Notes under the pieces: generated by a model
Databases searched by the model: none
Seen by the model: the letters and a program-made list of their open reading frames with translations, nothing else
What the model was told of the DNA's origin: nothing
Origin: an uncultured bacterium
GTDB lineage: Bacteria > Bacillota_I > Bacilli_A > RFN20 > CAG-826
Length of the DNA stretch: 64,000 nucleotides
Assembly: GCA_949297445.1 (NCBI GenBank)
Contig: CASFSS010000018.1
Coordinates: forward strand, 1-64,000
Direction: 5' to 3'
Shown here: in pieces, positions 1 to 64,000 of the stretch
Layout of the letters: each line of letters opens with the position of its first letter
How positions within the stretch are numbered: position 1 is the stretch's first letter
Program-made: the position numbers and the translations under genes

Positions 1-12
1 AGCATAATTGTC

Positions 13-31
13 CGGATACTTCATTTATCCG
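13..31. repeat. short inverted repeat upstream of the surface-protein gene
   Basis: CGGATA (13-18) and TATCCG (26-31) pair perfectly around a 7-base loop, just upstream of the ribosome site of the first gene. There is no U-run after it, so it does not look like a terminator. It could be a 5'-leader hairpin or an operator; its upstream context is outside the window. Confidence 0.3.
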
Positions 32-59
32 AAATTATTAAGAAAGGAGAAAATAAACA

Positions 60-2483
60 ATGAAGAAAAAAATTATATCTGGTTTAACTGCTGCTGGATT
101 ATCTCTTGCTTTACTTGTGGGGATTGGAGTAGGAACTGAAGCATCAAAGGTTGACGCTGTACTTGGTGATACTTTTGAACTAGTTACTTCGGCTGATACA
201 TTATCCGCCGGTGATGTAGTGACGATTGTATCTGTAACAAATGGAAAAGTATTTGGCGAGCAAAGCGGTAAATATCGAACCGCAGCATCTTTGACAATAA
301 GTTCACCGGGAGAGGCAACTATCTCTGCCCAAAGCGATTGGGAATATATTACACTTGAATCCGGAACAAATGCAGGTAATTTTAATCTAAAAACAACAGA
401 AATTACTGAGGGATATTTAATATTAGCATCAAATATAAACGAGCTAAATACATCAACCGAAGCAACTAATGATTGGTCAATTTCTGTTGCGGCCGATACA
501 AACTATGCCACTATTTCCCCATCTACATATGCAACTAGATCTATTCAATGGAACGCGAGCAATCCCCGTTTTGCTTGTTATTCAAGCAATCAAGAAAAAG
601 TCTACTTATATCGAAAAGCCTCTGGTACAACAGCTAATCTAACCTCTGTTACTCTTGGCGGAGATATGACAAACAAAGCATATCAAATTGGAGACGAGTG
701 GGATTGTGCAGGGTTATATATTACTCTTGGTTATGATGATGGAAGTTCCTTTGATATCACCGATGCTGCTGCAGTAAAAAACTATTTAACCTTTAATCCC
801 GCGACCGCTAATGATTTATTGCTAACATCCGTAACAGTAACTGCGACATATGAAGGTATTTCAAGTAGCCCTGTCATTATTAGCGGAATAACGGTAAGTG
901 AAAGATTTGATTATACATATGATTTAGTAACCAATTTCGCAACATATGCATCTGGATGGAATTCTTTTTATAGTAGTCGAACTGTAGAAAGCAACGAACT
1001 AGGTGGTGAAGTTTTAAATGCCAGACTAGAATTTTCTGCTCACAATAAGCAAAGTAGTACCATTACAGACCGCCCGGTTTCCAAGGGTGGAAGCGTTACT
1101 TTTACGTTGCTAGATCCTGCATATCAAATTAAAGCAATTAATGCTGAATTTTTGCAATGGACAACAAAAGGACAAAGCGTAAATGTTGAAGCAGGTGGTG
1201 TTAGTGTATATAGCGGCGACTTATCTTTTACAAATAGTGTTGCCACTACAGGAAAAATTACTTTAGCCGAGCCGGTTTCGTCCTTTGTCGTTACCGCAAC
1301 AAATTCCGCCAATCAAGTAGGATGGACTTCATTTACAATTGAGGTAGTTGAAGCCGCTGCGTTTGGCGAATTGGCCTCCATAATCGTAGTAGATGAGCCA
1401 ATTAAAACCGTTTATAGTTTAAACGAAGCGCTTGATTTATCAGGTTTGCAAATTATGGCTTATGACGTAAGTGGATTGTCGCAACTTATTGCTTATGACG
1501 GAAGTAATATTGTGGTTTCTGCTGTCGATATGACAACAACCGGCAAAAAAGATGTTACGCTTTCTTACACTGTTGGCGTTGTCACTAAAACAGCAACATT
1601 CTCTATCTATGTTGTAAATTACCAATATCAATTAACTGGCAGTTCTTTATCCACTGGTGTCGGCGGATTATATGATTGGGGTGGTCTAAACTGGACCTCT
1701 GTCACGGAATTACCATATGTTGGTGCATATTCAGCGGGAACAGGTCTACAAATTGGCAGTTCAAAAAAAGGGGTTCCGGCCGGTTCTACGGTTACACTTC
1801 GTTCAGACGTATACTCCATAGCAGGCGATGAAAATGTTGTTGTTGAACAAATTATAGTTAGAACAGCTGGCTATTCTAATACAACGTGGGGTTTAACCGC
1901 AAAAGTCGGTGATTCATCTGAAATTGAAGCCGATACAACTAGTCAAATAGCAATTGGAAATTCTACATATTCATATTATGTTTTTGATACATATAATGTC
2001 GGATACATTGAGCTAGAATTTACAAATAATGGGACGTCCCCTGCACGATTACTAATTGATTCAATAGCTGTTATTGCCTCGTCTGATACAGGTTATACAA
2101 ACGAAGCTATGACCCTTATCCAAGACATTGGAAAAGCTGATGTATGCAATCGTTCAGCAGATAATATTACTGCTTTAGAAGCGATTTTAGCTCGCATCGA
2201 TTCTTTTGCTGGTTATGACACAATTTCTACATTTAGTCTATATGATTACCAAGATGGTGATACAAGTCATGCTGGGGCTTTAACAAGTATTCATACTGTT
2301 GAAGCTAAAGTTGCCTATATGCGAAGCGTTGTTTCCGCAGGCAGCGGAAGTGCTGTTTTTAGTATTGCTGAAGAAAACGGCAATAACGTAATATTGGGAA
2401 TCGTTGCTTTGCTGGTAATATTGACTGGTGTAACAACCGCTTTAGTCATCGTTTCAAAACGAAAAAAAGCAAAAAATAACTAA
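60..2483 (+). CDS. secreted, membrane-anchored Ig-like surface protein
   Basis: An 807-residue exported protein of unknown function. Residues 1-30 are a signal peptide (KKK, then a hydrophobic core). Residues about 36-190 form a beta-rich module ending in an NPRFACYSS...VYLYRK stretch, a pattern I associate with secreted proteins of low-GC Gram-positives. Two Ig-like blocks follow, at about 195-280 and 430-520. A C-terminal membrane segment (about 776-798) is followed by a basic tail KRKKAKN, so the protein stays anchored with its bulk outside. There is no LPXTG motif, so sortase anchoring is not supported. AAGGAG at 44-49 precedes the ATG well. It is followed by a strong terminator, so it is probably monocistronic. 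An adhesin or polymer-binding role is only a guess. Confidence 0.8.
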   Translation: MKKKIISGLTAAGLSLALLVGIGVGTEASKVDAVLGDTFELVTSADTLSAGDVVTIVSVTNGKVFGEQSGKYRTAASLTISSPGEATISAQSDWEYITLESGTNAGNFNLKTTEITEGYLILASNINELNTSTEATNDWSISVAADTNYATISPSTYATRSIQWNASNPRFACYSSNQEKVYLYRKASGTTANLTSVTLGGDMTNKAYQIGDEWDCAGLYITLGYDDGSSFDITDAAAVKNYLTFNPATANDLLLTSVTVTATYEGISSSPVIISGITVSERFDYTYDLVTNFATYASGWNSFYSSRTVESNELGGEVLNARLEFSAHNKQSSTITDRPVSKGGSVTFTLLDPAYQIKAINAEFLQWTTKGQSVNVEAGGVSVYSGDLSFTNSVATTGKITLAEPVSSFVVTATNSANQVGWTSFTIEVVEAAAFGELASIIVVDEPIKTVYSLNEALDLSGLQIMAYDVSGLSQLIAYDGSNIVVSAVDMTTTGKKDVTLSYTVGVVTKTATFSIYVVNYQYQLTGSSLSTGVGGLYDWGGLNWTSVTELPYVGAYSAGTGLQIGSSKKGVPAGSTVTLRSDVYSIAGDENVVVEQIIVRTAGYSNTTWGLTAKVGDSSEIEADTTSQIAIGNSTYSYYVFDTYNVGYIELEFTNNGTSPARLLIDSIAVIASSDTGYTNEAMTLIQDIGKADVCNRSADNITALEAILARIDSFAGYDTISTFSLYDYQDGDTSHAGALTSIHTVEAKVAYMRSVVSAGSGSAVFSIAEENGNNVILGIVALLVILTGVTTALVIVSKRKKAKNN

Positions 2484-2503
2484 CTATTTTTAAAAGTTAT
2501 TTT

Positions 2504-2537
2504 AAAGGGTATGAATATATTCATGCCCTTTTTTATT
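2504..2537 (+). terminator. Rho-independent terminator after the surface-protein gene
   Basis: AAAGGGTATGAATA (2504-2517) pairs with TATTCATGCCCTTT (2518-2531), with one G-T wobble, and is followed by TTT. It is a strong intrinsic terminator 20 bases after the stop codon. Confidence 0.85.
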
Positions 2538-2650
2538 GTTTTAAAATTAATCTAATTAGCAATAATTAATAGTTAAAAGTGTACAACTATTCTTGCAATT
2601 CAGTGGGAAAATTTATTAATGAAAAGAAATAAAAATAGCATAACAAAATG

Positions 2651-2656
2651 TATAAT
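2651..2656 (+). promoter_or_regulatory. candidate -10 element for the glycerophosphodiesterase gene
   Basis: TATAAT lies 33 bases upstream of the GTG start at 2690. No convincing -35 hexamer was found at the right spacing. A G-rich ribosome site (AAGGGGG, 2676-2682) lies between it and the start. Confidence 0.4.
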
Positions 2657-2689
2657 AATAAGTGTTAAACAAAGTAAGGGGGCTAAGAA

Positions 2690-3667
2690 GTGAAAAAAGT
2701 TAACAAAGCACTCATTATTGTGACGGCTGTTTTTAGCACAATATTGATCTTTTTTCTCGTAATTAATATGGTACCAAAATCAAAGATTGTAGAAGGTGTT
2801 AATCCTTTCAAAAAAGAAGATACAACATTGATTAGCGCTCATCGTGGTGGCGCTTCTATCAATCCTGAAAACACGGAAAAAGCTTTTGATTATTCAATTG
2901 TTGAGACAAACTATTCTGACATAATTGAGCTTGATATTCATATGACTAGCGATGGCGAATATGTCATCAATCACGATGATAGCATCAACCGAACAGGCGT
3001 TTTAGAAAGCGATACTAACGCTGAAGAAATATTAATCGCTAACCACACATATTTAGAACTCCGCCAATATAATCTTGGCGTCAATTTTAAAAATCGAGAA
3101 GGCGAATACCCTTATCGAAATTACACCATCGATGAAGCGAAAGAAAATGGCCTACTTATAATGCGATTTGAAGATTTTTTAGATAAATATAAAGAGGCGC
3201 GGGATTTTAAACTATTCGTCGAAATCAAAGCGACTGGCGCGCAAGCCAAAGTGGATGCCGATTATTTAAACGACCTTCTTCATCAAGAACAATATAGTTG
3301 GTATTTAAATAGGACAATGATCATTTCTTTTGATGATGATGTAATCGACTATATCGCAAGTGAATATGAAGACTTATGGGTTTCACCTTTAGGATATGAC
3401 ATAATCCCTTATATTGCCACTGCCGCTTTTGGCGTTTCTACCTTCTACCTTCCGCCTTACGATGGCATTCAACTGCAATATTCATATAGCGGCTTAAATC
3501 TAGCAAGACGCGACTTAATCGAAATCGCCGACCAAAGAAATATTGCCACCATATATTGGACAATTAATGACATTGATAAAATGAAAAATTTGTTGGCGTT
3601 AGGCGCCGATGTAATTACCACCAATTCACCAGATTATCTTTATGAAGTAATAACCGGGGAATTGTAA
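2690..3667 (+). CDS. membrane-anchored glycerophosphodiester phosphodiesterase
   Basis: GDPD family (UgpQ/GlpQ-like): hydrolyses glycerophosphodiesters, and in some relatives teichoic or lipoteichoic polymers, to glycerol-3-phosphate and an alcohol. One N-terminal membrane segment (about 8-28) puts the TIM-barrel outside. The catalytic and metal set is visible: HRGG at 51-54 followed by NPENT, the E80-x-D82 pair (ELDIHMTSDG), and H95-D96 (NHDDS). The length of 325 is normal for the family plus an anchor. The start is GTG with a G-rich ribosome site upstream. It converges on the flavodiiron gene with one base between stop codons. A role in trimming or recycling a glycerol-phosphate polymer fits the neighbouring polysaccharide locus but is inference. 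Confidence 0.88.
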   Translation: MKKVNKALIIVTAVFSTILIFFLVINMVPKSKIVEGVNPFKKEDTTLISAHRGGASINPENTEKAFDYSIVETNYSDIIELDIHMTSDGEYVINHDDSINRTGVLESDTNAEEILIANHTYLELRQYNLGVNFKNREGEYPYRNYTIDEAKENGLLIMRFEDFLDKYKEARDFKLFVEIKATGAQAKVDADYLNDLLHQEQYSWYLNRTMIISFDDDVIDYIASEYEDLWVSPLGYDIIPYIATAAFGVSTFYLPPYDGIQLQYSYSGLNLARRDLIEIADQRNIATIYWTINDIDKMKNLLALGADVITTNSPDYLYEVITGEL

Positions 3668-3668
3668 T

Positions 3669-4874
3669 CTATTTATCGTTTAAAATTTGGGAGATGAAAT
3701 CGTCAAGGCGACTGTCGTCTTCTTTTTTGTGCTTAGAGGTAATCAAATAGGTCTTATCAAAAACCTTATTGCCGGGCTGCTTTTCTAATAATTCTTTCAT
3801 TAAACGAGCGGCTTGTGGCGCCCACGAACCATTTTCCATGATGTAAAATGTTCTGTTCTTAATTAAATGGGCGTGATAGTCTAACAAATAGTTTTCCATC
3901 GCCGGAAATAAACCCATATTAAAAGTGGGGGCAAGCAAAATAATTTTGTCGTAGACAAAAGACTCGCTTAAAGCATAAGAAACATGTTCGTGAACCAAAT
4001 CGATTAATTTGGTAGATTTGCCTTTTAAAAGCAAGCGCTGATTTACTAAATTAGCCACCTCTTTGGTATGTCCATAAATCGATGCGTAAATGATTAAATA
4101 ACCGTCCTTTTCCTTGCCATAGGTTGCCCAGGTGACATATTTATTAACAATAAAAGTTATATTCTTTTCATCGCGGAAAATAACGCCGTGAAGCGGAGCG
4201 ATAACCTTTATGCTTAAATCCTTAGTCTTCGCTAGGGCCATCATCACTTGTGGACCATATTTACCAACAATATTCGTGTAGTAACGTCTAGCCTCATCGA
4301 GCAACTCTTTCTCATAATGATATTGGTCGGCAAAAGGACGATCATAGGTTGCGCCAAAGGCCCCAAAAGCATCTGCGCTAAATAGCACACCGCTCGTCAT
4401 GTCGAAAGTAAAGAAGACTTCTGGCCAATGGACCATTGAGGTAGTCAAAAATAAAAATTCATGGTCACCGATATTAAAATGTTCCCCGTCTTTAATTAAA
4501 TGCGTTTCAAACGCCAAATTTTCTAAAGAAAAAAAGCGTTTCATAATATTTAGACCAAGTGTAGAAGTGATTAAAGTAATGCCAGGATTATCCTTCAATA
4601 TTTCTTCGATGCAACATGTATGATCCGGTTCTAAATGATGGACAATTAGATAATCTAATTTTTCGCCTTGCAAAAAGTCTTTAACGCTTCTTAAAAAACT
4701 ATCTTTAACAGTTTTATCAGCGTTATCGAGCAAAATGTTTTTGCCACCTGTTTTAATTAAAAAGGAATTGTAATTCATTCCGTATTTTAAAGGAAATGAG
4801 CCTTCAAAGATTTCTTCTTCTAAATTTTGAAGCATGAAGGCGTAGGTATCTTTTGCGATTTTAATTGGTTCCAT
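3669..4874 (-). CDS. flavodiiron protein (A-type flavoprotein, O2/NO reductase)
   Basis: A 401-residue FprA-like protein: an N-terminal metallo-beta-lactamase-type diiron domain and a C-terminal flavodoxin domain. It reduces O2 to water (or NO to N2O) with electrons from rubredoxin or another donor in the cytosol. All diiron ligands are present: H80-x-E82-x-D84-H85, H149, D168 and H229. The flavodoxin part starts near residue 258, and SIYGHT (265-270) is the FMN phosphate loop. There is no fused rubredoxin or flavin-reductase domain. A strong ribosome site (AAGGAGAGG) lies in the 17-base gap after the polymerase-like gene, so the two may be cotranscribed. It indicates an anaerobe or microaerophile needing oxygen detoxification. 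Confidence 0.93.
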   Translation of the reverse strand: MEPIKIAKDTYAFMLQNLEEEIFEGSFPLKYGMNYNSFLIKTGGKNILLDNADKTVKDSFLRSVKDFLQGEKLDYLIVHHLEPDHTCCIEEILKDNPGITLITSTLGLNIMKRFFSLENLAFETHLIKDGEHFNIGDHEFLFLTTSMVHWPEVFFTFDMTSGVLFSADAFGAFGATYDRPFADQYHYEKELLDEARRYYTNIVGKYGPQVMMALAKTKDLSIKVIAPLHGVIFRDEKNITFIVNKYVTWATYGKEKDGYLIIYASIYGHTKEVANLVNQRLLLKGKSTKLIDLVHEHVSYALSESFVYDKIILLAPTFNMGLFPAMENYLLDYHAHLIKNRTFYIMENGSWAPQAARLMKELLEKQPGNKVFDKTYLITSKHKKEDDSRLDDFISQILNDK

Positions 4875-4891
4875 TTTTATCCTCTCCTTAA

Positions 4892-7834
4892 CTAATATTC
4901 AAGCGAATCTTTCATTGATAATATACATGAAATAAAATTCGAAACGTTATATTTACGATAAATATTTTCATCAAGTAAAAAGTACTTGTCGCGAAAAAAC
5001 GGATTATCATAATCTAGCATGCCTTGATAAATGTAAACATTGCTCGGATTATAAACATCTATTCTTTTTAAGGCGGGCATATCCGCCACTATCACTTTTT
5101 TAGTGCTATAAAGCAATTCAATCAAATAATTTTTAACAATAAACGGATTATGTACATCTAATAATGATACATATTCGGCGTTTTTAATTAAATAAAAGGC
5201 ATCGCCTCGTCGACGAAGATATTTTGTCCCATCGTAATAATAGAACATTCCATCATTATTCGATAATGTGCTTACTAAATTATTGACGGCAAAATATCCA
5301 AGGTAAGGAACTTCTTTGGCGGCGTTGATTTTCTTTAAAAAATAAATGCTATTTTTACTTTTTAAAGTAAAGTATAAATAAGGCATAGATTTATCCATCG
5401 CCATTTTATCAAGCAAATAACGATTGGATGCAAATTGATCAATCGTTGTTAAATATTTTTTAGATCGATAATATCTTGTCGGCGCTACAAGATAAGCTTT
5501 ATCAAAAATTTTCAAAAAATATTTGCTTCGTCTATTAACGTTCCACTGCAAAGAAATTGACTGCATTAAAGGATGGGTATCTTTTAATAAAGCAATCATT
5601 CGTCCATCGAATATTCGCCCACCAAAAAGCAAAAAATAATCGAAACGATGGTATAAAGCTTGTTCAGCAATCTCTTCGATATAATAATCTCCTTTAAAAG
5701 CAATTAAGCGTGGAGATATTTTATATAAAATTTTTTCTAATTTATTGATTTTCACTTTGCTTGAACAACGCAAAACATAATAACCTCGATTGCGTAGTTC
5801 ACTTATAATTTCTTCAAGGTGATATACATCTTCGCTAGCGGAAATAAGCACTTTCGGTTGATCGGCAATCGCCGCATCTTCCATCGTCTTTTCATAGGGC
5901 ATAAACAAGTCATCTTTTCGAATATTCTTGGCAAAAATCTTAAGATAAAAATTATTAAAAACAGTCAAGAAAGGATATAGTCCAATGATTTTTATTAATG
6001 GTCTAATTGCTAACGTAACAAAAACGACTGTCAAAAAGGCTACAACAGGAATAATTATTGTCATCGATAACGAGGCATTGTCAAATGAAACAAAGGCAAT
6101 AAAAGTAACTAAAAACGAAAGAATAGAAAAGACTAAGTCTACCAAAGTTATTTCAACAAATACTTTATTAAGAGGCACGCCTTTTTTCCGATGACTTTTG
6201 CTTATCGAGGCAAAGAAAAGCGGAACTACTACCAAAAATAGTAACAGCAAAAAAGAAATGATTATAGTAGCCAAAATTGCACAATTATAAGTACCATCAA
6301 TCGTTAAATATATAAATGTGGCAAGTAATATACCTAAAACAATAGTAATGAAAAAATTAAATGTTTTAATGATGGGAAAATTAACATTATAATCAATTTC
6401 TAACGAATATTTTTGTTCATCAAAATATACAATTTCTTTTTGATAATATGGGTGCTGAATTTGATGATATCTAGCCAATAAAGGCACAACTGCAATTACC
6501 ATCACTATCACATATTCAGTGGATGTAACAAACATAACGGTCAATGTCTCCGACCACATGTAGATTGAAATGGCCAAAAAAACAAGAATGGTCCAAATTA
6601 CAATACTTTTATCTTTACTAAATACCTTAACCATTACATATATCAAATACGCAAATAAAATTATCGAAGCAATTACTAAAACGAAACCGCCATTAGCAAA
6701 AATTTGAAGATAACCATTATGCAAATATTGAGTACTAAAAGCAGCCTTACCCGATGATGAATAGTGAAGATTGGCAATTAAATTATTGATTGTTCCTAAG
6801 CCAACACCAAAAAAGAAATTGGCATTTTTAATAATCTCGAAAGCCATTGCCCAAATATACGCTCTAGAATCTAATGTGGATGAACTCGATTCGAAAATGA
6901 TGGAATCATAAAAATATTTAACAATTTTTAATAAACCGTCTTCTAAATAAAAAGAAGCAATCGACAAAGATATAAAAATTAGTACGAAATATATCACAAT
7001 TGATAAGGCAATAATATTTCTAACTTTATGAATTTTAAAAGTCGCAAAAAATCTATATAACCAGTAAATTAAAAATAGAAAAACGCTAATTATTATAGTT
7101 GTTTTACACAAGGTAAATAACATATTTATAAACATGAAAATTGCTACAATGTGCCAAAAAAATGATGGTCGCATTTCATTCAAATAAAAGGCGGCAAAAA
7201 TCATCAAAAGCAAAGCGAAGCCATAATTATTACCGTTTATCAGCAAAGACTTAACCTTTTCGAACTGGTATTTCTCTTGATCGCGAAAAATTTTTAAAAT
7301 TTCGATATACATTTCCCCTTCGGTTGCATAACTATAAATAATTAGCACTAAGCCAACGAGAAGAATGGTATAGAATAAATAATTTAATTGCTTTCGATAA
7401 TGAATTTTTTTAGGAAAAACAGCAAAAATAAAATAGGTCACTGCAACCATTACTGCACCTTGCAAAATGTAATAAATTCTATCTTCCATTGTTAAGGTTA
7501 AATAGGTGTAATAATTAACACCATCTAACGAAATGTACTCAAGATAGTTATCAAACGGCAAAGTTAAAATAGCGATTGCATTAAAAATAAAAATCAAAAC
7601 CATGATAATTACAAAAAAGTAATTTGGTCGCAGCCGATTATAACGATGTTCAAAATAAATTGTTAAAAAGAAAATTAAAGAAAAAATAAAAAAAATAATT
7701 GAATACTCTTGAATCGTAAAAGATCGGTCGTACGCTACCGCATCAAAAAAAACCAAATTTTGCATAAAATAGCAAGCAATAACTAACACGAAGTAGATTA
7801 GACTGTTTGTTAATAGTAATCTTTTATTAATCAT
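4892..7834 (-). CDS. O-antigen-ligase/polymerase-like membrane protein fused to a glycosyltransferase-like domain
   Basis: A 980-residue two-part protein. About residues 1-460 are a multi-pass membrane domain with the Wzy_C/O-antigen-ligase pattern (an FTLCKTT helix, then SRAYIWAM...FFGVGLG...LHNGYLQIFANGG, an arginine-rich large-loop signature). More membrane helices lie at about 485-660. Residues about 690-980 are a soluble cytoplasmic Rossmann-like region (KVLISASEDVYHLEEIISEL...) that resembles GT-B/CgeB-like glycosyltransferases only loosely. The protein at 42047-44968 has the same layout and shared segments, so they are paralogues. It presumably polymerises or ligates a glycan. The joining of ligase and transferase-like domains is unusual. 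It is divergent from the VanZ-Ig gene. Confidence 0.75.
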   Translation of the reverse strand: MINKRLLLTNSLIYFVLVIACYFMQNLVFFDAVAYDRSFTIQEYSIIFFIFSLIFFLTIYFEHRYNRLRPNYFFVIIMVLIFIFNAIAILTLPFDNYLEYISLDGVNYYTYLTLTMEDRIYYILQGAVMVAVTYFIFAVFPKKIHYRKQLNYLFYTILLVGLVLIIYSYATEGEMYIEILKIFRDQEKYQFEKVKSLLINGNNYGFALLLMIFAAFYLNEMRPSFFWHIVAIFMFINMLFTLCKTTIIISVFLFLIYWLYRFFATFKIHKVRNIIALSIVIYFVLIFISLSIASFYLEDGLLKIVKYFYDSIIFESSSSTLDSRAYIWAMAFEIIKNANFFFGVGLGTINNLIANLHYSSSGKAAFSTQYLHNGYLQIFANGGFVLVIASIILFAYLIYVMVKVFSKDKSIVIWTILVFLAISIYMWSETLTVMFVTSTEYVIVMVIAVVPLLARYHQIQHPYYQKEIVYFDEQKYSLEIDYNVNFPIIKTFNFFITIVLGILLATFIYLTIDGTYNCAILATIIISFLLLLFLVVVPLFFASISKSHRKKGVPLNKVFVEITLVDLVFSILSFLVTFIAFVSFDNASLSMTIIIPVVAFLTVVFVTLAIRPLIKIIGLYPFLTVFNNFYLKIFAKNIRKDDLFMPYEKTMEDAAIADQPKVLISASEDVYHLEEIISELRNRGYYVLRCSSKVKINKLEKILYKISPRLIAFKGDYYIEEIAEQALYHRFDYFLLFGGRIFDGRMIALLKDTHPLMQSISLQWNVNRRSKYFLKIFDKAYLVAPTRYYRSKKYLTTIDQFASNRYLLDKMAMDKSMPYLYFTLKSKNSIYFLKKINAAKEVPYLGYFAVNNLVSTLSNNDGMFYYYDGTKYLRRRGDAFYLIKNAEYVSLLDVHNPFIVKNYLIELLYSTKKVIVADMPALKRIDVYNPSNVYIYQGMLDYDNPFFRDKYFLLDENIYRKYNVSNFISCILSMKDSLEY

Positions 7835-7869
7835 GCTCGATTGTTGTTAAGATTTCTTAATCTTATCAA

Positions 7870-7898
7870 ATTATAAGATAGTGAACAAAGATAAGCAA
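7870..7898 (-). promoter_or_regulatory. promoter of the polymerase/ligase fusion gene
   Basis: On the minus strand TTGCTT (7893-7898), a 17-base spacer and TATAAT (7870-7875). The leader of about 30 bases contains AAGATT-AAGA-AATCTT, a small hairpin, and no clear Shine-Dalgarno motif before the ATG at 7834. Confidence 0.65.
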
Positions 7899-8006
7899 GG
7901 TAACTATTTTTTCAATTTAACGTAAAGAATACAAAATTTGCGCAAATTGAATAAAAAAAACCACAGTATACGATTATTTTGCATTTTCTTTCTCTAAACT
8001 CAAACA

Positions 8007-8035
8007 TTGACACTTTTGTGTCTTTTAAATATATT
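8007..8035 (+). promoter_or_regulatory. consensus promoter directly upstream of the VanZ-Ig gene
   Basis: TTGACA (8007-8012), 17 bases, TATATT (8030-8035). The expected start of transcription is near 8042, only about six bases before the ATG at 8048. No Shine-Dalgarno motif fits, which implies a near-leaderless mRNA. Confidence 0.7.
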
Positions 8036-8047
8036 AAAAACAGTTAA

Positions 8048-9691
8048 ATGAGCAAGAAAAACAAGCAAATAATTAAATGGATTTTATTCGCAATCACAAT
8101 TTGTTTTAATGTTTTTATTTTAGTTGAATCAATGTTGCCAGCTGCTTATTCTTCTTTGCAAAGCGATTTTATTGCAAATCTCTTTGGCGATTTATATGTT
8201 CCAAATACAACATCCGTCGCAATTGAAAATATATATTTTTCAAGCGATGAAAAAATTGAGATTACCAAGGGGACAACTAGAAGTATTGATATCGAGATAT
8301 ACCCCACAAACGCTAAATTGGAAACCATAAGCTTTGAAGGAGAAGGAAATGGAACTAATTTTAATCTCGTAAACGATGGCCAACGCTGTTATATAGAAGG
8401 ATATGAAATTGGCAATTATACGATTACCGCCTATTTAAACGCGCGCCCGGAAATTTATGCCACAACTACATTTTCAATCGTTGAGCGACCGGCTCCAATA
8501 GAATATTATGTTGCTGCTCCAAAAGAAAATTTAATGGTAGGCGACTCAATGATGCTAGATATTACTTATACGGCTAATGGCAATTTTGCCGATGAACTAA
8601 ACGCTTCTAGATATTACGATAAAAATAAATTATCTTTTCAAACTAATAACGACGACATCGTCTCTATTGATAATAATGGAATAATTAAAGGCAAAAAAGC
8701 TGGTAAATGTACCATCATAATTATGCCTGGCAATCAAACTATCGATTTGACAGTTCAAGAAGCTACAAATCCATTGGTGTACCCCGAGGAAATAAATTTG
8801 TCTGGACCTAATGAAGTACATATCTATGATATGGATTATCTAGAATCAGGTGACATAGTAGCAAATCAAATGAAAGTTGATTTTGGCGAAATCACTCCTT
8901 CGAATGATGACGTTTTTTTCAAAGTTGAGGACGAACTTTTGGCACGCGTAGAAAGTGATGGAACCATTTTTGGCTATAAAAAGACCGGCAAAACAAAAGT
9001 TTATGCCTATTCGGTCATGAATCCAGAAATTTATGCCTATAAAGAAATAGTTGTTGAAGAGGTGATACCAGAATCATTTGATATTATTTGTGATAATAGT
9101 ACATTAGATACATACGAATTTGCTTTAAACAACAGCAAAACATTCCGAGGTGTTTTTTCACCAATCAATACGACCAATACCAACATTGTTGCAAATTCTA
9201 ATAACGACATTATTGGAATCTCTAATAATGGTAGAAGCGTCATTATCCAAACATTGGCGATTGGCAATTGTGAAGTCACATTTAAATCGGCAGCAAATAA
9301 TTCGTTAGAAAAAACAATTCAAATTAAAGTTGTAAAATTGCCACCATCAGAAGATGCAAATTACGATGATTTTATTACATTTGTTAGAAAATCAATTGGA
9401 CACTTTTCTTTATTTTTCATCGACGGAATTCTCGCTTTTTTTGTCGTTTTGCTCCTCTTGAACGACAACAAAAAAATCAAATCTTGGATGTGCGCACTTA
9501 TATCACTAGGCATGATTATATTTGTTGCTGGATTGTCTGAACTTTTTCAATTTATACCAACTGACCGGTCTCCTTCTATAATAGATGTTCTCATCAATAT
9601 GGCAGGGGCATTAATCGGAATAGCGTTATCCATTGGAATCTTATCAATAGTTAAAGTTGTTAAATATAAGAAGAGAAAAAAGAACGGATAA
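8048..9691 (+). CDS. VanZ-family membrane protein with Ig-like domains inserted after the first helix
   Basis: A 547-residue protein. Residues about 10-30 are a first membrane helix. Residues about 55-435 are outside the membrane and look like consecutive bacterial Ig-like (BIG2-type) repeats (patterns such as DIVSIDNNGIIKGKKAGKCTI). Three further helices follow. The C-terminal part has the VanZ signature: KSIGHF at 448-453, then E498..Q501..R507..D513..N517 in SELFQF...DVLINMAGALIG. In ordinary VanZ proteins the first and second helices are joined by a short loop, so here about 400 residues are inserted. VanZ proteins affect glycopeptide and lipoglycopeptide susceptibility by an unsettled mechanism. 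A cell-surface glycan-related role is inferred. Confidence 0.8.
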   Translation: MSKKNKQIIKWILFAITICFNVFILVESMLPAAYSSLQSDFIANLFGDLYVPNTTSVAIENIYFSSDEKIEITKGTTRSIDIEIYPTNAKLETISFEGEGNGTNFNLVNDGQRCYIEGYEIGNYTITAYLNARPEIYATTTFSIVERPAPIEYYVAAPKENLMVGDSMMLDITYTANGNFADELNASRYYDKNKLSFQTNNDDIVSIDNNGIIKGKKAGKCTIIIMPGNQTIDLTVQEATNPLVYPEEINLSGPNEVHIYDMDYLESGDIVANQMKVDFGEITPSNDDVFFKVEDELLARVESDGTIFGYKKTGKTKVYAYSVMNPEIYAYKEIVVEEVIPESFDIICDNSTLDTYEFALNNSKTFRGVFSPINTTNTNIVANSNNDIIGISNNGRSVIIQTLAIGNCEVTFKSAANNSLEKTIQIKVVKLPPSEDANYDDFITFVRKSIGHFSLFFIDGILAFFVVLLLLNDNKKIKSWMCALISLGMIIFVAGLSELFQFIPTDRSPSIIDVLINMAGALIGIALSIGILSIVKVVKYKKRKKNG

Positions 9692-9697
9692 TTACTG

Positions 9698-9713
9698 TAA
9701 TGCAATAGCATTA
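9698..9713. promoter_or_regulatory. inverted repeat overlapping the -35 of the cap operon
   Basis: TAATGC-AATA-GCATTA is a perfect 6-base dyad that overlaps the first bases of the -35 hexamer (9712-9717). No U-run follows, so an operator is more likely than a terminator, though it could also be a weak 3' hairpin for the VanZ-Ig gene. Confidence 0.35.
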
Positions 9714-9740
9714 GACAAAATGTACATTGGAGTCTATAAT
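9712..9740 (+). promoter_or_regulatory. promoter of the capEFG-rfb operon
   Basis: TAGACA (9712-9717), 17 bases, TATAAT (9735-9740). A ribosome site AAAAGGA follows 8 bases before the ATG at 9764. It would drive the seven-gene run to 16380. Confidence 0.6.
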
Positions 9741-9763
9741 GTAAGCATTAAAAGGACATCGTT

Positions 9764-10783
9764 ATGTTTGCAAACAAAATAATTCTAATTACTGGCGGCA
9801 CTGGTTCATTTGGTCGTGCTGTGACTAATCGTTTTTTAAATACCGATATAAAAGAAATACGCATTTTATCACGAGATGAAAAAAAACAAGATGACATGCG
9901 CAAAGAATATAAAAACCCAAAACTAAAATTTTATATTGGCGATATTAGAGATTATTCATCAATTGAATATGCATTTAAAGATGTCGATTATGTATTTAAT
10001 GCAGCGGCGTTAAAACAAGTTCCATCATGCGAATTTTTCCCGATGGAAGCCATAAAAACAAATGTTATTGGCTCAGATAATGTTATTAATGCGTGCATCA
10101 AAAACGGAGTCAAAAAAGCTGTATTTTTATCAACTGATAAAGCTGCCTATCCAATTAATGCAATGGGCATGTCAAAAGCGTTAATGGAAAAAAATGTTGT
10201 TGCGAAAAGTAGACAATTATCTAGCCAGGAGACAATTTTATGCCTAACTAGATACGGAAATGTAATGGGAACAAGAGGTTCCGTTATTCCTCTATTTTTA
10301 GAACAAATAAAGAACAAACAGCCTCTCACTATTACTAATCCAGAAATGACAAGATTTGTCATGACGCTCGAGGAGGCGGTTGATTTAGTTTTGTACGCTT
10401 TTGAACACGGAAACCAAGGTGATCTCTTTGTTCAAAAATCCCCCGCTGCCACTATTGACATTTTGGCAAAAGCCATCATTGAATTAACTAAAAGCGACAC
10501 AAAAATTGAATATATTGGCACGCGCCATGGCGAAAAATTATTTGAAACGCTCGTGACTCAAGAAGAGATGATGCGCGCAAAAGACTTAGGATTATTTTAT
10601 TGCATTCCTGCTGACAATCGCGATTTAAACTATGATAAATATGTTACTATAGGTAATCAAAACAGCGAATTAATAAAATCGTATACATCACATAATACCA
10701 ATCGTTTAAATCTTTCGCAAATGAAAGAAATGCTCAAAAAAATTTATTCATTTGAGAAAGAAAATATTATAAAAAATGATTAA
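9764..10783 (+). CDS. capE: UDP-N-acetylglucosamine 4,6-dehydratase (5-inverting), CapE-like
   Basis: First enzyme of UDP-N-acetyl-L-fucosamine synthesis: dehydrates and 5-epimerises UDP-GlcNAc. It is a cytosolic short-chain dehydrogenase of 339 residues, the short soluble form without the membrane domain of CapD. Visible features are the NAD loop GGTGSFG (10-16), AALKQVP, and the active-site block STDKAAYPINAMGMSK with the FlaA1/CapE-type M-x3-K in place of Y-x3-K. The next two genes encode the matching CapF- and CapG-like enzymes, which makes this assignment much safer than PseB or FlaA1. The gene overlaps capF by 8 bases and is the first of a seven-gene operon. Confidence 0.9.
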   Translation: MFANKIILITGGTGSFGRAVTNRFLNTDIKEIRILSRDEKKQDDMRKEYKNPKLKFYIGDIRDYSSIEYAFKDVDYVFNAAALKQVPSCEFFPMEAIKTNVIGSDNVINACIKNGVKKAVFLSTDKAAYPINAMGMSKALMEKNVVAKSRQLSSQETILCLTRYGNVMGTRGSVIPLFLEQIKNKQPLTITNPEMTRFVMTLEEAVDLVLYAFEHGNQGDLFVQKSPAATIDILAKAIIELTKSDTKIEYIGTRHGEKLFETLVTQEEMMRAKDLGLFYCIPADNRDLNYDKYVTIGNQNSELIKSYTSHNTNRLNLSQMKEMLKKIYSFEKENIIKND

Positions 10784-11897
10784 AAAAATACTTGTAACAG
10801 GAGCAAATGGTTTTATAGGAAAAAATATTTGCTACGCTTTAAAAAGCAGCAATTATGAGGTTTTCAAATACGATATAAATGACACGACCAATCAGTTGGA
10901 AAATTTAGTAGATAAATGTGATTTTATTATTCACTTGGCTGCCACAAATCGTAGCGAGAATATAAATGATTTCGAAAAAAATAATGTCGTATTAACTGAG
11001 TTGCTCATTAAATTAATCATTGCGAGCAACAAAAAAATACCAGTAATTTTTGCAAGCAGCATTCAAGCGACCAACAGCACTCCCTTTGGCGAATCAAAAA
11101 GGAAGGCTGAAGACATATTAAAATGTTTTTCAAGCGAAAGAAAGAATTGTGTTTACATCTATCGATTGCCAAATTTGTTTGGCAAATGGGGAACTCCGAA
11201 TTATAATTCGGTCGTCGCTACATATTGCTATAATATTGCAAGAAATATCGACATAAGAATTGATGAACGAATTGAGCCGTTAAGATTGGTTTATATTGAT
11301 GATGTAATAAATTCTTTTATGGCGAAAATTAAAAATTATTCTATCATAGATAGCTCATTTGAATATTGCACGGTTACACCCGAATATCAAATAACATTAA
11401 ATGAATTGGCCAATACTCTTCTCAAATTCAAAAAAGAACGAGAAAAATTAATTATTTCTGAAATTAATAATAATGAATTAACAAAAAAATTATACTCGAC
11501 ATATATCTCCTACATTGATGAAAACGATTTGTCCACCGCACTCTCTGCTCACCTTGATGAACGAGGTTCTTTTACCGAATTATTAAAGAGCACATCCTTT
11601 GGACAAATATCTATTAACAAAATTCGCGCTAAACAAGTCAAAGGAAATCATTTTCACATGAGCAAAGTAGAAAAATATATCGTCGTCGATGGCGTTTGCG
11701 AAATCAAATTACGAAAAATCGGTGAATGCAATATCGCTTCATACATCTGCGATGGTAAAAACTTAAAAATTGTTGATATACCTCCTGGATATACGCATAA
11801 CATTACCAATGTTTCAAACGAAGATGCTCTTGTTTTAATTTGGGCTGATGAAATATTCGATGGCGACCATGCGGATACATACATTGAAGAAGTGTAA
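10776..11897 (+). CDS. capF: UDP-2-acetamido-2,6-dideoxy-hexulose 3-epimerase/reductase, CapF-like
   Basis: A bifunctional enzyme of the UDP-FucNAc pathway. The C-terminal cupin epimerises C3 of the CapE product and the N-terminal SDR domain reduces C4 with NADPH, giving UDP-N-acetyl-L-talosamine. Residues 1-235 carry GANGFIG and the extended-SDR fold. Residues about 255-373 are the cupin (LDERGSFTELLKS, then GNHFHMSKVEKYIVVDG with the metal-binding histidines). This domain pairing is diagnostic of CapF. It lies between CapE and CapG with an 8-base overlap and a 2-base gap. The length of 373 is typical. Confidence 0.92.
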   Translation: MIKKILVTGANGFIGKNICYALKSSNYEVFKYDINDTTNQLENLVDKCDFIIHLAATNRSENINDFEKNNVVLTELLIKLIIASNKKIPVIFASSIQATNSTPFGESKRKAEDILKCFSSERKNCVYIYRLPNLFGKWGTPNYNSVVATYCYNIARNIDIRIDERIEPLRLVYIDDVINSFMAKIKNYSIIDSSFEYCTVTPEYQITLNELANTLLKFKKEREKLIISEINNNELTKKLYSTYISYIDENDLSTALSAHLDERGSFTELLKSTSFGQISINKIRAKQVKGNHFHMSKVEKYIVVDGVCEIKLRKIGECNIASYICDGKNLKIVDIPPGYTHNITNVSNEDALVLIWADEIFDGDHADTYIEEV

Positions 11898-11899
11898 AA

Positions 11900-13021
11900 A
11901 TGAAAAAAATAAAACTCGTAACGATATTAGGAACTAGGCCAGAAATAATTCGCTTGTCTGCCGTCATAAAAAGATGCGACAAAGAGTTTGATCACATTTT
12001 AGTGCACACCGGACAAAACTATGATTACGAATTAAATCAAATTTTTTTTGAAGAATTAGGTATAAGAAAACCCGATTACTATTTGTCGTGCGTCGGCAAA
12101 AATTTAGGTGAAACAATTGGAAATATAATTGCCGAAACATACGATTTGTTAATTGCTTTAAAACCCGATGCCATTTTAATATTGGGCGACACAAATAGCG
12201 CTTTGGCAGCCATTTCCGCAAAAAGACTGAAAATACCTATTTTCCATATGGAAGCCGGCAATAGATGTGGCGATTGGAATGTCCCGGAAACAATCAATCG
12301 AAAAATTGTCGATCACATTTCAGACATAAATTTGCCATATACAAACATAGCTAAGCAAAATTTAATTAATGAGGGTCTCGAAGAGAGATATATTTTTGTC
12401 ACCGGTTCGCCAATGCTAGAAGTAATTCATTCACACTTAGATGCAATCAATCGATGTGATATATTAAAAAAAATGTCCTTAGAGAAGAACAAATATATAG
12501 TTGTTTCTTCACATCGTGAAGAAAATATTGATAATAAAAATAATTTTGAAAAAGTTATTGAATCTATTAACGCAGTTGCTGAAAAATATAAAATTCCAAT
12601 TATTTTTTCAACCCATCCACGTACGAGGCATGCTCTTAATGCAACTAAAGCCAAACTCAACCCCCTGATTATTTCTTCAAAACCGTTTGGTTTTATTGAA
12701 TATGCTCATTTACAAAAAAACGCCATGTTTGTTCTTTCTGATAGCGGAACGCTAACTGAAGAATCCGCAATGATGAAATTTCCAGCTATTTTATTTAGAA
12801 CATCCACCGAAAGACCAGAAGGCATACTAGCCAAATCGATTGTTTTATCAGGCATCGAAAAGACTGGTGTTTTAAAAGCCATCGAACGCGAACTAAGCGA
12901 TTATAAATTTGCAAAAATGCCAGAAAATTATGATAAATTAAATGTATCAAAAATTATTACTAAAATTATTAAAGAAAATATCTCATTTATAAATAAGGAA
13001 ATTTGGCACAAAAACGATTAA
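11900..13021 (+). CDS. capG: UDP-N-acetylglucosamine 2-epimerase family, CapG-like
   Basis: A 373-residue member of the WecB/MnaA 2-epimerase family with a GT-B fold (GTRPEIIRLSAV at the N-terminus, HTGQNYD, MEAGNRCGDWNVPETINR, SDSGTLTEE). In the CapEFG context it would convert UDP-N-acetyl-L-talosamine to UDP-N-acetyl-L-fucosamine rather than make UDP-ManNAc. It starts 2 bases after capF. The LETGNRC-like motif and the position after capF support CapG over MnaA, but sequence alone does not prove the substrate. Confidence 0.88.
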   Translation: MKKIKLVTILGTRPEIIRLSAVIKRCDKEFDHILVHTGQNYDYELNQIFFEELGIRKPDYYLSCVGKNLGETIGNIIAETYDLLIALKPDAILILGDTNSALAAISAKRLKIPIFHMEAGNRCGDWNVPETINRKIVDHISDINLPYTNIAKQNLINEGLEERYIFVTGSPMLEVIHSHLDAINRCDILKKMSLEKNKYIVVSSHREENIDNKNNFEKVIESINAVAEKYKIPIIFSTHPRTRHALNATKAKLNPLIISSKPFGFIEYAHLQKNAMFVLSDSGTLTEESAMMKFPAILFRTSTERPEGILAKSIVLSGIEKTGVLKAIERELSDYKFAKMPENYDKLNVSKIITKIIKENISFINKEIWHKND

Positions 13022-13045
13022 AATAATACAAAAAAGAGAGAGCAT

Positions 13046-14143
13046 ATGAAATTATATTATGAAAATTTAAAAAACTTTTATGAAAATAAGGTTGTTCTTA
13101 TCACGGGCAACACCGGTTTTAAAGGTTCTTGGTTAACAGCAATTCTTTTGCATTTTGGAGCAAAAGTAATTGGATATTCCCTCAATCCACCAACAAAACC
13201 AAACTTATTTGAACTAGGTAATTTTGACAAAAAAATTGATTACATATACGGCGATGTCCGCGATTTAGAAGCTTTAAAAAGAACAATCAATAAGTTTAAT
13301 CCTGAAATAATTTTTCATCTTGCCGCCCAACCACTCGTCTTGGCTTCTTATGAAAATCCTCAATATACCTTTGAAACCAATATAATGGGAACGGTAAATA
13401 TTTTAGAAGCGATTAGAACCAATGGAAAAGTTAAATCATTTTTAAATGTTACAACGGATAAAGTTTACGAAAATAATGATGATCCTCACCATGCTTTTAA
13501 AGAAAATGAACCATTAAATGGTTTTGATCCTTATTCGAACAGTAAATCGTGTTCTGAACTAGTGACTTCTTCATACAAAAAATCATTTTTTAATAACGAT
13601 GATGCCACTGCCATTTCTACCGCCCGTGCCGGCAATGTCATTGGTGGCGGAGATTTTTCAGAAAATCGAATTATTCCTGATTGTGTTCGCGCTTTGATGA
13701 ATAACCAAATAATGCAAATAAGAAACCCTAATTCAGTAAGACCATATCAACATGTATTGGAGCCATTATTTTGCTATTTGCTCATCGCCTATGCACAATT
13801 CTATGACAAAAAATATTCAGGTTCATATAACATAGGTCCATTAGAAAACGATTCCCTATCAACGATTGAGCTAGTAAAAATATTTGCTAAGCACGCCGAC
13901 AATTTTAAATACGTCAGCAAGGAGATTAAGCAAAATCACGAAGCAGAATATTTAAGACTTGATTGTCAAAAAATGCGAAGCACGTTTAATTGGGAACCTT
14001 GTTGGAATATTGAAACAGCCGTTATTAAGACGGTGGAATTTACCAAAGCATTAATCGACGGAGAAGATGTTTCTGACATTATGTCCAAGCAAATTCAAGA
14101 ATATATTAATTATGTAAAAAAGAAAGAAGAGGCAAATTTATGA
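13046..14143 (+). CDS. rfbG: CDP-glucose 4,6-dehydratase
   Basis: Converts CDP-D-glucose to CDP-4-keto-6-deoxyglucose in the cytosol, the entry step to CDP-6-deoxy and 3,6-dideoxy sugars. It is an extended SDR of 365 residues with the RfbG-specific GNTGFKGSWL loop (26-35), HLAAQPLV, TTDKVYEN and DPYSNSKSCSELV (Y-x3-K). AAAGAGAGAG precedes the ATG. It overlaps the next gene by ATGA, and that gene encodes the partner cytidylyltransferase, so the pair is secure. It is reversed relative to the common rfbF-rfbG order. Confidence 0.93.
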   Translation: MKLYYENLKNFYENKVVLITGNTGFKGSWLTAILLHFGAKVIGYSLNPPTKPNLFELGNFDKKIDYIYGDVRDLEALKRTINKFNPEIIFHLAAQPLVLASYENPQYTFETNIMGTVNILEAIRTNGKVKSFLNVTTDKVYENNDDPHHAFKENEPLNGFDPYSNSKSCSELVTSSYKKSFFNNDDATAISTARAGNVIGGGDFSENRIIPDCVRALMNNQIMQIRNPNSVRPYQHVLEPLFCYLLIAYAQFYDKKYSGSYNIGPLENDSLSTIELVKIFAKHADNFKYVSKEIKQNHEAEYLRLDCQKMRSTFNWEPCWNIETAVIKTVEFTKALIDGEDVSDIMSKQIQEYINYVKKKEEANL

Positions 14144-14916
14144 AAGTTGTTATTTTAGCCGGTGGATACGGTACGCGCATTAGCGAAGAAAGCTATTTGC
14201 GACCAAAACCAATGATTGATATAGGCGGCAAGCCTATTTTGTGGCATATTATGAAAATTTTTTCTTCGTTTGGATTTAATGAATTCATAATATGCGCTGG
14301 GTACAAGCAAGAAGTCATCAAAGAATATTTTGATAACTATTATATTAATAGTTGCGACGTCACTTTCGATTTTGCTAGTAGCACAAAAACTATCCATAAT
14401 AACGCAACAGAGGCTTGGAAAGTAACAGTCGTAAATACTGGCATAGATACAATGACAGGCGGACGCTTAAAAAGAATTAAAGACTATATCGGCAACGAGC
14501 CATTCTTCATAACTTATGGTGATGGTGTTAGTAATGTCAACCTTAAATCTCTCTTAGCATTTCATAATAAAAACAAAAAAATTCTTACAATCACCGCCAT
14601 TCAACCAGAAGGAAGATTTGGAATAATTTCATTCGGCAAAGATGACGAAATAAAAGCGTTTAGAGAAAAATCAAAAGATGACACTGGCTGGATTAATGGT
14701 GGTTTCATGGTTGCCGAACCAACTCTTTTTGATTATATCGAAGGCGATAAAACCGTTTTCGAAAAAGAGCCGTTTGAACAATTAGTGGCAAACAATCAGA
14801 TTGACGCATATAAGCATAATGGCTTTTGGCAATGCATGGACACAATGCGCGATAAAGAAAAATTAGAAGGAATGTGGGCGGCCAACAAAGCTCCTTGGAA
14901 ATTATGGAAAAAGTAA
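14140..14916 (+). CDS. rfbF: glucose-1-phosphate cytidylyltransferase
   Basis: Makes CDP-D-glucose from CTP and glucose-1-phosphate. At 258 residues it has the family length and begins with the nucleotidyltransferase loop KVVILAGGYGTRISEES, followed by RPKPMIDIGGKPILWHIMK and later FITYGDGVSNVN and WINGGFMV. It overlaps rfbG by 4 bases. Glucose-1-phosphate could come from the phosphohexomutase at 45803-47503. Confidence 0.94.
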   Translation: MKVVILAGGYGTRISEESYLRPKPMIDIGGKPILWHIMKIFSSFGFNEFIICAGYKQEVIKEYFDNYYINSCDVTFDFASSTKTIHNNATEAWKVTVVNTGIDTMTGGRLKRIKDYIGNEPFFITYGDGVSNVNLKSLLAFHNKNKKILTITAIQPEGRFGIISFGKDDEIKAFREKSKDDTGWINGGFMVAEPTLFDYIEGDKTVFEKEPFEQLVANNQIDAYKHNGFWQCMDTMRDKEKLEGMWAANKAPWKLWKK

Positions 14917-15827
14917 TTATTACGGGTGCTAATGGTTTTGTTGGAAGTAATTTAGTAAGAAAATTACTCTCAAAAAAAATTAGGGTTATTGCTATTGACT
15001 TGCCAAACGCGACATCAAACCTTGATTTATCTAATGAATTACTAACTTTTATACCCCTTGATATAAAAGACATTGAATGTTTAAAGACAAAAGAAATTTG
15101 CCATGGAAGTGATGTGTTTTTTCATTTTGCCTGGCGAGGCTCGGCTGGTGAATTAAGAAAAGATGCCACCGCCCAACTTAGTAATGCCCAAGCAACAGCC
15201 GCTTGTGTCGAAATTGCAAGTGAAATTGGCTGTCAAAAAATCGTCGTTGCTGGCTCAATTGCTGAATTCGAAGCTCAACAAGCAATTTACACCGATGAAA
15301 TATTACCAAACGAGTCATATATATATGGACTTGGAAAATCGATCGCCCATTCGCTGGCAAAAATAAAAGCAGCGACTCATAAAATCGATTTTGTTTGGAT
15401 TTATATAACCAATATCTATGGGCCTGGCGAAAAATCTCCTCGTCTTATAAATAATTCGCTAAGAAAAATTATTAATTCTGAAAAATTAGAGTTTTCAACA
15501 GCGACTAATTTATACGATTTTATTTATATCGATGATGCGATTGAAGCCATTACATTGGTCGGCGAAAAAGGAATGAATAATGTTTCCTATCTAATCGGCT
15601 CTTCCTATCCAAAGGTTTTGCGAGATTTTTTATTGGATATGATTAAAGCATTAAACTACAAAGGAGAATACAATTTCGGCGCCATTCACTCCTCGGGAAT
15701 CGCTTTGTCCAAAGAATATTTTGACAATTCAAAAATTCGTTCACTCGGATTTAAAGACAAATTTACTTTTAAAGATGGAATTATAAAAACATACAAATGG
15801 TGGCAGGAAGAAATTAAAAATGACTAG
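14904..15827 (+). CDS. NAD-dependent epimerase/reductase, probable CDP-4-keto-6-deoxyhexose reductase
   Basis: An extended SDR protein whose Rossmann loop ITGANGFVGSN follows directly after the ATG at 14904. That start is chosen over an upstream GTG at 14874, because the extra ten residues would precede the usual SDR start. It overlaps rfbF by 13 bases. Residues include VAGSIAEFE and the Y-x3-K site YIYGLGKS. Its place between rfbF and an RmlC-like epimerase suggests it reduces C4 of an epimerised CDP-4-keto sugar, as RmlD does for dTDP-rhamnose. CDP-tyvelose epimerase or abequose/paratose synthase-type activities are alternatives. The exact sugar cannot be read from the sequence. Confidence 0.75.
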   Translation: MEKVIITGANGFVGSNLVRKLLSKKIRVIAIDLPNATSNLDLSNELLTFIPLDIKDIECLKTKEICHGSDVFFHFAWRGSAGELRKDATAQLSNAQATAACVEIASEIGCQKIVVAGSIAEFEAQQAIYTDEILPNESYIYGLGKSIAHSLAKIKAATHKIDFVWIYITNIYGPGEKSPRLINNSLRKIINSEKLEFSTATNLYDFIYIDDAIEAITLVGEKGMNNVSYLIGSSYPKVLRDFLLDMIKALNYKGEYNFGAIHSSGIALSKEYFDNSKIRSLGFKDKFTFKDGIIKTYKWWQEEIKND

Positions 15828-16380
15828 AACATTTAAATTCGAAAAATTATCTTTAGAAGGAGCGTATTTAATTACCCCTTTTTTAAGCGACGATGAGCGT
15901 GGATCTTTTGTCAAAGACTACTCCAAAGAAGTATTTTTAAAAAATGGAATTGATTATGATTTAAAAGAAGTATTTTATACATATTCTAAGCGTGGTGTCA
16001 TACGCGCTATCCATTTTCAAAAAGTAAAACAGCAAGCCAAATTAGTGCGATGCGTAAGCGGCAAAATATACGATATAATTGTCGATTTACGAAAGGATTC
16101 TAAAACATATAAAAAATGGCTTGGCTTTTATTTAGATGGGGAGCGTGGCCAAGAATTGTTAGTTCCAGAAGGATTTGGCCATGGCTATTTAGTCATAGAA
16201 CCATCAATTGTGTCATATAAATGCGCCGAAAAATTTTATGGCGAATATGATACCGGTATTATCTATAACGATAGTGAATTAAATGTCCACTGGCCAATAA
16301 AAGAAAACAATATTGATCAAGTAATTTTATCTAGCAAGGATAAAAGTCTTCAAACTTTTTTGGAATTCGATAAAGAATAA
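15820..16380 (+). CDS. RmlC-like 3- or 3,5-epimerase of a nucleotide 4-keto-6-deoxy sugar
   Basis: A 186-residue cupin of the dTDP-4-dehydrorhamnose 3,5-epimerase family. Family blocks are present: DERGSFVKDY, RGVIRAIHFQ (the catalytic histidine is in this block), KLVRCVSGKIYDIIVDLRKDS, VPEGFGHGYLV and YNDSELNVHWP. It overlaps the reductase gene by 8 bases. No dTDP-glucose genes (rmlA, rmlB) are in the window, whereas rfbF and rfbG are in the same operon. I therefore infer that it acts on CDP-4-keto-6-deoxyglucose. It is the last gene of the operon and converges on licD with a 3-base gap. Confidence 0.82.
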   Translation: MTRTFKFEKLSLEGAYLITPFLSDDERGSFVKDYSKEVFLKNGIDYDLKEVFYTYSKRGVIRAIHFQKVKQQAKLVRCVSGKIYDIIVDLRKDSKTYKKWLGFYLDGERGQELLVPEGFGHGYLVIEPSIVSYKCAEKFYGEYDTGIIYNDSELNVHWPIKENNIDQVILSSKDKSLQTFLEFDKE

Positions 16381-16383
16381 AAT

Positions 16384-17250
16384 TTATTTTTGTTTTGGCT
16401 CTATTTCCTTCCAAACTTTATGCATATTTGGATCAACGAAATATCGATATTTATCTGTCGAATAGCGACTATCAACCTTTGGTATCATGTAATCTTCTCC
16501 ATAAGAGCTCACTAACATATCGTTATAATCAATAGGAATCGGGAAATATCCTGTAACAAATTTTGCATATCGAACTTCAGCGAATGAACTAACATTAAAT
16601 ATTTTTTTATCAATTGGTCGACTAGAAAACATTTGACGCACTCGGTCATTGCAGCGTTCGCCATACTTTTCAGAATAAAAATCTATTTTTTTATTAATGT
16701 AACGTAAACTCACCGGCAAGAAAACGAATTTTAAACCAATTAAAGCAAGCTTTTTTATAAAAGTTTGGTCTTTAATCAATCTAGTTTTTACATACACAAT
16801 AAAATTGTACTTTTCCATTTTTTTGCGGAGTTTTTCAAATGTTTTTTGATCCGATGGAGTGTAATCTAAAACAAATATGTCAATGTGAACATGGTGGTTG
16901 TATTTTTTAGATAAAAGAAAACTGCTATAAACACCATTGACAATAATGCGAATAAAAGGATGAATGCAATTTTTGTCTTTTTGATAATATTCAGCAGTTA
17001 ATAGACCATTGCTATATTGCTCGATTTCATCAATAAATTCATAAAGTTTATTAAACTCTTCGCGCAAAACAACAGTATCTACGTCATCGTCCCAAGGAAT
17101 AAAACCTTTTTCGCGGATAGCGCCAAGCAAAGTGCCAAAAGCCAAAAAATATTTCACATTATGCTCTTTCATAAAATTGTCAAAAATGATCATAGCTTTG
17201 AACATAATTTGTTGTAATTCTACTAAGGTAATTTCTTCTTTATCCTTCAT
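16384..17250 (-). CDS. LicD-family phosphotransferase
   Basis: LicD proteins transfer a phospho-substituent (phosphocholine in pneumococcus, other phospho-alditols elsewhere) from a CDP-linked donor onto a cell-surface glycan. The 288-residue sequence has the family core AFGTLLGAIREKGFIPWDDDVD, with the metal-binding WDDDVD at 53-58. No licA, licB or licC choline genes are nearby. A cytidylyltransferase fusion lies at 24000-25448 in the same-strand run and could supply the CDP donor. The ribosome site GAGGTT is 11 bases upstream. The transferred group is unknown. Confidence 0.88.
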   Translation of the reverse strand: MKDKEEITLVELQQIMFKAMIIFDNFMKEHNVKYFLAFGTLLGAIREKGFIPWDDDVDTVVLREEFNKLYEFIDEIEQYSNGLLTAEYYQKDKNCIHPFIRIIVNGVYSSFLLSKKYNHHVHIDIFVLDYTPSDQKTFEKLRKKMEKYNFIVYVKTRLIKDQTFIKKLALIGLKFVFLPVSLRYINKKIDFYSEKYGERCNDRVRQMFSSRPIDKKIFNVSSFAEVRYAKFVTGYFPIPIDYNDMLVSSYGEDYMIPKVDSRYSTDKYRYFVDPNMHKVWKEIEPKQK

Positions 17251-17269
17251 ATCAACACAACCTCATAAA

Positions 17270-18517
17270 CTAAATTTGTACTGATTCCTTTTTATAAAAT
17301 GGAATATTATTTGCAAAAGAGATAGCAAAAATTTGCCCATCATTTTCATTAGCAATTCCCATCATGCATGCCAAAATAATGTAATCTATTTTAATAGTAT
17401 AGTTAGAATAGAAAAATTGAATAAGAAATATTGCCATTGCAAACATGAGAAGCAATTTTCGCTCCAATCCTTTTTTGCTTAATACTTTTAAAGCAGGAAC
17501 AAAGATAAACAATTGAAATATAACAACTTCTAAAAAACCATAGTTAAACCATAATTCAATGATGTTGTCATGCGCAAAATGGCCGGAAAAAGAATAGTTG
17601 CCGAAACTAAATACCCCACCATATCCAAAAAATGGTCGTTTCAAAGAAAATTCTATTCCTTCCAAAAACAAAAATAGGCGCGGCTCATACGAACTAACAA
17701 TATCAAGAGAAAAAATGGCGGCAAAAGAATTCAAAAAACGCTCCCTTATATTTTCAAATGGCGGCAAAAATAATATACAAACAAAACATAATATCGCCAC
17801 GACAGAAATTAAAAGAGACCACTTTAATTTTTCGCGACCAAAAAATAAGAAAATTGCCAAAATCACTATAAATAACGATATCAATAAAGCGCTTCTACTA
17901 CCGGTTATAGAAATTAAAATAAAAGCAATCAATGCAAATAAAAGATTCCACAAACGCCTTTTTAAAAGACCGGCATAAATGTAATAACAAAAGAAATATA
18001 AAAAAACATATCCTACGACATTTAAATCGCCAAAATCTGATCCGATGCGTTCACCATTAAGCAATAAAATATCATCGAAATAGTAGGCAATGAAATAAAA
18101 TAAAAAACAAGCACCTGCTAATCCGAATATATGCAATAAAATATCGCGATATTCTTTGTGACGAAAAATTTGATAAAAAATGAAACAAGTCGCGCTTAAA
18201 AAGAAGACTGTTGTATCAAAATATACGACTCCATTAATAAGGCTACTAGCAAATATAATTACATTGAAAACTACGAGGAGAATGAAAAAGTAATCGACAA
18301 CAATTTTTTTATATAAAAACGCCCAAACCAATATTAATACGCCAGCTATAACATATAGAACTGTGTTAATCAAATTCCAAGGATATATGTAATTAAGCGC
18401 CGCCGTTACAAAAAATAAGAAAAACATGCTGACAAAAATCGCCACTTCAATAGTGACTTGTAATTTGGATTTGCCGAATGTAAAAGTGCAATACAAATTT
18501 TTAAGCATTGCTTTCAT
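17270..18517 (-). CDS. Wzy/O-antigen-ligase-like polysaccharide polymerase
   Basis: A 415-residue integral membrane protein with about ten to twelve hydrophobic helices. The ligase/polymerase signature is in the second half: an ITGSRSALL helix, a long loop with RLFLFLEGIEF...FFGYGGVFSFG, and AHDNIIELWFNYGFLE. This matches Wzy_C-type proteins, which join lipid-linked repeat units outside the membrane. It lies with Wzx, LicD and glycosyltransferases, so polymerase is preferred over ligase. Its 5' end overlaps the 3' end of the upstream gene by 17 bases, so they are cotranscribed. Confidence 0.8.
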   Translation of the reverse strand: MKAMLKNLYCTFTFGKSKLQVTIEVAIFVSMFFLFFVTAALNYIYPWNLINTVLYVIAGVLILVWAFLYKKIVVDYFFILLVVFNVIIFASSLINGVVYFDTTVFFLSATCFIFYQIFRHKEYRDILLHIFGLAGACFLFYFIAYYFDDILLLNGERIGSDFGDLNVVGYVFLYFFCYYIYAGLLKRRLWNLLFALIAFILISITGSRSALLISLFIVILAIFLFFGREKLKWSLLISVVAILCFVCILFLPPFENIRERFLNSFAAIFSLDIVSSYEPRLFLFLEGIEFSLKRPFFGYGGVFSFGNYSFSGHFAHDNIIELWFNYGFLEVVIFQLFIFVPALKVLSKKGLERKLLLMFAMAIFLIQFFYSNYTIKIDYIILACMMGIANENDGQIFAISFANNIPFYKKESVQI

Positions 18518-20255
18518 TTCTTTCGGCCCCCTTTATTTTGTTGTCTTTAAACCAACCAACAATAGGTACAATCGTAATTAGTAATAAAAATGTAATAATT
18601 GCTGTGGCAAACGATGCGAGACCACCAAATGAATTCACTAGCAAAAATGAACTCATACTATATAACAAAATACTTTGTGTGATATGAATTGTTAATGAAA
18701 CTAAAGCATATGGCGCAAAAACAAATAACGCCGCAATAAGTAGAAAAACATACAGTTTTGTGCCCTTATAAAGCGGATATATAGCATAAAAAATCAAAAC
18801 AAAACTTGCTATTGAAAATATAATAGCAAAAGTCATTAAAGCTATTTTCCCAGAAAGATTGTCACTTGGATAAAATAGTTGCTTAGTGTACAAATCGCTC
18901 AACAAGGTGAATTCCCTAACTTCCTCTAAGGCGCCATCAAGCAAGCGATAACCGATAAATTGATCGCCATCAGAAAAATAGGGAATAATTGAACTTTCCA
19001 ATAGCGACTGCGTATTAATATAGCTAGATGAAGGATCGAAACAAATTTTCGCGTAAAGATAATTGGAAATATAACTTAAATTTAGATATGCAAAATCGCC
19101 AAAAAAACTTTTTAATATAGGCGTATGTCCATAATCATCAACTAGAAAATTAGCAATCGAATAATCAAATTCATATTCGCCAATTTTCAATGTTACATGT
19201 TGATCAGGATTAGCAATATAATTTTCTAGTGTTTCGCCTTCTTCCATCACGTCTTCAAGAACCCATGTCGGTAAAAATAAACTTTTGCGATCATTATCAA
19301 GATAATCGTTTTCAATATGAAAAACGCGCTTAAGAGCAATTTTATTAAAGACATTATAAAGTATCGAATCTGGTTCAGAATTAAATGCGCAATATCCTAA
19401 ATCAGTTCCTGATGATATTAACTTAATGTCTTTTGTTTTTCCATTAGCAAAGGTGATTGTTATGTCGGAGAAGTCTCGCGCAAAAGCCTCAATATATAGC
19501 GGAACATATTTAGTGTCGCGAAATTCACTATACGAAACATAATAATAAGGTGTAAATGAATTATAGCCATATGCTTTAGACATAATTGCATTAGCGCCAT
19601 TGTCTCCTAAAATTTCAAGCGAATCTTTTTTAACATATTCACAGTGTGAATATTGTTGATCACTGTTATAAGACATTTTGCCTATATATTGGTAAGTGGA
19701 ATCTATTTGCGTTTCCACATTCAAGGCACCATATCCATAAAATAAGGAAGATGCAAAAATCCCTAAAACCATTGTTACTATAAACAAAAAGATGGTTTTT
19801 CTTTTAAAAATTTTAAATTGCGGATTTTTGGCTGAAGCTAATTCAAATTTTAAAGAACGATTTTTTATTTTTTCTTTTTGGCCAACAAACGCTTCATTGA
19901 GATTCGCTATATACGAATCATAGACAACATCATTATTTTTAGAAAATAAAATTATTGGCGTGCCAAATTCGTTATGAAAACATTCTAAATATTCCTTTGT
20001 GCTAAATAGTTCACTATCATCTAACACAAAAATTATTTTTTTGGTAAAATCCAAGCTTTTTGAATAAATGAAATTATATTTAAATTTATTTTTTTTATTG
20101 AACCATTTTTTACTATCCGAAGTTTTGATTAACAAAACATGCTTTTTATAAATTTTGCTAGTTTCCGTCAAAAGTTGATTAAACAATTCAAAATCTGCTG
20201 CATAATATACACATTTGTTTAATAAAATTTGTTTATTATTAATCGTTATCAACAT
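18501..20255 (-). CDS. unknown membrane protein, possible degenerate ABC-ATPase/FtsX-like permease fusion
   Basis: I do not recognise the family. Starting at the ATG at 20255 (a TTG at 20312 would overlap the upstream gene), the product has 584 residues. Residues 1-150 are soluble. A membrane helix follows at about 170-190, then an extracytoplasmic region of about 290 residues, then three to four C-terminal helices. The N-terminal KKIIFVLDDSELFSTKEYLECF resembles a Walker B/D-loop region, and the helix-large loop-helices plan resembles FtsX/MacB permeases, but no Walker A is present. Compare the protein at 29565-30776. It sits between the Wzy-like gene and a glycosyltransferase in one operon. 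Confidence 0.6.
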   Translation of the reverse strand: MLITINNKQILLNKCVYYAADFELFNQLLTETSKIYKKHVLLIKTSDSKKWFNKKNKFKYNFIYSKSLDFTKKIIFVLDDSELFSTKEYLECFHNEFGTPIILFSKNNDVVYDSYIANLNEAFVGQKEKIKNRSLKFELASAKNPQFKIFKRKTIFLFIVTMVLGIFASSLFYGYGALNVETQIDSTYQYIGKMSYNSDQQYSHCEYVKKDSLEILGDNGANAIMSKAYGYNSFTPYYYVSYSEFRDTKYVPLYIEAFARDFSDITITFANGKTKDIKLISSGTDLGYCAFNSEPDSILYNVFNKIALKRVFHIENDYLDNDRKSLFLPTWVLEDVMEEGETLENYIANPDQHVTLKIGEYEFDYSIANFLVDDYGHTPILKSFFGDFAYLNLSYISNYLYAKICFDPSSSYINTQSLLESSIIPYFSDGDQFIGYRLLDGALEEVREFTLLSDLYTKQLFYPSDNLSGKIALMTFAIIFSIASFVLIFYAIYPLYKGTKLYVFLLIAALFVFAPYALVSLTIHITQSILLYSMSSFLLVNSFGGLASFATAIITFLLLITIVPIVGWFKDNKIKGAERNESNA

Positions 20256-20259
20256 GCTT

Positions 20260-21354
20260 TTATTTCTTATTTTCCAAAAATAATTTGATATATGCTTCAG
20301 CGGTAAAATCAATTGAATATTTCTTTGAAGAAGTTACGGCATTATCGGCAATGTTTTGATATGAAGAAGGATTGTTGATAATGTCATCGATTAATTTCAC
20401 ATAATTATCAACGCTATCATTTGCCACCAAAAAACCATTTTTACCATCATCGATAATTGTCCGATTACCAACGCAATCGCTTGCCACCATTACACATCCC
20501 GAAGATAAAGCTTCAATAATAGCAATAGACTTCATTTCCCAAACAGAGCATAAAAAAGATATTTTTGCATTGGATAAAATTTTTGGAATTTCACTATTAG
20601 GCAATGAATCCTTTATTAAAACATTTTGGGTCAGATTCTTATCTTTAACTAGTTCTTTGATAGTTTCTTTTAATGGACCTACACCATATAAATAAGCTCG
20701 AAAATTCTCGTTTTTACGCACAATTTTTTCAAAAATTTCAACAGCCAACTTATGGTTTTTTTGTTCGGTAAAACGAGCAAACATGACTAAGTCGGTCGTT
20801 CGTTTTGTTAAAGGAATGGTTGATTCAAAGCGTGAACAATCTATTCCGTTTTCTACTAGCGGAACATAATCCAATCCATAATATTTTTTTACGTTATCAT
20901 CATCAATAATGTTAACCGGAATAGCGTATTTATTTCGAAAAATATATTTCATCAATAAATCCGAAATTTTGCCACCTTCTAAGCCTGGTAAAGTATGAAT
21001 AGTATGAAGCACTGTGATTTTTTTATACAATTGCTTTTTTCTTATTGCTAAAAATGTTGTAATAAGAGCATTATTTTCTGTATGAATAAAACGAACATCA
21101 TTTTTAATAATAAATTCGCGTAGCAATTTAGCGCAATTAATATCGACTCCTCTTTTTTTATGAAAAAAAGACACATTAATGCCATTATTTTTTAATGTAC
21201 TTAAAAACGAATCGTTCGCTTCGTCATATAAAACGGCCACGTGCAAATTTACTTTTTTATTTAACGCCACACTTAAATTGACAGCAAACGTTTCGGCACC
21301 GCCAATTGGTTTTAGTGAGCTAATCACTTCTAATATAGTAATTTTCTTATCCAT
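20260..21354 (-). CDS. GT4-type glycosyltransferase
   Basis: A 364-residue GT-B retaining glycosyltransferase. The N-terminal SLKPIGGAETFAVNLSVAL loop is typical of GT4. The donor-binding half has RFTEQKNHKLAVEIF and the E-x7-E element around AIIEALSSGCVMVASDCVGN. It acts at the cytosolic face on a lipid-linked acceptor; donor and acceptor are unknown. AAGGT lies 10 bases before the ATG. It ends 4 bases before the next gene in the minus-strand run. Confidence 0.88.
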   Translation of the reverse strand: MDKKITILEVISSLKPIGGAETFAVNLSVALNKKVNLHVAVLYDEANDSFLSTLKNNGINVSFFHKKRGVDINCAKLLREFIIKNDVRFIHTENNALITTFLAIRKKQLYKKITVLHTIHTLPGLEGGKISDLLMKYIFRNKYAIPVNIIDDDNVKKYYGLDYVPLVENGIDCSRFESTIPLTKRTTDLVMFARFTEQKNHKLAVEIFEKIVRKNENFRAYLYGVGPLKETIKELVKDKNLTQNVLIKDSLPNSEIPKILSNAKISFLCSVWEMKSIAIIEALSSGCVMVASDCVGNRTIIDDGKNGFLVANDSVDNYVKLIDDIINNPSSYQNIADNAVTSSKKYSIDFTAEAYIKLFLENKK

Positions 21355-21449
21355 TATTTTTTGACCTTGTGAAATAATTATAAATATAAATTAATAATAA
21401 ATGTATCATTTTTATTATTAAAGATAGTTTAATATAAAAAATAATGCGT

Positions 21450-22499
21450 TTAATTAAAATAAATATTGGTTATTAAAAATTCGACAAAAACGTCCTCACT
21501 ATACTTTTTTGCTTCATTAAAAGAAGCAAATCTTTTTTCAGAAAGTTCGTTTTTGTGATTATAAATATATTTTAGTTTAGCGACAAAATCATCATAATTT
21601 CCTTGTTCGAAAAAGAATGAATTTTTTTCGCTCATCAGCACAAAATAACTGGGATATTTTGAACTAAGGGTTGGCACGCCAGCAATAAACATATCAACAA
21701 TAGATCCCGGCGCACATTCTTGTAAAAATTTAGTAGGAAATAGATGCAAATCATACTCGCGAATTTTAAAATATCCTTCTTTACTTCGCGCATTTATAGA
21801 TGTCCCGACAAAATTAATATCTTGTCTATCCTTACTATGTTGCATAATTTCTTCTTTTACTTGCTCAACGCTCTCGCTTTTCCCGAAATCGCCAGAAACA
21901 TCTAAAACAAAACACAATTTATTTGTCTCATCATTAATTTGTTCAATAGCGTGAATCGCATCAAGAACACCTTTTTCCTCAATAATGCGCGAGAAAAATA
22001 AACATTTTAACGGAGAATCGTCATCATATTTTTTTGGTAAAAAAGGAATGTCTAAATTCGGCTTAACGGACGGAAAAATTAAGATGTTAACCTTTTGAGC
22101 ATAAGGACGCATCTGTTCTTCAACAAAAGGCGATTCAACAATTAAATTAGCAATTGTATTGTAATTTTTAAAATTTATTTTTTTGTCTTCAAAACCTATA
22201 TAACCGTTTCCAATTATATAAAATTGGATAGGTATTTTTTTATTGAACAAGCGGATTAAATTCAAGGCAATTGTTCCACCAATTATGCATTTAGAAATAA
22301 ATACATCGTCACATTTTGAAAACAATAAATGCCAAATCATTTTTATAGTTTGAAGATATTTGTTTTTCGTGTAATCAATTATAATTAATTTTCTATTTGC
22401 TTTTTCTAAAGCACTCTTAATGACAACGGATTTATTTCTTTCGCCATCCCACATTTTATTCTTTGATGGCTGCGACGATATAAAAAGGGTTTTATGCAT
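21450..22499 (-). CDS. glycosyltransferase, GT-B fold (GT4-like)
   Basis: A 349-residue protein with a divergent N-terminal half and a recognisable GT4 donor half: LFFSRIIEEKGVLDAIHAI, LHLFPTKFLQECAPGSIVDMFIAGVPTLSS, which contains the acidic-loop region. The N-terminal MHKTLFISSQPS...WDGERNKS is unusual for the family. It is preceded by its own promoter with almost no leader (22508-22534). Substrate unknown. Its product probably adds one sugar of the Wzx-exported repeat unit. Confidence 0.78.
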   Translation of the reverse strand: MHKTLFISSQPSKNKMWDGERNKSVVIKSALEKANRKLIIIDYTKNKYLQTIKMIWHLLFSKCDDVFISKCIIGGTIALNLIRLFNKKIPIQFYIIGNGYIGFEDKKINFKNYNTIANLIVESPFVEEQMRPYAQKVNILIFPSVKPNLDIPFLPKKYDDDSPLKCLFFSRIIEEKGVLDAIHAIEQINDETNKLCFVLDVSGDFGKSESVEQVKEEIMQHSKDRQDINFVGTSINARSKEGYFKIREYDLHLFPTKFLQECAPGSIVDMFIAGVPTLSSKYPSYFVLMSEKNSFFFEQGNYDDFVAKLKYIYNHKNELSEKRFASFNEAKKYSEDVFVEFLITNIYFN

Positions 22500-22507
22500 G
22501 ACTTAAA

Positions 22508-22534
22508 ATTATCATATGAAATAAGGCATGTCAA
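22508..22534 (-). promoter_or_regulatory. promoter abutting the start codon of the glycosyltransferase at 22499
   Basis: Minus strand TTGACA (22529-22534), 15 bases, GATAAT (22508-22513). Only eight bases separate the -10 from the ATG, and no Shine-Dalgarno motif is present, so the transcript would be leaderless. The 15-base spacer is short, which lowers confidence. Confidence 0.5.
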
Positions 22535-22560
22535 CGAAGCAGTATAATCTATAATGATTA

Positions 22561-23997
22561 TTAATTATCAACACGCATTAATTTTTTGAAATCTTTGGGA
22601 TGTAAACCAATGACGAAGTTCAAACAAATTAAAGCTACACCCACTATCGCTGAAATCGAAAACCAGAGCCAGTAATTTTGAATATATTGCAAAAAGAAGA
22701 TTGCAGCAAAATTAACCGCAAACACAACAAACATTCCTAAAAATGTTTTGAAATTTAAAGGCATTCGCTTAAAAATAACCCAAACTTCAATGTACTTCAC
22801 TATATTAACAATTGTTGTTGATAATAAAAGAGCAACGCAAAGACCATAGACAACATCATATGAAAATGCAAAACAAAAAACAACAAATGTCCCAATATTA
22901 ATTATTCCATTAATGAGTTCTATTTTTTCTTTGCCGGTCATCGACAACATTGTGCCGGTAGGGCCAGAGAGTTCTGACATTGCGTGCCGTAAGGCCAAAA
23001 TGACAATAATCATTGGATAAAGCGTGTATGATTCGCCAAAAAACAGCAAAAAATTCTCACCTTGTGTGAAAAGAAAAATGTAGAAGGGAATACAAACATA
23101 CAAGCAAACTCTTGTGCTCATTCGATAAACATCAATAAGTCCGTCGAGATTATTTTCACGCTTTAATTTTGCAAAAACAGGTTGAATCAACTTTGTAACG
23201 ACACCAGTAATTACAGTCAAAAGATTTAAAATTGTCAATGATATGGAAATAATGCCTAACACAGATGAATCATTAAAAAAAGCACCTTGAAAAACTTTGG
23301 TTAATTCTGTTGTTAAAGAATAAGTAATAGTTACGCCAAAGAAAAAAGTAATACTAATGTATTCTTTCTTGGTCAATGTAAAAGAAAACCTTTTAAAATA
23401 CCGCTTAATTAAATAAACGGCAATTAGACCATAGACAAGTAAATAATAAGCTAAATAATTGTCGCTAAATTGTTGTAAAGTTCCCATCCATAAGAAAACA
23501 ATCGTCAACAAAAAAATAACAAATTTCGGAATAATATTTTCAATAATAATGGAATCGTAATATTTTCCAACACCTTGAAAATATGATGATCCCAACGTGT
23601 TTATGGCCATTACCAAAGCAACCAAAATTATAAAAATTGTAGTAGATAAATCACCTTTTATATCAGTTGTATAGTTATATAAAATGTAAAAAAGTATCGG
23701 AGCAACATAGGCAACAATTAGGAAAAAAATAGTAAAAACTTTATTCATTAACTCGCCGTTATGAATAGGATTTTTAGCCTCACGCACAACGAACCAACTC
23801 AAGCCAAAAACGAAGAAAGAAGAAAACGTTGTAGCGATAGAAACCAAGTATTGCAAATCACCAAACACCGCAGAACCTAAATATTTCGCCAAAACGTAAT
23901 TGAATCCAAACCCAAAAGCAGCACTCAATATAGAAAGAATAAACGGCAAAATATTTTTTGCTTTTTTTAATTTTTGCAATTTCGCAGGTGTCTTCAT
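22561..23997 (-). CDS. Wzx-type lipid-linked oligosaccharide flippase
   Basis: A 478-residue integral membrane protein of the MOP/polysaccharide-export superfamily with about 14 predicted helices. The N-terminal FGFGFNYVLAKYLGSAVFGDLQYLVSI resembles the Wzx/RfbX start, and the LSGPTGTMLSMTGKEK loop is family-typical. It would move undecaprenyl-linked repeat units across the membrane for the Wzy-like polymerase at 17270-18517. It starts 2 bases after the AsnB-cytidylyltransferase fusion gene, so they are cotranscribed. Confidence 0.88.
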   Translation of the reverse strand: MKTPAKLQKLKKAKNILPFILSILSAAFGFGFNYVLAKYLGSAVFGDLQYLVSIATTFSSFFVFGLSWFVVREAKNPIHNGELMNKVFTIFFLIVAYVAPILFYILYNYTTDIKGDLSTTIFIILVALVMAINTLGSSYFQGVGKYYDSIIIENIIPKFVIFLLTIVFLWMGTLQQFSDNYLAYYLLVYGLIAVYLIKRYFKRFSFTLTKKEYISITFFFGVTITYSLTTELTKVFQGAFFNDSSVLGIISISLTILNLLTVITGVVTKLIQPVFAKLKRENNLDGLIDVYRMSTRVCLYVCIPFYIFLFTQGENFLLFFGESYTLYPMIIVILALRHAMSELSGPTGTMLSMTGKEKIELINGIINIGTFVVFCFAFSYDVVYGLCVALLLSTTIVNIVKYIEVWVIFKRMPLNFKTFLGMFVVFAVNFAAIFFLQYIQNYWLWFSISAIVGVALICLNFVIGLHPKDFKKLMRVDN

Positions 23998-23999
23998 TT

Positions 24000-25448
24000 T
24001 TACTTATGTTTTATTTCGTTTACTAATTTTGTTGACGATATACGATTTGTATATGGCAAATAAACGACATCAACCCCGATGGTCGCTAAATCTTCTTCAT
24101 ATTTATTCCATTTTTCGGTGCCTTTCCAATCGTCGCCGACGACAATTGCGTTCGCGCCATATTTTTTACATGCTTTAACTTTGTCCATATCTTCTTGAAC
24201 AACTGCTTTCCAAACAAACGGCAAGGCGCGGACAATCCTTATTCTATCTTCAAAACAAATAATAGATTGTTTTCCTTTATAACTAACTAAATCATCGGAT
24301 GTAACGCCAACAACTAATTTGTTGCACATCTTACTAGCGCGTTTAATTACATTAAGATGGCCAATATGAAACATATCGTAAACGCCGGTAGTGTAAATGG
24401 TGTCATATTTATTAAAACATTTATTTTTGTATAAATACAAAAAATGATCAATGGAATATACAATCCATCTTTGCTCATCGGTCGAACAAAGTTCATAAGC
24501 GTTCTCTTTAAACTCAACATTTTTAATTGGACCATATAATTTATTCCAAATTTTTAACGGACGTGGAAGAGGATACTTTCTTGGCACAAATAATTCACCG
24601 ACACGATGTTTAAATAAAGTGCGCAAAAAATATTTTTCTTCTCCGTTACGAATTCTTTCATAATCTAATTCAAATTTAACATTTAAATATTCATAAGGAG
24701 CTAAATAGTTGATATTTGCTAGTTTAAAAGCATTGGAAAAATATTTAATTGTCGATTCGCCATATAGTCCTGATAAAAACCGATTAGTTTCAAAAAAATC
24801 TTTGCCACAATATTCTTTATAATAATCAGCCGACTGCTCAGGATTTTTTAAAACCAAAGAAGGCTCCACAAAGGTAAATCGTTTAATGAATTCTTCATTA
24901 GTCCATTTGCGAGACATTAAATTAAAAAGTCCACCAAACGCACAATCGGCGCCCGAACCAGTTATTAAATTTTCTAATCCAAAATCTAATGCTCTAAGAG
25001 CCATTTTATATAAACCGATTTCAATGGAAGAAAGCGGTTCACCTTTTTGAAGCATTAAATCGTCTTGAAAGTCTAAAACATCTTGGAAAGTGACGGGAAC
25101 TTCTACTAAACGAAGGCCAAATTTTTCAGCATAAATTTTTGCTTGTTTTACCTCGTCGACACCAACTGTTTCAGGATATTTTAAAGTAAAAGCAATCGTT
25201 CCTTTTGGGCAATAAGAAGATAGTAAAGCGGAATCGATACCACCACTTAAACATATACCTGTCTTACTAAAATCAATTTTTGAAAAATATTCTTTCAAAT
25301 ATTTGTCTAAATCTTCTTCACAAGATATGTCAGTCTTTTTTGTTGTATCAATTAATAAATCAATTTTAGAATCAAAGGGCGTTGTGTCGCGCGGTAAATC
25401 TCTATACACCAAAAATGTGGATATACATTTGTTAATCGAATCATTCAT
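24000..25448 (-). CDS. fusion of asparagine-synthetase-like ligase and TagD-like cytidylyltransferase
   Basis: A 482-residue two-enzyme protein. Residues about 1-300 match the synthetase domain of AsnB: an AsnB-like lead-in (TFLVYRDLPRDTTPFD), the PP-loop SGGIDS at 68-73, and TGSGADCAFGG near 160-171. The N-terminal glutaminase domain is absent. Residues 348-482 are a glycerol-3-phosphate cytidylyltransferase-type domain with HIGH-like H361-I-G-H364, VVGDDWKGTEKW, and RISSTKL near 469-475. Both active sites look intact. A strong GAAGGAG (25456-25462) sets the start. With Wzx directly downstream and LicD in the run, I infer synthesis of an amidated or amide-linked CDP-activated substituent for the glycan. 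The substrate is unknown. Confidence 0.85.
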   Translation of the reverse strand: MNDSINKCISTFLVYRDLPRDTTPFDSKIDLLIDTTKKTDISCEEDLDKYLKEYFSKIDFSKTGICLSGGIDSALLSSYCPKGTIAFTLKYPETVGVDEVKQAKIYAEKFGLRLVEVPVTFQDVLDFQDDLMLQKGEPLSSIEIGLYKMALRALDFGLENLITGSGADCAFGGLFNLMSRKWTNEEFIKRFTFVEPSLVLKNPEQSADYYKEYCGKDFFETNRFLSGLYGESTIKYFSNAFKLANINYLAPYEYLNVKFELDYERIRNGEEKYFLRTLFKHRVGELFVPRKYPLPRPLKIWNKLYGPIKNVEFKENAYELCSTDEQRWIVYSIDHFLYLYKNKCFNKYDTIYTTGVYDMFHIGHLNVIKRASKMCNKLVVGVTSDDLVSYKGKQSIICFEDRIRIVRALPFVWKAVVQEDMDKVKACKKYGANAIVVGDDWKGTEKWNKYEEDLATIGVDVVYLPYTNRISSTKLVNEIKHK

Positions 25449-25495
25449 AATTGCACTCCTTCATGCCCATAAGCACAAAAAATAATAATCTTTTT

Positions 25496-25526
25496 ATAAA
25501 AAAAATCAACAGCGTAATGCGCTGTT
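25496..25526 (-). terminator. Rho-independent terminator after the GT2 gene
   Basis: On the minus strand AACAGCG, loop CATTA, CGCTGTT (25508-25526), followed by GATTTTTTTT. It separates the GT2 gene from the AsnB-fusion/Wzx genes. Confidence 0.85.
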
Positions 25527-25556
25527 TAACATCGCTGAAATAGATGTGAAATTTAT

Positions 25557-26336
25557 TTATCGAACATTTCGATATTTTTTTAAGCCGTAAAATGCCCACC
25601 TAATAACACAAAACCAACTGTAAATAACATTAAGATTTTGTGTTTTTCGATAGACGTAATACATATGTTTGATAAGTTTTAATTTATTTGATGACTTACT
25701 TCCAGCATGAATAATATAAGTCGCTAAAACTTGTTGATTGCCTTTTGCAACATAGCCTTTTTTTAAAATATCGAGCCAAAAAACATAATCTTCAGCTTTT
25801 TTAATGTTTTCGCAAAAATAAACTTCTCCGATGACGCTTTTGTCATACATTGTTGTCAAGCACGATAAAGGATTACCTTTTAATGCCGTCTTATAATCTG
25901 TTGATTTAGGAACAATAAAATCAGTACATGTATGCTCGGCTTTCCTTCGATAAGAAGCAGAAATTAATGGTCCGTTTTCCTCCATAAATTTTATTTGAAA
26001 TTCCAAATAATTATCATCGAGCATATCGTCGGAGTCCAAAAAAGTTATATATTTGCCATTTGCATGTTTGAGACCAATGTTTCTAGCGGCCGCAGTTCCA
26101 CTATTAGTGTCTGTCTTATACACCTTAATGCGTGAATCACAATCTGATAATTCTTTTGCTAACCTATAAGAATCGTCGGTTGAACAATCATCAATGATGA
26201 GCCATTCCCAGTTGGTAAATGTTTGATTTAAAACACTTTCATAAGTTTGTCTTAAGTAATTGGCAGTTTGAAATGAAGGCGTGATGATTGTCACAAGCGG
26301 TTTCAAATTTTCATTATCAACTTTAAGTTTATTCAT
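25557..26336 (-). CDS. GT2-family glycosyltransferase
   Basis: A 259-residue inverting GT-A glycosyltransferase. N-terminal LVTIITPSFQTANYLRQTYESVLNQTF, the nucleotide-binding IIDDCSTDDS, NSGTAAARNIGLKHANGKY and the metal-binding LDSDDM are all present; KKAEDYVFWLDIL carries the probable ED catalytic element. There is a single domain with no membrane helices. It has its own promoter upstream and a terminator downstream, so it is transcribed alone. Sugar specificity is unknown. Confidence 0.9.
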   Translation of the reverse strand: MNKLKVDNENLKPLVTIITPSFQTANYLRQTYESVLNQTFTNWEWLIIDDCSTDDSYRLAKELSDCDSRIKVYKTDTNSGTAAARNIGLKHANGKYITFLDSDDMLDDNYLEFQIKFMEENGPLISASYRRKAEHTCTDFIVPKSTDYKTALKGNPLSCLTTMYDKSVIGEVYFCENIKKAEDYVFWLDILKKGYVAKGNQQVLATYIIHAGSKSSNKLKLIKHMYYVYRKTQNLNVIYSWFCVIRWAFYGLKKYRNVR

Positions 26337-26356
26337 ATAAAAAGGATTGCTCTATA

Positions 26357-26385
26357 TTTATATCATTCTCAATAGAAAAAGGCAA
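26357..26385 (-). promoter_or_regulatory. promoter of the GT2 gene
   Basis: Minus strand TTGCCT (26380-26385), 17 bases, TATAAA (26357-26362). The predicted leader is about 13 bases with no Shine-Dalgarno motif before the ATG at 26336. Confidence 0.55.
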
Positions 26386-26401
26386 TTTTCACACTTTGAA
26401 A

Positions 26402-27205
26402 TTAAAAATTATTATTCAACCAATTTTTAACTAATTCTGGCCACTTTGAAACAACATTGACAACTTTTTCATCAGTGCCTGGATTATTAAATTGGTCACC
26501 GAGCGCTAATCCGTGTGCCCCTTTCGCAAAAATATGTAATTCAATATTCACGCCACGCTCTTTGCAACGCTGAGCCAATATTAAGGAATTTTCAATTTCA
26601 ATTAAATCATCCTCATAAGTCGTAAAACAAAAAATCGGTGGCATATCTTTATGAATATGGCAATCTAGACTCACTAAGTCATGAACATATGGATCATTTA
26701 TATTTTTCAGCAAGTTAATAAATGTTCCTCCATGACAAATGTTGCTATCGTTAACAACAACCGGATAACATAAAATTAAACCTCTTATCTTTAAGACGTT
26801 TTCATCGAGTTGATATTTTTCAAGAAATTTTTTGTCATCTATAATCGTTTGGCTATTGAGCGCTAAATGTCCACCGGCGCTACTGCCGATGAGAAAAATA
26901 TTATTTATATCAATTTGCACATCTAAATCTACAAACTCATTCTTAACAAATTTTAAAGCGCGATATAATTCTAATAATTGAGTGGGGAAAGTTGACGGCG
27001 CCACCGAATAATGTAAAACGAAGGCCACAAAGCCTAAACTAGCAAAATAAAAAGCATAGCTTTCACCTTCCCGATCGTCTGCTAAAAACTCATAGCCACC
27101 ACCGGGCATAACAATGATGGCTTTTCGTTCTTTAACAAATTGCGAGCCAATAAAATAACAATCTAATTGTATTTTTCCATCGAGGTAAAAAGTTTTATTA
27201 TTCAT
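26402..27205 (-). CDS. alpha/beta hydrolase, esterase/acetyl-xylan-esterase-like
   Basis: A 267-residue cytosolic alpha/beta hydrolase. The oxyanion stretch MPGGGYEF, the nucleophile elbow GSSAGGH, a late acidic residue in CFTTYEDDLIEI and a catalytic histidine in FAKGAHGLAL form the expected set. The BD-FAE/Aes-like family removes acyl groups such as acetyl from sugars. The ATG at 27205 is chosen over GTG at 27208. It overlaps the 3' end of the decayed SGNH lipoprotein, so the two were cotranscribed under the cre-controlled promoter region. The substrate is unknown. Confidence 0.82.
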   Translation of the reverse strand: MNNKTFYLDGKIQLDCYFIGSQFVKERKAIIVMPGGGYEFLADDREGESYAFYFASLGFVAFVLHYSVAPSTFPTQLLELYRALKFVKNEFVDLDVQIDINNIFLIGSSAGGHLALNSQTIIDDKKFLEKYQLDENVLKIRGLILCYPVVVNDSNICHGGTFINLLKNINDPYVHDLVSLDCHIHKDMPPIFCFTTYEDDLIEIENSLILAQRCKERGVNIELHIFAKGAHGLALGDQFNNPGTDEKVVNVVSKWPELVKNWLNNNF

Positions 27206-27838
27206 CACTTTTATTATCTAACGTCACATACTCATTAATCAAATCTAAAAATACTTGATAACCGTTACTATTTGGATGAAGTCCGTCATATAAACATCCG
27301 CATAAATCATCGCTGTGTCCATTGATGTCTCTGGTTGAGAAATAACACCATCATCTAGGAAGGCAATAGCATCTAATTGCCCAAGTGGTCGCGAATTATT
27401 TAAATCAATTGGGCAATGAGTTATTGAAAATGTTACTGAGTCTTTCTTGGTTTCGTCAATATTACTCGTCGCAGTAACAGTCAATTCAGCAGTATTATTC
27501 ATACCAAGGTTATAAATTTCAACATAGCCATTTGTTACACTGGCAATGTCTTCGTTATCGACTGACCAGGTTACACGTTTGCTGGCAGTTGATGTTGAAT
27601 TACCAACGACATTCGCGCTTAGTTGAAAACCTTGATTATCTGTAACGGCGGTTTCCGGGGAATTTCCGTCGCTATCAACAATGGTAACTGACTCAATGGT
27701 TATATCTTCACCGGTAGAAGAAGAGGTTGTGTCATCTGTCGTGCCACTCGTCGATGAGCCATCACAAGCGGTAACGCCAACAACCAAGCCAAAGGACAAT
27801 AGCATTGTCAAAAAGGTTAAAGGCAATCTTTTTTTCAT
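27198..27838 (-). pseudogene. decayed lipoprotein with Ig-like domain and remnant SGNH hydrolase
   Basis: The intact frame (27245-27838) encodes 197 residues: a lipoprotein signal (LVVGVTAC, cysteine near 25), a Ser/Thr-rich linker and a BIG2-like Ig domain (VTWSVDNEDIASVTNGYVEI). It ends in an unrelated-looking tail. In another minus-strand frame the same DNA (about 27198-27350) encodes INGHSDDLCGCLYDGLHPN followed by SNGYQVFLDLI, the Asp-His block V of SGNH/GDSL hydrolases. IAFLDDG in the first frame may be what is left of block I (GDS). About 150 catalytic residues between them are missing, so I read this as an internal deletion plus frameshift. The ribosome site GAAAGGAG is good. A short functional Ig lipoprotein remains possible. 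Confidence 0.7.
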
Positions 27839-27900
27839 AGTTCTCCTTTCGATTCCTCCTTTTTAAGCTATCAAGCGGATTTGCCAAAACAATTCGCACT

Positions 27901-27915
27901 TGAAAGCGTTTACAT
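27901..27915. promoter_or_regulatory. cre site (CcpA catabolite-response element)
   Basis: TGAAAGCGTTTACAT, read on the minus strand as ATGTAAACGCTTTCA, matches the WTGNAANCGNWNNCW consensus at every defined position. It lies 63 bases upstream of the lipoprotein start, next to a palindrome CATATTAATATG (27919-27930) in the probable promoter area. CcpA repression of the lipoprotein/hydrolase pair by preferred sugars is the expected effect. Confidence 0.75.
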
Positions 27916-28025
27916 ATTCATATTAATATGATTTTTTTCACCATTACTAACATTAATAATAATGTAAAAAATGCCACAAAATTCGCTTTTTTATATTAAA
28001 TTTATAATAGTAAATTTGTATAAAA

Positions 28026-29495
28026 TTAATAACTCACATTATCACGCGAAGAAGTCGAATTATTTAATTCGTATTGGCGATATTTTTTATTAAAAACAAT
28101 TAAGGCAAGAGTGGCAATTCCCATCACTAAAAAACTGACAAACCATGCAGAAGTATTTGAAAATGAGAGGCCTAGATAAGCGCCGTGTGAATGGGTCGAA
28201 GCAAAATTTGGATCAATTAAAGAGGGTATATAAAGGCAAACTAAGATTCTTGCAATTAATTCACCAACGCCCGCTAAAAAAGGAATCATCGCGTGTTTTG
28301 TACCTTGCAAAGCTGAACGCGATAACATCAACGTTCCTTGCAAGATTAAACTTAAGACCACAACAAATAAATAGGTAGAACAAAAATAAATTATCTCATC
28401 ATTTACCTCTTGAGCATTTAAAAATATATAGGGTACGTATTTAAGAATCGGCAAGGATATTACTACTACCAAAATATATATTCCTATCGTGATAAATAAA
28501 GCGTCGCGCAATCCAAGATTAATCCTTTGATATTTTTTAGCGCCATAATTTTGTCCGACATAGGTCGTCACGGCGGTTGACAAAGCGCTAAAAGGCATAG
28601 TTACATAACCTTCATAGTTGCTATAGCACGCCATTGCTTGCTGCGCATTATCACCGAATAAATTCACCTGACTATTTTGGAAAAATGAACCGATAAAAAG
28701 AATTGACCATTGAAAACCTAATGGAATACCAAATTTAATTAATTCCCAATAAATTTTCCAATTTACTTTAAAAAGAGGTTTAAACCCTTTTAGTTCAGGG
28801 TGTTTGACTACTATGTATACATAATTAATAACAAGAGAAATAACATTCGTAAAAATTACTGCTATCCCGCAACCTAACGTTCCTAAATTAACTATGTATT
28901 GGGCGGTCAATAAATATACTATCAATATATGCAACAATGTCGTTCCTAATGATACAAAAAGAGGAAAAACCGAATTTCCTAAAGCGCGTAAAAAGTTGCC
29001 GAAATAATTGTTTAGTAAAGTAAAAATGAAGCCGCACAATAATACTAAAAAATAGACATATGCCAATTCATAATATGTTTCCCCTACATTGAGCAAAGTC
29101 AAAAGTGGCCGTAAAGCAATTATTCCTACCACCGAGATGAGTAGACCCACCACTATTGAAAGAACAATTGAAGAGAAGAATACTTGCTTTATGCCTTCAA
29201 TATCACCGTTACCTTTTCTTTGACTCGCCAAAATAGCAAATCCACTACTCGCTCCAAACGCAAATTGAAAGAGCAAAGAAGACAAACTGCCAGTTTGATT
29301 AATTGCAGTGACTCCTATACCACCAACCGTTTCTTTTAAAACAAGAGAATTCAACAAAGATAAACTGTTGCTTAATAAAGACGAGATGAAAATAGGGATT
29401 GCGAAAAGAATTATAACTTTAAAAGGTTTTCCGGTCGTTAAATCATGAAAAGCAAATATTTTTTTAATAAAATTTTCTTTTTTTGCTTCACTCAT
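28026..29495 (-). CDS. MATE-family efflux transporter
   Basis: A 489-residue integral membrane protein with 12 predicted helices of the MATE/NorM type: LTTGKPFKVIILFAIPIFISSLLS at the N-terminus, an INQTGSLSSLLFQF helix, and LRALGNSVFPLFVSLGTTLLH at the start of the second half. It exchanges Na+ or H+ for organic cations. It differs from the Wzx at 22561 in sequence and length of loops. There is no clear ribosome site; TAAAAT lies about 15 bases upstream. The link to the polysaccharide locus may be only positional. Confidence 0.88.
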   Translation of the reverse strand: MSEAKKENFIKKIFAFHDLTTGKPFKVIILFAIPIFISSLLSNSLSLLNSLVLKETVGGIGVTAINQTGSLSSLLFQFAFGASSGFAILASQRKGNGDIEGIKQVFFSSIVLSIVVGLLISVVGIIALRPLLTLLNVGETYYELAYVYFLVLLCGFIFTLLNNYFGNFLRALGNSVFPLFVSLGTTLLHILIVYLLTAQYIVNLGTLGCGIAVIFTNVISLVINYVYIVVKHPELKGFKPLFKVNWKIYWELIKFGIPLGFQWSILFIGSFFQNSQVNLFGDNAQQAMACYSNYEGYVTMPFSALSTAVTTYVGQNYGAKKYQRINLGLRDALFITIGIYILVVVISLPILKYVPYIFLNAQEVNDEIIYFCSTYLFVVVLSLILQGTLMLSRSALQGTKHAMIPFLAGVGELIARILVCLYIPSLIDPNFASTHSHGAYLGLSFSNTSAWFVSFLVMGIATLALIVFNKKYRQYELNNSTSSRDNVSY

Positions 29496-29564
29496 AGAAA
29501 CACAATTATTTTAGCCAAATAATAAGTGGCTAGTGCATTAAGATTGCATTAAAAATAAAGCCGT

Positions 29565-30776
29565 TTAATTATTCTTTTTCTTTTTGCTTTTTATTTTATT
29601 AGAAATATTGCTTATTAACGAATTAATTGGTTTACTCAAAGCAGGCAAAATTATTAATAAAAAAAGAAAAATAGCCGATGGATAAATCGACCAAAAATGA
29701 AAATATTCTTGAACAACAAAAAAGTTTAACAAATAAAAAATATAAACACATAAGTATCCTAAAATGGCCGCTAATAAAAGAGAAAATTCGACGCAAATAG
29801 TAACGAAAACTATCTGATCACGCGAAACGTGTTGTTTTAAAACTAAAAAGTCGAAACACGAGACAATGATAGAAGCGCTATTGATAAATAATACCGCAAC
29901 CGCAACGATCATCAAAACGCTATAGACCGTTGATTGATTTTCAAAAGAATAAATCATTAAAGATGAAAATATTGTTATTAAAATGGTCGAAAATAAAATT
30001 AAAAACAAACTCAACCAATTTTGTTTAATCATTTGCAAAAATATTTGAAATTTTTCTTTAAACGAGGACTGATTTATTTTTTTGAAATCGGCAGTAAAAA
30101 TAAAATGTGACGACTTATCATTAGAAAGCTGTTTATTCTTTCTAGAATGTTCGGCTTTTTTTATTTTTTTAGTAGAATTAGAAACATCATTTTCTTCAGT
30201 CGATAAATCTAACTCGTTAAATTCAATACCGTTTTGGCCAAATGACAAAACATCTTGTTTGGACGGCGTTAGTTGAAAAACTGGGCAAAAATCTATTTTA
30301 GAAAAAACATTTTTTATCACATCATCATTTAAAAAATTAATTTCTTGATTGAAATCAATCAAAATGTATTTAGTGTGATATTTTTTCAGTATTTCAACTA
30401 AAGCAAGCAATTTATTTTCTCTATCGGTTTGATCATTAGCTGACATTTTTTTAATTTCGAATAAATGTTGCTTTAATTCTTTACGTATCTTTTTGTCTTC
30501 TTGGCTATTTGATGATAAAAAAGCAACGCTGATTGCAAAAAAATTACTTGAAATAGCGAGAAGATAAAGGAGGTTTCCGTTTTTGTTATCGGCTGAATTT
30601 ATTAAGCAATCATCAATCGATAGCGAATACTTACTTAATAGTTCATCTTGCATCGATAAAACATCATAAATATAACGTCCGTCCGAATTTAAAATAATAG
30701 TGCCTACGTCAAAACTGTTTTCGTGCGCTAATGAATCTATATTATTATTAGAATTTAAATCGGCAATTTTTATCAC
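29565..30776 (-). CDS. unknown membrane protein with soluble N-terminal half and four C-terminal helices
   Basis: Family not recognised. Residues 1-210 are soluble and poorly conserved in appearance. A charged linker (KKIKKAEHSRKNKQ) leads to a juxtamembrane KEKFQIFLQMIKQNWLSLFLIL helix and three more helices, ending in a lysine-rich tail KIKSKKKKNN. The layout resembles ABC transporter fusions with a MacB/FtsX-type helix, and HTKYILIDFNQEINFL could be a decayed Walker B, but no Walker A is seen. The start is uncertain: a GTG at 30776 sits 6 bases after TATAAT (30783-30788), while a TTG at 30884 would add a hydrophobic 36 residues overlapping that promoter. Confidence 0.5.
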   Translation of the reverse strand: MIKIADLNSNNNIDSLAHENSFDVGTIILNSDGRYIYDVLSMQDELLSKYSLSIDDCLINSADNKNGNLLYLLAISSNFFAISVAFLSSNSQEDKKIRKELKQHLFEIKKMSANDQTDRENKLLALVEILKKYHTKYILIDFNQEINFLNDDVIKNVFSKIDFCPVFQLTPSKQDVLSFGQNGIEFNELDLSTEENDVSNSTKKIKKAEHSRKNKQLSNDKSSHFIFTADFKKINQSSFKEKFQIFLQMIKQNWLSLFLILFSTILITIFSSLMIYSFENQSTVYSVLMIVAVAVLFINSASIIVSCFDFLVLKQHVSRDQIVFVTICVEFSLLLAAILGYLCVYIFYLLNFFVVQEYFHFWSIYPSAIFLFLLIILPALSKPINSLISNISNKIKSKKKKNN

Positions 30777-30863
30777 GCTTGCATTATAACAAACGAAAGC
30801 ATAAAAACAAACAATTGCGAAAAAATAAGGATGAAAATGAAATTTATCTTCGCGCGCATTTGT

Positions 30864-30869
30864 TATAAT
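30864..30869 (+). promoter_or_regulatory. -10 element of the manC-rhamnan operon
   Basis: TATAAT in TTGTTATAATATATAAG. No good -35 was found. A consensus ribosome site GAGGTG follows at 30895-30900, eight bases before the manC ATG at 30908. Confidence 0.5.
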
Positions 30870-30907
30870 ATATAAGAGAATCAAAAGACTATTTGAGGTG
30901 AAAATTT

Positions 30908-31981
30908 ATGAATGTTGTAGCGCTTGTTATGGCGGGAGGAAAGGGTCAAAGATTTTGGCCGCGTTCAAGAGATAATAATCCAAAACAATTTTTAGTAATC
31001 AATCAAGCTAAAGAAAAACAAACAATGTTACAAAAAACGGTTAAGCGTTTAAGCGGAGTTGTTAAGCATGAAGATATTTATATCTTAACTGACGACAAAT
31101 ATGTGCAAATTGTCAAAGAACAATTACCCAACCTTCCTAACGAAAACATCATTTCCGAGCCATGTGGAAGAAATACTGCACCGGCGATAAATTTAGGTTT
31201 AAATGTCATCAGCGAGAAATACCAAGAATTTGTCATGCTTGTTTTGCCTAGCGATCATTTCGTTATGCAGCCTCGGGTTTATGTCGAAACTCTCAAAGAG
31301 GGAATTAATTTTGCCAGTAAAAATAAAGCACTATTAACTATTGGCATCGTCCCAAGAAGCCAAAATACTGACTATGGGTATATTAAATACGACAATCTTT
31401 CTAATGATAATGTTTTAAAAGTTTTAAAGTTTGTAGAAAAACCCAATTTGCAAAAAGCTAAACAATACTTAAACGATGGCAATTATTTATGGAATTCTGG
31501 AATGTTTATTTGGCAAAGCGAAGCGATTAAGGAAGCTTTTCAAAAATATATGCCTAAACAGTACGCCCAAATGGAACATCTCCGTCGATTAAGACACAAG
31601 CACCGCTTTTTGTCATATAAGCATGGCTATTCGAAATTAGAAAATATCTCAATTGATTATGGCGTGATGGAAAAGGCCGATAATGTCTATACTATCCGCG
31701 GTGATTTTGGATGGGACGATGTTGGCAGTTGGCTAGCCCTTTCGCGCGTTTTTGGCAAAGACGAAAACAAAAACACTTGTTTAGGAAATATTTTTACATA
31801 CAACTCTTATAATTCAATTATCTCAAGCGAAAAACCATTAATTGTCACCAATGGCGTTTCCGATTTGATAATTGTCGCCACCAATGACGTGGTTTTAGTT
31901 TCGACAAAAGATGATATTCATAATATTAAAGAACTACTAAAAGCGATGAAAGAAAAGAAAGGATTGGATGATTATATTTAA
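30908..31981 (+). CDS. manC: mannose-1-phosphate guanylyltransferase
   Basis: Makes GDP-mannose from GTP and mannose-1-phosphate. At 357 residues it is the single-domain form, without the isomerase domain of longer ManC/AlgA proteins, which fits the separate manA at 40055. Motifs: VMAGGKGQRFWPRSR (nucleotide loop), EPCGRNTAPAI, VLPSDHFV, KFVEKPN (sugar-phosphate binding), YLWNSGMFIW. GAGGTG 8 bases upstream fixes the start. It is the first gene of a tightly packed nine-gene operon, 2 bases before gmd. Confidence 0.95.
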   Translation: MNVVALVMAGGKGQRFWPRSRDNNPKQFLVINQAKEKQTMLQKTVKRLSGVVKHEDIYILTDDKYVQIVKEQLPNLPNENIISEPCGRNTAPAINLGLNVISEKYQEFVMLVLPSDHFVMQPRVYVETLKEGINFASKNKALLTIGIVPRSQNTDYGYIKYDNLSNDNVLKVLKFVEKPNLQKAKQYLNDGNYLWNSGMFIWQSEAIKEAFQKYMPKQYAQMEHLRRLRHKHRFLSYKHGYSKLENISIDYGVMEKADNVYTIRGDFGWDDVGSWLALSRVFGKDENKNTCLGNIFTYNSYNSIISSEKPLIVTNGVSDLIIVATNDVVLVSTKDDIHNIKELLKAMKEKKGLDDYI

Positions 31982-31983
31982 TT

Positions 31984-33000
31984 ATGAAAAAAGCATTAAT
32001 TAGTGGCATATGCGGCCAGGATGGTTCCTACTTAAGCGAACTATTACTCGAAAAAGGCTATGAAGTTTATGGCCTAGTTAGAAGAAAAGCGAAAGAAGAT
32101 TACGGTAATGTCGCCCACATTAAAGACAAAATCCGCTTTATATATGGCGACGTTACAGATTTAGCGTCTTTAATCTTGGCTATTAAGGAAGCCGACCCTG
32201 ATGAAATATATAATTTAGCGGCTCAATCGTTTGTTAAGGCCAGTTGGGATAGTCCGGTGTCAACAGGTGAAATAGATGGATTAGGCGTCACAAATTTTTT
32301 AGAAGCCATTCGACAAACAAACCGCAAAATTCGCTTTTATCAAGCTTCAACTAGCGAAATGTTTGGTAAAGTACAAGCCATTCCGCAAGACGAAACGACG
32401 CCGTTTTATCCTCGCTCACCATACGGAGTAGCTAAATTATATGCGCATTGGATAACGATTAATTATCGCGAATCGTATGGCTTATTTGCCTGCTGTGGCA
32501 TTTTATTCAACCACGAATCAGAAAGACGTGGCCTAGAATTTGTTACCCGTAAAATTACTCATGGCATTGCAAGAATCGTGAAAAAAGGTAATCGAGCACC
32601 GATTGAATTAGGAAATCTAGATGCAAAAAGAGACTGGGGACATGCTCGCGATTACGTCAAAGCGATGTGGCTAATGCTCCAGCAAGATAAACCCGACGAT
32701 TATGTCATTGCAAGTGGGGAAACACATGCTGTTCGTGAATTTGTCTATGAAGCATTTAAAGAAGCTGGCATTGAACTAGAATTTAAAGGCAAAGGCGTAG
32801 ACGAAGTTGGCATCGATAAAAAGACAAAAGAGGTTTTAGTGAAAGTGAATCCAATCTTTTACCGACCGGCAGAAGTTGAATTATTGATTGGCAATCCTAA
32901 GAAGGCCGAAACAAAATTAAATTGGAAAAAAGAAATCGATTTTAAAACTTTAGTTAAATTAATGGTGCAAAACGATTTGCGTTTAGCGGATGAAGAATAA
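31984..33000 (+). CDS. gmd: GDP-mannose 4,6-dehydratase
   Basis: Converts GDP-D-mannose to GDP-4-keto-6-deoxymannose. It is an extended SDR of 338 residues, slightly shorter than usual. The NADP loop GICGQDGSYLSELL, NLAAQSFVKASWD, the catalytic TSE/Y-x3-K block (STSEMFG, YPRSPYGVAK), FNHESERRGLEFVTRKI and LDAKRDWGHARDYV are all characteristic. It overlaps rmd by 11 bases. Confidence 0.95.
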   Translation: MKKALISGICGQDGSYLSELLLEKGYEVYGLVRRKAKEDYGNVAHIKDKIRFIYGDVTDLASLILAIKEADPDEIYNLAAQSFVKASWDSPVSTGEIDGLGVTNFLEAIRQTNRKIRFYQASTSEMFGKVQAIPQDETTPFYPRSPYGVAKLYAHWITINYRESYGLFACCGILFNHESERRGLEFVTRKITHGIARIVKKGNRAPIELGNLDAKRDWGHARDYVKAMWLMLQQDKPDDYVIASGETHAVREFVYEAFKEAGIELEFKGKGVDEVGIDKKTKEVLVKVNPIFYRPAEVELLIGNPKKAETKLNWKKEIDFKTLVKLMVQNDLRLADEE

Positions 33001-33943
33001 CAAAAGATACAAAAATATATTAATTACCGGGGGCGCGGGTTTTGTCGCGCCTTATTTATATGAACAATTGGTAAAGTCTGGCTATCATGTTTATATTAGC
33101 AAACTTGAACAGGAAATTGGTCAAGTTGATTTACCATATTTAAAGCTTGATATTTTAAACATCAATAATATTAAAGAAGTTATTAAAAAGTATCATATTG
33201 ACGCTATTTTTCATTTAGCAGCTATCTCAAACGTCCCCTTTTCCTGGCAACACCCTAACGAAACATTTAATGTCAATGTGAATGGAACAATTAATGTTTT
33301 AGAGGCCATTAAAGACATTGATCCAAAAATTAGGCTTCTTCTTGTAGGTTCAGGCGAAATATATGGCAAAAAAGAAAAATCGGCTATGCCATTAAAAGAA
33401 AATGAAACATGCAATCCGGTGAATTTTTACGCAATGTCAAAATATGTCGCCGAAAAAGTTGCTTCCTTATATCATGAAGCCTATGGATTGGATGTCATTT
33501 ATATAAGAGCATTTAACCATGTTGGTCCAAGGCAATCCACCGCCTTCGTTTTAAGCGATTTTGCTAACCAAATTGCCAAAATTGAAAAAGGCGAACAAGC
33601 ACCCACTATTTATGTTGGCAATTTAGCGTCTTATCGTGATTTTAGCGATGTGCGGGATGTCGTAAAAGCGTATACTTTATTGCTAGAAAACGGTCAAACA
33701 AACGAAGTCTACAATGTAGGGAGTGGCTCACCATACCAAATACAATTTTTGTTAAATGAACTATTGAAAAGAAGCACAAAAAAGATTGAAATTGCTGTCG
33801 ACGAAAAAAGATTTCGCCCCATCGATGTCGAATATTATTATGCTTCCATTGATAAACTCGTTGCCGCCACCAACTTTAAAAAAGAGTATACTATCGAAGA
33901 TACATTAGATAATCTTTTAATGTATGCTAGGTCAAACGTATGA
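32990..33943 (+). CDS. rmd: GDP-4-keto-6-deoxymannose reductase, GDP-D-rhamnose-forming
   Basis: A 317-residue SDR that would reduce the Gmd product at C4 to GDP-D-rhamnose. Visible features: ITGGAGFVAPYLYEQL, HLAAISNVPFSW, a GSGEIYGK block with YAMSKYVAE (Y-x3-K), and AFNHVGPRQSTAFVLSDF with VGNLASYRDFSDVRDVVKAY, which I recognise from Rmd rather than from GDP-fucose synthase. GDP-6-deoxy-D-talose synthase is an alternative. It overlaps gmd by 11 bases and wzm by ATGA, inside an operon resembling the D-rhamnan loci. Confidence 0.88.
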   Translation: MKNNKRYKNILITGGAGFVAPYLYEQLVKSGYHVYISKLEQEIGQVDLPYLKLDILNINNIKEVIKKYHIDAIFHLAAISNVPFSWQHPNETFNVNVNGTINVLEAIKDIDPKIRLLLVGSGEIYGKKEKSAMPLKENETCNPVNFYAMSKYVAEKVASLYHEAYGLDVIYIRAFNHVGPRQSTAFVLSDFANQIAKIEKGEQAPTIYVGNLASYRDFSDVRDVVKAYTLLLENGQTNEVYNVGSGSPYQIQFLLNELLKRSTKKIEIAVDEKRFRPIDVEYYYASIDKLVAATNFKKEYTIEDTLDNLLMYARSNV

Positions 33944-34788
33944 AACTAATTAAAGAAATATATGCCTATCGTCAAATGATTGTTGGACTAACCCAACGCG
34001 AATTACGTGGCCGCTATAAAGGTAGCGTATTGGGCTTTTTGTGGACCTTTTTAAATCCGCTCTTTCAACTCTTAATTTATATATTTCTTTTTGGTGTTAT
34101 TTTAGGCACCGACATACCTGATTTTTATTTATATCTATTTGTCGGTCTTATCCCTTGGCTCTTTTTCCAAAATTGTCTTTCTGGGGGCGCAAATGCAGTT
34201 ATCAATCAAAAAGCTTTGATTACAAAAATCTATTTCCCGAGAGAAGTTATTCCAATCTCATATGTGACCACCGCCTTTATCAATATGCTATATTGCTTCG
34301 TCATCGTAGTTGTCGTGGTCTTATGTAATGTCTTTTTGTCGTTTGATGGCGGCTTTCATTTTGTTTTTCCGCCAATAAATCCTTATGGAGATGGCTATAG
34401 TTTTCTTGGCTGGCTAACAATACCAATTGTTCTTATAATTCAATATTTATTATGTTTAGGCGTTTGCTTTATCGCCTCCTCTATCACGGTATATTTCCGC
34501 GATTTAGAACATATTTTAAGCATCGTGGCGATGGCCTGGACTTATTGCACCCCAATCATGTATCAAACTAGCATTGTTGGCGAAAAATACGAATGGCTAT
34601 TTTATCTTAATCCAATGACGTCAATCGTCGAGGCCTACCATAACATTTTTTACTATGGTAAATTGCCAGATATGAGCATAACTTCTTATCAATCTATTTG
34701 GGTTGGTTTAGCTTATGCATTAATTGTTTTTGTCATTGGTGCTTTAATTTTTGAAAAGGCGAAAAAACGATTCGCGGAGGAATTATAA
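33940..34788 (+). CDS. wzm: polysaccharide ABC exporter, permease subunit
   Basis: A 282-residue ABC-2 type permease (Wzm/TagG/RfbD) with six predicted helices. The N-terminal amphipathic entry QRELRGRYKGSVLGFLWTFLNPLFQLL is diagnostic of the family. It forms the channel through which a completed lipid-linked polymer leaves the cytosol, with the ATPase encoded immediately downstream. It overlaps rmd by 4 bases and ends 2 bases before wzt. Confidence 0.93.
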   Translation: MKLIKEIYAYRQMIVGLTQRELRGRYKGSVLGFLWTFLNPLFQLLIYIFLFGVILGTDIPDFYLYLFVGLIPWLFFQNCLSGGANAVINQKALITKIYFPREVIPISYVTTAFINMLYCFVIVVVVVLCNVFLSFDGGFHFVFPPINPYGDGYSFLGWLTIPIVLIIQYLLCLGVCFIASSITVYFRDLEHILSIVAMAWTYCTPIMYQTSIVGEKYEWLFYLNPMTSIVEAYHNIFYYGKLPDMSITSYQSIWVGLAYALIVFVIGALIFEKAKKRFAEEL

Positions 34789-34790
34789 TC

Positions 34791-36059
34791 ATGGCAAATA
34801 ACGACTTGACTATCACCAAACCGCGAATTGACGTTTCTTGCGTCCAAAAGCGTTTTAAAATTTATTACGATAAAGGCAATTCTTTTAAAGAAAAACTATT
34901 GTTTTGGAAACGAAATCGTCATGAAATTCGTTATGTCTTAAATGGTGTTTCCTTAAAGATAAAACAAGGGGAAACCGTTGGGCTAATCGGGCGAAATGGT
35001 TGTGGCAAATCAACTTTATTAAAGTTAATTTCCGGCATCTATTATCCAAACGCTGGTAAAATAACCATTAACGGACGAGTCTCTTCGCTATTAGAACTTG
35101 GCGCGGGCTTCCATCCCGATATGACGGGACGAGAAAATATCTATATTAACGCATCGATATTTGGTCTAACTAAAAAGGAAATTGATGAACGTTTAAATGA
35201 CATTATTAATTTTTCTGAACTTCAAAAATTTATTGATGTTCCAGTTAGAACTTATTCAAGCGGAATGTATATGCGGCTAGCGTTTTCAGTCGCTATTAAT
35301 GTCGATGCAGATGTCTTATTAATTGATGAAATTCTCGCTGTAGGGGACGCGAATTTCCAAAAAAAGTGCTTTGCTAAATTAGAAGATTTAAAAAACCAAG
35401 GTGTAACGATTGTTATTGTTACCCATGACATCGATAAAATTACCTCTTTTTGCGATCGAGCAATTTGGATTAAAGATGGACAAATTTCTTATGATGGTGA
35501 CCCAAAAATCGCTGCACAAAAATATCTAGACTACATGGATGAACTAGATAAAAAGCGTCTTTTAGACGCGGTTGATAAAGCCAATCTAAGAGATATGATT
35601 AATGACGATGAATTGCGCGTTCCTGATCACTTCGGTGATGGCGGCGCTAAAATTTTATCGTGCACTTTATTAAATGCTAGTGGAAAAAAGTCAAAAGTCT
35701 ATAAAAGCGGCGACAAAATGGATATTCACATTCGATATCAAGTCGATCCATCATTGAAAGGCTACATTCTCGGAATGGGTTTTATCAAAATGGACGGCGT
35801 AGTAGCTTATGGAACTAATACCAGTTTAGATGGTTATAAGATACAAAATACAAAAGAAGAGGGCGAGATAATTTTTCACATCGATAAATTAAATTTAATG
35901 CCTGGCAATTATGGCGTCAATGTATCCGTAGTGGACAATAAATTTAATCCGTTAGATTTTTATAATAAATACACAGTAATCAAAGTTGAGAAGCGTGATA
36001 ATTCGGTCGGCGAAATGATTTTAGACCACCGCTGGGAGGAAATTGATAATGGACAATGA
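34791..36059 (+). CDS. wzt: polysaccharide ABC exporter, ATPase subunit with C-terminal glycan-binding domain
   Basis: A 422-residue Wzt/TagH-type protein. Residues about 1-250 are the ATPase: GRNGCGKST (Walker A), YSSGMYMRLAFS (signature), VLLIDEILAVGD (Walker B), THDI (switch). Residues about 275-420 are a Wzt_C-like beta-sandwich (KILSCTLLNASGKKSKVYKSGDKMDIHIRY, EEGEIIFHIDKLNLMPGNYGVNV). In E. coli O8/O9a this domain binds the capped non-reducing end of the glycan and licenses export. No obvious capping methyltransferase or kinase is encoded nearby. GGAGG lies 10 bases before the ATG. Confidence 0.93.
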   Translation: MANNDLTITKPRIDVSCVQKRFKIYYDKGNSFKEKLLFWKRNRHEIRYVLNGVSLKIKQGETVGLIGRNGCGKSTLLKLISGIYYPNAGKITINGRVSSLLELGAGFHPDMTGRENIYINASIFGLTKKEIDERLNDIINFSELQKFIDVPVRTYSSGMYMRLAFSVAINVDADVLLIDEILAVGDANFQKKCFAKLEDLKNQGVTIVIVTHDIDKITSFCDRAIWIKDGQISYDGDPKIAAQKYLDYMDELDKKRLLDAVDKANLRDMINDDELRVPDHFGDGGAKILSCTLLNASGKKSKVYKSGDKMDIHIRYQVDPSLKGYILGMGFIKMDGVVAYGTNTSLDGYKIQNTKEEGEIIFHIDKLNLMPGNYGVNVSVVDNKFNPLDFYNKYTVIKVEKRDNSVGEMILDHRWEEIDNGQ

Positions 36060-36474
36060 AGAAATAAAAATCGACAATGTCGATTCTAAAAAAATAATTG
36101 ATGAAATTAAAGCACAGATATCGAAGCGCTCTTACGATGAGGAAAGCGATAAAAAATTGGACGCGGCCGTCTTGGAAGAAGAGGAACGAACAAACTCTTA
36201 TGAAACAGATGCTGACAATTGTTCCTCAATCGCTTTTGAAAGCCTACGTCAAAAATCAGCAATTGTTTATGATTGGAAAATTGAAAAGTCGGATGGTGCT
36301 TTTGGTTACTCTAAGATGGTGACAAAAAGAATCGTTAAGTCGATGAATAATTTTATCATCAAAACGCTTTTCGAACAGCAAAATAGTTACAACAAAGAGC
36401 TTGTTAAGGCTATCGAAAATTTAAATAGACGAATCGAAACTTTAGAAAAAGAAATTACTAATTTTAAAAAATGA
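36049..36474 (+). CDS. small acidic coiled-coil protein of the rhamnan operon
   Basis: A 141-residue protein of unknown function. GGGAGGA (36034-36040) is 8 bases before the ATG at 36049, which is chosen over a TTG at 36043. The first 60 residues are acidic and disordered in appearance. Residues about 95-115 are basic and amphipathic (KMVTKRIVKSMNNFIIKTLF). The last 30 form a heptad-like coil (NKELVKAIENLNRRIETLEKEI). A similar FN-x-x-LV-x-x-LN-x-LN-R-R-I pattern precedes methyltransferase or glycosyltransferase domains in other polysaccharide proteins, but here it stands alone. It overlaps wzt and the next gene (ATGA). Confidence 0.72.
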   Translation: MDNEEIKIDNVDSKKIIDEIKAQISKRSYDEESDKKLDAAVLEEEERTNSYETDADNCSSIAFESLRQKSAIVYDWKIEKSDGAFGYSKMVTKRIVKSMNNFIIKTLFEQQNSYNKELVKAIENLNRRIETLEKEITNFKK

Positions 36475-37553
36475 AAAATAAATATCAACATCAATCGCGC
36501 GTCGTTCAAATGGTACCCGTTTATTTAAAAAATGACGGGGTGGGTAACTGTGTCGGCGGCTTCGCTAAACTATTGACTAAACTGGGATACGAAAACATTA
36601 TAGTCGCCATTAATAAACCAGACTTTAAGGTGAAAAATTATGTCCCCTATCCTAAATATGAAGAAAAGGAGAATGATGTCATAATATATCATCTTTCCAC
36701 TGGCAATTTTATGAATCATCAACTGAAAAAATTTGTTTCACCAAAGATTGCATATTATAACAACATTACTCCTAAAAAATATTTTTATGATGACATGCCA
36801 CTATATCTAGCCTGCGAAAGCGGACGTAACGATTTATTAGTCATGCGCAATCAGTTTTTTCTATCGCTTGCACCATCTTATTACAACTTAAGTGAAATAG
36901 AAAAAATAGGCGGTTATGGCCAACTCCTACTCGCGCCACTATTTACAAAACTCGACGATTTAAAAAACGCTACACCAACTGAAAGCATTTTGAAAAAATA
37001 TGACGATGGGACGACTAATATTCTTTTTGTCGGACGCATTGTTCGAAACAAGAAATTTGAGGATTTAATTCACACATTTTATTATTACAACAAATATATA
37101 AATCCTAATTCACGATTAATTCTAGTCGGCAAACATAGTAGCGAGGCATATTTTAATTACCTAGATAATTTAATTAGAGAAAACAATCTAAAAAACATTT
37201 GCTTTTTAAATGCCAATGGAGTCGAAGATTTGGCGGCCTATTATAAAGCGGCCGATTTGTTTTTGTGCGAAAGCGAACATGAAGGATTTTGCATTCCCCT
37301 ATTAGAAGCGATGCTTTTTGATTTGCCGATTATTGCTCTTGATAGAGCAGCCATCAAATCAACCCTAAATGGTGCGGGAGTCTTGGTTACAAAAAAAGAT
37401 GCCAAATTTCTTGCCGAACTAATTAATTTAATTTTAAGTAACGAGCAATTAAAAAACGAAATCATTGCAAAAGAAAAGGAAAGATTAAATGATTTTTCAT
37501 TAGAAACGATTGAAAAGTTTTATGAAGATTTATTTATCAAATATATCCCATGA
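36471..37553 (+). CDS. GT4 glycosyltransferase (putative rhamnosyltransferase)
   Basis: A 360-residue GT-B enzyme with a GT4 donor half: TNILFVGRIVRNKKFEDLI, SRLILVGKHS, CESEHEGFCIPLLEAMLFDLPIIA (the E-x7-E element). The N-terminal VVQMVPVYLKNDGVGNCVGGFAKLLTKLGY and NITPKKYF recur in the gene at 38724, so the two are paralogues. In the D-rhamnan-like operon I infer GDP-D-rhamnose or GDP-mannose as donor. It overlaps both neighbours by ATGA. Confidence 0.87.
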   Translation: MKNKYQHQSRVVQMVPVYLKNDGVGNCVGGFAKLLTKLGYENIIVAINKPDFKVKNYVPYPKYEEKENDVIIYHLSTGNFMNHQLKKFVSPKIAYYNNITPKKYFYDDMPLYLACESGRNDLLVMRNQFFLSLAPSYYNLSEIEKIGGYGQLLLAPLFTKLDDLKNATPTESILKKYDDGTTNILFVGRIVRNKKFEDLIHTFYYYNKYINPNSRLILVGKHSSEAYFNYLDNLIRENNLKNICFLNANGVEDLAAYYKAADLFLCESEHEGFCIPLLEAMLFDLPIIALDRAAIKSTLNGAGVLVTKKDAKFLAELINLILSNEQLKNEIIAKEKERLNDFSLETIEKFYEDLFIKYIP

Positions 37554-38740
37554 AAGAAAAAATATTACTGGTAGTACAACGTTACGGTGAAAAAGTTAAT
37601 GGTGGCGCGGAAGATTATGTTCGTCAATACGCCGAAAAATTAAACACCTATTACGAGGTGCATGTTTATACCACCAACGCATTATCTTGCGAAAGTTGGG
37701 CGCCTTATTATGTTTTGGGCGAAAGAGTAGTAAATGATGTACATATTCATTATTTTCCCACCAAAAAACGCCATCTTCTATTTCCGGTTGCCCTTCAAAC
37801 TGCTCTTAGTTGGCCAAAAAATAAAAATGCCGGAAGAAGGTTCGTAAAATATCAAGGCCCTCAATCGAAAACTTTAATTCGTGCCATTAAAAAAAACCAT
37901 AAAAAATTCAGCAATATTTTGTTTTTTGCTTATTTATACTATCCATCCGTTTATGGAATTAAAGCCATCAAAAATAAAGCTATTTTGGTCCCGTTTTGTC
38001 ATGATGAACCATATATTTATTTTTCAATCTATCGCAATGAATTTTCTAATGCAAAAGGATTAATTTTTAATACGATTGAAGAACGCGAATTTGTCTATAA
38101 ATTGTTTCCCTTTACTACAAGTAAACCTTCTACGCTTTTAGGAATTGGCATTGAACCACCATCGCTATCAAATATAGATGTTAAAAAGAAATTTGGGTTA
38201 AATAATCCTTACATTATTTATGTTGGGCGATTAGACACCGCGAAAGGCGTCGATAAACTATTAAAATATTTTTCAACATTTGCTAAACAAAGCAAAAGGA
38301 AAATCGATTTAGTGGTTGTCGGACAAAATGTAAATATTATGGAAGAAGAACTAAATGCCTCTAACATTAAATCGGTTGGTTTTGTGGATCCGTTAGACAA
38401 AAATGCTTTAATAAATAATTCAGAATTATTAGTGCTACCATCAATGTTTGAGAGTTTATCAATTGTTGTACTTGAAGCCTTTAATTTGCATCGGCCAATC
38501 TTGGTCAATGAAAAATGCCAAGTTTTGAAAGGGCATATTTTAAGATCTAATGGCGGTCTTTATTATGACAATAAAGAAGAGTTTGTCGCGACATTAAATT
38601 ACTTACTTGATAATCCATCAATCGCTAAAGCGATGGGTGAAAATGGTTATCAATATGTTGAAACTAATTATCGCTGGCCGATAATCATTAATCATCTTTT
38701 ATCTTTTTTAAAGGAGACAAAAAATGATAAAGTGTCCTGA
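37550..38740 (+). CDS. GT4 glycosyltransferase (putative rhamnosyltransferase)
   Basis: A 396-residue GT4 enzyme, distinct from its two flanking paralogues. N-terminal QRYGEKVNGGAEDYVRQYAEKL is the acceptor-side loop. YVGRLDTAKGVDKLLKYF and VLPSMFESLSIVVLEAFNLHRPILVNE hold the donor site with E-x7-E. It is cytosolic with no helices. The operon context suggests polymerisation of D-rhamnose or addition of a linker residue; order of action cannot be read. Confidence 0.87.
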   Translation: MKEKILLVVQRYGEKVNGGAEDYVRQYAEKLNTYYEVHVYTTNALSCESWAPYYVLGERVVNDVHIHYFPTKKRHLLFPVALQTALSWPKNKNAGRRFVKYQGPQSKTLIRAIKKNHKKFSNILFFAYLYYPSVYGIKAIKNKAILVPFCHDEPYIYFSIYRNEFSNAKGLIFNTIEEREFVYKLFPFTTSKPSTLLGIGIEPPSLSNIDVKKKFGLNNPYIIYVGRLDTAKGVDKLLKYFSTFAKQSKRKIDLVVVGQNVNIMEEELNASNIKSVGFVDPLDKNALINNSELLVLPSMFESLSIVVLEAFNLHRPILVNEKCQVLKGHILRSNGGLYYDNKEEFVATLNYLLDNPSIAKAMGENGYQYVETNYRWPIIINHLLSFLKETKNDKVS

Positions 38741-40058
38741 ATTTCAAGTTCAAAATGTCGACATTAAGACTTCGCAAGTCGAAGACAATTTAAGTAGAAT
38801 TTCCTTTGACGAAAAAACCGATCAAACTATTTTAGAAACTAATGTTGAATTAAACGAAGAAATTAAAAGCAATATTTATATTAAAGCAAAGCGCTTGATT
38901 CGCCTAATTATAAAATGGTGTTGGAGCCTCTTAATTTCCTTTCTTTACCTATTTAGATTTAACAAAAATAAAACTGGCGATATCAACCAACCAAGAATAG
39001 TCCAATGCGTTCCGACTTTAATAAAAGGAGATGCAATTGGGAATGATGTCGAAGAAATTGCTAAAGAATTAGATAGACTCAACTACCGCAATATAATTGT
39101 CACAATCAACACTTTAAAGACAAACCACAATAAAGTTGTTCCGCTTTTAAATTATTGGCCGAAAAAAGATGACATTATAATTTACCATATGTGCATTGGC
39201 ACACCGCTATCTAAATTTGTAAAAAAAGCCAAGGTCGCACGCAAAATAATGCTTTATCATAACATTACTCCAAGCAAATACTTTTTGAATAACCATCATG
39301 CCTTTATGGCGGCTAAAAGGGGTCGTGAAGAATTGGCGGCGTTAAAAGATTATATTGATGTAGCCTATGGTGATAGTTCCTATAATAAACAAGAATTAGA
39401 TAGCTTAAATTATAAAAATACTGGCGTTTTGCCGGTTTTTTACCTCGATAATGATCTTAAAGAAATTGAAATTGATCCTTTAACTAAAGAAAAATATGAC
39501 GATGGTTTAACCAACATATTTTTTGTCGGTCGAATCTCTTTTAACAAATGTTATGGAGACATCATTAAGACATTTTATATTTATCATAAATATTTTAATC
39601 CAACATCGCGCTTAATCTTGGTGGGTAAGGAAGTTGATCCTGCCTATAAAATGTTTATTGATACACTGATTGAAAAGGCCGATATGAAAGAATCTGTTTT
39701 CCTTGAACATCAGATTCACTTACAAGAATTGGCGGCCATTTATACATGTGGCAACTTGTTTTTATGTGAGAGTGAACACGAAGGTTTTTGCGTTCCTTTG
39801 CTCGAAGCTATGCATTTTAACAAAATAATTTTGGCTTATAATTCTAGCGCTATTCCGGATACACTCGGCGATGCTGGCGCTCTATTTAATTGCAAAAATC
39901 ATTATTACATTGCTTCGTTGATGGATTTGCTTTTAAAAGACAAGGCAATTGAAAAAACTATGCTTATGCACGGCAAAAAAAGATTAAACTATTTTTCATA
40001 TAAAAACGTCGCTAAACAATTCGATGAATTTGCTGATAAATATTTTAAAATCGACTAA
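38724..40058 (+). CDS. GT4 glycosyltransferase with N-terminal membrane-associating extension
   Basis: A 444-residue paralogue of the protein at 36471. The shared segments are RIVQCVPTLIKGDAIGNDV, IMLYHNITPSKYF, NIFFVGRISFNKCYGDIIKTFYIYHKYFNP and CESEHEGFCVPLLEAMHF. It carries about 85 extra N-terminal residues, acidic and then a basic-hydrophobic stretch (AKRLIRLIIKWCWSLLISFLYLFRF reduced here to its character), which probably anchors it to the membrane. A strong AAAGGAGA precedes the start inside the upstream gene (17-base overlap). It is the last gene of the operon and overlaps manA convergently by 4 bases. Confidence 0.87.
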   Translation: MIKCPEFQVQNVDIKTSQVEDNLSRISFDEKTDQTILETNVELNEEIKSNIYIKAKRLIRLIIKWCWSLLISFLYLFRFNKNKTGDINQPRIVQCVPTLIKGDAIGNDVEEIAKELDRLNYRNIIVTINTLKTNHNKVVPLLNYWPKKDDIIIYHMCIGTPLSKFVKKAKVARKIMLYHNITPSKYFLNNHHAFMAAKRGREELAALKDYIDVAYGDSSYNKQELDSLNYKNTGVLPVFYLDNDLKEIEIDPLTKEKYDDGLTNIFFVGRISFNKCYGDIIKTFYIYHKYFNPTSRLILVGKEVDPAYKMFIDTLIEKADMKESVFLEHQIHLQELAAIYTCGNLFLCESEHEGFCVPLLEAMHFNKIILAYNSSAIPDTLGDAGALFNCKNHYYIASLMDLLLKDKAIEKTMLMHGKKRLNYFSYKNVAKQFDEFADKYFKID

Positions 40059-40936
40059 AGCGTCACTAATAAATATTCGACATCACCGGTAATGGAATAT
40101 CCACCATGACGCGCACTAATAAAGATCGAATCGCCTTCTTTAAGAGATATTTTTTCCCGCCCACTAACTAAAATGCCGTCACCATCAACAATCAAAATAT
40201 AATGGAAACTATGCTCGTCAACAAATTTATATTCGCTGCCATATAAACGATGACGTTTGACATCAAAAAAACGGCAACGAATTAATTCGCCTTCGATATT
40301 TCTATACATTTTTGTAATTGAATAGTGATCTAACCTAGCGCACTCCACCGCTTCTTTAATATGGAGTTTGCGAGGATTGCCGTCAGAATCCAAACGACCA
40401 TAATCATATAGACGATAAGTTACGTTCATGTTTTGTTGAATTTCCACCAACGTTATCCCCTTACCGATGGCATGAATAGTTCCTGGTTTAATAAAATAAC
40501 AATCGCCCGGGGAGACACGCACTTTATTTAAATAATTGGTGATTGTGCCATTAAGCAAATACTCTTCCAATTGCTCCTTGGTAATGTCCTCTTTTAAGCC
40601 TAAATAAATCGATGAGCCTTTTTCGGCTGAAAGGATATGCCAAAACTCAGTTTTGCCAACTGGATGATTTTGAATCGATAAATCTTCTTGTGCATTAATT
40701 AGTTTAACCAAAATAGGAAATTTGCCTTCATAATCATCGGAAATGATACCAGGATTTTCTTTAAAATAATCTTTTAATGTTTTTGTGTCGTTTTCGATTG
40801 GCGAATTATCGTCACCCAAGACTGCTAATACCCATGCTTCAGCAATATTGTCCAAAGCATCTTCACCATAAATATTATTGAGGTAACGCCCACCCCATAG
40901 ATAATGTTTGTAAATTGGCTTTAAGCGAAATATCAT
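40055..40936 (-). CDS. manA: mannose-6-phosphate isomerase, class I
   Basis: Interconverts fructose-6-phosphate and mannose-6-phosphate, supplying GDP-mannose synthesis. At 293 residues it is the short Firmicutes form. The zinc site is visible in IQNHPVGKTEFWHIL and IKPGTIHAIGKG, with the family blocks YLWGGRYL, FPILVKLINAQEDLS and LVEIQQNMNVTYRLYDYGR. It overlaps the glycosyltransferase upstream by 4 bases and converges with the rhamnan operon, so transcripts would be antisense at their ends. Confidence 0.93.
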   Translation of the reverse strand: MIFRLKPIYKHYLWGGRYLNNIYGEDALDNIAEAWVLAVLGDDNSPIENDTKTLKDYFKENPGIISDDYEGKFPILVKLINAQEDLSIQNHPVGKTEFWHILSAEKGSSIYLGLKEDITKEQLEEYLLNGTITNYLNKVRVSPGDCYFIKPGTIHAIGKGITLVEIQQNMNVTYRLYDYGRLDSDGNPRKLHIKEAVECARLDHYSITKMYRNIEGELIRCRFFDVKRHRLYGSEYKFVDEHSFHYILIVDGDGILVSGREKISLKEGDSIFISARHGGYSITGDVEYLLVTL

Positions 40937-42042
40937 TGATTGTTGCCTCGATTAGCGGAATAATCACCATAACATTCTACTACGAAATGCTTGATTTTTT
41001 TTACAAAATTGTCATTACTAAACTTTAAAGCATGCTGACGAATGTAGGAATAATCAAAGTTAGTTTTTTCAAATTTAGCAAGCGCTTCTAATAATGATGG
41101 AACACTTTGATTAGAAAAATAGATGCCTGTTTTTCCATCGATAACAGTATCTAAAACACCACCTCTACCATAACAAATTACCGGTTTGCCCATTGCCATA
41201 GCTTCGACGGGCGTAATCCCATAATCTTCCAAAGCCGGAAAAATCAGGGCGCGGCATCTACCCATTACCTCAACCATTTCTTTATCGGAAAGTCGACCAC
41301 GAAAATTAACATATTCGTTGGCTAATTTAACTAATTTTTCTTTCTCTTCACCTTCGCCCACAACTTCTAAATGTCGTTTCGATTCAGCGCAAGCCCGAAC
41401 CGCCAAATCAAATCGTTTATAGCCGACTAGACGCGATAACACCAAGTAATAATTGTCGTTTACCGTCGATAGATTAAATCTATCTAATTCAATGCCTGGA
41501 TTAATAACGACTGAATCGCGATTATAATATTTTTTTATCCGCACCTTAACCTCATTAGAATTAGCGATAAAGTAGTCGACTCTTTTGTTGGACTTTAAAT
41601 CGACATGACGCATATAGGCAAGTAATAATCTCGCTAATGGCCGTTTGTACCAACTCAAAGTCGATAAATATTCTTTCTTAGCAATATAAACATAACGCAT
41701 CGGGGTATGACAAAAACAAATATGAATGGCTCCCTTAGGGATTTTAACCATCTTTGCGCAACTGCTCGACGAGGATAAAACAACATCGCAAGGCTCAATT
41801 TTTAATTTATGAAATGCACGCGGCATGAAGGGGAAATATTTTTTATGATTGCTAATCGATTCTTTTTTGCCTTGCAAAAATGTTGTAACTATTTTTTGTT
41901 TTTGTAAAAAAGGCGATAAGTTTGAACGGTTTAAAACCGAGGTGTAAATGGTTGAACCAGGAAAGGCCGCTAAAAAATCCGACACGACTTTTTCAGCCCC
42001 GCCCATGTTTGTTAGCCAATCATGCACAATAACAACTTTCAT
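40933..42042 (-). CDS. GT4 glycosyltransferase, mannosyl/rhamnosyltransferase-like
   Basis: A 369-residue GT4 enzyme beginning HDWLTNMGGAEKVVSDFLAAFPG, with ICFCHTPMRYVYIAKKEYL, a pattern common in WbpZ/WbaZ/MtfC-type mannosyl- and rhamnosyltransferases. LVLSRLVGYKRFDLAVRAC and LIFPALEDYGITPVEAMAMGKPVI form the donor site. It lies between manA and the large fusion, with a 4-base overlap and a 4-base gap. The assignment to a GDP-sugar donor is inference. Confidence 0.87.
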   Translation of the reverse strand: MKVVIVHDWLTNMGGAEKVVSDFLAAFPGSTIYTSVLNRSNLSPFLQKQKIVTTFLQGKKESISNHKKYFPFMPRAFHKLKIEPCDVVLSSSSSCAKMVKIPKGAIHICFCHTPMRYVYIAKKEYLSTLSWYKRPLARLLLAYMRHVDLKSNKRVDYFIANSNEVKVRIKKYYNRDSVVINPGIELDRFNLSTVNDNYYLVLSRLVGYKRFDLAVRACAESKRHLEVVGEGEEKEKLVKLANEYVNFRGRLSDKEMVEVMGRCRALIFPALEDYGITPVEAMAMGKPVICYGRGGVLDTVIDGKTGIYFSNQSVPSLLEALAKFEKTNFDYSYIRQHALKFSNDNFVKKIKHFVVECYGDYSANRGNNQ

Positions 42043-42046
42043 ATAT

Positions 42047-44968
42047 TTATGATAATAATTTTTCGATGAATTTTTCTTTGGAATTATTTTCTAAAATAAC
42101 GCCACTATAATCGTCGTAGTTCGAATCCATAAAGAAGTCACCTGCAAAATTGATGTGGTCTTCCTTGAAGAAAATATAAATATTATTGGCCGAATAATAC
42201 TGGAAGGTTTTTGCCAAGGTATTGTTGGTGATAATTTTCTTTTTTAGTAAATAAATATTTACAAAATCGATATTTGAAATATTGTCACTGCTAGAGACAT
42301 CAACAAAATATTTAGCACGAGCAATCGAGCGAAAAACGGTTTCATTAAAGAAAGAAGGTACATAAGTAATTTTATCAGCGTATTTTCCGAGCGTTTTATT
42401 AATCTCTTTTAAGAACTTTTCACGCTTCTTTAACGACAATTTAATAATGATATTTCCTCTAGTGTATTTCGAATAAAAGTCATCTAAAGTTTTCTTTAAA
42501 ATCGGTAAATCGTTCTTCTTACCTGAACATATACAAGTAAAATCGTCGGTCGCTTCAACATCGATGTATTTCAAAATGTCGTCTAAATAATATGAACTGA
42601 GTAAATTAATTTTTTCATTAAAGGAATCTATTTTATAAAGCGAATAGCATTGATCAAAAGATTGACACAAAAACTTTGAATAAGGATATTTGCTCATTTT
42701 ATATGGAATGTAATAAATAAATTTAGCGTCAGATTGGTAATAGCGAAGATCATTTATCATGTCGATAGTAATCCCTCGACCCATCGTCACAATAATATAA
42801 GAATATTTTTTCAATAATGAATCATATAATATGTCGTCAATAAAAATGCGACTGCTTTCAAGATTGGCGCGCCACGGCATTATATTATTCACTTTATGAA
42901 TAAAATTATTAATTAATTCATCATAAACAACAACATGATAGCCTTTATTTTCTAACGCCGCTCTTAAATTTGAACGATATAGATCGTCGCTAGAAATTAA
43001 TAAAATTTCTTCCCGCCCAATCTCGTAGTCTGCACCATGCGGTGTCTCGTGTTGGCTCATCGGATCGTTTTGAATTGCTAAATAAAGATGATTTAGCCAA
43101 AAATTATTTAATCGATCAATCATATTGTCAGTATTTGTAAAGACTCTAAATCCCGGCACTGCCGTCAATAAATAATAGAAGAGAATGCTAACGACAAAAT
43201 AAGGCAAAACAATCAGCAATATAGTATAGTCAGAAACAAAATAGTAGAAAGCTGCAACAATGCCTGATACTAATAAAAAAGTCGCGACATAAAATACCCA
43301 AACATCGGCAAAATAATACTTATAATCAATCTTATTTTTCTTGGTGGCAAAATTATATATAAATTGGACAAGTAACGGCAAACATAGATAAATAGCGACG
43401 ATTACACCAAAAATACTCCAGATAGTAATTTCGTTAAAACCGTATTGATTAATCAAAAAGAAAGTACTGCCAACAAAAGTAGCGACGATTGGTGTAAATA
43501 CAAAATAAATGGTCTTGGCTAAAGAAAATTTTTCAGCATAAATTTCTAATTTTGGCCTTTCAACTTTTTCTTTTTGCAAAATGATTTCTTTGCGAACTAA
43601 CGGATGATTATATTGATAATATCGTGACAGTAAAGGAACGGTGACAAGAAACGATAAGAAAATTGTATCTGGTGTTTTGGCAAACAATAAAGGCGCGCTT
43701 TCAAAAAGCATATAAACAAGAGACGATGTCAACATCAAAAAAGAAAGAACAACCAAACTTTTTTCTTTTTTAAACATTTTTCCCATCACGTAATACAAAT
43801 ATGTAATGGCAAAAATAAAGACAATGAGCAAAATTACTCCTCCATCGCCCATCAATTGCAAATAACCATTATGCGGGAACGAATTATTTTCGGCTAATGG
43901 ATCTAAGGTTGTATAACTTAACAATAAATTATTAAAAACACCATATCCCGCTCCAAAAAACATATACACAAGGTTGGAATTTAAAATGAGCATCACATCG
44001 CCCCAAATTGCTAGGCGCGAACTAAATGTGTCAAACGCTCCTCCAAAAAGACGAATAATTGTTTTATTTATAAATAAAAAGAAACCGTTCGGAATAAAAA
44101 ACGATAAAACTGTAATGATTGCTAATATCAAAAAAAGTGATGCAACAATCGAGATAGTAATGACATTGCGTTTTTTGTGTTCTTTATAAGTGATAAAAAA
44201 TCTAGCAAGTAAATATAAAATGATAACGATTCCGCCTAATAACAAAGTCGTTTTACACAAAGTAAAAATCATGTTTGTGTATAAGAACAAAGCGATAATA
44301 TACCAGTAAAATTTTGGTCGAACATGATGCATATATAAACTGGCTAAAATAAAGATAAATAGAAGGAAACCATAATTATTACGATGATCAAATAAAGATT
44401 TAACTGTCAAGGCATACGGGTCATCGCTACTTAAGTTAAAAAAGAAATCTAAATAATTACGCCACTCGACGACATAACTATAAATAAGGAAAGCCGCCAA
44501 AAGTAGAAAGCCGAAAATTATAATTAAATCGAATTGCTTTTGGTAAAGAAAATGCCGCGGCAAAACATACATAAATAGGTAAAAAAGAGTAAAGGTTACA
44601 ATTGAAAATAAGAAATAATAAGCTTTTTCATCAAGGGTAAAGGTTAAAACATCATCGCCCCACTCCGTCACGATAATCATCGTATCAGGATTATAAACAA
44701 GGGAAACAAATGAACATATACCTAATACAAAAAGTAGCAAAAGAAATAAAATATTCGTTTTATAGCGATTATATTTTCGATCGACAAAGGAAGCAACGAC
44801 TAATGTCCCAATCAACAAGGTTGTTACTAACGCATATTCATTGGTAGTTAAAGAACGGTACACATTATTTACATCAATAACGGCAGCATTACATAAAAAA
44901 TACGCTGCGACAATCACCGCTATATAAAGAAGAATGTTTGTAATATATAGACGCTTTAAATCTTTCAA
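42047..44968 (-). CDS. second O-antigen-ligase/polymerase-like membrane protein fused to a glycosyltransferase-like domain
   Basis: A 973-residue paralogue of the protein at 4892-7834, sharing layout and landmark segments: FTLCKTTLLL, FSSRLAIWGDVMLIL, FFGAGYGVFNNLLL and PHNGYLQLMGDGG. About 12 helices form the ligase/polymerase part, four more lie at about 500-620, and residues about 670-973 are cytoplasmic. The C-terminal part has a GT-B-like first half (EILLISSDDLYRSNLRAAL) and a second half (TDDFTCICSGKKNDLPILK...) with no clear catalytic motif. Its gene lies immediately after the initiating sugar transferase. Confidence 0.75.
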   Translation of the reverse strand: MKDLKRLYITNILLYIAVIVAAYFLCNAAVIDVNNVYRSLTTNEYALVTTLLIGTLVVASFVDRKYNRYKTNILFLLLLFVLGICSFVSLVYNPDTMIIVTEWGDDVLTFTLDEKAYYFLFSIVTFTLFYLFMYVLPRHFLYQKQFDLIIIFGFLLLAAFLIYSYVVEWRNYLDFFFNLSSDDPYALTVKSLFDHRNNYGFLLFIFILASLYMHHVRPKFYWYIIALFLYTNMIFTLCKTTLLLGGIVIILYLLARFFITYKEHKKRNVITISIVASLFLILAIITVLSFFIPNGFFLFINKTIIRLFGGAFDTFSSRLAIWGDVMLILNSNLVYMFFGAGYGVFNNLLLSYTTLDPLAENNSFPHNGYLQLMGDGGVILLIVFIFAITYLYYVMGKMFKKEKSLVVLSFLMLTSSLVYMLFESAPLLFAKTPDTIFLSFLVTVPLLSRYYQYNHPLVRKEIILQKEKVERPKLEIYAEKFSLAKTIYFVFTPIVATFVGSTFFLINQYGFNEITIWSIFGVIVAIYLCLPLLVQFIYNFATKKNKIDYKYYFADVWVFYVATFLLVSGIVAAFYYFVSDYTILLIVLPYFVVSILFYYLLTAVPGFRVFTNTDNMIDRLNNFWLNHLYLAIQNDPMSQHETPHGADYEIGREEILLISSDDLYRSNLRAALENKGYHVVVYDELINNFIHKVNNIMPWRANLESSRIFIDDILYDSLLKKYSYIIVTMGRGITIDMINDLRYYQSDAKFIYYIPYKMSKYPYSKFLCQSFDQCYSLYKIDSFNEKINLLSSYYLDDILKYIDVEATDDFTCICSGKKNDLPILKKTLDDFYSKYTRGNIIIKLSLKKREKFLKEINKTLGKYADKITYVPSFFNETVFRSIARAKYFVDVSSSDNISNIDFVNIYLLKKKIITNNTLAKTFQYYSANNIYIFFKEDHINFAGDFFMDSNYDDYSGVILENNSKEKFIEKLLS

Positions 44969-45643
44969 CTAAACCGCTCCCTTTCTAGATAAAACAGCTA
45001 AAATCGTTTTAAAAAATATTTTTGTGTCAAGCCAAAAACCTCGCTTGGTCACATAATATAATTCCATTTTCATCCGCTCATCATACGATGTGTTATTACG
45101 CCCATGTGATGCCCAATAACCTGTTAATCCCGGGCGCACCTTTAATAATAAATCAGCATCTTTCCCAAATCTTTCCAATTCATATTGTCGCATAATTGGT
45201 CGAGGCCCAATTAAAGACATTTCACCTTTTAAAATATTGACTAGTTGAGGCAACTCATCAAGTGATGTTTTTCGCAAGAATTGACCGAATTTAGTCACGC
45301 GCGGATCATTTGGCAATTTTAAGTCAACTAAAAATAATTCGTATTCTTCCTTTGTTAAAATTTCTTCAATGGAACGATTATCATTTATCATCGTTCTAAA
45401 TTTTAAAACATAAAAGTCTTTGCCGTTTCGGCCTACACGTTGATGGCGATAAATAATAGGTCCTTTAGAAGTGGCTTTGATTATAATTGCAATAATAAGA
45501 AAAAGCGGAGAAGTAATTAATAGCCCAAGCAAGGCGATAAATATATCTTCAAAGCGCTTGCAAAAATCGAAAAATGGTTTCTTTTTATATGCATATTCAA
45601 TATTTAAACAATCGGCTTTATCGCTTCCTTGGGCTTTTCTCAT
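44969..45643 (-). CDS. initiating undecaprenyl-phosphate sugar-1-phosphate transferase
   Basis: A monotopic phosphoglycosyl transferase (WcaJ/WbaP/CpsE C-terminal type). It transfers a sugar-1-phosphate from a nucleotide sugar to undecaprenyl phosphate, the first step of repeat-unit assembly. One re-entrant hydrophobic segment (FIALLGLLITSPLFLIIAIII) is followed by the catalytic block: RVGRNGKDFYVLKFRTM, LRKTSLDELPQLVNILKGEMSLIGPRP (the D-E pair), and VRPGLTGYWASHGRN. The ATG at 45643 is chosen because the one at 45658 overlaps the -10 hexamer (45657-45662). Product length is then 224 residues. Confidence 0.9.
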   Translation of the reverse strand: MRKAQGSDKADCLNIEYAYKKKPFFDFCKRFEDIFIALLGLLITSPLFLIIAIIIKATSKGPIIYRHQRVGRNGKDFYVLKFRTMINDNRSIEEILTKEEYELFLVDLKLPNDPRVTKFGQFLRKTSLDELPQLVNILKGEMSLIGPRPIMRQYELERFGKDADLLLKVRPGLTGYWASHGRNNTSYDERMKMELYYVTKRGFWLDTKIFFKTILAVLSRKGAV

Positions 45644-45656
45644 AAAATCACTTTGC

Positions 45657-45684
45657 ATTATAACATATATAATAATCTATGCAA
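45657..45684 (-). promoter_or_regulatory. promoter of the sugar-transferase operon
   Basis: Minus strand TTGCAT (45679-45684), 16 bases, TATAAT (45657-45662). Transcription would start near 45650, a few bases before the ATG at 45643 and with no ribosome site. It drives 45643 down to 40055. Confidence 0.65.
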
Positions 45685-45802
45685 GGCATAGAGGAATGGT
45701 AAAAGTATTACCATATGGGAAACAAAACAAGGAAAAAATGCCGATTATAGAAAAGATTGTTTCCATTTATTATAATGAATTTATAAAAGAAACGGAGCGA
45801 TT

Positions 45803-47503
45803 ATGGACAATCAAACAAAATCTAAATATGAAACTTGGCTAAAAGAAAAGTCACTTTCTTTAAGCGATCACAAGCGACTCGAGGAAATTTCAAATGACGA
45901 AGAAGAAATCATTTCTTGCTTTAAAGATGATTTAGCGTTTGGAACCGGCGGCCTTCGTGGCGTTATGGGAGTTGGAACCAATAGAATGAACGTCTATATG
46001 GTAAGAAAAACTACACAAGGTCTTGCCAACTATATAAATGAAAAATATTCACATCCAAAGTGCGTAATTGCATATGATTCAAGAAATAATTCGCACACTT
46101 TTGCCGTTGAAGCAGCAAAAGTATTAGGAAAAAACAAAATTCATGTTTATTTATTTAATGAGGTAACTCCAACACCATTATTATCATTTGCTGTTCGCTA
46201 TTTAAAGTGTCAAGCCGGCATCGTCATAACAGCTAGCCATAATCCGAAACAATATAATGGTTATAAAGTTTATGGCGAGGATGGCGCACAAATGAATATA
46301 GAATCCGCCAACGCTGTCTTAAGTCACATCGATGCCTTGCGAATATTTAAAGATGTCAAAGTTGGCGATTTTGATATGCTTGTCTATGATGGTTATATTG
46401 AATTTGTAAATGATGAATTTTATCGTGTATATCAAAAGTCAACCCTCGCCCAATCATTATCTAAAGAAAAAAGAAATATTCGAATTGCTTATACGGCTTT
46501 ACACGGCACCGGGTATAAATCGGTGACTACAACACTTAATGCCGACGGATTCAACAATTTAGATATTGTAGCAGAGCAACGCAACCCGGATGGCAATTTT
46601 CCCACTGCTCCATACCCAAATCCAGAAATGAAGGAAGCGTTGTCTTTGGGGATCGAAAAATATTTACTTTTGCATACCGATGATATTCTCCTTGCGACCG
46701 ATCCTGACGCTGATAGAGTGGGAGTTGTTGTCAACCAAAAAAATAAAGCAGTTATTTTGACGGGAAACGAGGTTGGTATTCTCCTTTTTGATTGGATTTA
46801 TCAAATGCGCAGAGAAAATAATACCTTGCCGGCAAATCCGCTCTTGATTAAAACAATTGTTTCTAGCGATATGGCCACCATCATCGCTAATGATTATGGC
46901 GTAAAGGTAAAAGAAGTTTTGACCGGCTTTAAATTTATTGGCGAGCAAATGCTTCTATTAGAACAAAAGGGCGAGCTAGACAATTACTTATTTGGTTTTG
47001 AGGAAAGTTGTGGCTACTTAACTAACAAAGATGTTCGCGATAAAGATTCAATCAATGCCTGTTTACTAATTGCCGAAATGACAAATTATTATAAAAATCA
47101 CCGCAAAACCCTTGTAGATAGAATGAATGAATTGTATAAAAAATACGGAAATTATACGACTCTTACTTTAAATTATGAATTAGAAGGTGAAAAAGGAAAA
47201 ACGGTTATTGCCGAAGCGATGAAACGTTTCCGAGAAAAGGATACAACCGCACTTTTTGGTGAACTAAACGCCATCGGCGATTACTTGCATTCTATAATTT
47301 ATCACATCGACTTTGAAGAGCACGTTGATTTGCCGGCTAGCGATGTCGTTAAATACTTTTTATCTAATGGCGACACCATCACCTTTAGACCTTCAGGAAC
47401 CGAGCCAAAACTTAAAGCATATATCTTTGCTAAAGGCGATAAGGCCGTAAAGAAATACACCAATTTAGTTAATTCCATCATGGAAGAATTGCAAAATAAG
47501 TAA
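45803..47503 (+). CDS. phosphoglucomutase/phosphomannomutase (alpha-D-phosphohexomutase)
   Basis: Interconverts hexose-6- and hexose-1-phosphates. It is a 566-residue member of the longer PgcA/PGM2-like group. It has the phosphoserine loop VITASHNPKQYNGYK, the Mg2+ loop TDPDADRVGV, the sugar-binding GFEESCGYL and the phosphate-binding RPSGTEPKLK. GGAG lies 6 bases before the ATG and TATAAT lies at 45771-45776. It is the only mutase in the window, so it may supply both mannose-1-phosphate to ManC and glucose-1-phosphate to RfbF. Dual specificity is inferred. Confidence 0.92.
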   Translation: MDNQTKSKYETWLKEKSLSLSDHKRLEEISNDEEEIISCFKDDLAFGTGGLRGVMGVGTNRMNVYMVRKTTQGLANYINEKYSHPKCVIAYDSRNNSHTFAVEAAKVLGKNKIHVYLFNEVTPTPLLSFAVRYLKCQAGIVITASHNPKQYNGYKVYGEDGAQMNIESANAVLSHIDALRIFKDVKVGDFDMLVYDGYIEFVNDEFYRVYQKSTLAQSLSKEKRNIRIAYTALHGTGYKSVTTTLNADGFNNLDIVAEQRNPDGNFPTAPYPNPEMKEALSLGIEKYLLLHTDDILLATDPDADRVGVVVNQKNKAVILTGNEVGILLFDWIYQMRRENNTLPANPLLIKTIVSSDMATIIANDYGVKVKEVLTGFKFIGEQMLLLEQKGELDNYLFGFEESCGYLTNKDVRDKDSINACLLIAEMTNYYKNHRKTLVDRMNELYKKYGNYTTLTLNYELEGEKGKTVIAEAMKRFREKDTTALFGELNAIGDYLHSIIYHIDFEEHVDLPASDVVKYFLSNGDTITFRPSGTEPKLKAYIFAKGDKAVKKYTNLVNSIMEELQNK

Positions 47504-47518
47504 GGTAGCTGATACATA

Positions 47519-47547
47519 TTGTTAGTACTCTATCTTTATGCTATCTT
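47519..47547 (+). promoter_or_regulatory. promoter of the CNNM/CorC-like gene
   Basis: TTGTTA (47519-47524), 17 bases, TATCTT (47542-47547), then GAGGT at 47561-47565, six bases before the ATG at 47572. Confidence 0.5.
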
Positions 47548-47571
47548 TAAATAAAAAAGTGAGGTAAAAAT

Positions 47572-48817
47572 ATGGAAGACGACCCTGATCCTTTAATAAG
47601 CATGCTAACTACATTCGATGTTACTATCGATCCAACATTAATGACAATTTTAATCGTTAGCATTGTAGTCCTAATTGTTCTATCTGGCTTCTTCTCTGCA
47701 TGTGAAACAGCCTTTACATCCGCTAAAACGAAGCTAGATTAAAAAACATTGCAACAAAGAAAAAAAGAGCTAAATATATTCTCTCTTTATACAATAAATA
47801 CGATCAAACAATCTCCACCCTATTAATAGGCAACAACTTGGTAAATATTGGCGCCTCCTCTTTAGGCGTTACGCTTTTTGTCGGCTTGGTTGGTAGCGGA
47901 GTTGGCGAAATGGTTTCTACGATTGTTTTGACGGTAATCGTTTTAATTTTTGGTGAAATAACTCCCAAAATGATTGCCAAACGAATGCCGGAAAAATATT
48001 TGATGTTTTTTGCCTACCCGATTTTAGTCATCTATTATATTTTTTGCCCTTTGCCAAAATCTTTGATGGATGGAAGTGGCTATTAACAAAAATATTCCGT
48101 TTTGATAAAAAGAAGCAAACTTTAACTGAAGAAGAATTCAAAATTGTTGTCAGCGACATCAAGGATGAAGGCGTCATCAATCAAGTAGAACACGATCTAA
48201 TAAAAAATTCTTTGCACTTTGATGATGTCTTAGTCGAAAAATGCATGGCCCCCTTTGCGAACATGGTTTTTCTAACTAACGCAATGTCTAATGATGAGAT
48301 GCCACCGCTTTTGAAAATAATAATTATTCACGAGTACCATTATATTGATCGCGACTCCGGACAAGTGCTTGGCATTTTGTTGCAACGCGATTTTTATGAA
48401 ATGCTTTTAAAAGGCGAAGACGATATCTCATCCATTTTAGTTCCTGCTATGTTCGTCAAAAATACCGCGAAAGTATCATCGCTATTTAATCGCATGAAAA
48501 AATCTCGCAACATGATGGCCGTCGTCTTAAACGATGAACGACATCTAATCGGTATAATAGCCATGGAAGACTTACTTGAAGAGCTCGTTGGCGAGATTGA
48601 AGACGAACAAGACGACGAAGATGAAGAAGAAGGCATGTTAGACGACAAGCCAATCTTAACTTCCGGCATGGCTGAAGGGAATGTCAAAAAACAGATTAAA
48701 TCAAATGTGCAATCCGATTCACTCGAATACTCCGATGAGGAATTGGAAGGCGAGGAAGACTTAAACGAAGAAGTTGACGTCGAAGAGGTTGATGAACTAG
48801 AAGATAAATATGAATAA
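47572..48817 (+). pseudogene. CNNM/CorC (HlyC family) transporter, interrupted by two frameshifts
   Basis: Three consecutive frames together read as one CNNM-type membrane protein with CBS domains, which are linked to Mg2+ or other cation export. Part 1 (from 47572) runs to FFSACETAFTSAK and hits TAG-like early termination at a TAA near 47740. Part 2 continues as ARLKNIATKKKRAKYIL, IGNNLVNIGASS, FGEITPKMIAKRMPEKY. Part 3 (from about 48040) continues KIFDGWKWLLTKIF, the CBS region and a long Asp/Glu tail. Both shifts fit loss of one base, in an A-run near 47727-47730 and a T-run near 48036-48041. Promoter, ribosome site and terminator are intact, so sequencing error is possible. Confidence 0.8.
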
Positions 48818-48842
48818 AGGCACATAAGTGCCTTTTTCTTTT
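48816..48842 (+). terminator. Rho-independent terminator after the CNNM gene
   Basis: AAAGGCAC (48816-48823), loop ATAA, GTGCCTTT (48828-48835) and TTCTTTTTT after it. The stem begins inside the stop codon of the gene. Confidence 0.88.
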
Positions 48843-48866
48843 TTGAATTAAAATGAAATAAGTGTT

Positions 48867-49802
48867 TTATTTTTGGATTATTTCGGCTGCTTCACTATCT
48901 TCTAATAAAAAGTCTAAAATATCTTTATAGACCATATCTTTACAAAAATCGTTTAATATTTCGTGGCGCGCTCCTGGATATATTATTGTTTCAACATGTT
49001 CTAATCCAAGACGAATATATAATTTTGCAAGAGCTTTTAAGCCCTTTCCGTAAGCGCCGACCGGATCTTTATCACCGCCAATAATTAATACGCTCATATC
49101 AGAACGAATTTTCTTTAAGAAACGACGCTTATATAGACGATTATTCCCTTTTAATAATTCAAGATAAAATCCATTCGATGGTAAATAACCACATTTTGGA
49201 TCTTGTTCATATTTGATAACATTGTCTTCATCCACCGAAAGCCAATCATTAATATATTTAGGATTCTTAATGCATTTTTGATAACCACCAATTGCAAGTT
49301 TATCTAGAAATTTACCTTTTTTATCGCGATTCTTTTTATTGACAATTAAACACGCGAGTTGGTAGCCGAAAAAATAAGTCAATTTTGCATTCGGGCCATT
49401 TGAACCACAAATTACTACCTTATTAACGTGTTGGGTATAACGCTGGATATAATCTTGTAACATGAATGAACCCATTGAGTGAGCAATAATATAAATTGGT
49501 TTACAAGATATCCGCAAATCGGAAACAATTACATCAAGATTTTTTACCGAGCGAGAGAAAAAGGAAGGAGGAACAATACCAAGTTGATTTAAATCATCGA
49601 CATTTTCGCCTTGACCATAGTGGTCAAAACAATAAACATCAAAACCATTTTTAACTAAAAATTTAGCAAAATCATCATAGCGATAGGCGCATTCGGCCAT
49701 ACCTGTAACAATGATTACGTTGCCGATTGGGACTCTATTTTCTTTCCAAACAAACCCTTTTAAAGTGTCTTTATTTGCTCCTACATATGATATCTTTTCC
49801 AT
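48867..49802 (-). CDS. alpha/beta hydrolase, lysophospholipase/monoacylglycerol-lipase-like
   Basis: A 311-residue serine hydrolase of the PldB/Hydrolase_4 type. GMAECAYRYDDFAKFLVKNGF and CFDHYGQGEN lead to the nucleophile elbow AHSMGSF. The acid lies in IGGDKDPVG and the histidine in PGARHEILND. No signal peptide, so it is cytosolic and probably acts on lysolipids or monoacylglycerol. AAGGAGA precedes the ATG, 10 bases after galE, so it is the last gene of the gat-galE run. Confidence 0.88.
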   Translation of the reverse strand: MEKISYVGANKDTLKGFVWKENRVPIGNVIIVTGMAECAYRYDDFAKFLVKNGFDVYCFDHYGQGENVDDLNQLGIVPPSFFSRSVKNLDVIVSDLRISCKPIYIIAHSMGSFMLQDYIQRYTQHVNKVVICGSNGPNAKLTYFFGYQLACLIVNKKNRDKKGKFLDKLAIGGYQKCIKNPKYINDWLSVDEDNVIKYEQDPKCGYLPSNGFYLELLKGNNRLYKRRFLKKIRSDMSVLIIGGDKDPVGAYGKGLKALAKLYIRLGLEHVETIIYPGARHEILNDFCKDMVYKDILDFLLEDSEAAEIIQK

Positions 49803-49812
49803 AATTATCTCC

Positions 49813-50835
49813 TTATTCTCCGTAGCCTTTTGGATTATGCTTTTGCCAATTCCAAGAGTCTTTACAACAATCTACCATGTTATAGATTGCTTTCCAACCC
49901 ATTTCCTTATACGCCTTATCGCAGTTAGCATAACATGTGTCAATGTCGCCCGGGCGTCGCGCTTCAATTTTATATGGAATATCAACACCGTTAGCGGCTA
50001 TAAAAGCATTAACTAATTCCAAAACGGAAGTACCTACGCCGGTGCCTAAATTATAAATTACTAATCCAGGATTGGTAGCTAATTTCTTCAAAGTAGCTAC
50101 ATGGCCTTTTGCCAAATCGACGACATGAATATAATCTCTAATACCTGTGCCGTCTTTCGTTTTATAGTCATTGCCAAAAACATGAAGATAGGGGAGCTTA
50201 CCAATCGCTACCTGTGTAATGTAGGGCATAATGTTATTTGGTATGCCGTTTGGATCTTCACCAATAAGACCGCTTTGATGGGCTCCAATCGGATTAAAAT
50301 AGCGAAGAATAGCAATATTCATCGTCGGGTCTCCCTTGGCCAAATCTTTTAACATAAATTCAATTTTTACTTTCGTCTCAGCATAAGGATTCGTTACTTC
50401 GCCGACTGGATCTTCCTCATAAATTGGAACACGCTTAGGATTTCCATAAACTGTAGCCGATGAAGAAAAAACAATATTTTTTGTTTCATGAGCGCGCATC
50501 ACTTTGAGCAAAATCTCAGTGGAGCCAATGTTATTGTCGTAATATAGTTGCGGTTTTTCAACCGATTCGCCAACAGCTTTTAAGCCAGCAAAATGAATGA
50601 CAGAAGTAATATTATAATTAGAAAAAACTTCATTTAATTTTTTCTCATCGCGAACATCTAATTCTACAAATATGGGTCTTTTGCGGGCTATTTTTTCAAT
50701 TCTATCCACCACAAGCGCTTTTGAATTGCACAAATTATCTACAATGACTACATCATAACCATTATTAAGCAATTCAATGACAGTATGTGAACCAATATAT
50801 CCAGTTCCGCCTGTAACTAACACATAATCCTTCAT
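49813..50835 (-). CDS. galE: UDP-glucose 4-epimerase
   Basis: Interconverts UDP-glucose and UDP-galactose (often also the N-acetyl forms). At 340 residues it is full length, with VTGGTGYIGSHTV, HFAGLKAVGESV, SSSATVYGNPK, NPYAETKVK (Y-x3-K), RYFNPIGAHQSGLIGEDPNGIPNNIMPYI and GTGIRDYIHVVDLAKGH. It follows gatB by 17 bases on the same strand and is probably cotranscribed with it. It supplies a galactose donor to the polysaccharide locus on its left. Confidence 0.96.
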   Translation of the reverse strand: MKDYVLVTGGTGYIGSHTVIELLNNGYDVVIVDNLCNSKALVVDRIEKIARKRPIFVELDVRDEKKLNEVFSNYNITSVIHFAGLKAVGESVEKPQLYYDNNIGSTEILLKVMRAHETKNIVFSSSATVYGNPKRVPIYEEDPVGEVTNPYAETKVKIEFMLKDLAKGDPTMNIAILRYFNPIGAHQSGLIGEDPNGIPNNIMPYITQVAIGKLPYLHVFGNDYKTKDGTGIRDYIHVVDLAKGHVATLKKLATNPGLVIYNLGTGVGTSVLELVNAFIAANGVDIPYKIEARRPGDIDTCYANCDKAYKEMGWKAIYNMVDCCKDSWNWQKHNPKGYGE

Positions 50836-50852
50836 AACTTTTTTCTCGCTTT

Positions 50853-52280
50853 CTATTCTTTCAATTTTTTAAGTAACATATCGGAAGCAATTTTTGGATT
50901 GGCTTTGCCTTGTGATTTTGCCATTACCTTGCCAACTAAAAATCCTAAGGCGCGGTCCTTACCGTTTCTATAATCGACGATTGAATCAGGGAATTCAGCA
51001 AGAACCTGTTCAACAATATTTTTAATGTAATCTTCATCTAGTATTTGAGAAACAATTCCAAGAGCTTTTTTAGCCGTTTTAGGATCGGTTTTATTTGCTT
51101 CCATGTACGCGAAAAGTTCACGGGCTTGCGCGCTATTTATTTCTTTCGAGTCCACCATAGAAATTAAAGCTGATAAATTAGTAGGCGTAATGGCAAATTC
51201 AGTGATTGAAATACACTTTTTATTCAAGACACCACTCACATCAACATTAATCCAATTTGCTAGCGCTTTGTAATTGTTGGTAGTTTTAGCGGCCATGTCA
51301 TAATAGGCAACAATATTTTTATCAGCGCATATTAATGAAGCATCATAGTCGCTTAAAGAATAGTTTTTTTGCAGTCTAGCAAATATTTCTTCGGCTAATT
51401 CGGGGCGTGAGTTAATTGCATTAGCAATAAATTCATCGCTCAAAACAATAGGCGTTATGTTTGGCTCTGGGAAATATTTATAGTCGACTGCATCCGTTTT
51501 CACGCGCATCAAAATAGTTTCCCGCTTCGCTTCATCATAACGTCTTGTTTCTTGTTCGACCCGACCACCGCTTAAAAGAATTTTAGCTTGACGAGCAATT
51601 TCAAAATCGATGGCTTTTTGAATGTAAGATATTGAATTAATATTTTTTATTTCTACTTTTGTACCAAACGAATCGCTTCCATAAGGGCGCAATGAGATAT
51701 TGACATCGCAACGCAAAGAACCTTCTTCCATCTTTCCGTCACTTACATCAGAAAAGACGACAATTGAACGAATTTTTTCAACATATTTCATCGCCTCTAA
51801 ACCAGTTCGCATTTCGGGCTTAGAAACAATTTCGATGAGAGGAACGCCCGCGCGATTATAGTCGAGCAAAGTATGGTCGCGAAAATGAAGCTGTTTACAA
51901 GTGTCTTCTTCAATATGTAATCTTTCAATATTAATACGCTTATTTTTACCGTCGATATTAATTTCTAAATAGCCATTTGAACCAATCGGGCGTAAATTTT
52001 GCGTAATTTGATATCCTTTTGGTAGATCTGAATAAAAATAATTTTTCCGGTCAAAGTGAAGCTCATTATCGATTTGCATATGAAGGGCATCAGCGACCCG
52101 AACGGCATAAATTACAGCATTTTTGTTGACGGTTGGCAATGTACCAGGAAAGGCCATATCAAGCAACGCGACTTGCGTGTTGGCATCCGCTCCAAAAACA
52201 TTAGGCGCACTAGAAAACATTTTTGATTTAGTTTTAAGTTCAACATGGATTTCTAATCCGATAACTGCCTCAAAATTCAT
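50853..52280 (-). CDS. gatB: Asp/Glu-tRNA(Asn/Gln) amidotransferase subunit B
   Basis: The tRNA-binding and kinase subunit of GatCAB, which amidates Glu-tRNA(Gln) and Asp-tRNA(Asn). At 475 residues it is full length. It has GLEIHVELKTKSKMFSSAPN, SDLPKGYQITQ, DYNRAGVPLIEIVSKPEMR, RCDVNISLRP and DYKYFPEPNI, with a C-terminal YqeY-like helical domain. It overlaps gatA by 4 bases. Because asnS is also present (62678), GatCAB may mainly serve glutaminyl-tRNA. Confidence 0.97.
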   Translation of the reverse strand: MNFEAVIGLEIHVELKTKSKMFSSAPNVFGADANTQVALLDMAFPGTLPTVNKNAVIYAVRVADALHMQIDNELHFDRKNYFYSDLPKGYQITQNLRPIGSNGYLEINIDGKNKRINIERLHIEEDTCKQLHFRDHTLLDYNRAGVPLIEIVSKPEMRTGLEAMKYVEKIRSIVVFSDVSDGKMEEGSLRCDVNISLRPYGSDSFGTKVEIKNINSISYIQKAIDFEIARQAKILLSGGRVEQETRRYDEAKRETILMRVKTDAVDYKYFPEPNITPIVLSDEFIANAINSRPELAEEIFARLQKNYSLSDYDASLICADKNIVAYYDMAAKTTNNYKALANWINVDVSGVLNKKCISITEFAITPTNLSALISMVDSKEINSAQARELFAYMEANKTDPKTAKKALGIVSQILDEDYIKNIVEQVLAEFPDSIVDYRNGKDRALGFLVGKVMAKSQGKANPKIASDMLLKKLKE

Positions 52281-53740
52281 TTCTTCAAATTCCTTGCACT
52301 AACATTTTTTAACTTGGTAATATCTTCGACTTTTTTGCTCAAGGCAAATAGCATCATTTCTTCAAACGGCTTAGCGGTCAAATTTATGGCATATGGTAAA
52401 TCATCTTTAAAGCCAAGCGGCAAGGTGATGGATGGATAACCACCAAAATTGCCAATGACAAGATGATTATCGGCAATCAAATATTCATCGCTCAATTTAT
52501 CGAGCGAATTATCATTAATTAACGGGGCCACTGTCGGAGCAGCTATTGTCAATATATAATCGTACTTTTCAAAAATTTTATTAATTGTTTCTACCAATCT
52601 ATGACGCGCTTTTTGAGCTCGCAAAAATAAAGCATTTTGGTTTTCTTTCATCAATGCAAACGAACCGAAAATGAAACGGCGCTTAATCCATTCACTAAAC
52701 CCATTTGTTCGCGCCTTCATCATGACCTCTTGATACGTTTTTCCATCATAATATGGGCCAAATTTAATTCCGTCTAAATTGGCATTATTGCTCGTTGCTT
52801 CAGCGCAGGAAATTACAAAGTAGGTCGGAAATAATGATTCAAGAATTTTCTTAGGAACTGACACTTCTTCGACAATAGCGCCTTTCTTTACTAATTCATC
52901 AATTAACCGATGATATTTTTCCAATATTTCAGCGTCGCTAACTGCTTCGTCAATTTCTTTGATGCGAGCAATTTTAAAATTCGATAATGGTGTATCTAAC
53001 ATGGTCACATAATTGTCAATAGGCCGATTAGAAGAGGTAGAATCATTATCATCGCGGCCAGCCAACGTGTTTAAAAGAATGGCGGCGTCTTCGGTTGATC
53101 TAGTAAAATAGCCAACCGTATCAAGACTAGGCGCGAAAGAAAATAGGCCGTAACGCGAAAGACGGCTCCACGTTGGCTTAAAGCCAACTAAACCAGCATA
53201 TGCAGCAGGTTTGCGAATTGAGTCCCCCGTGTCACTCGCTAAAGCGAAAGGTACAATTGCGCTGGCCACCGATGAAGCCGAACCGGAACTAGAACCACCA
53301 ACAAGGCGAGTGTGAGTGGAATCATAGGGATTAAAAGTAATGCCTAAATGCCCGCTGGTGCCTGTTCCGCCCATCGCCAATTCATCAAGAGTAGTTTTGG
53401 CAATAGGGATGGCTTTCTTTTCTAATAATTTTTTAACAACAGTCGCATCATATAGTGGAACATATCCGTTCAAAATATTAGATCCAGCCGTCGTTGGAAC
53501 ATCTTTGGTTGATAAATTATCTTTAATCGCAAAAGGGATTCCCCATAGCATATTGTCTACTTCAACTTCACCAAGTTTGTCGAGCGCCGCAATTGCCTCT
53601 TTTTCCATGATGTATTCAAAAGCATTATTATCGTCGCTTTTAGCTCTAGCAATCGCTTCAAAAACAACCTCTTTTGGAGTAACTTTTTTCGCCACATAGG
53701 CATCGTGCAATTCTTTTATCGTTAAATCTAAATAACTCAT
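52277..53740 (-). CDS. gatA: Asp/Glu-tRNA amidotransferase subunit A (amidase)
   Basis: The glutaminase subunit of GatCAB, 487 residues, amidase-signature family. The catalytic lysine lies in PFAIKDNLSTKD and the serine pair in GGSSSGSASSVAS and SDTGDSIRKPAAYAG. The usual SDTGGS reads SDTGDS here, one residue before the nucleophile serine, which is otherwise kept. It overlaps both gatC and gatB by 4 bases, so the trio is translationally coupled. Confidence 0.97.
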   Translation of the reverse strand: MSYLDLTIKELHDAYVAKKVTPKEVVFEAIARAKSDDNNAFEYIMEKEAIAALDKLGEVEVDNMLWGIPFAIKDNLSTKDVPTTAGSNILNGYVPLYDATVVKKLLEKKAIPIAKTTLDELAMGGTGTSGHLGITFNPYDSTHTRLVGGSSSGSASSVASAIVPFALASDTGDSIRKPAAYAGLVGFKPTWSRLSRYGLFSFAPSLDTVGYFTRSTEDAAILLNTLAGRDDNDSTSSNRPIDNYVTMLDTPLSNFKIARIKEIDEAVSDAEILEKYHRLIDELVKKGAIVEEVSVPKKILESLFPTYFVISCAEATSNNANLDGIKFGPYYDGKTYQEVMMKARTNGFSEWIKRRFIFGSFALMKENQNALFLRAQKARHRLVETINKIFEKYDYILTIAAPTVAPLINDNSLDKLSDEYLIADNHLVIGNFGGYPSITLPLGFKDDLPYAINLTAKPFEEMMLFALSKKVEDITKLKNVSARNLKK

Positions 53741-54030
53741 ACTACCTTTGGCAATTTAATTTGTCCGTTTTCCTTACTGTGAGCATTTTTTAATGCATCT
53801 TCTTTTGATAAGGGAATAGAAGGAACATCCTCTCTTAAAAAAGTTGTTTGACAATCAAAAGGAAAAGTCATCGGCGAATAATTTTCAATCGTTTCATCTT
53901 CACCGATTATTTCCATTTGCTTAATGATGGTCGCAAATTCTTTTAACAACGTATCGTATTGCTCCTCTTTCATATCGAATAAGAGTCGATGAGCAGCGTC
54001 TTTTAAAATTTCTTTTGAATACTCTTTCAT
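53737..54030 (-). CDS. gatC: Asp/Glu-tRNA amidotransferase subunit C
   Basis: The small GatCAB subunit that wraps GatA and GatB together. It has 97 residues, as expected, with an N-terminal helix pair and the extended FPFDCQTTFLREDVPSIPLSKEDALKNA segment of the family. It is first in the gatCAB group, 78 bases after ligA. The -10 of its promoter is 9 bases from the ATG and no ribosome site is seen. Confidence 0.93.
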   Translation of the reverse strand: MKEYSKEILKDAAHRLLFDMKEEQYDTLLKEFATIIKQMEIIGEDETIENYSPMTFPFDCQTTFLREDVPSIPLSKEDALKNAHSKENGQIKLPKVV

Positions 54031-54039
54031 ATCAAAAGT

Positions 54040-54068
54040 ATTATTGCACTTTCTATCGTTCTTTTGAA
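54040..54068 (-). promoter_or_regulatory. candidate promoter of gatCAB
   Basis: Minus strand TTCAAA (54063-54068), 17 bases, AATAAT (54040-54045), nine bases from the gatC ATG. A dyad TTGAAG-TTTAT-CTTCAA overlaps the -35. Both hexamers are imperfect. Confidence 0.4.
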
Positions 54069-54108
54069 GATAAACTTCAAATTAAACCTTAGATTTTGAA
54101 ATATATCT

Positions 54109-58325
<4,217 letters not shown>

Positions 58326-58347
58326 TTTTATTATTACTAATAGTAAA

Positions 58348-58375
58348 ATTTTATCACAATAACTTATTCTAACAA
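58348..58375 (-). promoter_or_regulatory. promoter of pcrA-ligA
   Basis: Minus strand TTGTTA (58370-58375), 16 bases, TAAAAT (58348-58353). The leader is about 16 bases, AT-only, without a ribosome site. Confidence 0.55.
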
Positions 58376-58393
58376 AGTACAGGATACTATTTA

Positions 58394-58858
58394 TTAATAT
58401 AATTTTTTTAAGATACTTTGGACGTCGCTAGAAACATACGCGACGGTATTATTTTTGATTTCAATTAGCGATGGATACCCACTAATAAATAGACAAGATG
58501 TCGAACTACAACCGAGCGAGTATTCCATGGCATTGTCAGAAAATTGCACTCCAGTCGGTTCGTTTAGAAAAAATATATTTTCTTGCAATAATGCATATTC
58601 AATTACTTCGTTTTTAATCGAATTACAATGCGCGCACCAAGATGCATAAAAATAACAATAATAATCAGGCTGATTTTGATAAAAAATTTCATGAATTTCT
58701 ATTAAAAGATGCTCAATTTCAGAATATGAATGCTCTTTAACTTCTGATGATGAAAAACTAGATGATGTCGAGGCAAAAGCATTATTATTAAAACCATTGC
58801 TACACGATGGAATAATCAAAGTTAATGTTGCTATAAAAAGCAAATAGAAAGCACGCAT
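58394..58858 (-). CDS. thioredoxin-like lipoprotein
   Basis: A 154-residue lipoprotein. The lipobox IIPSC puts the lipid cysteine at 19, followed by a Ser-rich linker. The thioredoxin fold has the redox motif WCAHC, with ASW before it as in thioredoxins, and a cis-proline in SGYPSLIEI. A second pair of cysteines (GCSSTSC) lies between them, which is unusual and might form another disulfide. It would act outside the membrane in disulfide exchange or oxidative repair. The gene is divergent from the membrane-protein operon at 58924. Confidence 0.85.
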   Translation of the reverse strand: MRAFYLLFIATLTLIIPSCSNGFNNNAFASTSSSFSSSEVKEHSYSEIEHLLIEIHEIFYQNQPDYYCYFYASWCAHCNSIKNEVIEYALLQENIFFLNEPTGVQFSDNAMEYSLGCSSTSCLFISGYPSLIEIKNNTVAYVSSDVQSILKKLY

Positions 58859-58878
58859 ATTAATTAGATAGTTTTAAT

Positions 58879-58908
58879 AATATAAAAAGTGTCGAAAAAA
58901 AATATCAA
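58879..58908 (-). promoter_or_regulatory. promoter of the thioredoxin-like lipoprotein gene
   Basis: Minus strand TTGATA (58903-58908), 18 bases, TATATT (58879-58884). The leader is about 14 bases, without an obvious ribosome site. Confidence 0.45.
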
Positions 58909-58923
58909 TGTTAAAATTAAAAC

Positions 58924-59862
58924 ATGAATATATTTTCAAAGCGCGAAACTGTCGCTCAAAATATTACCTTCATTGCCATTATGGCGGTAATCAATGTTTT
59001 AATCTCGGTATTAATAGCATTTACAACAATAATAGCTGCCATTTTGATTATCTTCTTGCCACTTGTCAGTGTTCTTGTCGTCATATTTTGCAAAAACAAA
59101 TATTGTTTCATTTATTTAATAGCAACAATTTTGCTAAGCGTGGTAATCACATTATGGAACATTCAAAATACTATTTTTTATGTTCTACCGGCAATAATCA
59201 CCGGTTTTATTTTTGCCTATTTCATAAAAAAGAGCCTAGATATTTCTCTTGCCATTATTATTTCTTCGCTGTTTGAAGTTGGCATGATGTATTTGTCATT
59301 TATTTTCATAAAAGCAATATATGATTTAGATATGATCCAAAGTATTTTGGCAATTACAAATTTGCAAAATAACGATTTAGCAAATTATTTATTTCCGTCG
59401 TTTATGCTAATTTTAGCGATAGCACAAACAATTTTGTCGTTCATTGTTACATATAACGAAATCAAAAAAATGCAAATTATTATCAAAGAAAGCCGATATA
59501 TTCTATTAATAGAATTTATTCTAACGATTTGTCTATTATCCCTAATCATAGTTGGTTATTTCTTTAGCTTGCCACTCGGCTTTTTGGCACTAACATGTAT
59601 GACTTATTTAAGTGCGATTACTTTCATGCGTTCTATCATGCTAAAACTCAAATATATCTTGCTGATAGATTTATTATCATTAATTCCTCTAACGCTGGTT
59701 TTTGCCCTCGTCTATCCATATATCTCTAATGAGGCTGGTTTACTTCTTTTTACCATATTCCCACTATGCTGGTTTTTAGTTTTCTTGCTTGCTCGTGTCT
59801 TGAAGAAAAGTAATAAGAAAGATACAATTAATTCGCTTGGAGAGCTAGACAATAATGACTGA
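58924..59862 (+). CDS. integral membrane protein, possibly YybS/DUF2232-like
   Basis: A 312-residue protein with about eight hydrophobic helices, basic near the N-terminus (SKRETVAQNITFIAIMAVINVLISV) and with a charged C-terminal tail. Its length and helix pattern are like YybS (DUF2232), a family of unknown function in Firmicutes, but no diagnostic motif was seen, so this is tentative. TAAAAT at 58912-58917 lies 6 bases before the ATG with no ribosome site, again suggesting a leaderless start. It is the first gene of a three-gene overlapping operon. Confidence 0.65.
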   Translation: MNIFSKRETVAQNITFIAIMAVINVLISVLIAFTTIIAAILIIFLPLVSVLVVIFCKNKYCFIYLIATILLSVVITLWNIQNTIFYVLPAIITGFIFAYFIKKSLDISLAIIISSLFEVGMMYLSFIFIKAIYDLDMIQSILAITNLQNNDLANYLFPSFMLILAIAQTILSFIVTYNEIKKMQIIIKESRYILLIEFILTICLLSLIIVGYFFSLPLGFLALTCMTYLSAITFMRSIMLKLKYILLIDLLSLIPLTLVFALVYPYISNEAGLLLFTIFPLCWFLVFLLARVLKKSNKKDTINSLGELDNND

Positions 59863-60451
59863 TTTTTTTAAAACATTTGGACTTGGTGTTTTATATATTG
59901 TTTTATTGCCACTAATTTTAGCTTATTTATTGCTATACGCTCTTTATTGTTTAGTAATGTTAATTTATGAAGCTGGCAAAGTAATAATTTTCTTTTTTTC
60001 CGGCCGGCCAATTTTTCCTACCTTAAAAGAGGATAAAGAGGCAAAAGCAATTCTTGAAGAAAGAATGGCTGAAAAAAATGTCGCTGAACAGCCTCAACAA
60101 AATTCGACCACCAACACAACAACAAACACAAATAACTATTATTCAACGAATAATTACTACAATCAGTCGCAAAATGCTTTTATTGGCGGCGAACAATTTA
60201 CAAAAAACGGCGACGGACAATTTGCAAAAAATGAACAAACAGGTACAAACAATCCAAATAGCGCGATAGGCGTTACAAAATATAGTGAATTAGATTCTCA
60301 CTACCACGAGTTGCCACATATTGAAAATCAAATTACCGAAAATAGTGACGGCGATGATGAACTTAAGCGGCCGTCATTTATTGATAAAGAAATTAAAGAA
60401 GACGAGAAAACGATTGACTTCGATAAATATGATTTGGGGGATGATGAGTAA
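59855..60451 (+). CDS. membrane-tethered protein with Asn/Thr/Gln-rich low-complexity region
   Basis: A 198-residue protein of unknown function. One long or two short hydrophobic segments fill residues 8-45. After a charged stretch (about 55-80), residues about 85-135 are dominated by Asn, Thr, Tyr and Gln (TTNTTTNTNNYYSTNNYYNQ), then an acidic tail (about 150-198). The tail should be cytosolic and disordered. It overlaps the gene before it by 8 bases and the gene after by one base, so the three products are probably made together. Confidence 0.72.
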   Translation: MTDFFKTFGLGVLYIVLLPLILAYLLLYALYCLVMLIYEAGKVIIFFFSGRPIFPTLKEDKEAKAILEERMAEKNVAEQPQQNSTTNTTTNTNNYYSTNNYYNQSQNAFIGGEQFTKNGDGQFAKNEQTGTNNPNSAIGVTKYSELDSHYHELPHIENQITENSDGDDELKRPSFIDKEIKEDEKTIDFDKYDLGDDE

Positions 60452-61110
60452 TGTTAAATTATTTAGTGTCCTTAACCGATAACGATAAACGCTTAATCAT
60501 TTTATTGATTCTTATTTTTGTTCTCATTTTTGTCATTTCTGGCTACCTCGGTAAATTAATTAAAAGAATAATGAAAAGCCAAGGCAAAAAGGCCGATACA
60601 CTCGTGCATGATGTCGTCGTTAGTGGCGTTATTACAAGCAAGAAAAAATTATTTATTTTTGGTATGCGAAAAAACCAACGTTTACTCTTGAAACAAGCCT
60701 ATATTCCATTTTTAATCATGCTGGTCGCTTCATTAAGCATCGTTATTTACTGCGCAATAACCGGCAATTGGGATGTCAATATTTTTGACTACAAAATAGA
60801 AGGTGTAGGAACCTTGTTCTTCTTGCCGGATTTTGAAAAGGCCACCTACGTTAATTTCTTTGGGACAAGTATCATTTCAGACTGGCCACCTTTATTAAAG
60901 GGCCCCCATTTTGAAGTTGAAGCAATCGGCTCATACATTTTCTTCTTTGGCATGCTAGTTGGTGGTTTATGGTTTTTATACGCTACCCAAGCATTTATTG
61001 CTAGGACACATCGCCTTTATAAACTAGCTAATAATGTCTTTGAAAAAAGTTTAGAAAATTATGGCGGAATGAATGATAATCCACCACCGCAAAATAACGA
61101 CAATATTTAA
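60451..61110 (+). CDS. unknown membrane protein
   Basis: A 219-residue protein with three predicted helices: about 17-37, 88-108 and 158-178. A basic cytosolic segment lies between the first two (KRIMKSQGKKAD...KKKLFIFGMRKNQR) and an extracytoplasmic loop of about 50 residues between the second and third. The tail is Asn/Pro-rich (NDNPPPQNNDN). No family is recognised. It is the last gene of the operon, and its ATG overlaps the stop codon of its neighbour by one base. Confidence 0.68.
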   Translation: MLNYLVSLTDNDKRLIILLILIFVLIFVISGYLGKLIKRIMKSQGKKADTLVHDVVVSGVITSKKKLFIFGMRKNQRLLLKQAYIPFLIMLVASLSIVIYCAITGNWDVNIFDYKIEGVGTLFFLPDFEKATYVNFFGTSIISDWPPLLKGPHFEVEAIGSYIFFFGMLVGGLWFLYATQAFIARTHRLYKLANNVFEKSLENYGGMNDNPPPQNNDNI

Positions 61111-61125
61111 AAAAATACCGCAATT

Positions 61126-62487
61126 CTAACGTTTTATATATTTTCCAAAGTTCTTATCAATTAAAATTTTGTCATTGTCTAATGCCATTTTACCGCGTAT
61201 CAATACAGTCTCAATTTTTCCTTGATATTTAACGCCTTCCCAAATCGAATTATCCTCATTTGAGAAGGTATCTTTATTGTGATAAATAACATAATCATTT
61301 GGGTTAAAAATGACAATATCGGCGTCTTTGCCAACCACTAAATCACCTTTTTCATTCAAGTTAAAAGTTTTAGCTGGATTATGTGAAACTAATTCGACCG
61401 CTTTTGAAATGGACATTTTACCCTCCAAAGCTTTTGACAAAACAAAGGCATATAAATTTTCTATTCCATCACATCCATTAGGAGTCTTTGTAAAATTATT
61501 TTCTCCCCAAGCTTTTTCTTCTAATTTAAAAGGACAATGGTCAGTGGCAATAGTATCAATCACATTTTCATCTATTGCGCGCCACAAAGCCGCTCGACTT
61601 GCTTCTCCTTTTATTGAAGGGGAACAAACATAAAGAGCCGCTCGATCGCTTTTATAAACGTCCGAAGTAAAGTACAAATATTGTGGACACGTTTCGGCGT
61701 AAATAATTTGCCCATTTTCTTTGGCAGCTTTAATGGCCTCAATACCATCCTTGCAGGCATTGTGAACGACATATAAAGGCGCATTTGCTCGCTTAGCTAT
61801 CTCAATGGCTTTTTTAACACCAGAATATTCTACTTCTTCATCGCGAGAAATATAGTGATACCAATTGCTTACCTTCTTTTCGCTAAGCAATCTTTCGACA
61901 TTATTTTCAAGCATATCGACATCTTCAGCGTGAACGTTCACTAAAACGCCGTACTTTTTGCCTAGCGTCATAATCTTTTCAAGCGTCTGATCATCAATCA
62001 TCATGTTTTCTTTGCGATAAACCATGAAACATTTAACCGATCTAACGCCATAGGAAGGTAATTTTGCAAATTCTTGTTCAATGGCAGCGTTAAAATCAGT
62101 TATAGCAATATGAAAAGCGTAATCGACATAGGAAACATTCTTGGCTAAACTTTGTCGGCGCGACAAAATATCTAGAAGAGTGTCTCCTCTTTTTTGAATG
62201 GCGTAATCGATATAGGTAGTTACGCCTCCATGTAGCGCAGCTCTTGAGCCGCTTTCGTAATCGTCAGTCGAAACAGTTCCCCCAAAAGGCATTGCCAAAT
62301 GAACATGCGCATCGATAGCGCCGGGCAAAACATATTTATTTGTCGCATCAATTACTAAATCAAAATTTTTATCAGGGATGTTTGGCTCCACCGCAATAAT
62401 TTTTTCGTTCTCGATTGCTATATCACCAATTTGAATGTGATCAAAAAATACAAGCGTTCCGTTTTTAATTAAAATTCGTTCTTTCAT
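61126..62487 (-). CDS. dihydropyrimidinase/hydantoinase-like cyclic amidohydrolase
   Basis: A 453-residue amidohydrolase that opens cyclic amides such as dihydropyrimidines or hydantoins. Metal-site residues are visible: the HxH in IDAHVHLAMPFGG, the lysine to be carboxylated in VKCFMVYRK, H in NVHAEDVD, H in VVHNACKDG and D in ATDHCPF. PNGCDGIENLYAF and AKTFNLNEKGDLVVGKDADIVIF are typical of hydantoinases. Dihydroorotase or allantoinase are alternatives. Its ATG overlaps the stop of the small upstream gene (ATGA). Confidence 0.88.
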   Translation of the reverse strand: MKERILIKNGTLVFFDHIQIGDIAIENEKIIAVEPNIPDKNFDLVIDATNKYVLPGAIDAHVHLAMPFGGTVSTDDYESGSRAALHGGVTTYIDYAIQKRGDTLLDILSRRQSLAKNVSYVDYAFHIAITDFNAAIEQEFAKLPSYGVRSVKCFMVYRKENMMIDDQTLEKIMTLGKKYGVLVNVHAEDVDMLENNVERLLSEKKVSNWYHYISRDEEVEYSGVKKAIEIAKRANAPLYVVHNACKDGIEAIKAAKENGQIIYAETCPQYLYFTSDVYKSDRAALYVCSPSIKGEASRAALWRAIDENVIDTIATDHCPFKLEEKAWGENNFTKTPNGCDGIENLYAFVLSKALEGKMSISKAVELVSHNPAKTFNLNEKGDLVVGKDADIVIFNPNDYVIYHNKDTFSNEDNSIWEGVKYQGKIETVLIRGKMALDNDKILIDKNFGKYIKR

Positions 62488-62663
62488 AAATGAGTAAATA
62501 TATAGACCAATTCATACACTAAAAGCCCAAAAAGTGCCAAATCAATAACAAAGAAAAACCAAAACAAGCGCAGTTTGCGCTTAGCGGCGTATTGAGCTTT
62601 TAAATTTTCTTCGCCGTCTTCGTTTTGAATTCCTTCCGGATTAATCCGATTTTCTTGGTCCAT
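62484..62663 (-). CDS. 59-residue single-helix membrane peptide
   Basis: A small gene with one of the best ribosome sites in the window: AAAGGAGG (62669-62676) five bases before the ATG at 62663. The product has an acidic N-terminus (MDQENRINPEGIQNEDGEEN), a basic stop-transfer patch (KAQYAAKRKLR) and one helix (LFWFFFVIDLALFGLLVYEL) near residues 33-53, so its N-terminus should be inside. It starts 14 bases after asnS and ends in ATGA with the amidohydrolase gene. Function unknown; a membrane partner of the amidohydrolase or a regulatory peptide is possible. Confidence 0.82.
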   Translation of the reverse strand: MDQENRINPEGIQNEDGEENLKAQYAAKRKLRLFWFFFVIDLALFGLLVYELVYIFTHL

Positions 62664-62668
62664 TTTTG

Positions 62669-62676
62669 CCTCCTTT
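62669..62676 (-). promoter_or_regulatory. very strong ribosome-binding site of the 59-residue peptide gene
   Basis: AAAGGAGG on the minus strand lies just downstream of the asnS stop codon (62678-62680) and five bases from the ATG. It decides the reality and the start of the small gene. Confidence 0.8.
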
Positions 62677-62677
62677 A

Positions 62678-64000
62678 CTAATATTTAATCGGATCGCTCG
62701 TGCGCGGGAAAGGCTGAATATCACGAATGTTATTCACACCTGTTAAATACATTAAAAATCTATCAAAGCCAATGCCAAAACCAGAATGAACCGGGCAACC
62801 GTATTTGCGCAATTCTAGGTACCATTCTAAACCGGACAAATTGCCAAGTTCTTCCATGCGAGCTTTTAAAACATCATAACGTTCTTCCCTTTGGGAACCA
62901 CCAACAAGTTCGCCGACATAAGGAACTAACAAATCACAATTGGCAACCGTTTTGCCATCGTCGTTTTGTCGCATATAAAATGCTGTCATTGTTTTTGGAT
63001 AATTTGTGACAAAAGTTGGCCCCTTCATGACCTTTTCGGTAATATAACGTTCATGTTCACTTTGCAATCCATCTCCCCATTCGATATTTGGATTATCAAA
63101 TTTCACGCCACTAGCAATTGCTTTTTTTATTTCTTTGATTGCTTCTGTATATGTGATGTGCTTAAAGTTGGTATCACGAACATGCTCAAGACGTTTAATT
63201 AAATCGTGGTCTATATGTTCATTAAAGAAGGCCATCTCGTCTTTGCAATCGTCAAGGACATAGCCGATACAATAACGAATGCAATTCTCAATAACATTCA
63301 TATTATCGTTTAAATCGGCGAAGGACATTTCTGGTTCAATCATCCAAAATTCACTAGCGTGACGAACGGTATTAGAATGTTCGGCGCGGAAAGTTGGACC
63401 AAAAGTGTAAACATTACGATACGCTAAAGCAAATGCCTCCACATGCAATTGACCAGTAACAGTTAATACTACTGGTCTACCAAAAAATGCAGCCGGATCT
63501 TTGTCTTTTGTAACGACTGAAAATGTTTCGCCGGCTCCTTCTGCATCATTACAAGTAATCAAAGGTGTATGCACATACATGAATCTGTTCATTTGAAAAA
63601 ACGAGTGAATAGCCATCGATAACGAATTGCGCACTTTAAAAATAGCGCTCGATAAATTAGAACGAACACGCAAATGAGCAATGCTTCTTAAAAATTCTAC
63701 CGTATGGAATTTCTTTTGAAGTGGATAATCATCGGCGACATCAGCCAATATTTTTCCATCATAAACATGTATTTCAAATGGTTGTTTATTTTCGGGAGTC
63801 AAAACAAGCCGACCAACTAACTCAATAGCGGCACCACGATGCATTTTTTTGCATTCTAAATAAGTATTTTCTTCGTTTTGTTCACTGCTATAAACGATTT
63901 GAATATTGCGAAACGATGTGCCGTCGTTAAAATCGATAAAACCAACTGAACCATTATCGCGATTGCTTCTGACCCACCCACAAAGATGAACTAGATTTTT
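62678..64000 (-). CDS. asnS: asparaginyl-tRNA synthetase (5' end beyond the window)
   Basis: A class IIb aminoacyl-tRNA synthetase charging tRNA(Asn). The frame stays open from a later ATG at 63844 to the right edge. Those extra 52 codons encode the OB-fold start (LVHLCGWVRSNRDNGSVGFI, then DGTSFRNIQIVY), so the gene begins outside the window, with perhaps 15-20 residues missing. The rest has HTPLITCNDAEGAGETFSV, the motif 2 region TFGPTFRAEHSNTVRHASEFWMIEPEMSF and motif 3 GFGIGFDRFLMYLTG. It is the upstream gene of asnS, small peptide, amidohydrolase. Confidence 0.95.
   Translation of the reverse strand, partial: KNLVHLCGWVRSNRDNGSVGFIDFNDGTSFRNIQIVYSSEQNEENTYLECKKMHRGAAIELVGRLVLTPENKQPFEIHVYDGKILADVADDYPLQKKFHTVEFLRSIAHLRVRSNLSSAIFKVRNSLSMAIHSFFQMNRFMYVHTPLITCNDAEGAGETFSVVTKDKDPAAFFGRPVVLTVTGQLHVEAFALAYRNVYTFGPTFRAEHSNTVRHASEFWMIEPEMSFADLNDNMNVIENCIRYCIGYVLDDCKDEMAFFNEHIDHDLIKRLEHVRDTNFKHITYTEAIKEIKKAIASGVKFDNPNIEWGDGLQSEHERYITEKVMKGPTFVTNYPKTMTAFYMRQNDDGKTVANCDLLVPYVGELVGGSQREERYDVLKARMEELGNLSGLEWYLELRKYGCPVHSGFGIGFDRFLMYLTGVNNIRDIQPFPRTSDPIKY

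Follow-up and report, generated by a model that had tools for sequence, protein, structure and literature searches.

Two three-part fusion genes and their surroundings

The window analysed here, a 64,000-nucleotide stretch of DNA from an uncultured bacterium, contains two genes for membrane proteins of the same three-part layout. The first, P1 (4892..7834, (-)), encodes 980 residues from an ATG start and without an internal stop. Its membrane domain, of the Wzy/WaaL type (residues 1-465; 6440..7834, (-)), was recognised from a Wzy_C match and from a fold match to WaaL (7TPG). An extra bundle of four membrane helices follows (residues 487-608; 6011..6376, (-)), as judged from hydropathy, the helices of the structural model, and the charge pattern. 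The chain ends in a cytoplasmic domain of the WaaS/CpsH family, a predicted pseudo-glycosyltransferase (residues 656-980; 4895..5869, (-)), assigned using hhalign and a partial match to NF053598. The second gene, P2 (42047..44968, (-)), encodes a 973-residue paralogue of identical layout that shares 28% identity with P1 over residues 4-952; its predicted pseudo-glycosyltransferase domain lies at 42050..43036, (-). An ordinary Wzy of 415 residues (17270..18517, (-)) completes the set: these three are the only Wzy_C proteins of the genome, and all fall inside the window.

A preliminary description of this DNA had read P1 as a fusion of a membrane ligase or polymerase, a helix bundle, and a cytoplasmic domain. 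The fusion is real, and the P1 frame is intact. The domain that it called Rossmann-like is indeed cytoplasmic, but it measures approximately 325 residues rather than the 290 or so first proposed, forming a two-part alpha/beta domain (approximately residues 656-980). The full-length second copy in the window was absent from that description. Each of the two further genomes of the genus that were examined carries one P1 and one P2 orthologue, intact and syntenic. Based on the paralogue and on these orthologues, the layout is not a product of chance or of assembly.

The order of genes around both copies is conserved. P1 is followed by a flavodoxin-like gene, as it is in both other genomes. Directly upstream of P2 lies a gene for an initiating sugar transferase (PF02397; 44969..45658, (-)), directly downstream one for a GT4 glycosyltransferase (40933..42042, (-)), and the conserved cluster ends with a mannose-6-phosphate isomerase-like gene (40055..40936, (-)). 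The order initiator-P2-GT4-isomerase is kept in three genomes of the genus. This adjacency suggests that the initiator and the GT4 enzyme are putative partners for P2. Elsewhere in the window, a gene divergent from P1 (8048-9691, (+)) encodes a bacterial Ig-like domain and a C-terminal VanZ domain, one open reading frame (24000-25448, (-)) joins asparagine-synthase-like and cytidylyltransferase-like domains, and a 603-residue protein lacking a Pfam match is encoded between the ordinary Wzy and a GT4 gene (18501-20312, (-)). A LicD gene lies at 16384-17250.

The distribution of the fusion was evaluated using a survey of NF053598 in overlapping samples of the order (279 genomes), the class (395), and the phylum (392). 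In all three, members scoring above the cut-off were free-standing proteins of 298-383 residues, and the fusion was seen only in the genus of the window. A search for genes sharing the entire architecture, which the preliminary description had proposed, recovered the paralogue and the orthologues of two other genomes of the genus. Similarly, a scan of genome contigs with a few patterns, which sampled rather than exhausted them, found the complete architecture in the two genus relatives only; the first such scan and both scans of viral contigs yielded no relative. One weak match (L027) was dropped, being a different protein that appeared phosphatase-like by eye. Such fusions were not described in the part of the literature that was searched, which is no proof of novelty. 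On a Bacteroides plasmid (L111), a WaaS/CpsH gene directly follows a gene of the O-antigen ligase family without being fused to it; by analogy, neighbours of this kind could give rise to such a fusion.

The membrane domain, the helix bundle, and sidedness

Pfam recognised a single domain in P1, Wzy_C (PF04932), at residues 230-388 with 47.4 bits (cut-off 31.7); the score for P2, 33.1 bits, also exceeded the cut-off. A full-length model of P1 was built from 11 sequences (whole-model pLDDT 62.7). Its best structural match was WaaL, 7TPG (Z 15.2, rmsd 5.6, 355 of 403 residues), followed by the SEDS proteins RodA (Z 10.5) and FtsW (Z 8.9). O-antigen ligases (O-Lig), Wzy, and SEDS proteins form one clan, GT-C1 (PMC10920833). 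In hhalign comparisons of the membrane part with single WaaL or Wzy sequences, probabilities were low, though the motifs line up. Thus, the assignment to WaaL rests on the fold match.

In O-antigen ligases, roles have been given for two arginines, which bind the diphosphate, and one histidine, which activates the acceptor (PMC10920833). His372 of P1 (6719..6721, (-)), in an outer loop, aligns with this histidine; it is invariant in the six fusions and conserved in at least 90% of 21 relatives. Arg324 (6863..6865, (-)) aligns with the second arginine in E. coli WaaL and is invariant in the 21 relatives as well as the six fusions. The first arginine was found in none of the fusions: its column holds Lys244 (7103..7105, (-)), invariant in all six, and Arg in WaaL and in the 415-residue Wzy. 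The conserved arginine and histidine residues of O-antigen ligases, which the preliminary description had looked to as a mark of the class, are therefore kept at two positions and replaced by lysine at the third. They do not separate ligase from polymerase here, as the ordinary 415-residue Wzy likewise carries the Arg and the His. Considering sequence and model together, the membrane domain of P1 is of the O-antigen-ligase/Wzy class, with a predicted ligase or polymerase activity.

Between the two larger domains (residues 466-655), hydropathy, model helices, and charge pattern identified four membrane helices and an amphipathic helix. In P1, the even-numbered, inner loops bear positive charges, whereas loops 13 and 15 have none. 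This distribution places the C-terminus in the cytoplasm; by the same positive-inside pattern, the loop with Arg324 and His372 is outside and the last domain inside. Accordingly, the earlier proposal that a ligase/polymerase-type domain and one from a glycosyltransferase family share a single chain but lie on opposite sides of the membrane was supported, the sidedness by the charge rule. The same bacterial family contains relatives of approximately 700 residues in which additional membrane sequence follows the Wzy domain and the last domain is missing. Six Wzy_C proteins of approximately 620-705 residues (L009, L010, L015, L017, L025, and L026), likewise extended by a further membrane part, are encoded outside glycan clusters beside genes that by eye appeared smpB-like and folC-like, several of them also beside a gene that appeared Sir2-like by eye. 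From this setting, they look like a housekeeping orthologue.

The cytoplasmic domain: family, donor site, and selection

Pfam, PHROGs, and PDB sequence searches with the last domain gave nothing usable, and an NCBIfam search with the whole of P1 returned no match; the family emerged through free-standing relatives. Specifically, a profile of the six fusions led to free-standing proteins of approximately 330 residues in glycan gene clusters, and these homologues belong to NF053598 (WaaS/CpsH glycosyltransferases; 94-269 bits). Aligned with the free-standing proteins using hhalign, the last domain matched over its whole length (308 columns, probability 99.6, E 8.7e-24). Direct matches to NF053598 were E 7.2e-9 for P2 (positions 2-317, 34.4 bits) and E 3.5e-8 for P1 (partial, the last 68 positions, 32.8 bits), both falling short of the curated cut-off of 60 bits. 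A separate model of the last domain was poor (pLDDT 51, Z <8); its secondary structure fits two Rossmann-like halves, and many GT-B enzymes were among its full-span structural matches. From the profile comparisons, the assignment of the last domain to the WaaS/CpsH glycosyltransferase family is firm, as are the architecture and the families of the other parts. Of the preliminary idea that the end of P1 would match a GT-B family with catalytic residues, the match to a glycosyltransferase family held, and the donor-site residues did not.

Nine conserved polar or glycine columns were picked from an alignment of 26 free-standing proteins. The stand-alones retain seven to nine of these, the fusions one to three. 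A quartet of residues, G248, R252, E255, and T265, was placed at the donor site by the general GT-B pattern, not by a solved structure of the family. Among the 26 stand-alones, the Arg occurs in 25, the Glu in all, and the Thr in 25; each of the six fusions retains one residue of the four. Eight relatives that took no part in the choice of columns, seven plasmid-borne proteins and E. coli WaaS, retain three or four, in agreement with the 26. Arg252 is replaced by Asp in P2 and by Tyr in P1, and Glu255 is Asn in P2 (3/3 sequences for both changes) and kept in P1 as E906. Gly248 and the WD/FD motifs are gone from all six fusions, and P2 retains Thr265 and Asp159. Relative to the family, the middle of the P1 domain is shortened, and its alignment is uncertain. 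Because the model is too poor to show the cleft, the donor-site loss is read from sequence alignment. On this reading, catalysis has likely been lost, and the active cytoplasmic glycosyltransferase envisaged in the preliminary description gave way to a domain from which the donor-site residues of its free-standing relatives are missing in six of six fusions. Residual or altered activity is possible, given the residues that P1 (E906) and P2 (Thr and Asp159) keep.

The last domain is under purifying selection. Its dN/dS, from one genome pair per copy, was 0.213 in P1 and 0.084 in P2, and values for the membrane domain were 0.08-0.11. In P2, no other part of the protein is conserved as well as the last domain, at 50% identity versus 43% for the membrane domain. 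Based on the low dN/dS and this conservation, the domain is not in decay. Trees of both domains pair P1 with P2 as sisters (support 99/96 and 94/93), a placement compatible with a single fusion that was later duplicated once.

The host and the predicted role of P1 and P2

The LCP domain (PF03816) was found neither in the whole genome nor in 96 genomes of the family, and seven control genomes were positive. MraY/WecA-type transferases and penicillin-binding transpeptidases were likewise not found in this genome, which is rated 100% complete. Judged by this gene content, the host is most likely wall-less, so that there is probably no wall to which a glycan could be attached. Peptidoglycan-deficient families have been reported among the Bacilli (PMC10868615). 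The preliminary observation that the window holds no LytR-CpsA-Psr enzyme thus extends to the entire genome. Its corollary, that P1 substitutes for such an enzyme, fails as stated: LCP is missing, but so are MraY/WecA and the transpeptidases. In a host that is most likely wall-less, a strict substitute, attaching glycan to peptidoglycan, is unlikely; anchoring to a lipid or protein is possible. Machinery for export is present in one cluster of the window (22561-36059), which combines flippase-type genes (22561-23997 and 28026-29495) with an ABC-type Wzm/Wzt pair (33940-34788 and 34791-36059, the latter with a Wzt C-terminal domain). For mycoplasmas, canonical Wzx/Wzy- and ABC-type glycan pathways were reported as not retrieved (PMC11658790).

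Within the order, 15 Wzy_C proteins with long frames were read and their partner domains assigned using Pfam. The fusions from other genomes (L091-L104) comprise 761-1213 residues. Two join Wzy_C to a Polysacc_synt flippase (L094 and L096, with flippase matches under the curated cut-off), one to a flippase and a pyruvyltransferase (L091, all three domains above the cut-off), four to GT4 domains (L097, L098, L099, and L102), and two to other glycosyltransferase-like domains (L093 and L100, weak PF13524 matches). The glycosyltransferase domains of L093, L099, and L100 were tried as homologues of the last domain of P1 and P2 and gave no significant match. P1 and P2 resemble seven of these proteins (L091, L094, L096-L099, and L102) in joining a polymerase or ligase to parts of glycan assembly, but the partner families differ, and none of the tested partner domains is a homologue of the one in P1 and P2. 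This dissimilarity suggests that such fusions arose repeatedly, seemingly independently within one wall-less lineage. In two loci (L100:2618-4903(+) and L103:2507-4795(+)), the domain behind Wzy_C weakly resembles glycosyltransferases (PF13524, E 0.004) and is not related to WaaS/CpsH; these loci may hold a second kind of fusion with a pseudo-glycosyltransferase.

The explanation we favour, at slightly better than even chances for the whole of it, is that P1 and P2 are outward-facing ligases or polymerases that carry a cytoplasmic pseudo-glycosyltransferase for docking or control. On the outside of the wall-less cell, both would polymerise a polyprenyl-diphosphate glycan or transfer it, this outer reaction being carried out by Lys244, Arg324, and His372, which belong to the outer loop and neighbouring membrane residues. 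The WaaS/CpsH-derived domain, behind the four-helix bundle, would no longer transfer sugar. As its donor-site residues are lost yet it remains under purifying selection, it is probably a docking or control module. It may tether the enzyme to the glycosyltransferases that assemble the lipid-linked unit in the cytoplasm, which for P2 would be the adjacent initiator and GT4 enzyme, or it may recognise, ahead of export, either that unit or its nucleotide sugar. We infer for these proteins that the domain has stopped catalysing, that it serves docking or control, and what chemistry takes place outside. A bolder extension, which we consider rather doubtful, is transmembrane coupling: the dead domain would sense the finished lipid-linked unit or nucleotide sugar inside and gate polymerisation or attachment outside, as part of a wider habit of the lineage for one-chain Wzx-Wzy-glycosyltransferase machines.

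The same evidence allows other readings. If the donor site were remodelled rather than dead, the proteins would be bifunctional, adding the last sugar inside and polymerising or ligating outside. Full-length homology to a glycosyltransferase family, the strong selection on P2 (dN/dS 0.084), the retention in P1 of the Glu that is invariant in stand-alones, and the Wzy_C fusions to ordinary GT4 domains in the same family of bacteria all speak for this reading; we nevertheless think it unlikely, as all six fusions lack Arg252, Gly248, and the WD/FD motifs, Glu255 is Asn in every P2, and the NF053598 scores fall below the family cut-off. The opposite reading, that the domain is a functionless, decaying remnant of a chance gene fusion, would account for the lost active-site residues and the shortened middle of the P1 domain. 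It is very improbable: the domain is intact in two copies across three genomes, both dN/dS values are low (0.084 and 0.213), and in P2 it is conserved better than the membrane domain.

Regarding the outer reaction, P1 and P2 may be ligases that fix a glycan, after its export, to a surface protein or a lipid of the membrane, in the place of LytR-CpsA-Psr enzymes. This reading is compatible with the favoured explanation, and we give it somewhat short of even chances. WaaL is the top fold match and His372 is present as in O-antigen ligases, but Wzy polymerases of the clan have the same fold, and the plain 415-residue Wzy has both Arg and His, making the histidine non-diagnostic. With one ordinary Wzy among three Wzy_C proteins, the other two are candidate ligases; the Wzm/Wzt pair in the window would need one, and neither this genome nor the 96 family genomes have LCP genes. 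Against it, peptidoglycan is probably unavailable as an attachment site.

P1 and P2 share with WaaL (CAZy GT121; 7TPG) and Wzy (clan GT-C1) the fold, the Wzy_C domain, and the outer-loop Arg and His; unlike these, they have Lys for the first Arg, the extra bundle, the glycosyltransferase-derived cytoplasmic domain, and a host that is most likely wall-less. Their last domain is homologous over its entire length to WaaS/CpsH proteins (NF053598), including E. coli WaaS, but whereas those of 298-383 residues are free-standing, it is fused, lacks the donor-site signature, and scores below the cut-off. GtfB, of the GtfA-GtfB pair, is a non-catalytic GT-B partner protein. By analogy, a glycosyltransferase fold that binds instead of catalysing would act in the same way in P1 and P2, although GtfB pairs with a cytoplasmic enzyme and their domain is fused to a membrane ligase or polymerase.

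To our knowledge, how the assembly of units inside is coordinated with polymerisation outside in Wzx/Wzy systems is an open question, usually framed in terms of separate proteins touching one another. Where nature joins a polymerase or ligase in one chain to a glycosyltransferase or flippase, the fusion suggests which parts are neighbours and offers a single protein to purify and solve. Unlike what is reported for mycoplasmas (PMC11658790), wall-less Bacilli can keep the full Wzx/Wzy- and ABC-type glycan machinery. P1 and P2 would be of greater interest still were the coupling role true, and a glycosyltransferase domain that is conserved yet likely dead points to a directly testable role in control or docking.

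Follow-up and report, generated by a model that had tools for sequence, protein, structure and literature searches.

Small groups attached to surface polymers through phosphate or phosphonate influence charge, phage binding and immune recognition. Several described systems contain enzymes related to the ones studied here. CarA and beta-lactam synthetase retain an N-terminal glutaminase-like domain, and the chemistry of the Fom1 pathway proceeds on a substrate tethered to CMP. LicD is present in the gene neighbourhoods of PntC, in a paper whose text makes no mention of an asparagine-synthetase-type ligase (PMC6697681). For the Campylobacter capsule, ethanolamine phosphate and serinol phosphate are made by PLP enzymes (PMC12409886). 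No paper joining asparagine synthase, cytidylyltransferase and LicD was found in a literature search for which most subscription journals were beyond reach, nor was any joining asparagine synthase and phosphonoalanine, and broader searches returned nothing on point; no description of the ligase-cytidylyltransferase pairing thus turned up in the literature searched. Here, we have analyzed a gene encoding both enzymes in a 64,000-nucleotide stretch of DNA from an uncultured bacterium, referred to below as the window.

A ligase fused to a cytidylyltransferase in a glycan gene run

A sequence-only reading had proposed that the gene joins an SGGIDS ligase devoid of glutaminase domain to a cytidylyltransferase with intact HxGH and RISSTK motifs, and the open reading frame, Pfam, the motifs and AlphaFold/Foldseek all agree with it (Table 1). 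Asn_synthase (PF00733) matched residues 62-192 (E 1.7e-15, 58 bits against a cut-off of 21) and CTP_transf_like (PF01467) residues 352-476 (E 4.7e-17, 62.9 bits against a cut-off of 21). Both scores pass the gathering thresholds and, together with the conserved SGGxDS in one half and HIGH and RISSTK in the other, place the two halves in these families. No GATase or glutaminase domain was detected by Pfam in the ORF, where the ligase motif is already reached at residue 68. The protein scored 44.5 bits against a curated cut-off of 267.1 for TIGR01536 (asparagine synthase, glutamine-hydrolysing), and the ORF lacks the N-terminal glutaminase domain with Cys nucleophile that characterizes this family. 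With TIGR01518 (TagD glycerol-3-phosphate cytidylyltransferase), 71.8 bits were obtained against a cut-off of 165.4; judged on sequence, the TagD-like label initially given to the second half holds at the superfamily level only and fails for TagD proper. The AlphaFold model, built with 70 related rows, comprises two confident domains (mean pLDDT 90, pTM 0.79) separated by a short linker, the last helix of the first ending at residue 341 and the first strand of the second starting at 348. The Foldseek matches of this model are the solved structures listed in Table 1. The ligase family also shares a conserved N-terminal stretch (C8, S10, R16), which, by eye, we take to resemble the AsnB linker that follows the glutaminase domain.

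Table 1. Features of the fusion gene and of the neighbouring genes in the window. Residue numbers refer to the fusion protein.
Feature	Position	Strand	Evidence or remark
LicD-family phosphotransferase	16384..17250	-	PF04991, E 3.3e-32; single PF04991 hit of the genome; would use the CDP donor in the proposed pathway
Wzy_C/O-antigen-ligase-type membrane protein	17270..18517	-	Same gene run
Two group-1 glycosyltransferases	20260-21354, 21450-22499	-	Within 20260..22499
Wzx-type oligosaccharide flippase	22561..23997	-	Start codon 2 bp past the stop codon of the fusion gene
Fused ligase-cytidylyltransferase ORF, 482 aa	24000..25448	-	ATG start; ORF and Pfam; orthologous fusions L042, L043; AlphaFold pLDDT 90
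Cytidylyltransferase domain, residues 348-482	24003..24407	-	PF01467; structural match to Fom1 CyTase 5x3d, TagD 1coz
RISSTK motif, residues 469-474	24027..24044	-	Sequence; alignment to TagD GISTTK
HIGH motif, residues 361-364	24357..24368	-	Sequence; alignment to TagD 1coz
Ligase domain, residues 1-341, Asn_synthase type without glutaminase	24426..25448	-	PF00733; structural match to AsnB 1ct9, human ASNS, CarA 1q15
GSGADCAFGG, residues 164-173	24930..24959	-	Aligns with AsnB GEGSDEVFGG; D168 and G173 invariant; usual D/E at 165 is S in the window protein
SGGIDS PP-loop, residues 68-73	25230..25247	-	S68, G70, D72, S73 invariant; G69 in 60/62 ligases
Glycosyltransferase family 2	25557..26336	-	Upstream of the fusion gene, same strand

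The position of the fusion gene directly ahead of a flippase gene and in the same run as LicD was also borne out, LicD and the fusion gene belonging to one uninterrupted minus-strand run. In genome-wide profile counts, the window's genome had a single Asn_synthase domain and a single LicD, and Glyphos_transf was absent, which leaves LicD as the sole candidate from these transferase families. PEP mutase, the mark of Pnt/Fom1 phosphonate tailoring, had 0 matches in this genome, and a phosphonate substrate for the window protein was therefore set aside. No obvious amine-making gene is present in the window's own cluster. Elsewhere in the window, two very large membrane proteins of 980 and 973 aa (4892-7834 and 42047-44968), encoded in one cluster, have similar-looking N-terminal halves; the former, which is the one run against Pfam, matched Wzy_C.

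The possibility that the fusion is an assembly artefact, which would have undone the initial reading, is ruled out by intact orthologous fusions in other genomes (L042 in G055, 76% identity; L043 in G034, 71% identity) and by independent fusions in unrelated lineages. When the three intact genes, from three species, were compared in pairs, dN/dS was about 0.10-0.12 for the ligase half, supporting a working ligase; in the cytidylyltransferase half of the same genes, synonymous sites are saturated and amino-acid identity is 73-80%. Locus L044 (genome G002) carries a copy of the fusion whose ligase part contains a frameshift. In the same-genus genome G001, locus L041 (8801-9626) has a partial LicD, no cytidylyltransferase and, of the ligase, two short pieces containing stops, as if the module had decayed there.

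Conservation of the ligase-cytidylyltransferase pair

Using a ligase-only alignment as query, a genome scan recovered 75 loci from many phyla (76 with the window), whose neighbour content was determined by six-frame searches with profiles derived from clusters of the neighbouring genes. A cytidylyltransferase is present at 74 of the 76 ligase loci, within 150 bp of the ligase in 56 and at 150-1700 bp in 14, and the two genes are on the same strand in 73. LicD or Glyphos_transf was found at 62 of the 76 loci and, where at least 6 kb was available on both flanks, at 42 of 43 loci, in line with the LicD neighbourhood expected from the sequence-only reading. The pairing with LicD proposed there thus stands as a conserved module, with the qualification that its usual form is two separate adjacent genes, the fusion being less frequent, and that the role of LicD is often taken by Glyphos_transf. 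A LicD-family transferase is encoded together with a cytidylyltransferase, as in LicD-dependent phospho-alcohol decoration. The pair occurs in surface-sugar gene clusters of Bacillota, Bacteroidota, Saccharibacteria, Verrucomicrobiota and others, including L. plantarum plasmids, where the gene order is Glyphos_transf, cytidylyltransferase, ligase, flippase. A flippase after the pair is thus shared by the window, L042 and these plasmids, and the sugar genes differ widely from locus to locus. Viral carriage of the pair was considered and rejected, no relative having been detected in IMG/VR scans or by phage tblastn.

Further fusions were found in Bacteroidales (L073, L077, L091, L094), and a Selenomonadaceae genome (L061) has the two domains fused the other way round. 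The fused state corresponds to four changes on the ligase tree. Since the cytidylyltransferase halves of L094 and of L073/L077/L091 group together, these sequences suggest a conservative count of at least three independent fusions, one of them reversed. The ligase half of L094 (5289-6758) clusters with the ligases from loci that carry an amidohydrolase (L030, L105), and these discordant affinities suggest a domain swap within fused genes. The long ligase ORF of L101 was rejected as a fusion, being a wrong-frame extension.

Other gene contents were seen around the ligase. In two Synergistaceae loci (L085, 5009-6034; L090, 7938-9020) it occurs with no cytidylyltransferase and is flanked by a TypA/BipA-type gene and a WG-repeat gene. 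One protein of L087 (965-2869) combines a 60KD_IMP (YidC-type) domain with Glyphos_transf and has relatives in L047 and L070. DUF362 was found at ten loci and is immediately next to the ligase in about ten (L049, L053, L062, L067, L069, L074, L101 and others).

Putative substrates and competing explanations

The position of the AsnB TTIRAS motif is occupied by HSIExQ in the ligase family, LSAEIQ in CarA and SSIEIG in the window protein, E143 being kept in 61 of 62 ligases and Q145 in 60 of 62. At the AsnB arginine position (chain residue 324), E is found in 61/62. The SxExQ signature is therefore common to the ligase family and CarA, but the window's clade has G in place of the Q, together with changes of H140 to S, D/E165 to S, D175 to F and R310 to N, and keeps E143. 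The PP-loop, D168, K272, K291, R296 and R16 are intact in the window protein. As several family-conserved residues are replaced, the substrate of this clade may differ from that of the rest of the family, and these changes are the main uncertainty in extending the family reading to the window protein.

Accessory genes bear on the activated compound. A HisC/CobD-like PLP enzyme is encoded between the two genes in L102 and L107 and after the ligase in L111, and an Amidohydro_3 gene is present in L030, L103, L105 and L094; the ligases of these seven loci form one supported group of the ligase tree. Fom1-type cytidylyltransferase-PEP mutase fusions lie beside the ligase in L046 (4335-5750), L047 (3894-5192), L059 (4630-5925) and L089 (8506-9819), which are candidate phosphonate glycan clusters. 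The first three also contain an aspartate-type aminotransferase, accompanied by methyl-, formyl- or acetyltransferases in L046 and L047 and by an Asp/Glu racemase in L059. These genes favour small amino-phosphates or amino-phosphonates as the putative activated compound. No glutaminase gene was seen among the recurrent Pfam-annotated neighbour clusters, a subset of all neighbours. Since the ligase lacks a glutaminase domain, a phospho-amine would most likely supply the nucleophilic amine, in preference to ammonia; this preference is favoured by the amine-making neighbours (L102, L107, L111; L046, L047, L059) and by the CarA-like SxExQ motif.

The conserved pairing, the independent fusions in both orders and the 42 of 43 loci with LicD or Glyphos_transf link ligase and cytidylyltransferase to one pathway tied to LicD-type transfer. 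As best explanation, we tentatively favour a module whose product is a small phospho-compound carrying an amide and activated as its CDP derivative, from which LicD or a TagF-like enzyme would put the group on a surface glycan. We infer the following steps. The C-terminal domain would convert a small phospho-compound and CTP into CDP-X or CMP-phosphonate and PPi, and the same small molecule would be the target of the N-terminal ligase, which would first make an acyl-adenylate at the expense of ATP and from it an amide, the probable nucleophile being a phospho-amine of the phosphoethanolamine, serinol-phosphate or phosphonoalanine class. Before the glycan is flipped, LicD, or elsewhere a Glyphos_transf enzyme, would transfer the phosphoryl group with its amide onto it. 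Several observations count against this explanation. Close cytidylyltransferases are also found with LicD or Glyphos_transf at loci devoid of the ligase, which is thus not needed for every such donor, and L089 has a TPP decarboxylase alongside PEP mutase, so that phosphonate pathways differ between loci. For the window itself, the lack of an obvious amine-making gene in the cluster and of PEP mutase in the genome weighs on the same side, as do the replaced ligase residues of its clade, among them the Q of the CarA-like motif. It is possible, with less assurance, that a widespread pathway uses the two enzymes to build CDP-activated N-acylated phospho- or phosphono-amines for surface glycans, the ligase perhaps acting on a CMP-tethered substrate.

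Ammonia as nucleophile leads to an unlikely alternative, in which the ligase amidates the carboxylate of phosphoglycerate, phosphoserine or phosphonoalanine with free ammonia and the phosphate is CTP-activated, for example for a glyceramide-phosphate decoration. AsnB homologues amidate cell-wall precursors, and many hosts of the pair are rumen or gut bacteria, living where ammonia is plentiful. Moreover, L046, L047 and L059 have no TPP decarboxylase among the annotated ligase neighbours, so that phosphonoalanine made through PEP mutase and the aminotransferase would retain its carboxylate, and the racemase of L059 fits the same scheme. Glyceramide 2-phosphate does occur in the O-polysaccharide of Providencia alcalifaciens O22 (PMC6222762). 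Against this stand the missing glutaminase domain, the lack of a recurrent glutaminase gene and the glutamate at the AsnB arginine position.

It is improbable that, in the window's clade, the ligase half has an altered catalytic function or is inactive, leaving the cytidylyltransferase to work alone: the clade's residue changes, the broken remnant in G001 and the frameshifted copy in G002 would fit, but the PP-loop and the other residues named above are intact, the fold is confident and dN/dS is about 0.1 across three species. Cj1438C, which couples ethanolamine or serinol phosphate to glucuronic acid through an amide (PMC12409886), offers a precedent for a ligase joining a phospho-amine to a uronic acid of the glycan, with the cytidylyltransferase serving a parallel step. 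We regard this as quite improbable here, as the constant and repeatedly fused partner is a cytidylyltransferase and not a glycosyltransferase, and the sugar genes vary. Ordinary CDP-glycerol synthesis by a TagD-like enzyme bearing a functionally unrelated ligase is very improbable: TagD is among the nearest solved structures, but the TIGR01518 cut-off was missed, the ligase-linked cytidylyltransferases form their own clade apart from true TagD, with a longer loop after GDDW, and L050, L052, L070 and L088 encode a TagD-type enzyme in addition to the ligase-linked one.

Comparison with described enzymes

The conserved pair points to an undescribed chemical decoration of bacterial surface polymers which, if true, would be a new class of surface decoration; the pair carried by L. 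plantarum plasmids provides a culturable system for identifying the predicted group.

The ligase family resembles AsnB (1ct9, PF00733) in its SGGxDS PP-loop, its D..FGG motif and its overall fold, but differs by the absence of the glutaminase domain, the loss of the DE of GEGSDE, the replacement of TTIRAS and its cytidylyltransferase partner. CarA (1q15) and beta-lactam synthetase are Asn_synthase relatives using an amine instead of glutamine-derived ammonia, and the family has SxExQ in common with CarA, although the window's clade has lost its Q; these two enzymes act in beta-lactam making, and their sequence similarity to the ligase family is low. The cytidylyltransferase has the fold, HxGH, GDDW and GIS(T/S)TK of TagD (1coz), from which its longer loop, separate clade and score under the NCBIfam cut-off distinguish it. 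With the Fom1 CyTase domain (5x3d) and PntC it shares the predicted cytidylylation of small phospho(n)ates, and Fom1-type PEP mutase fusions stand beside the ligase in four loci, whereas the window's genome has no PEP mutase. The Campylobacter Cj1436/Cj1437/Cj1438C system is alike in obtaining phospho-amines from PLP enzymes and in building a capsule amide with an ATP-dependent ligase; in the Cj1438C step, however, the acceptor is glucuronic acid in the glycan, the phosphate is later removed and no CDP activation is involved.
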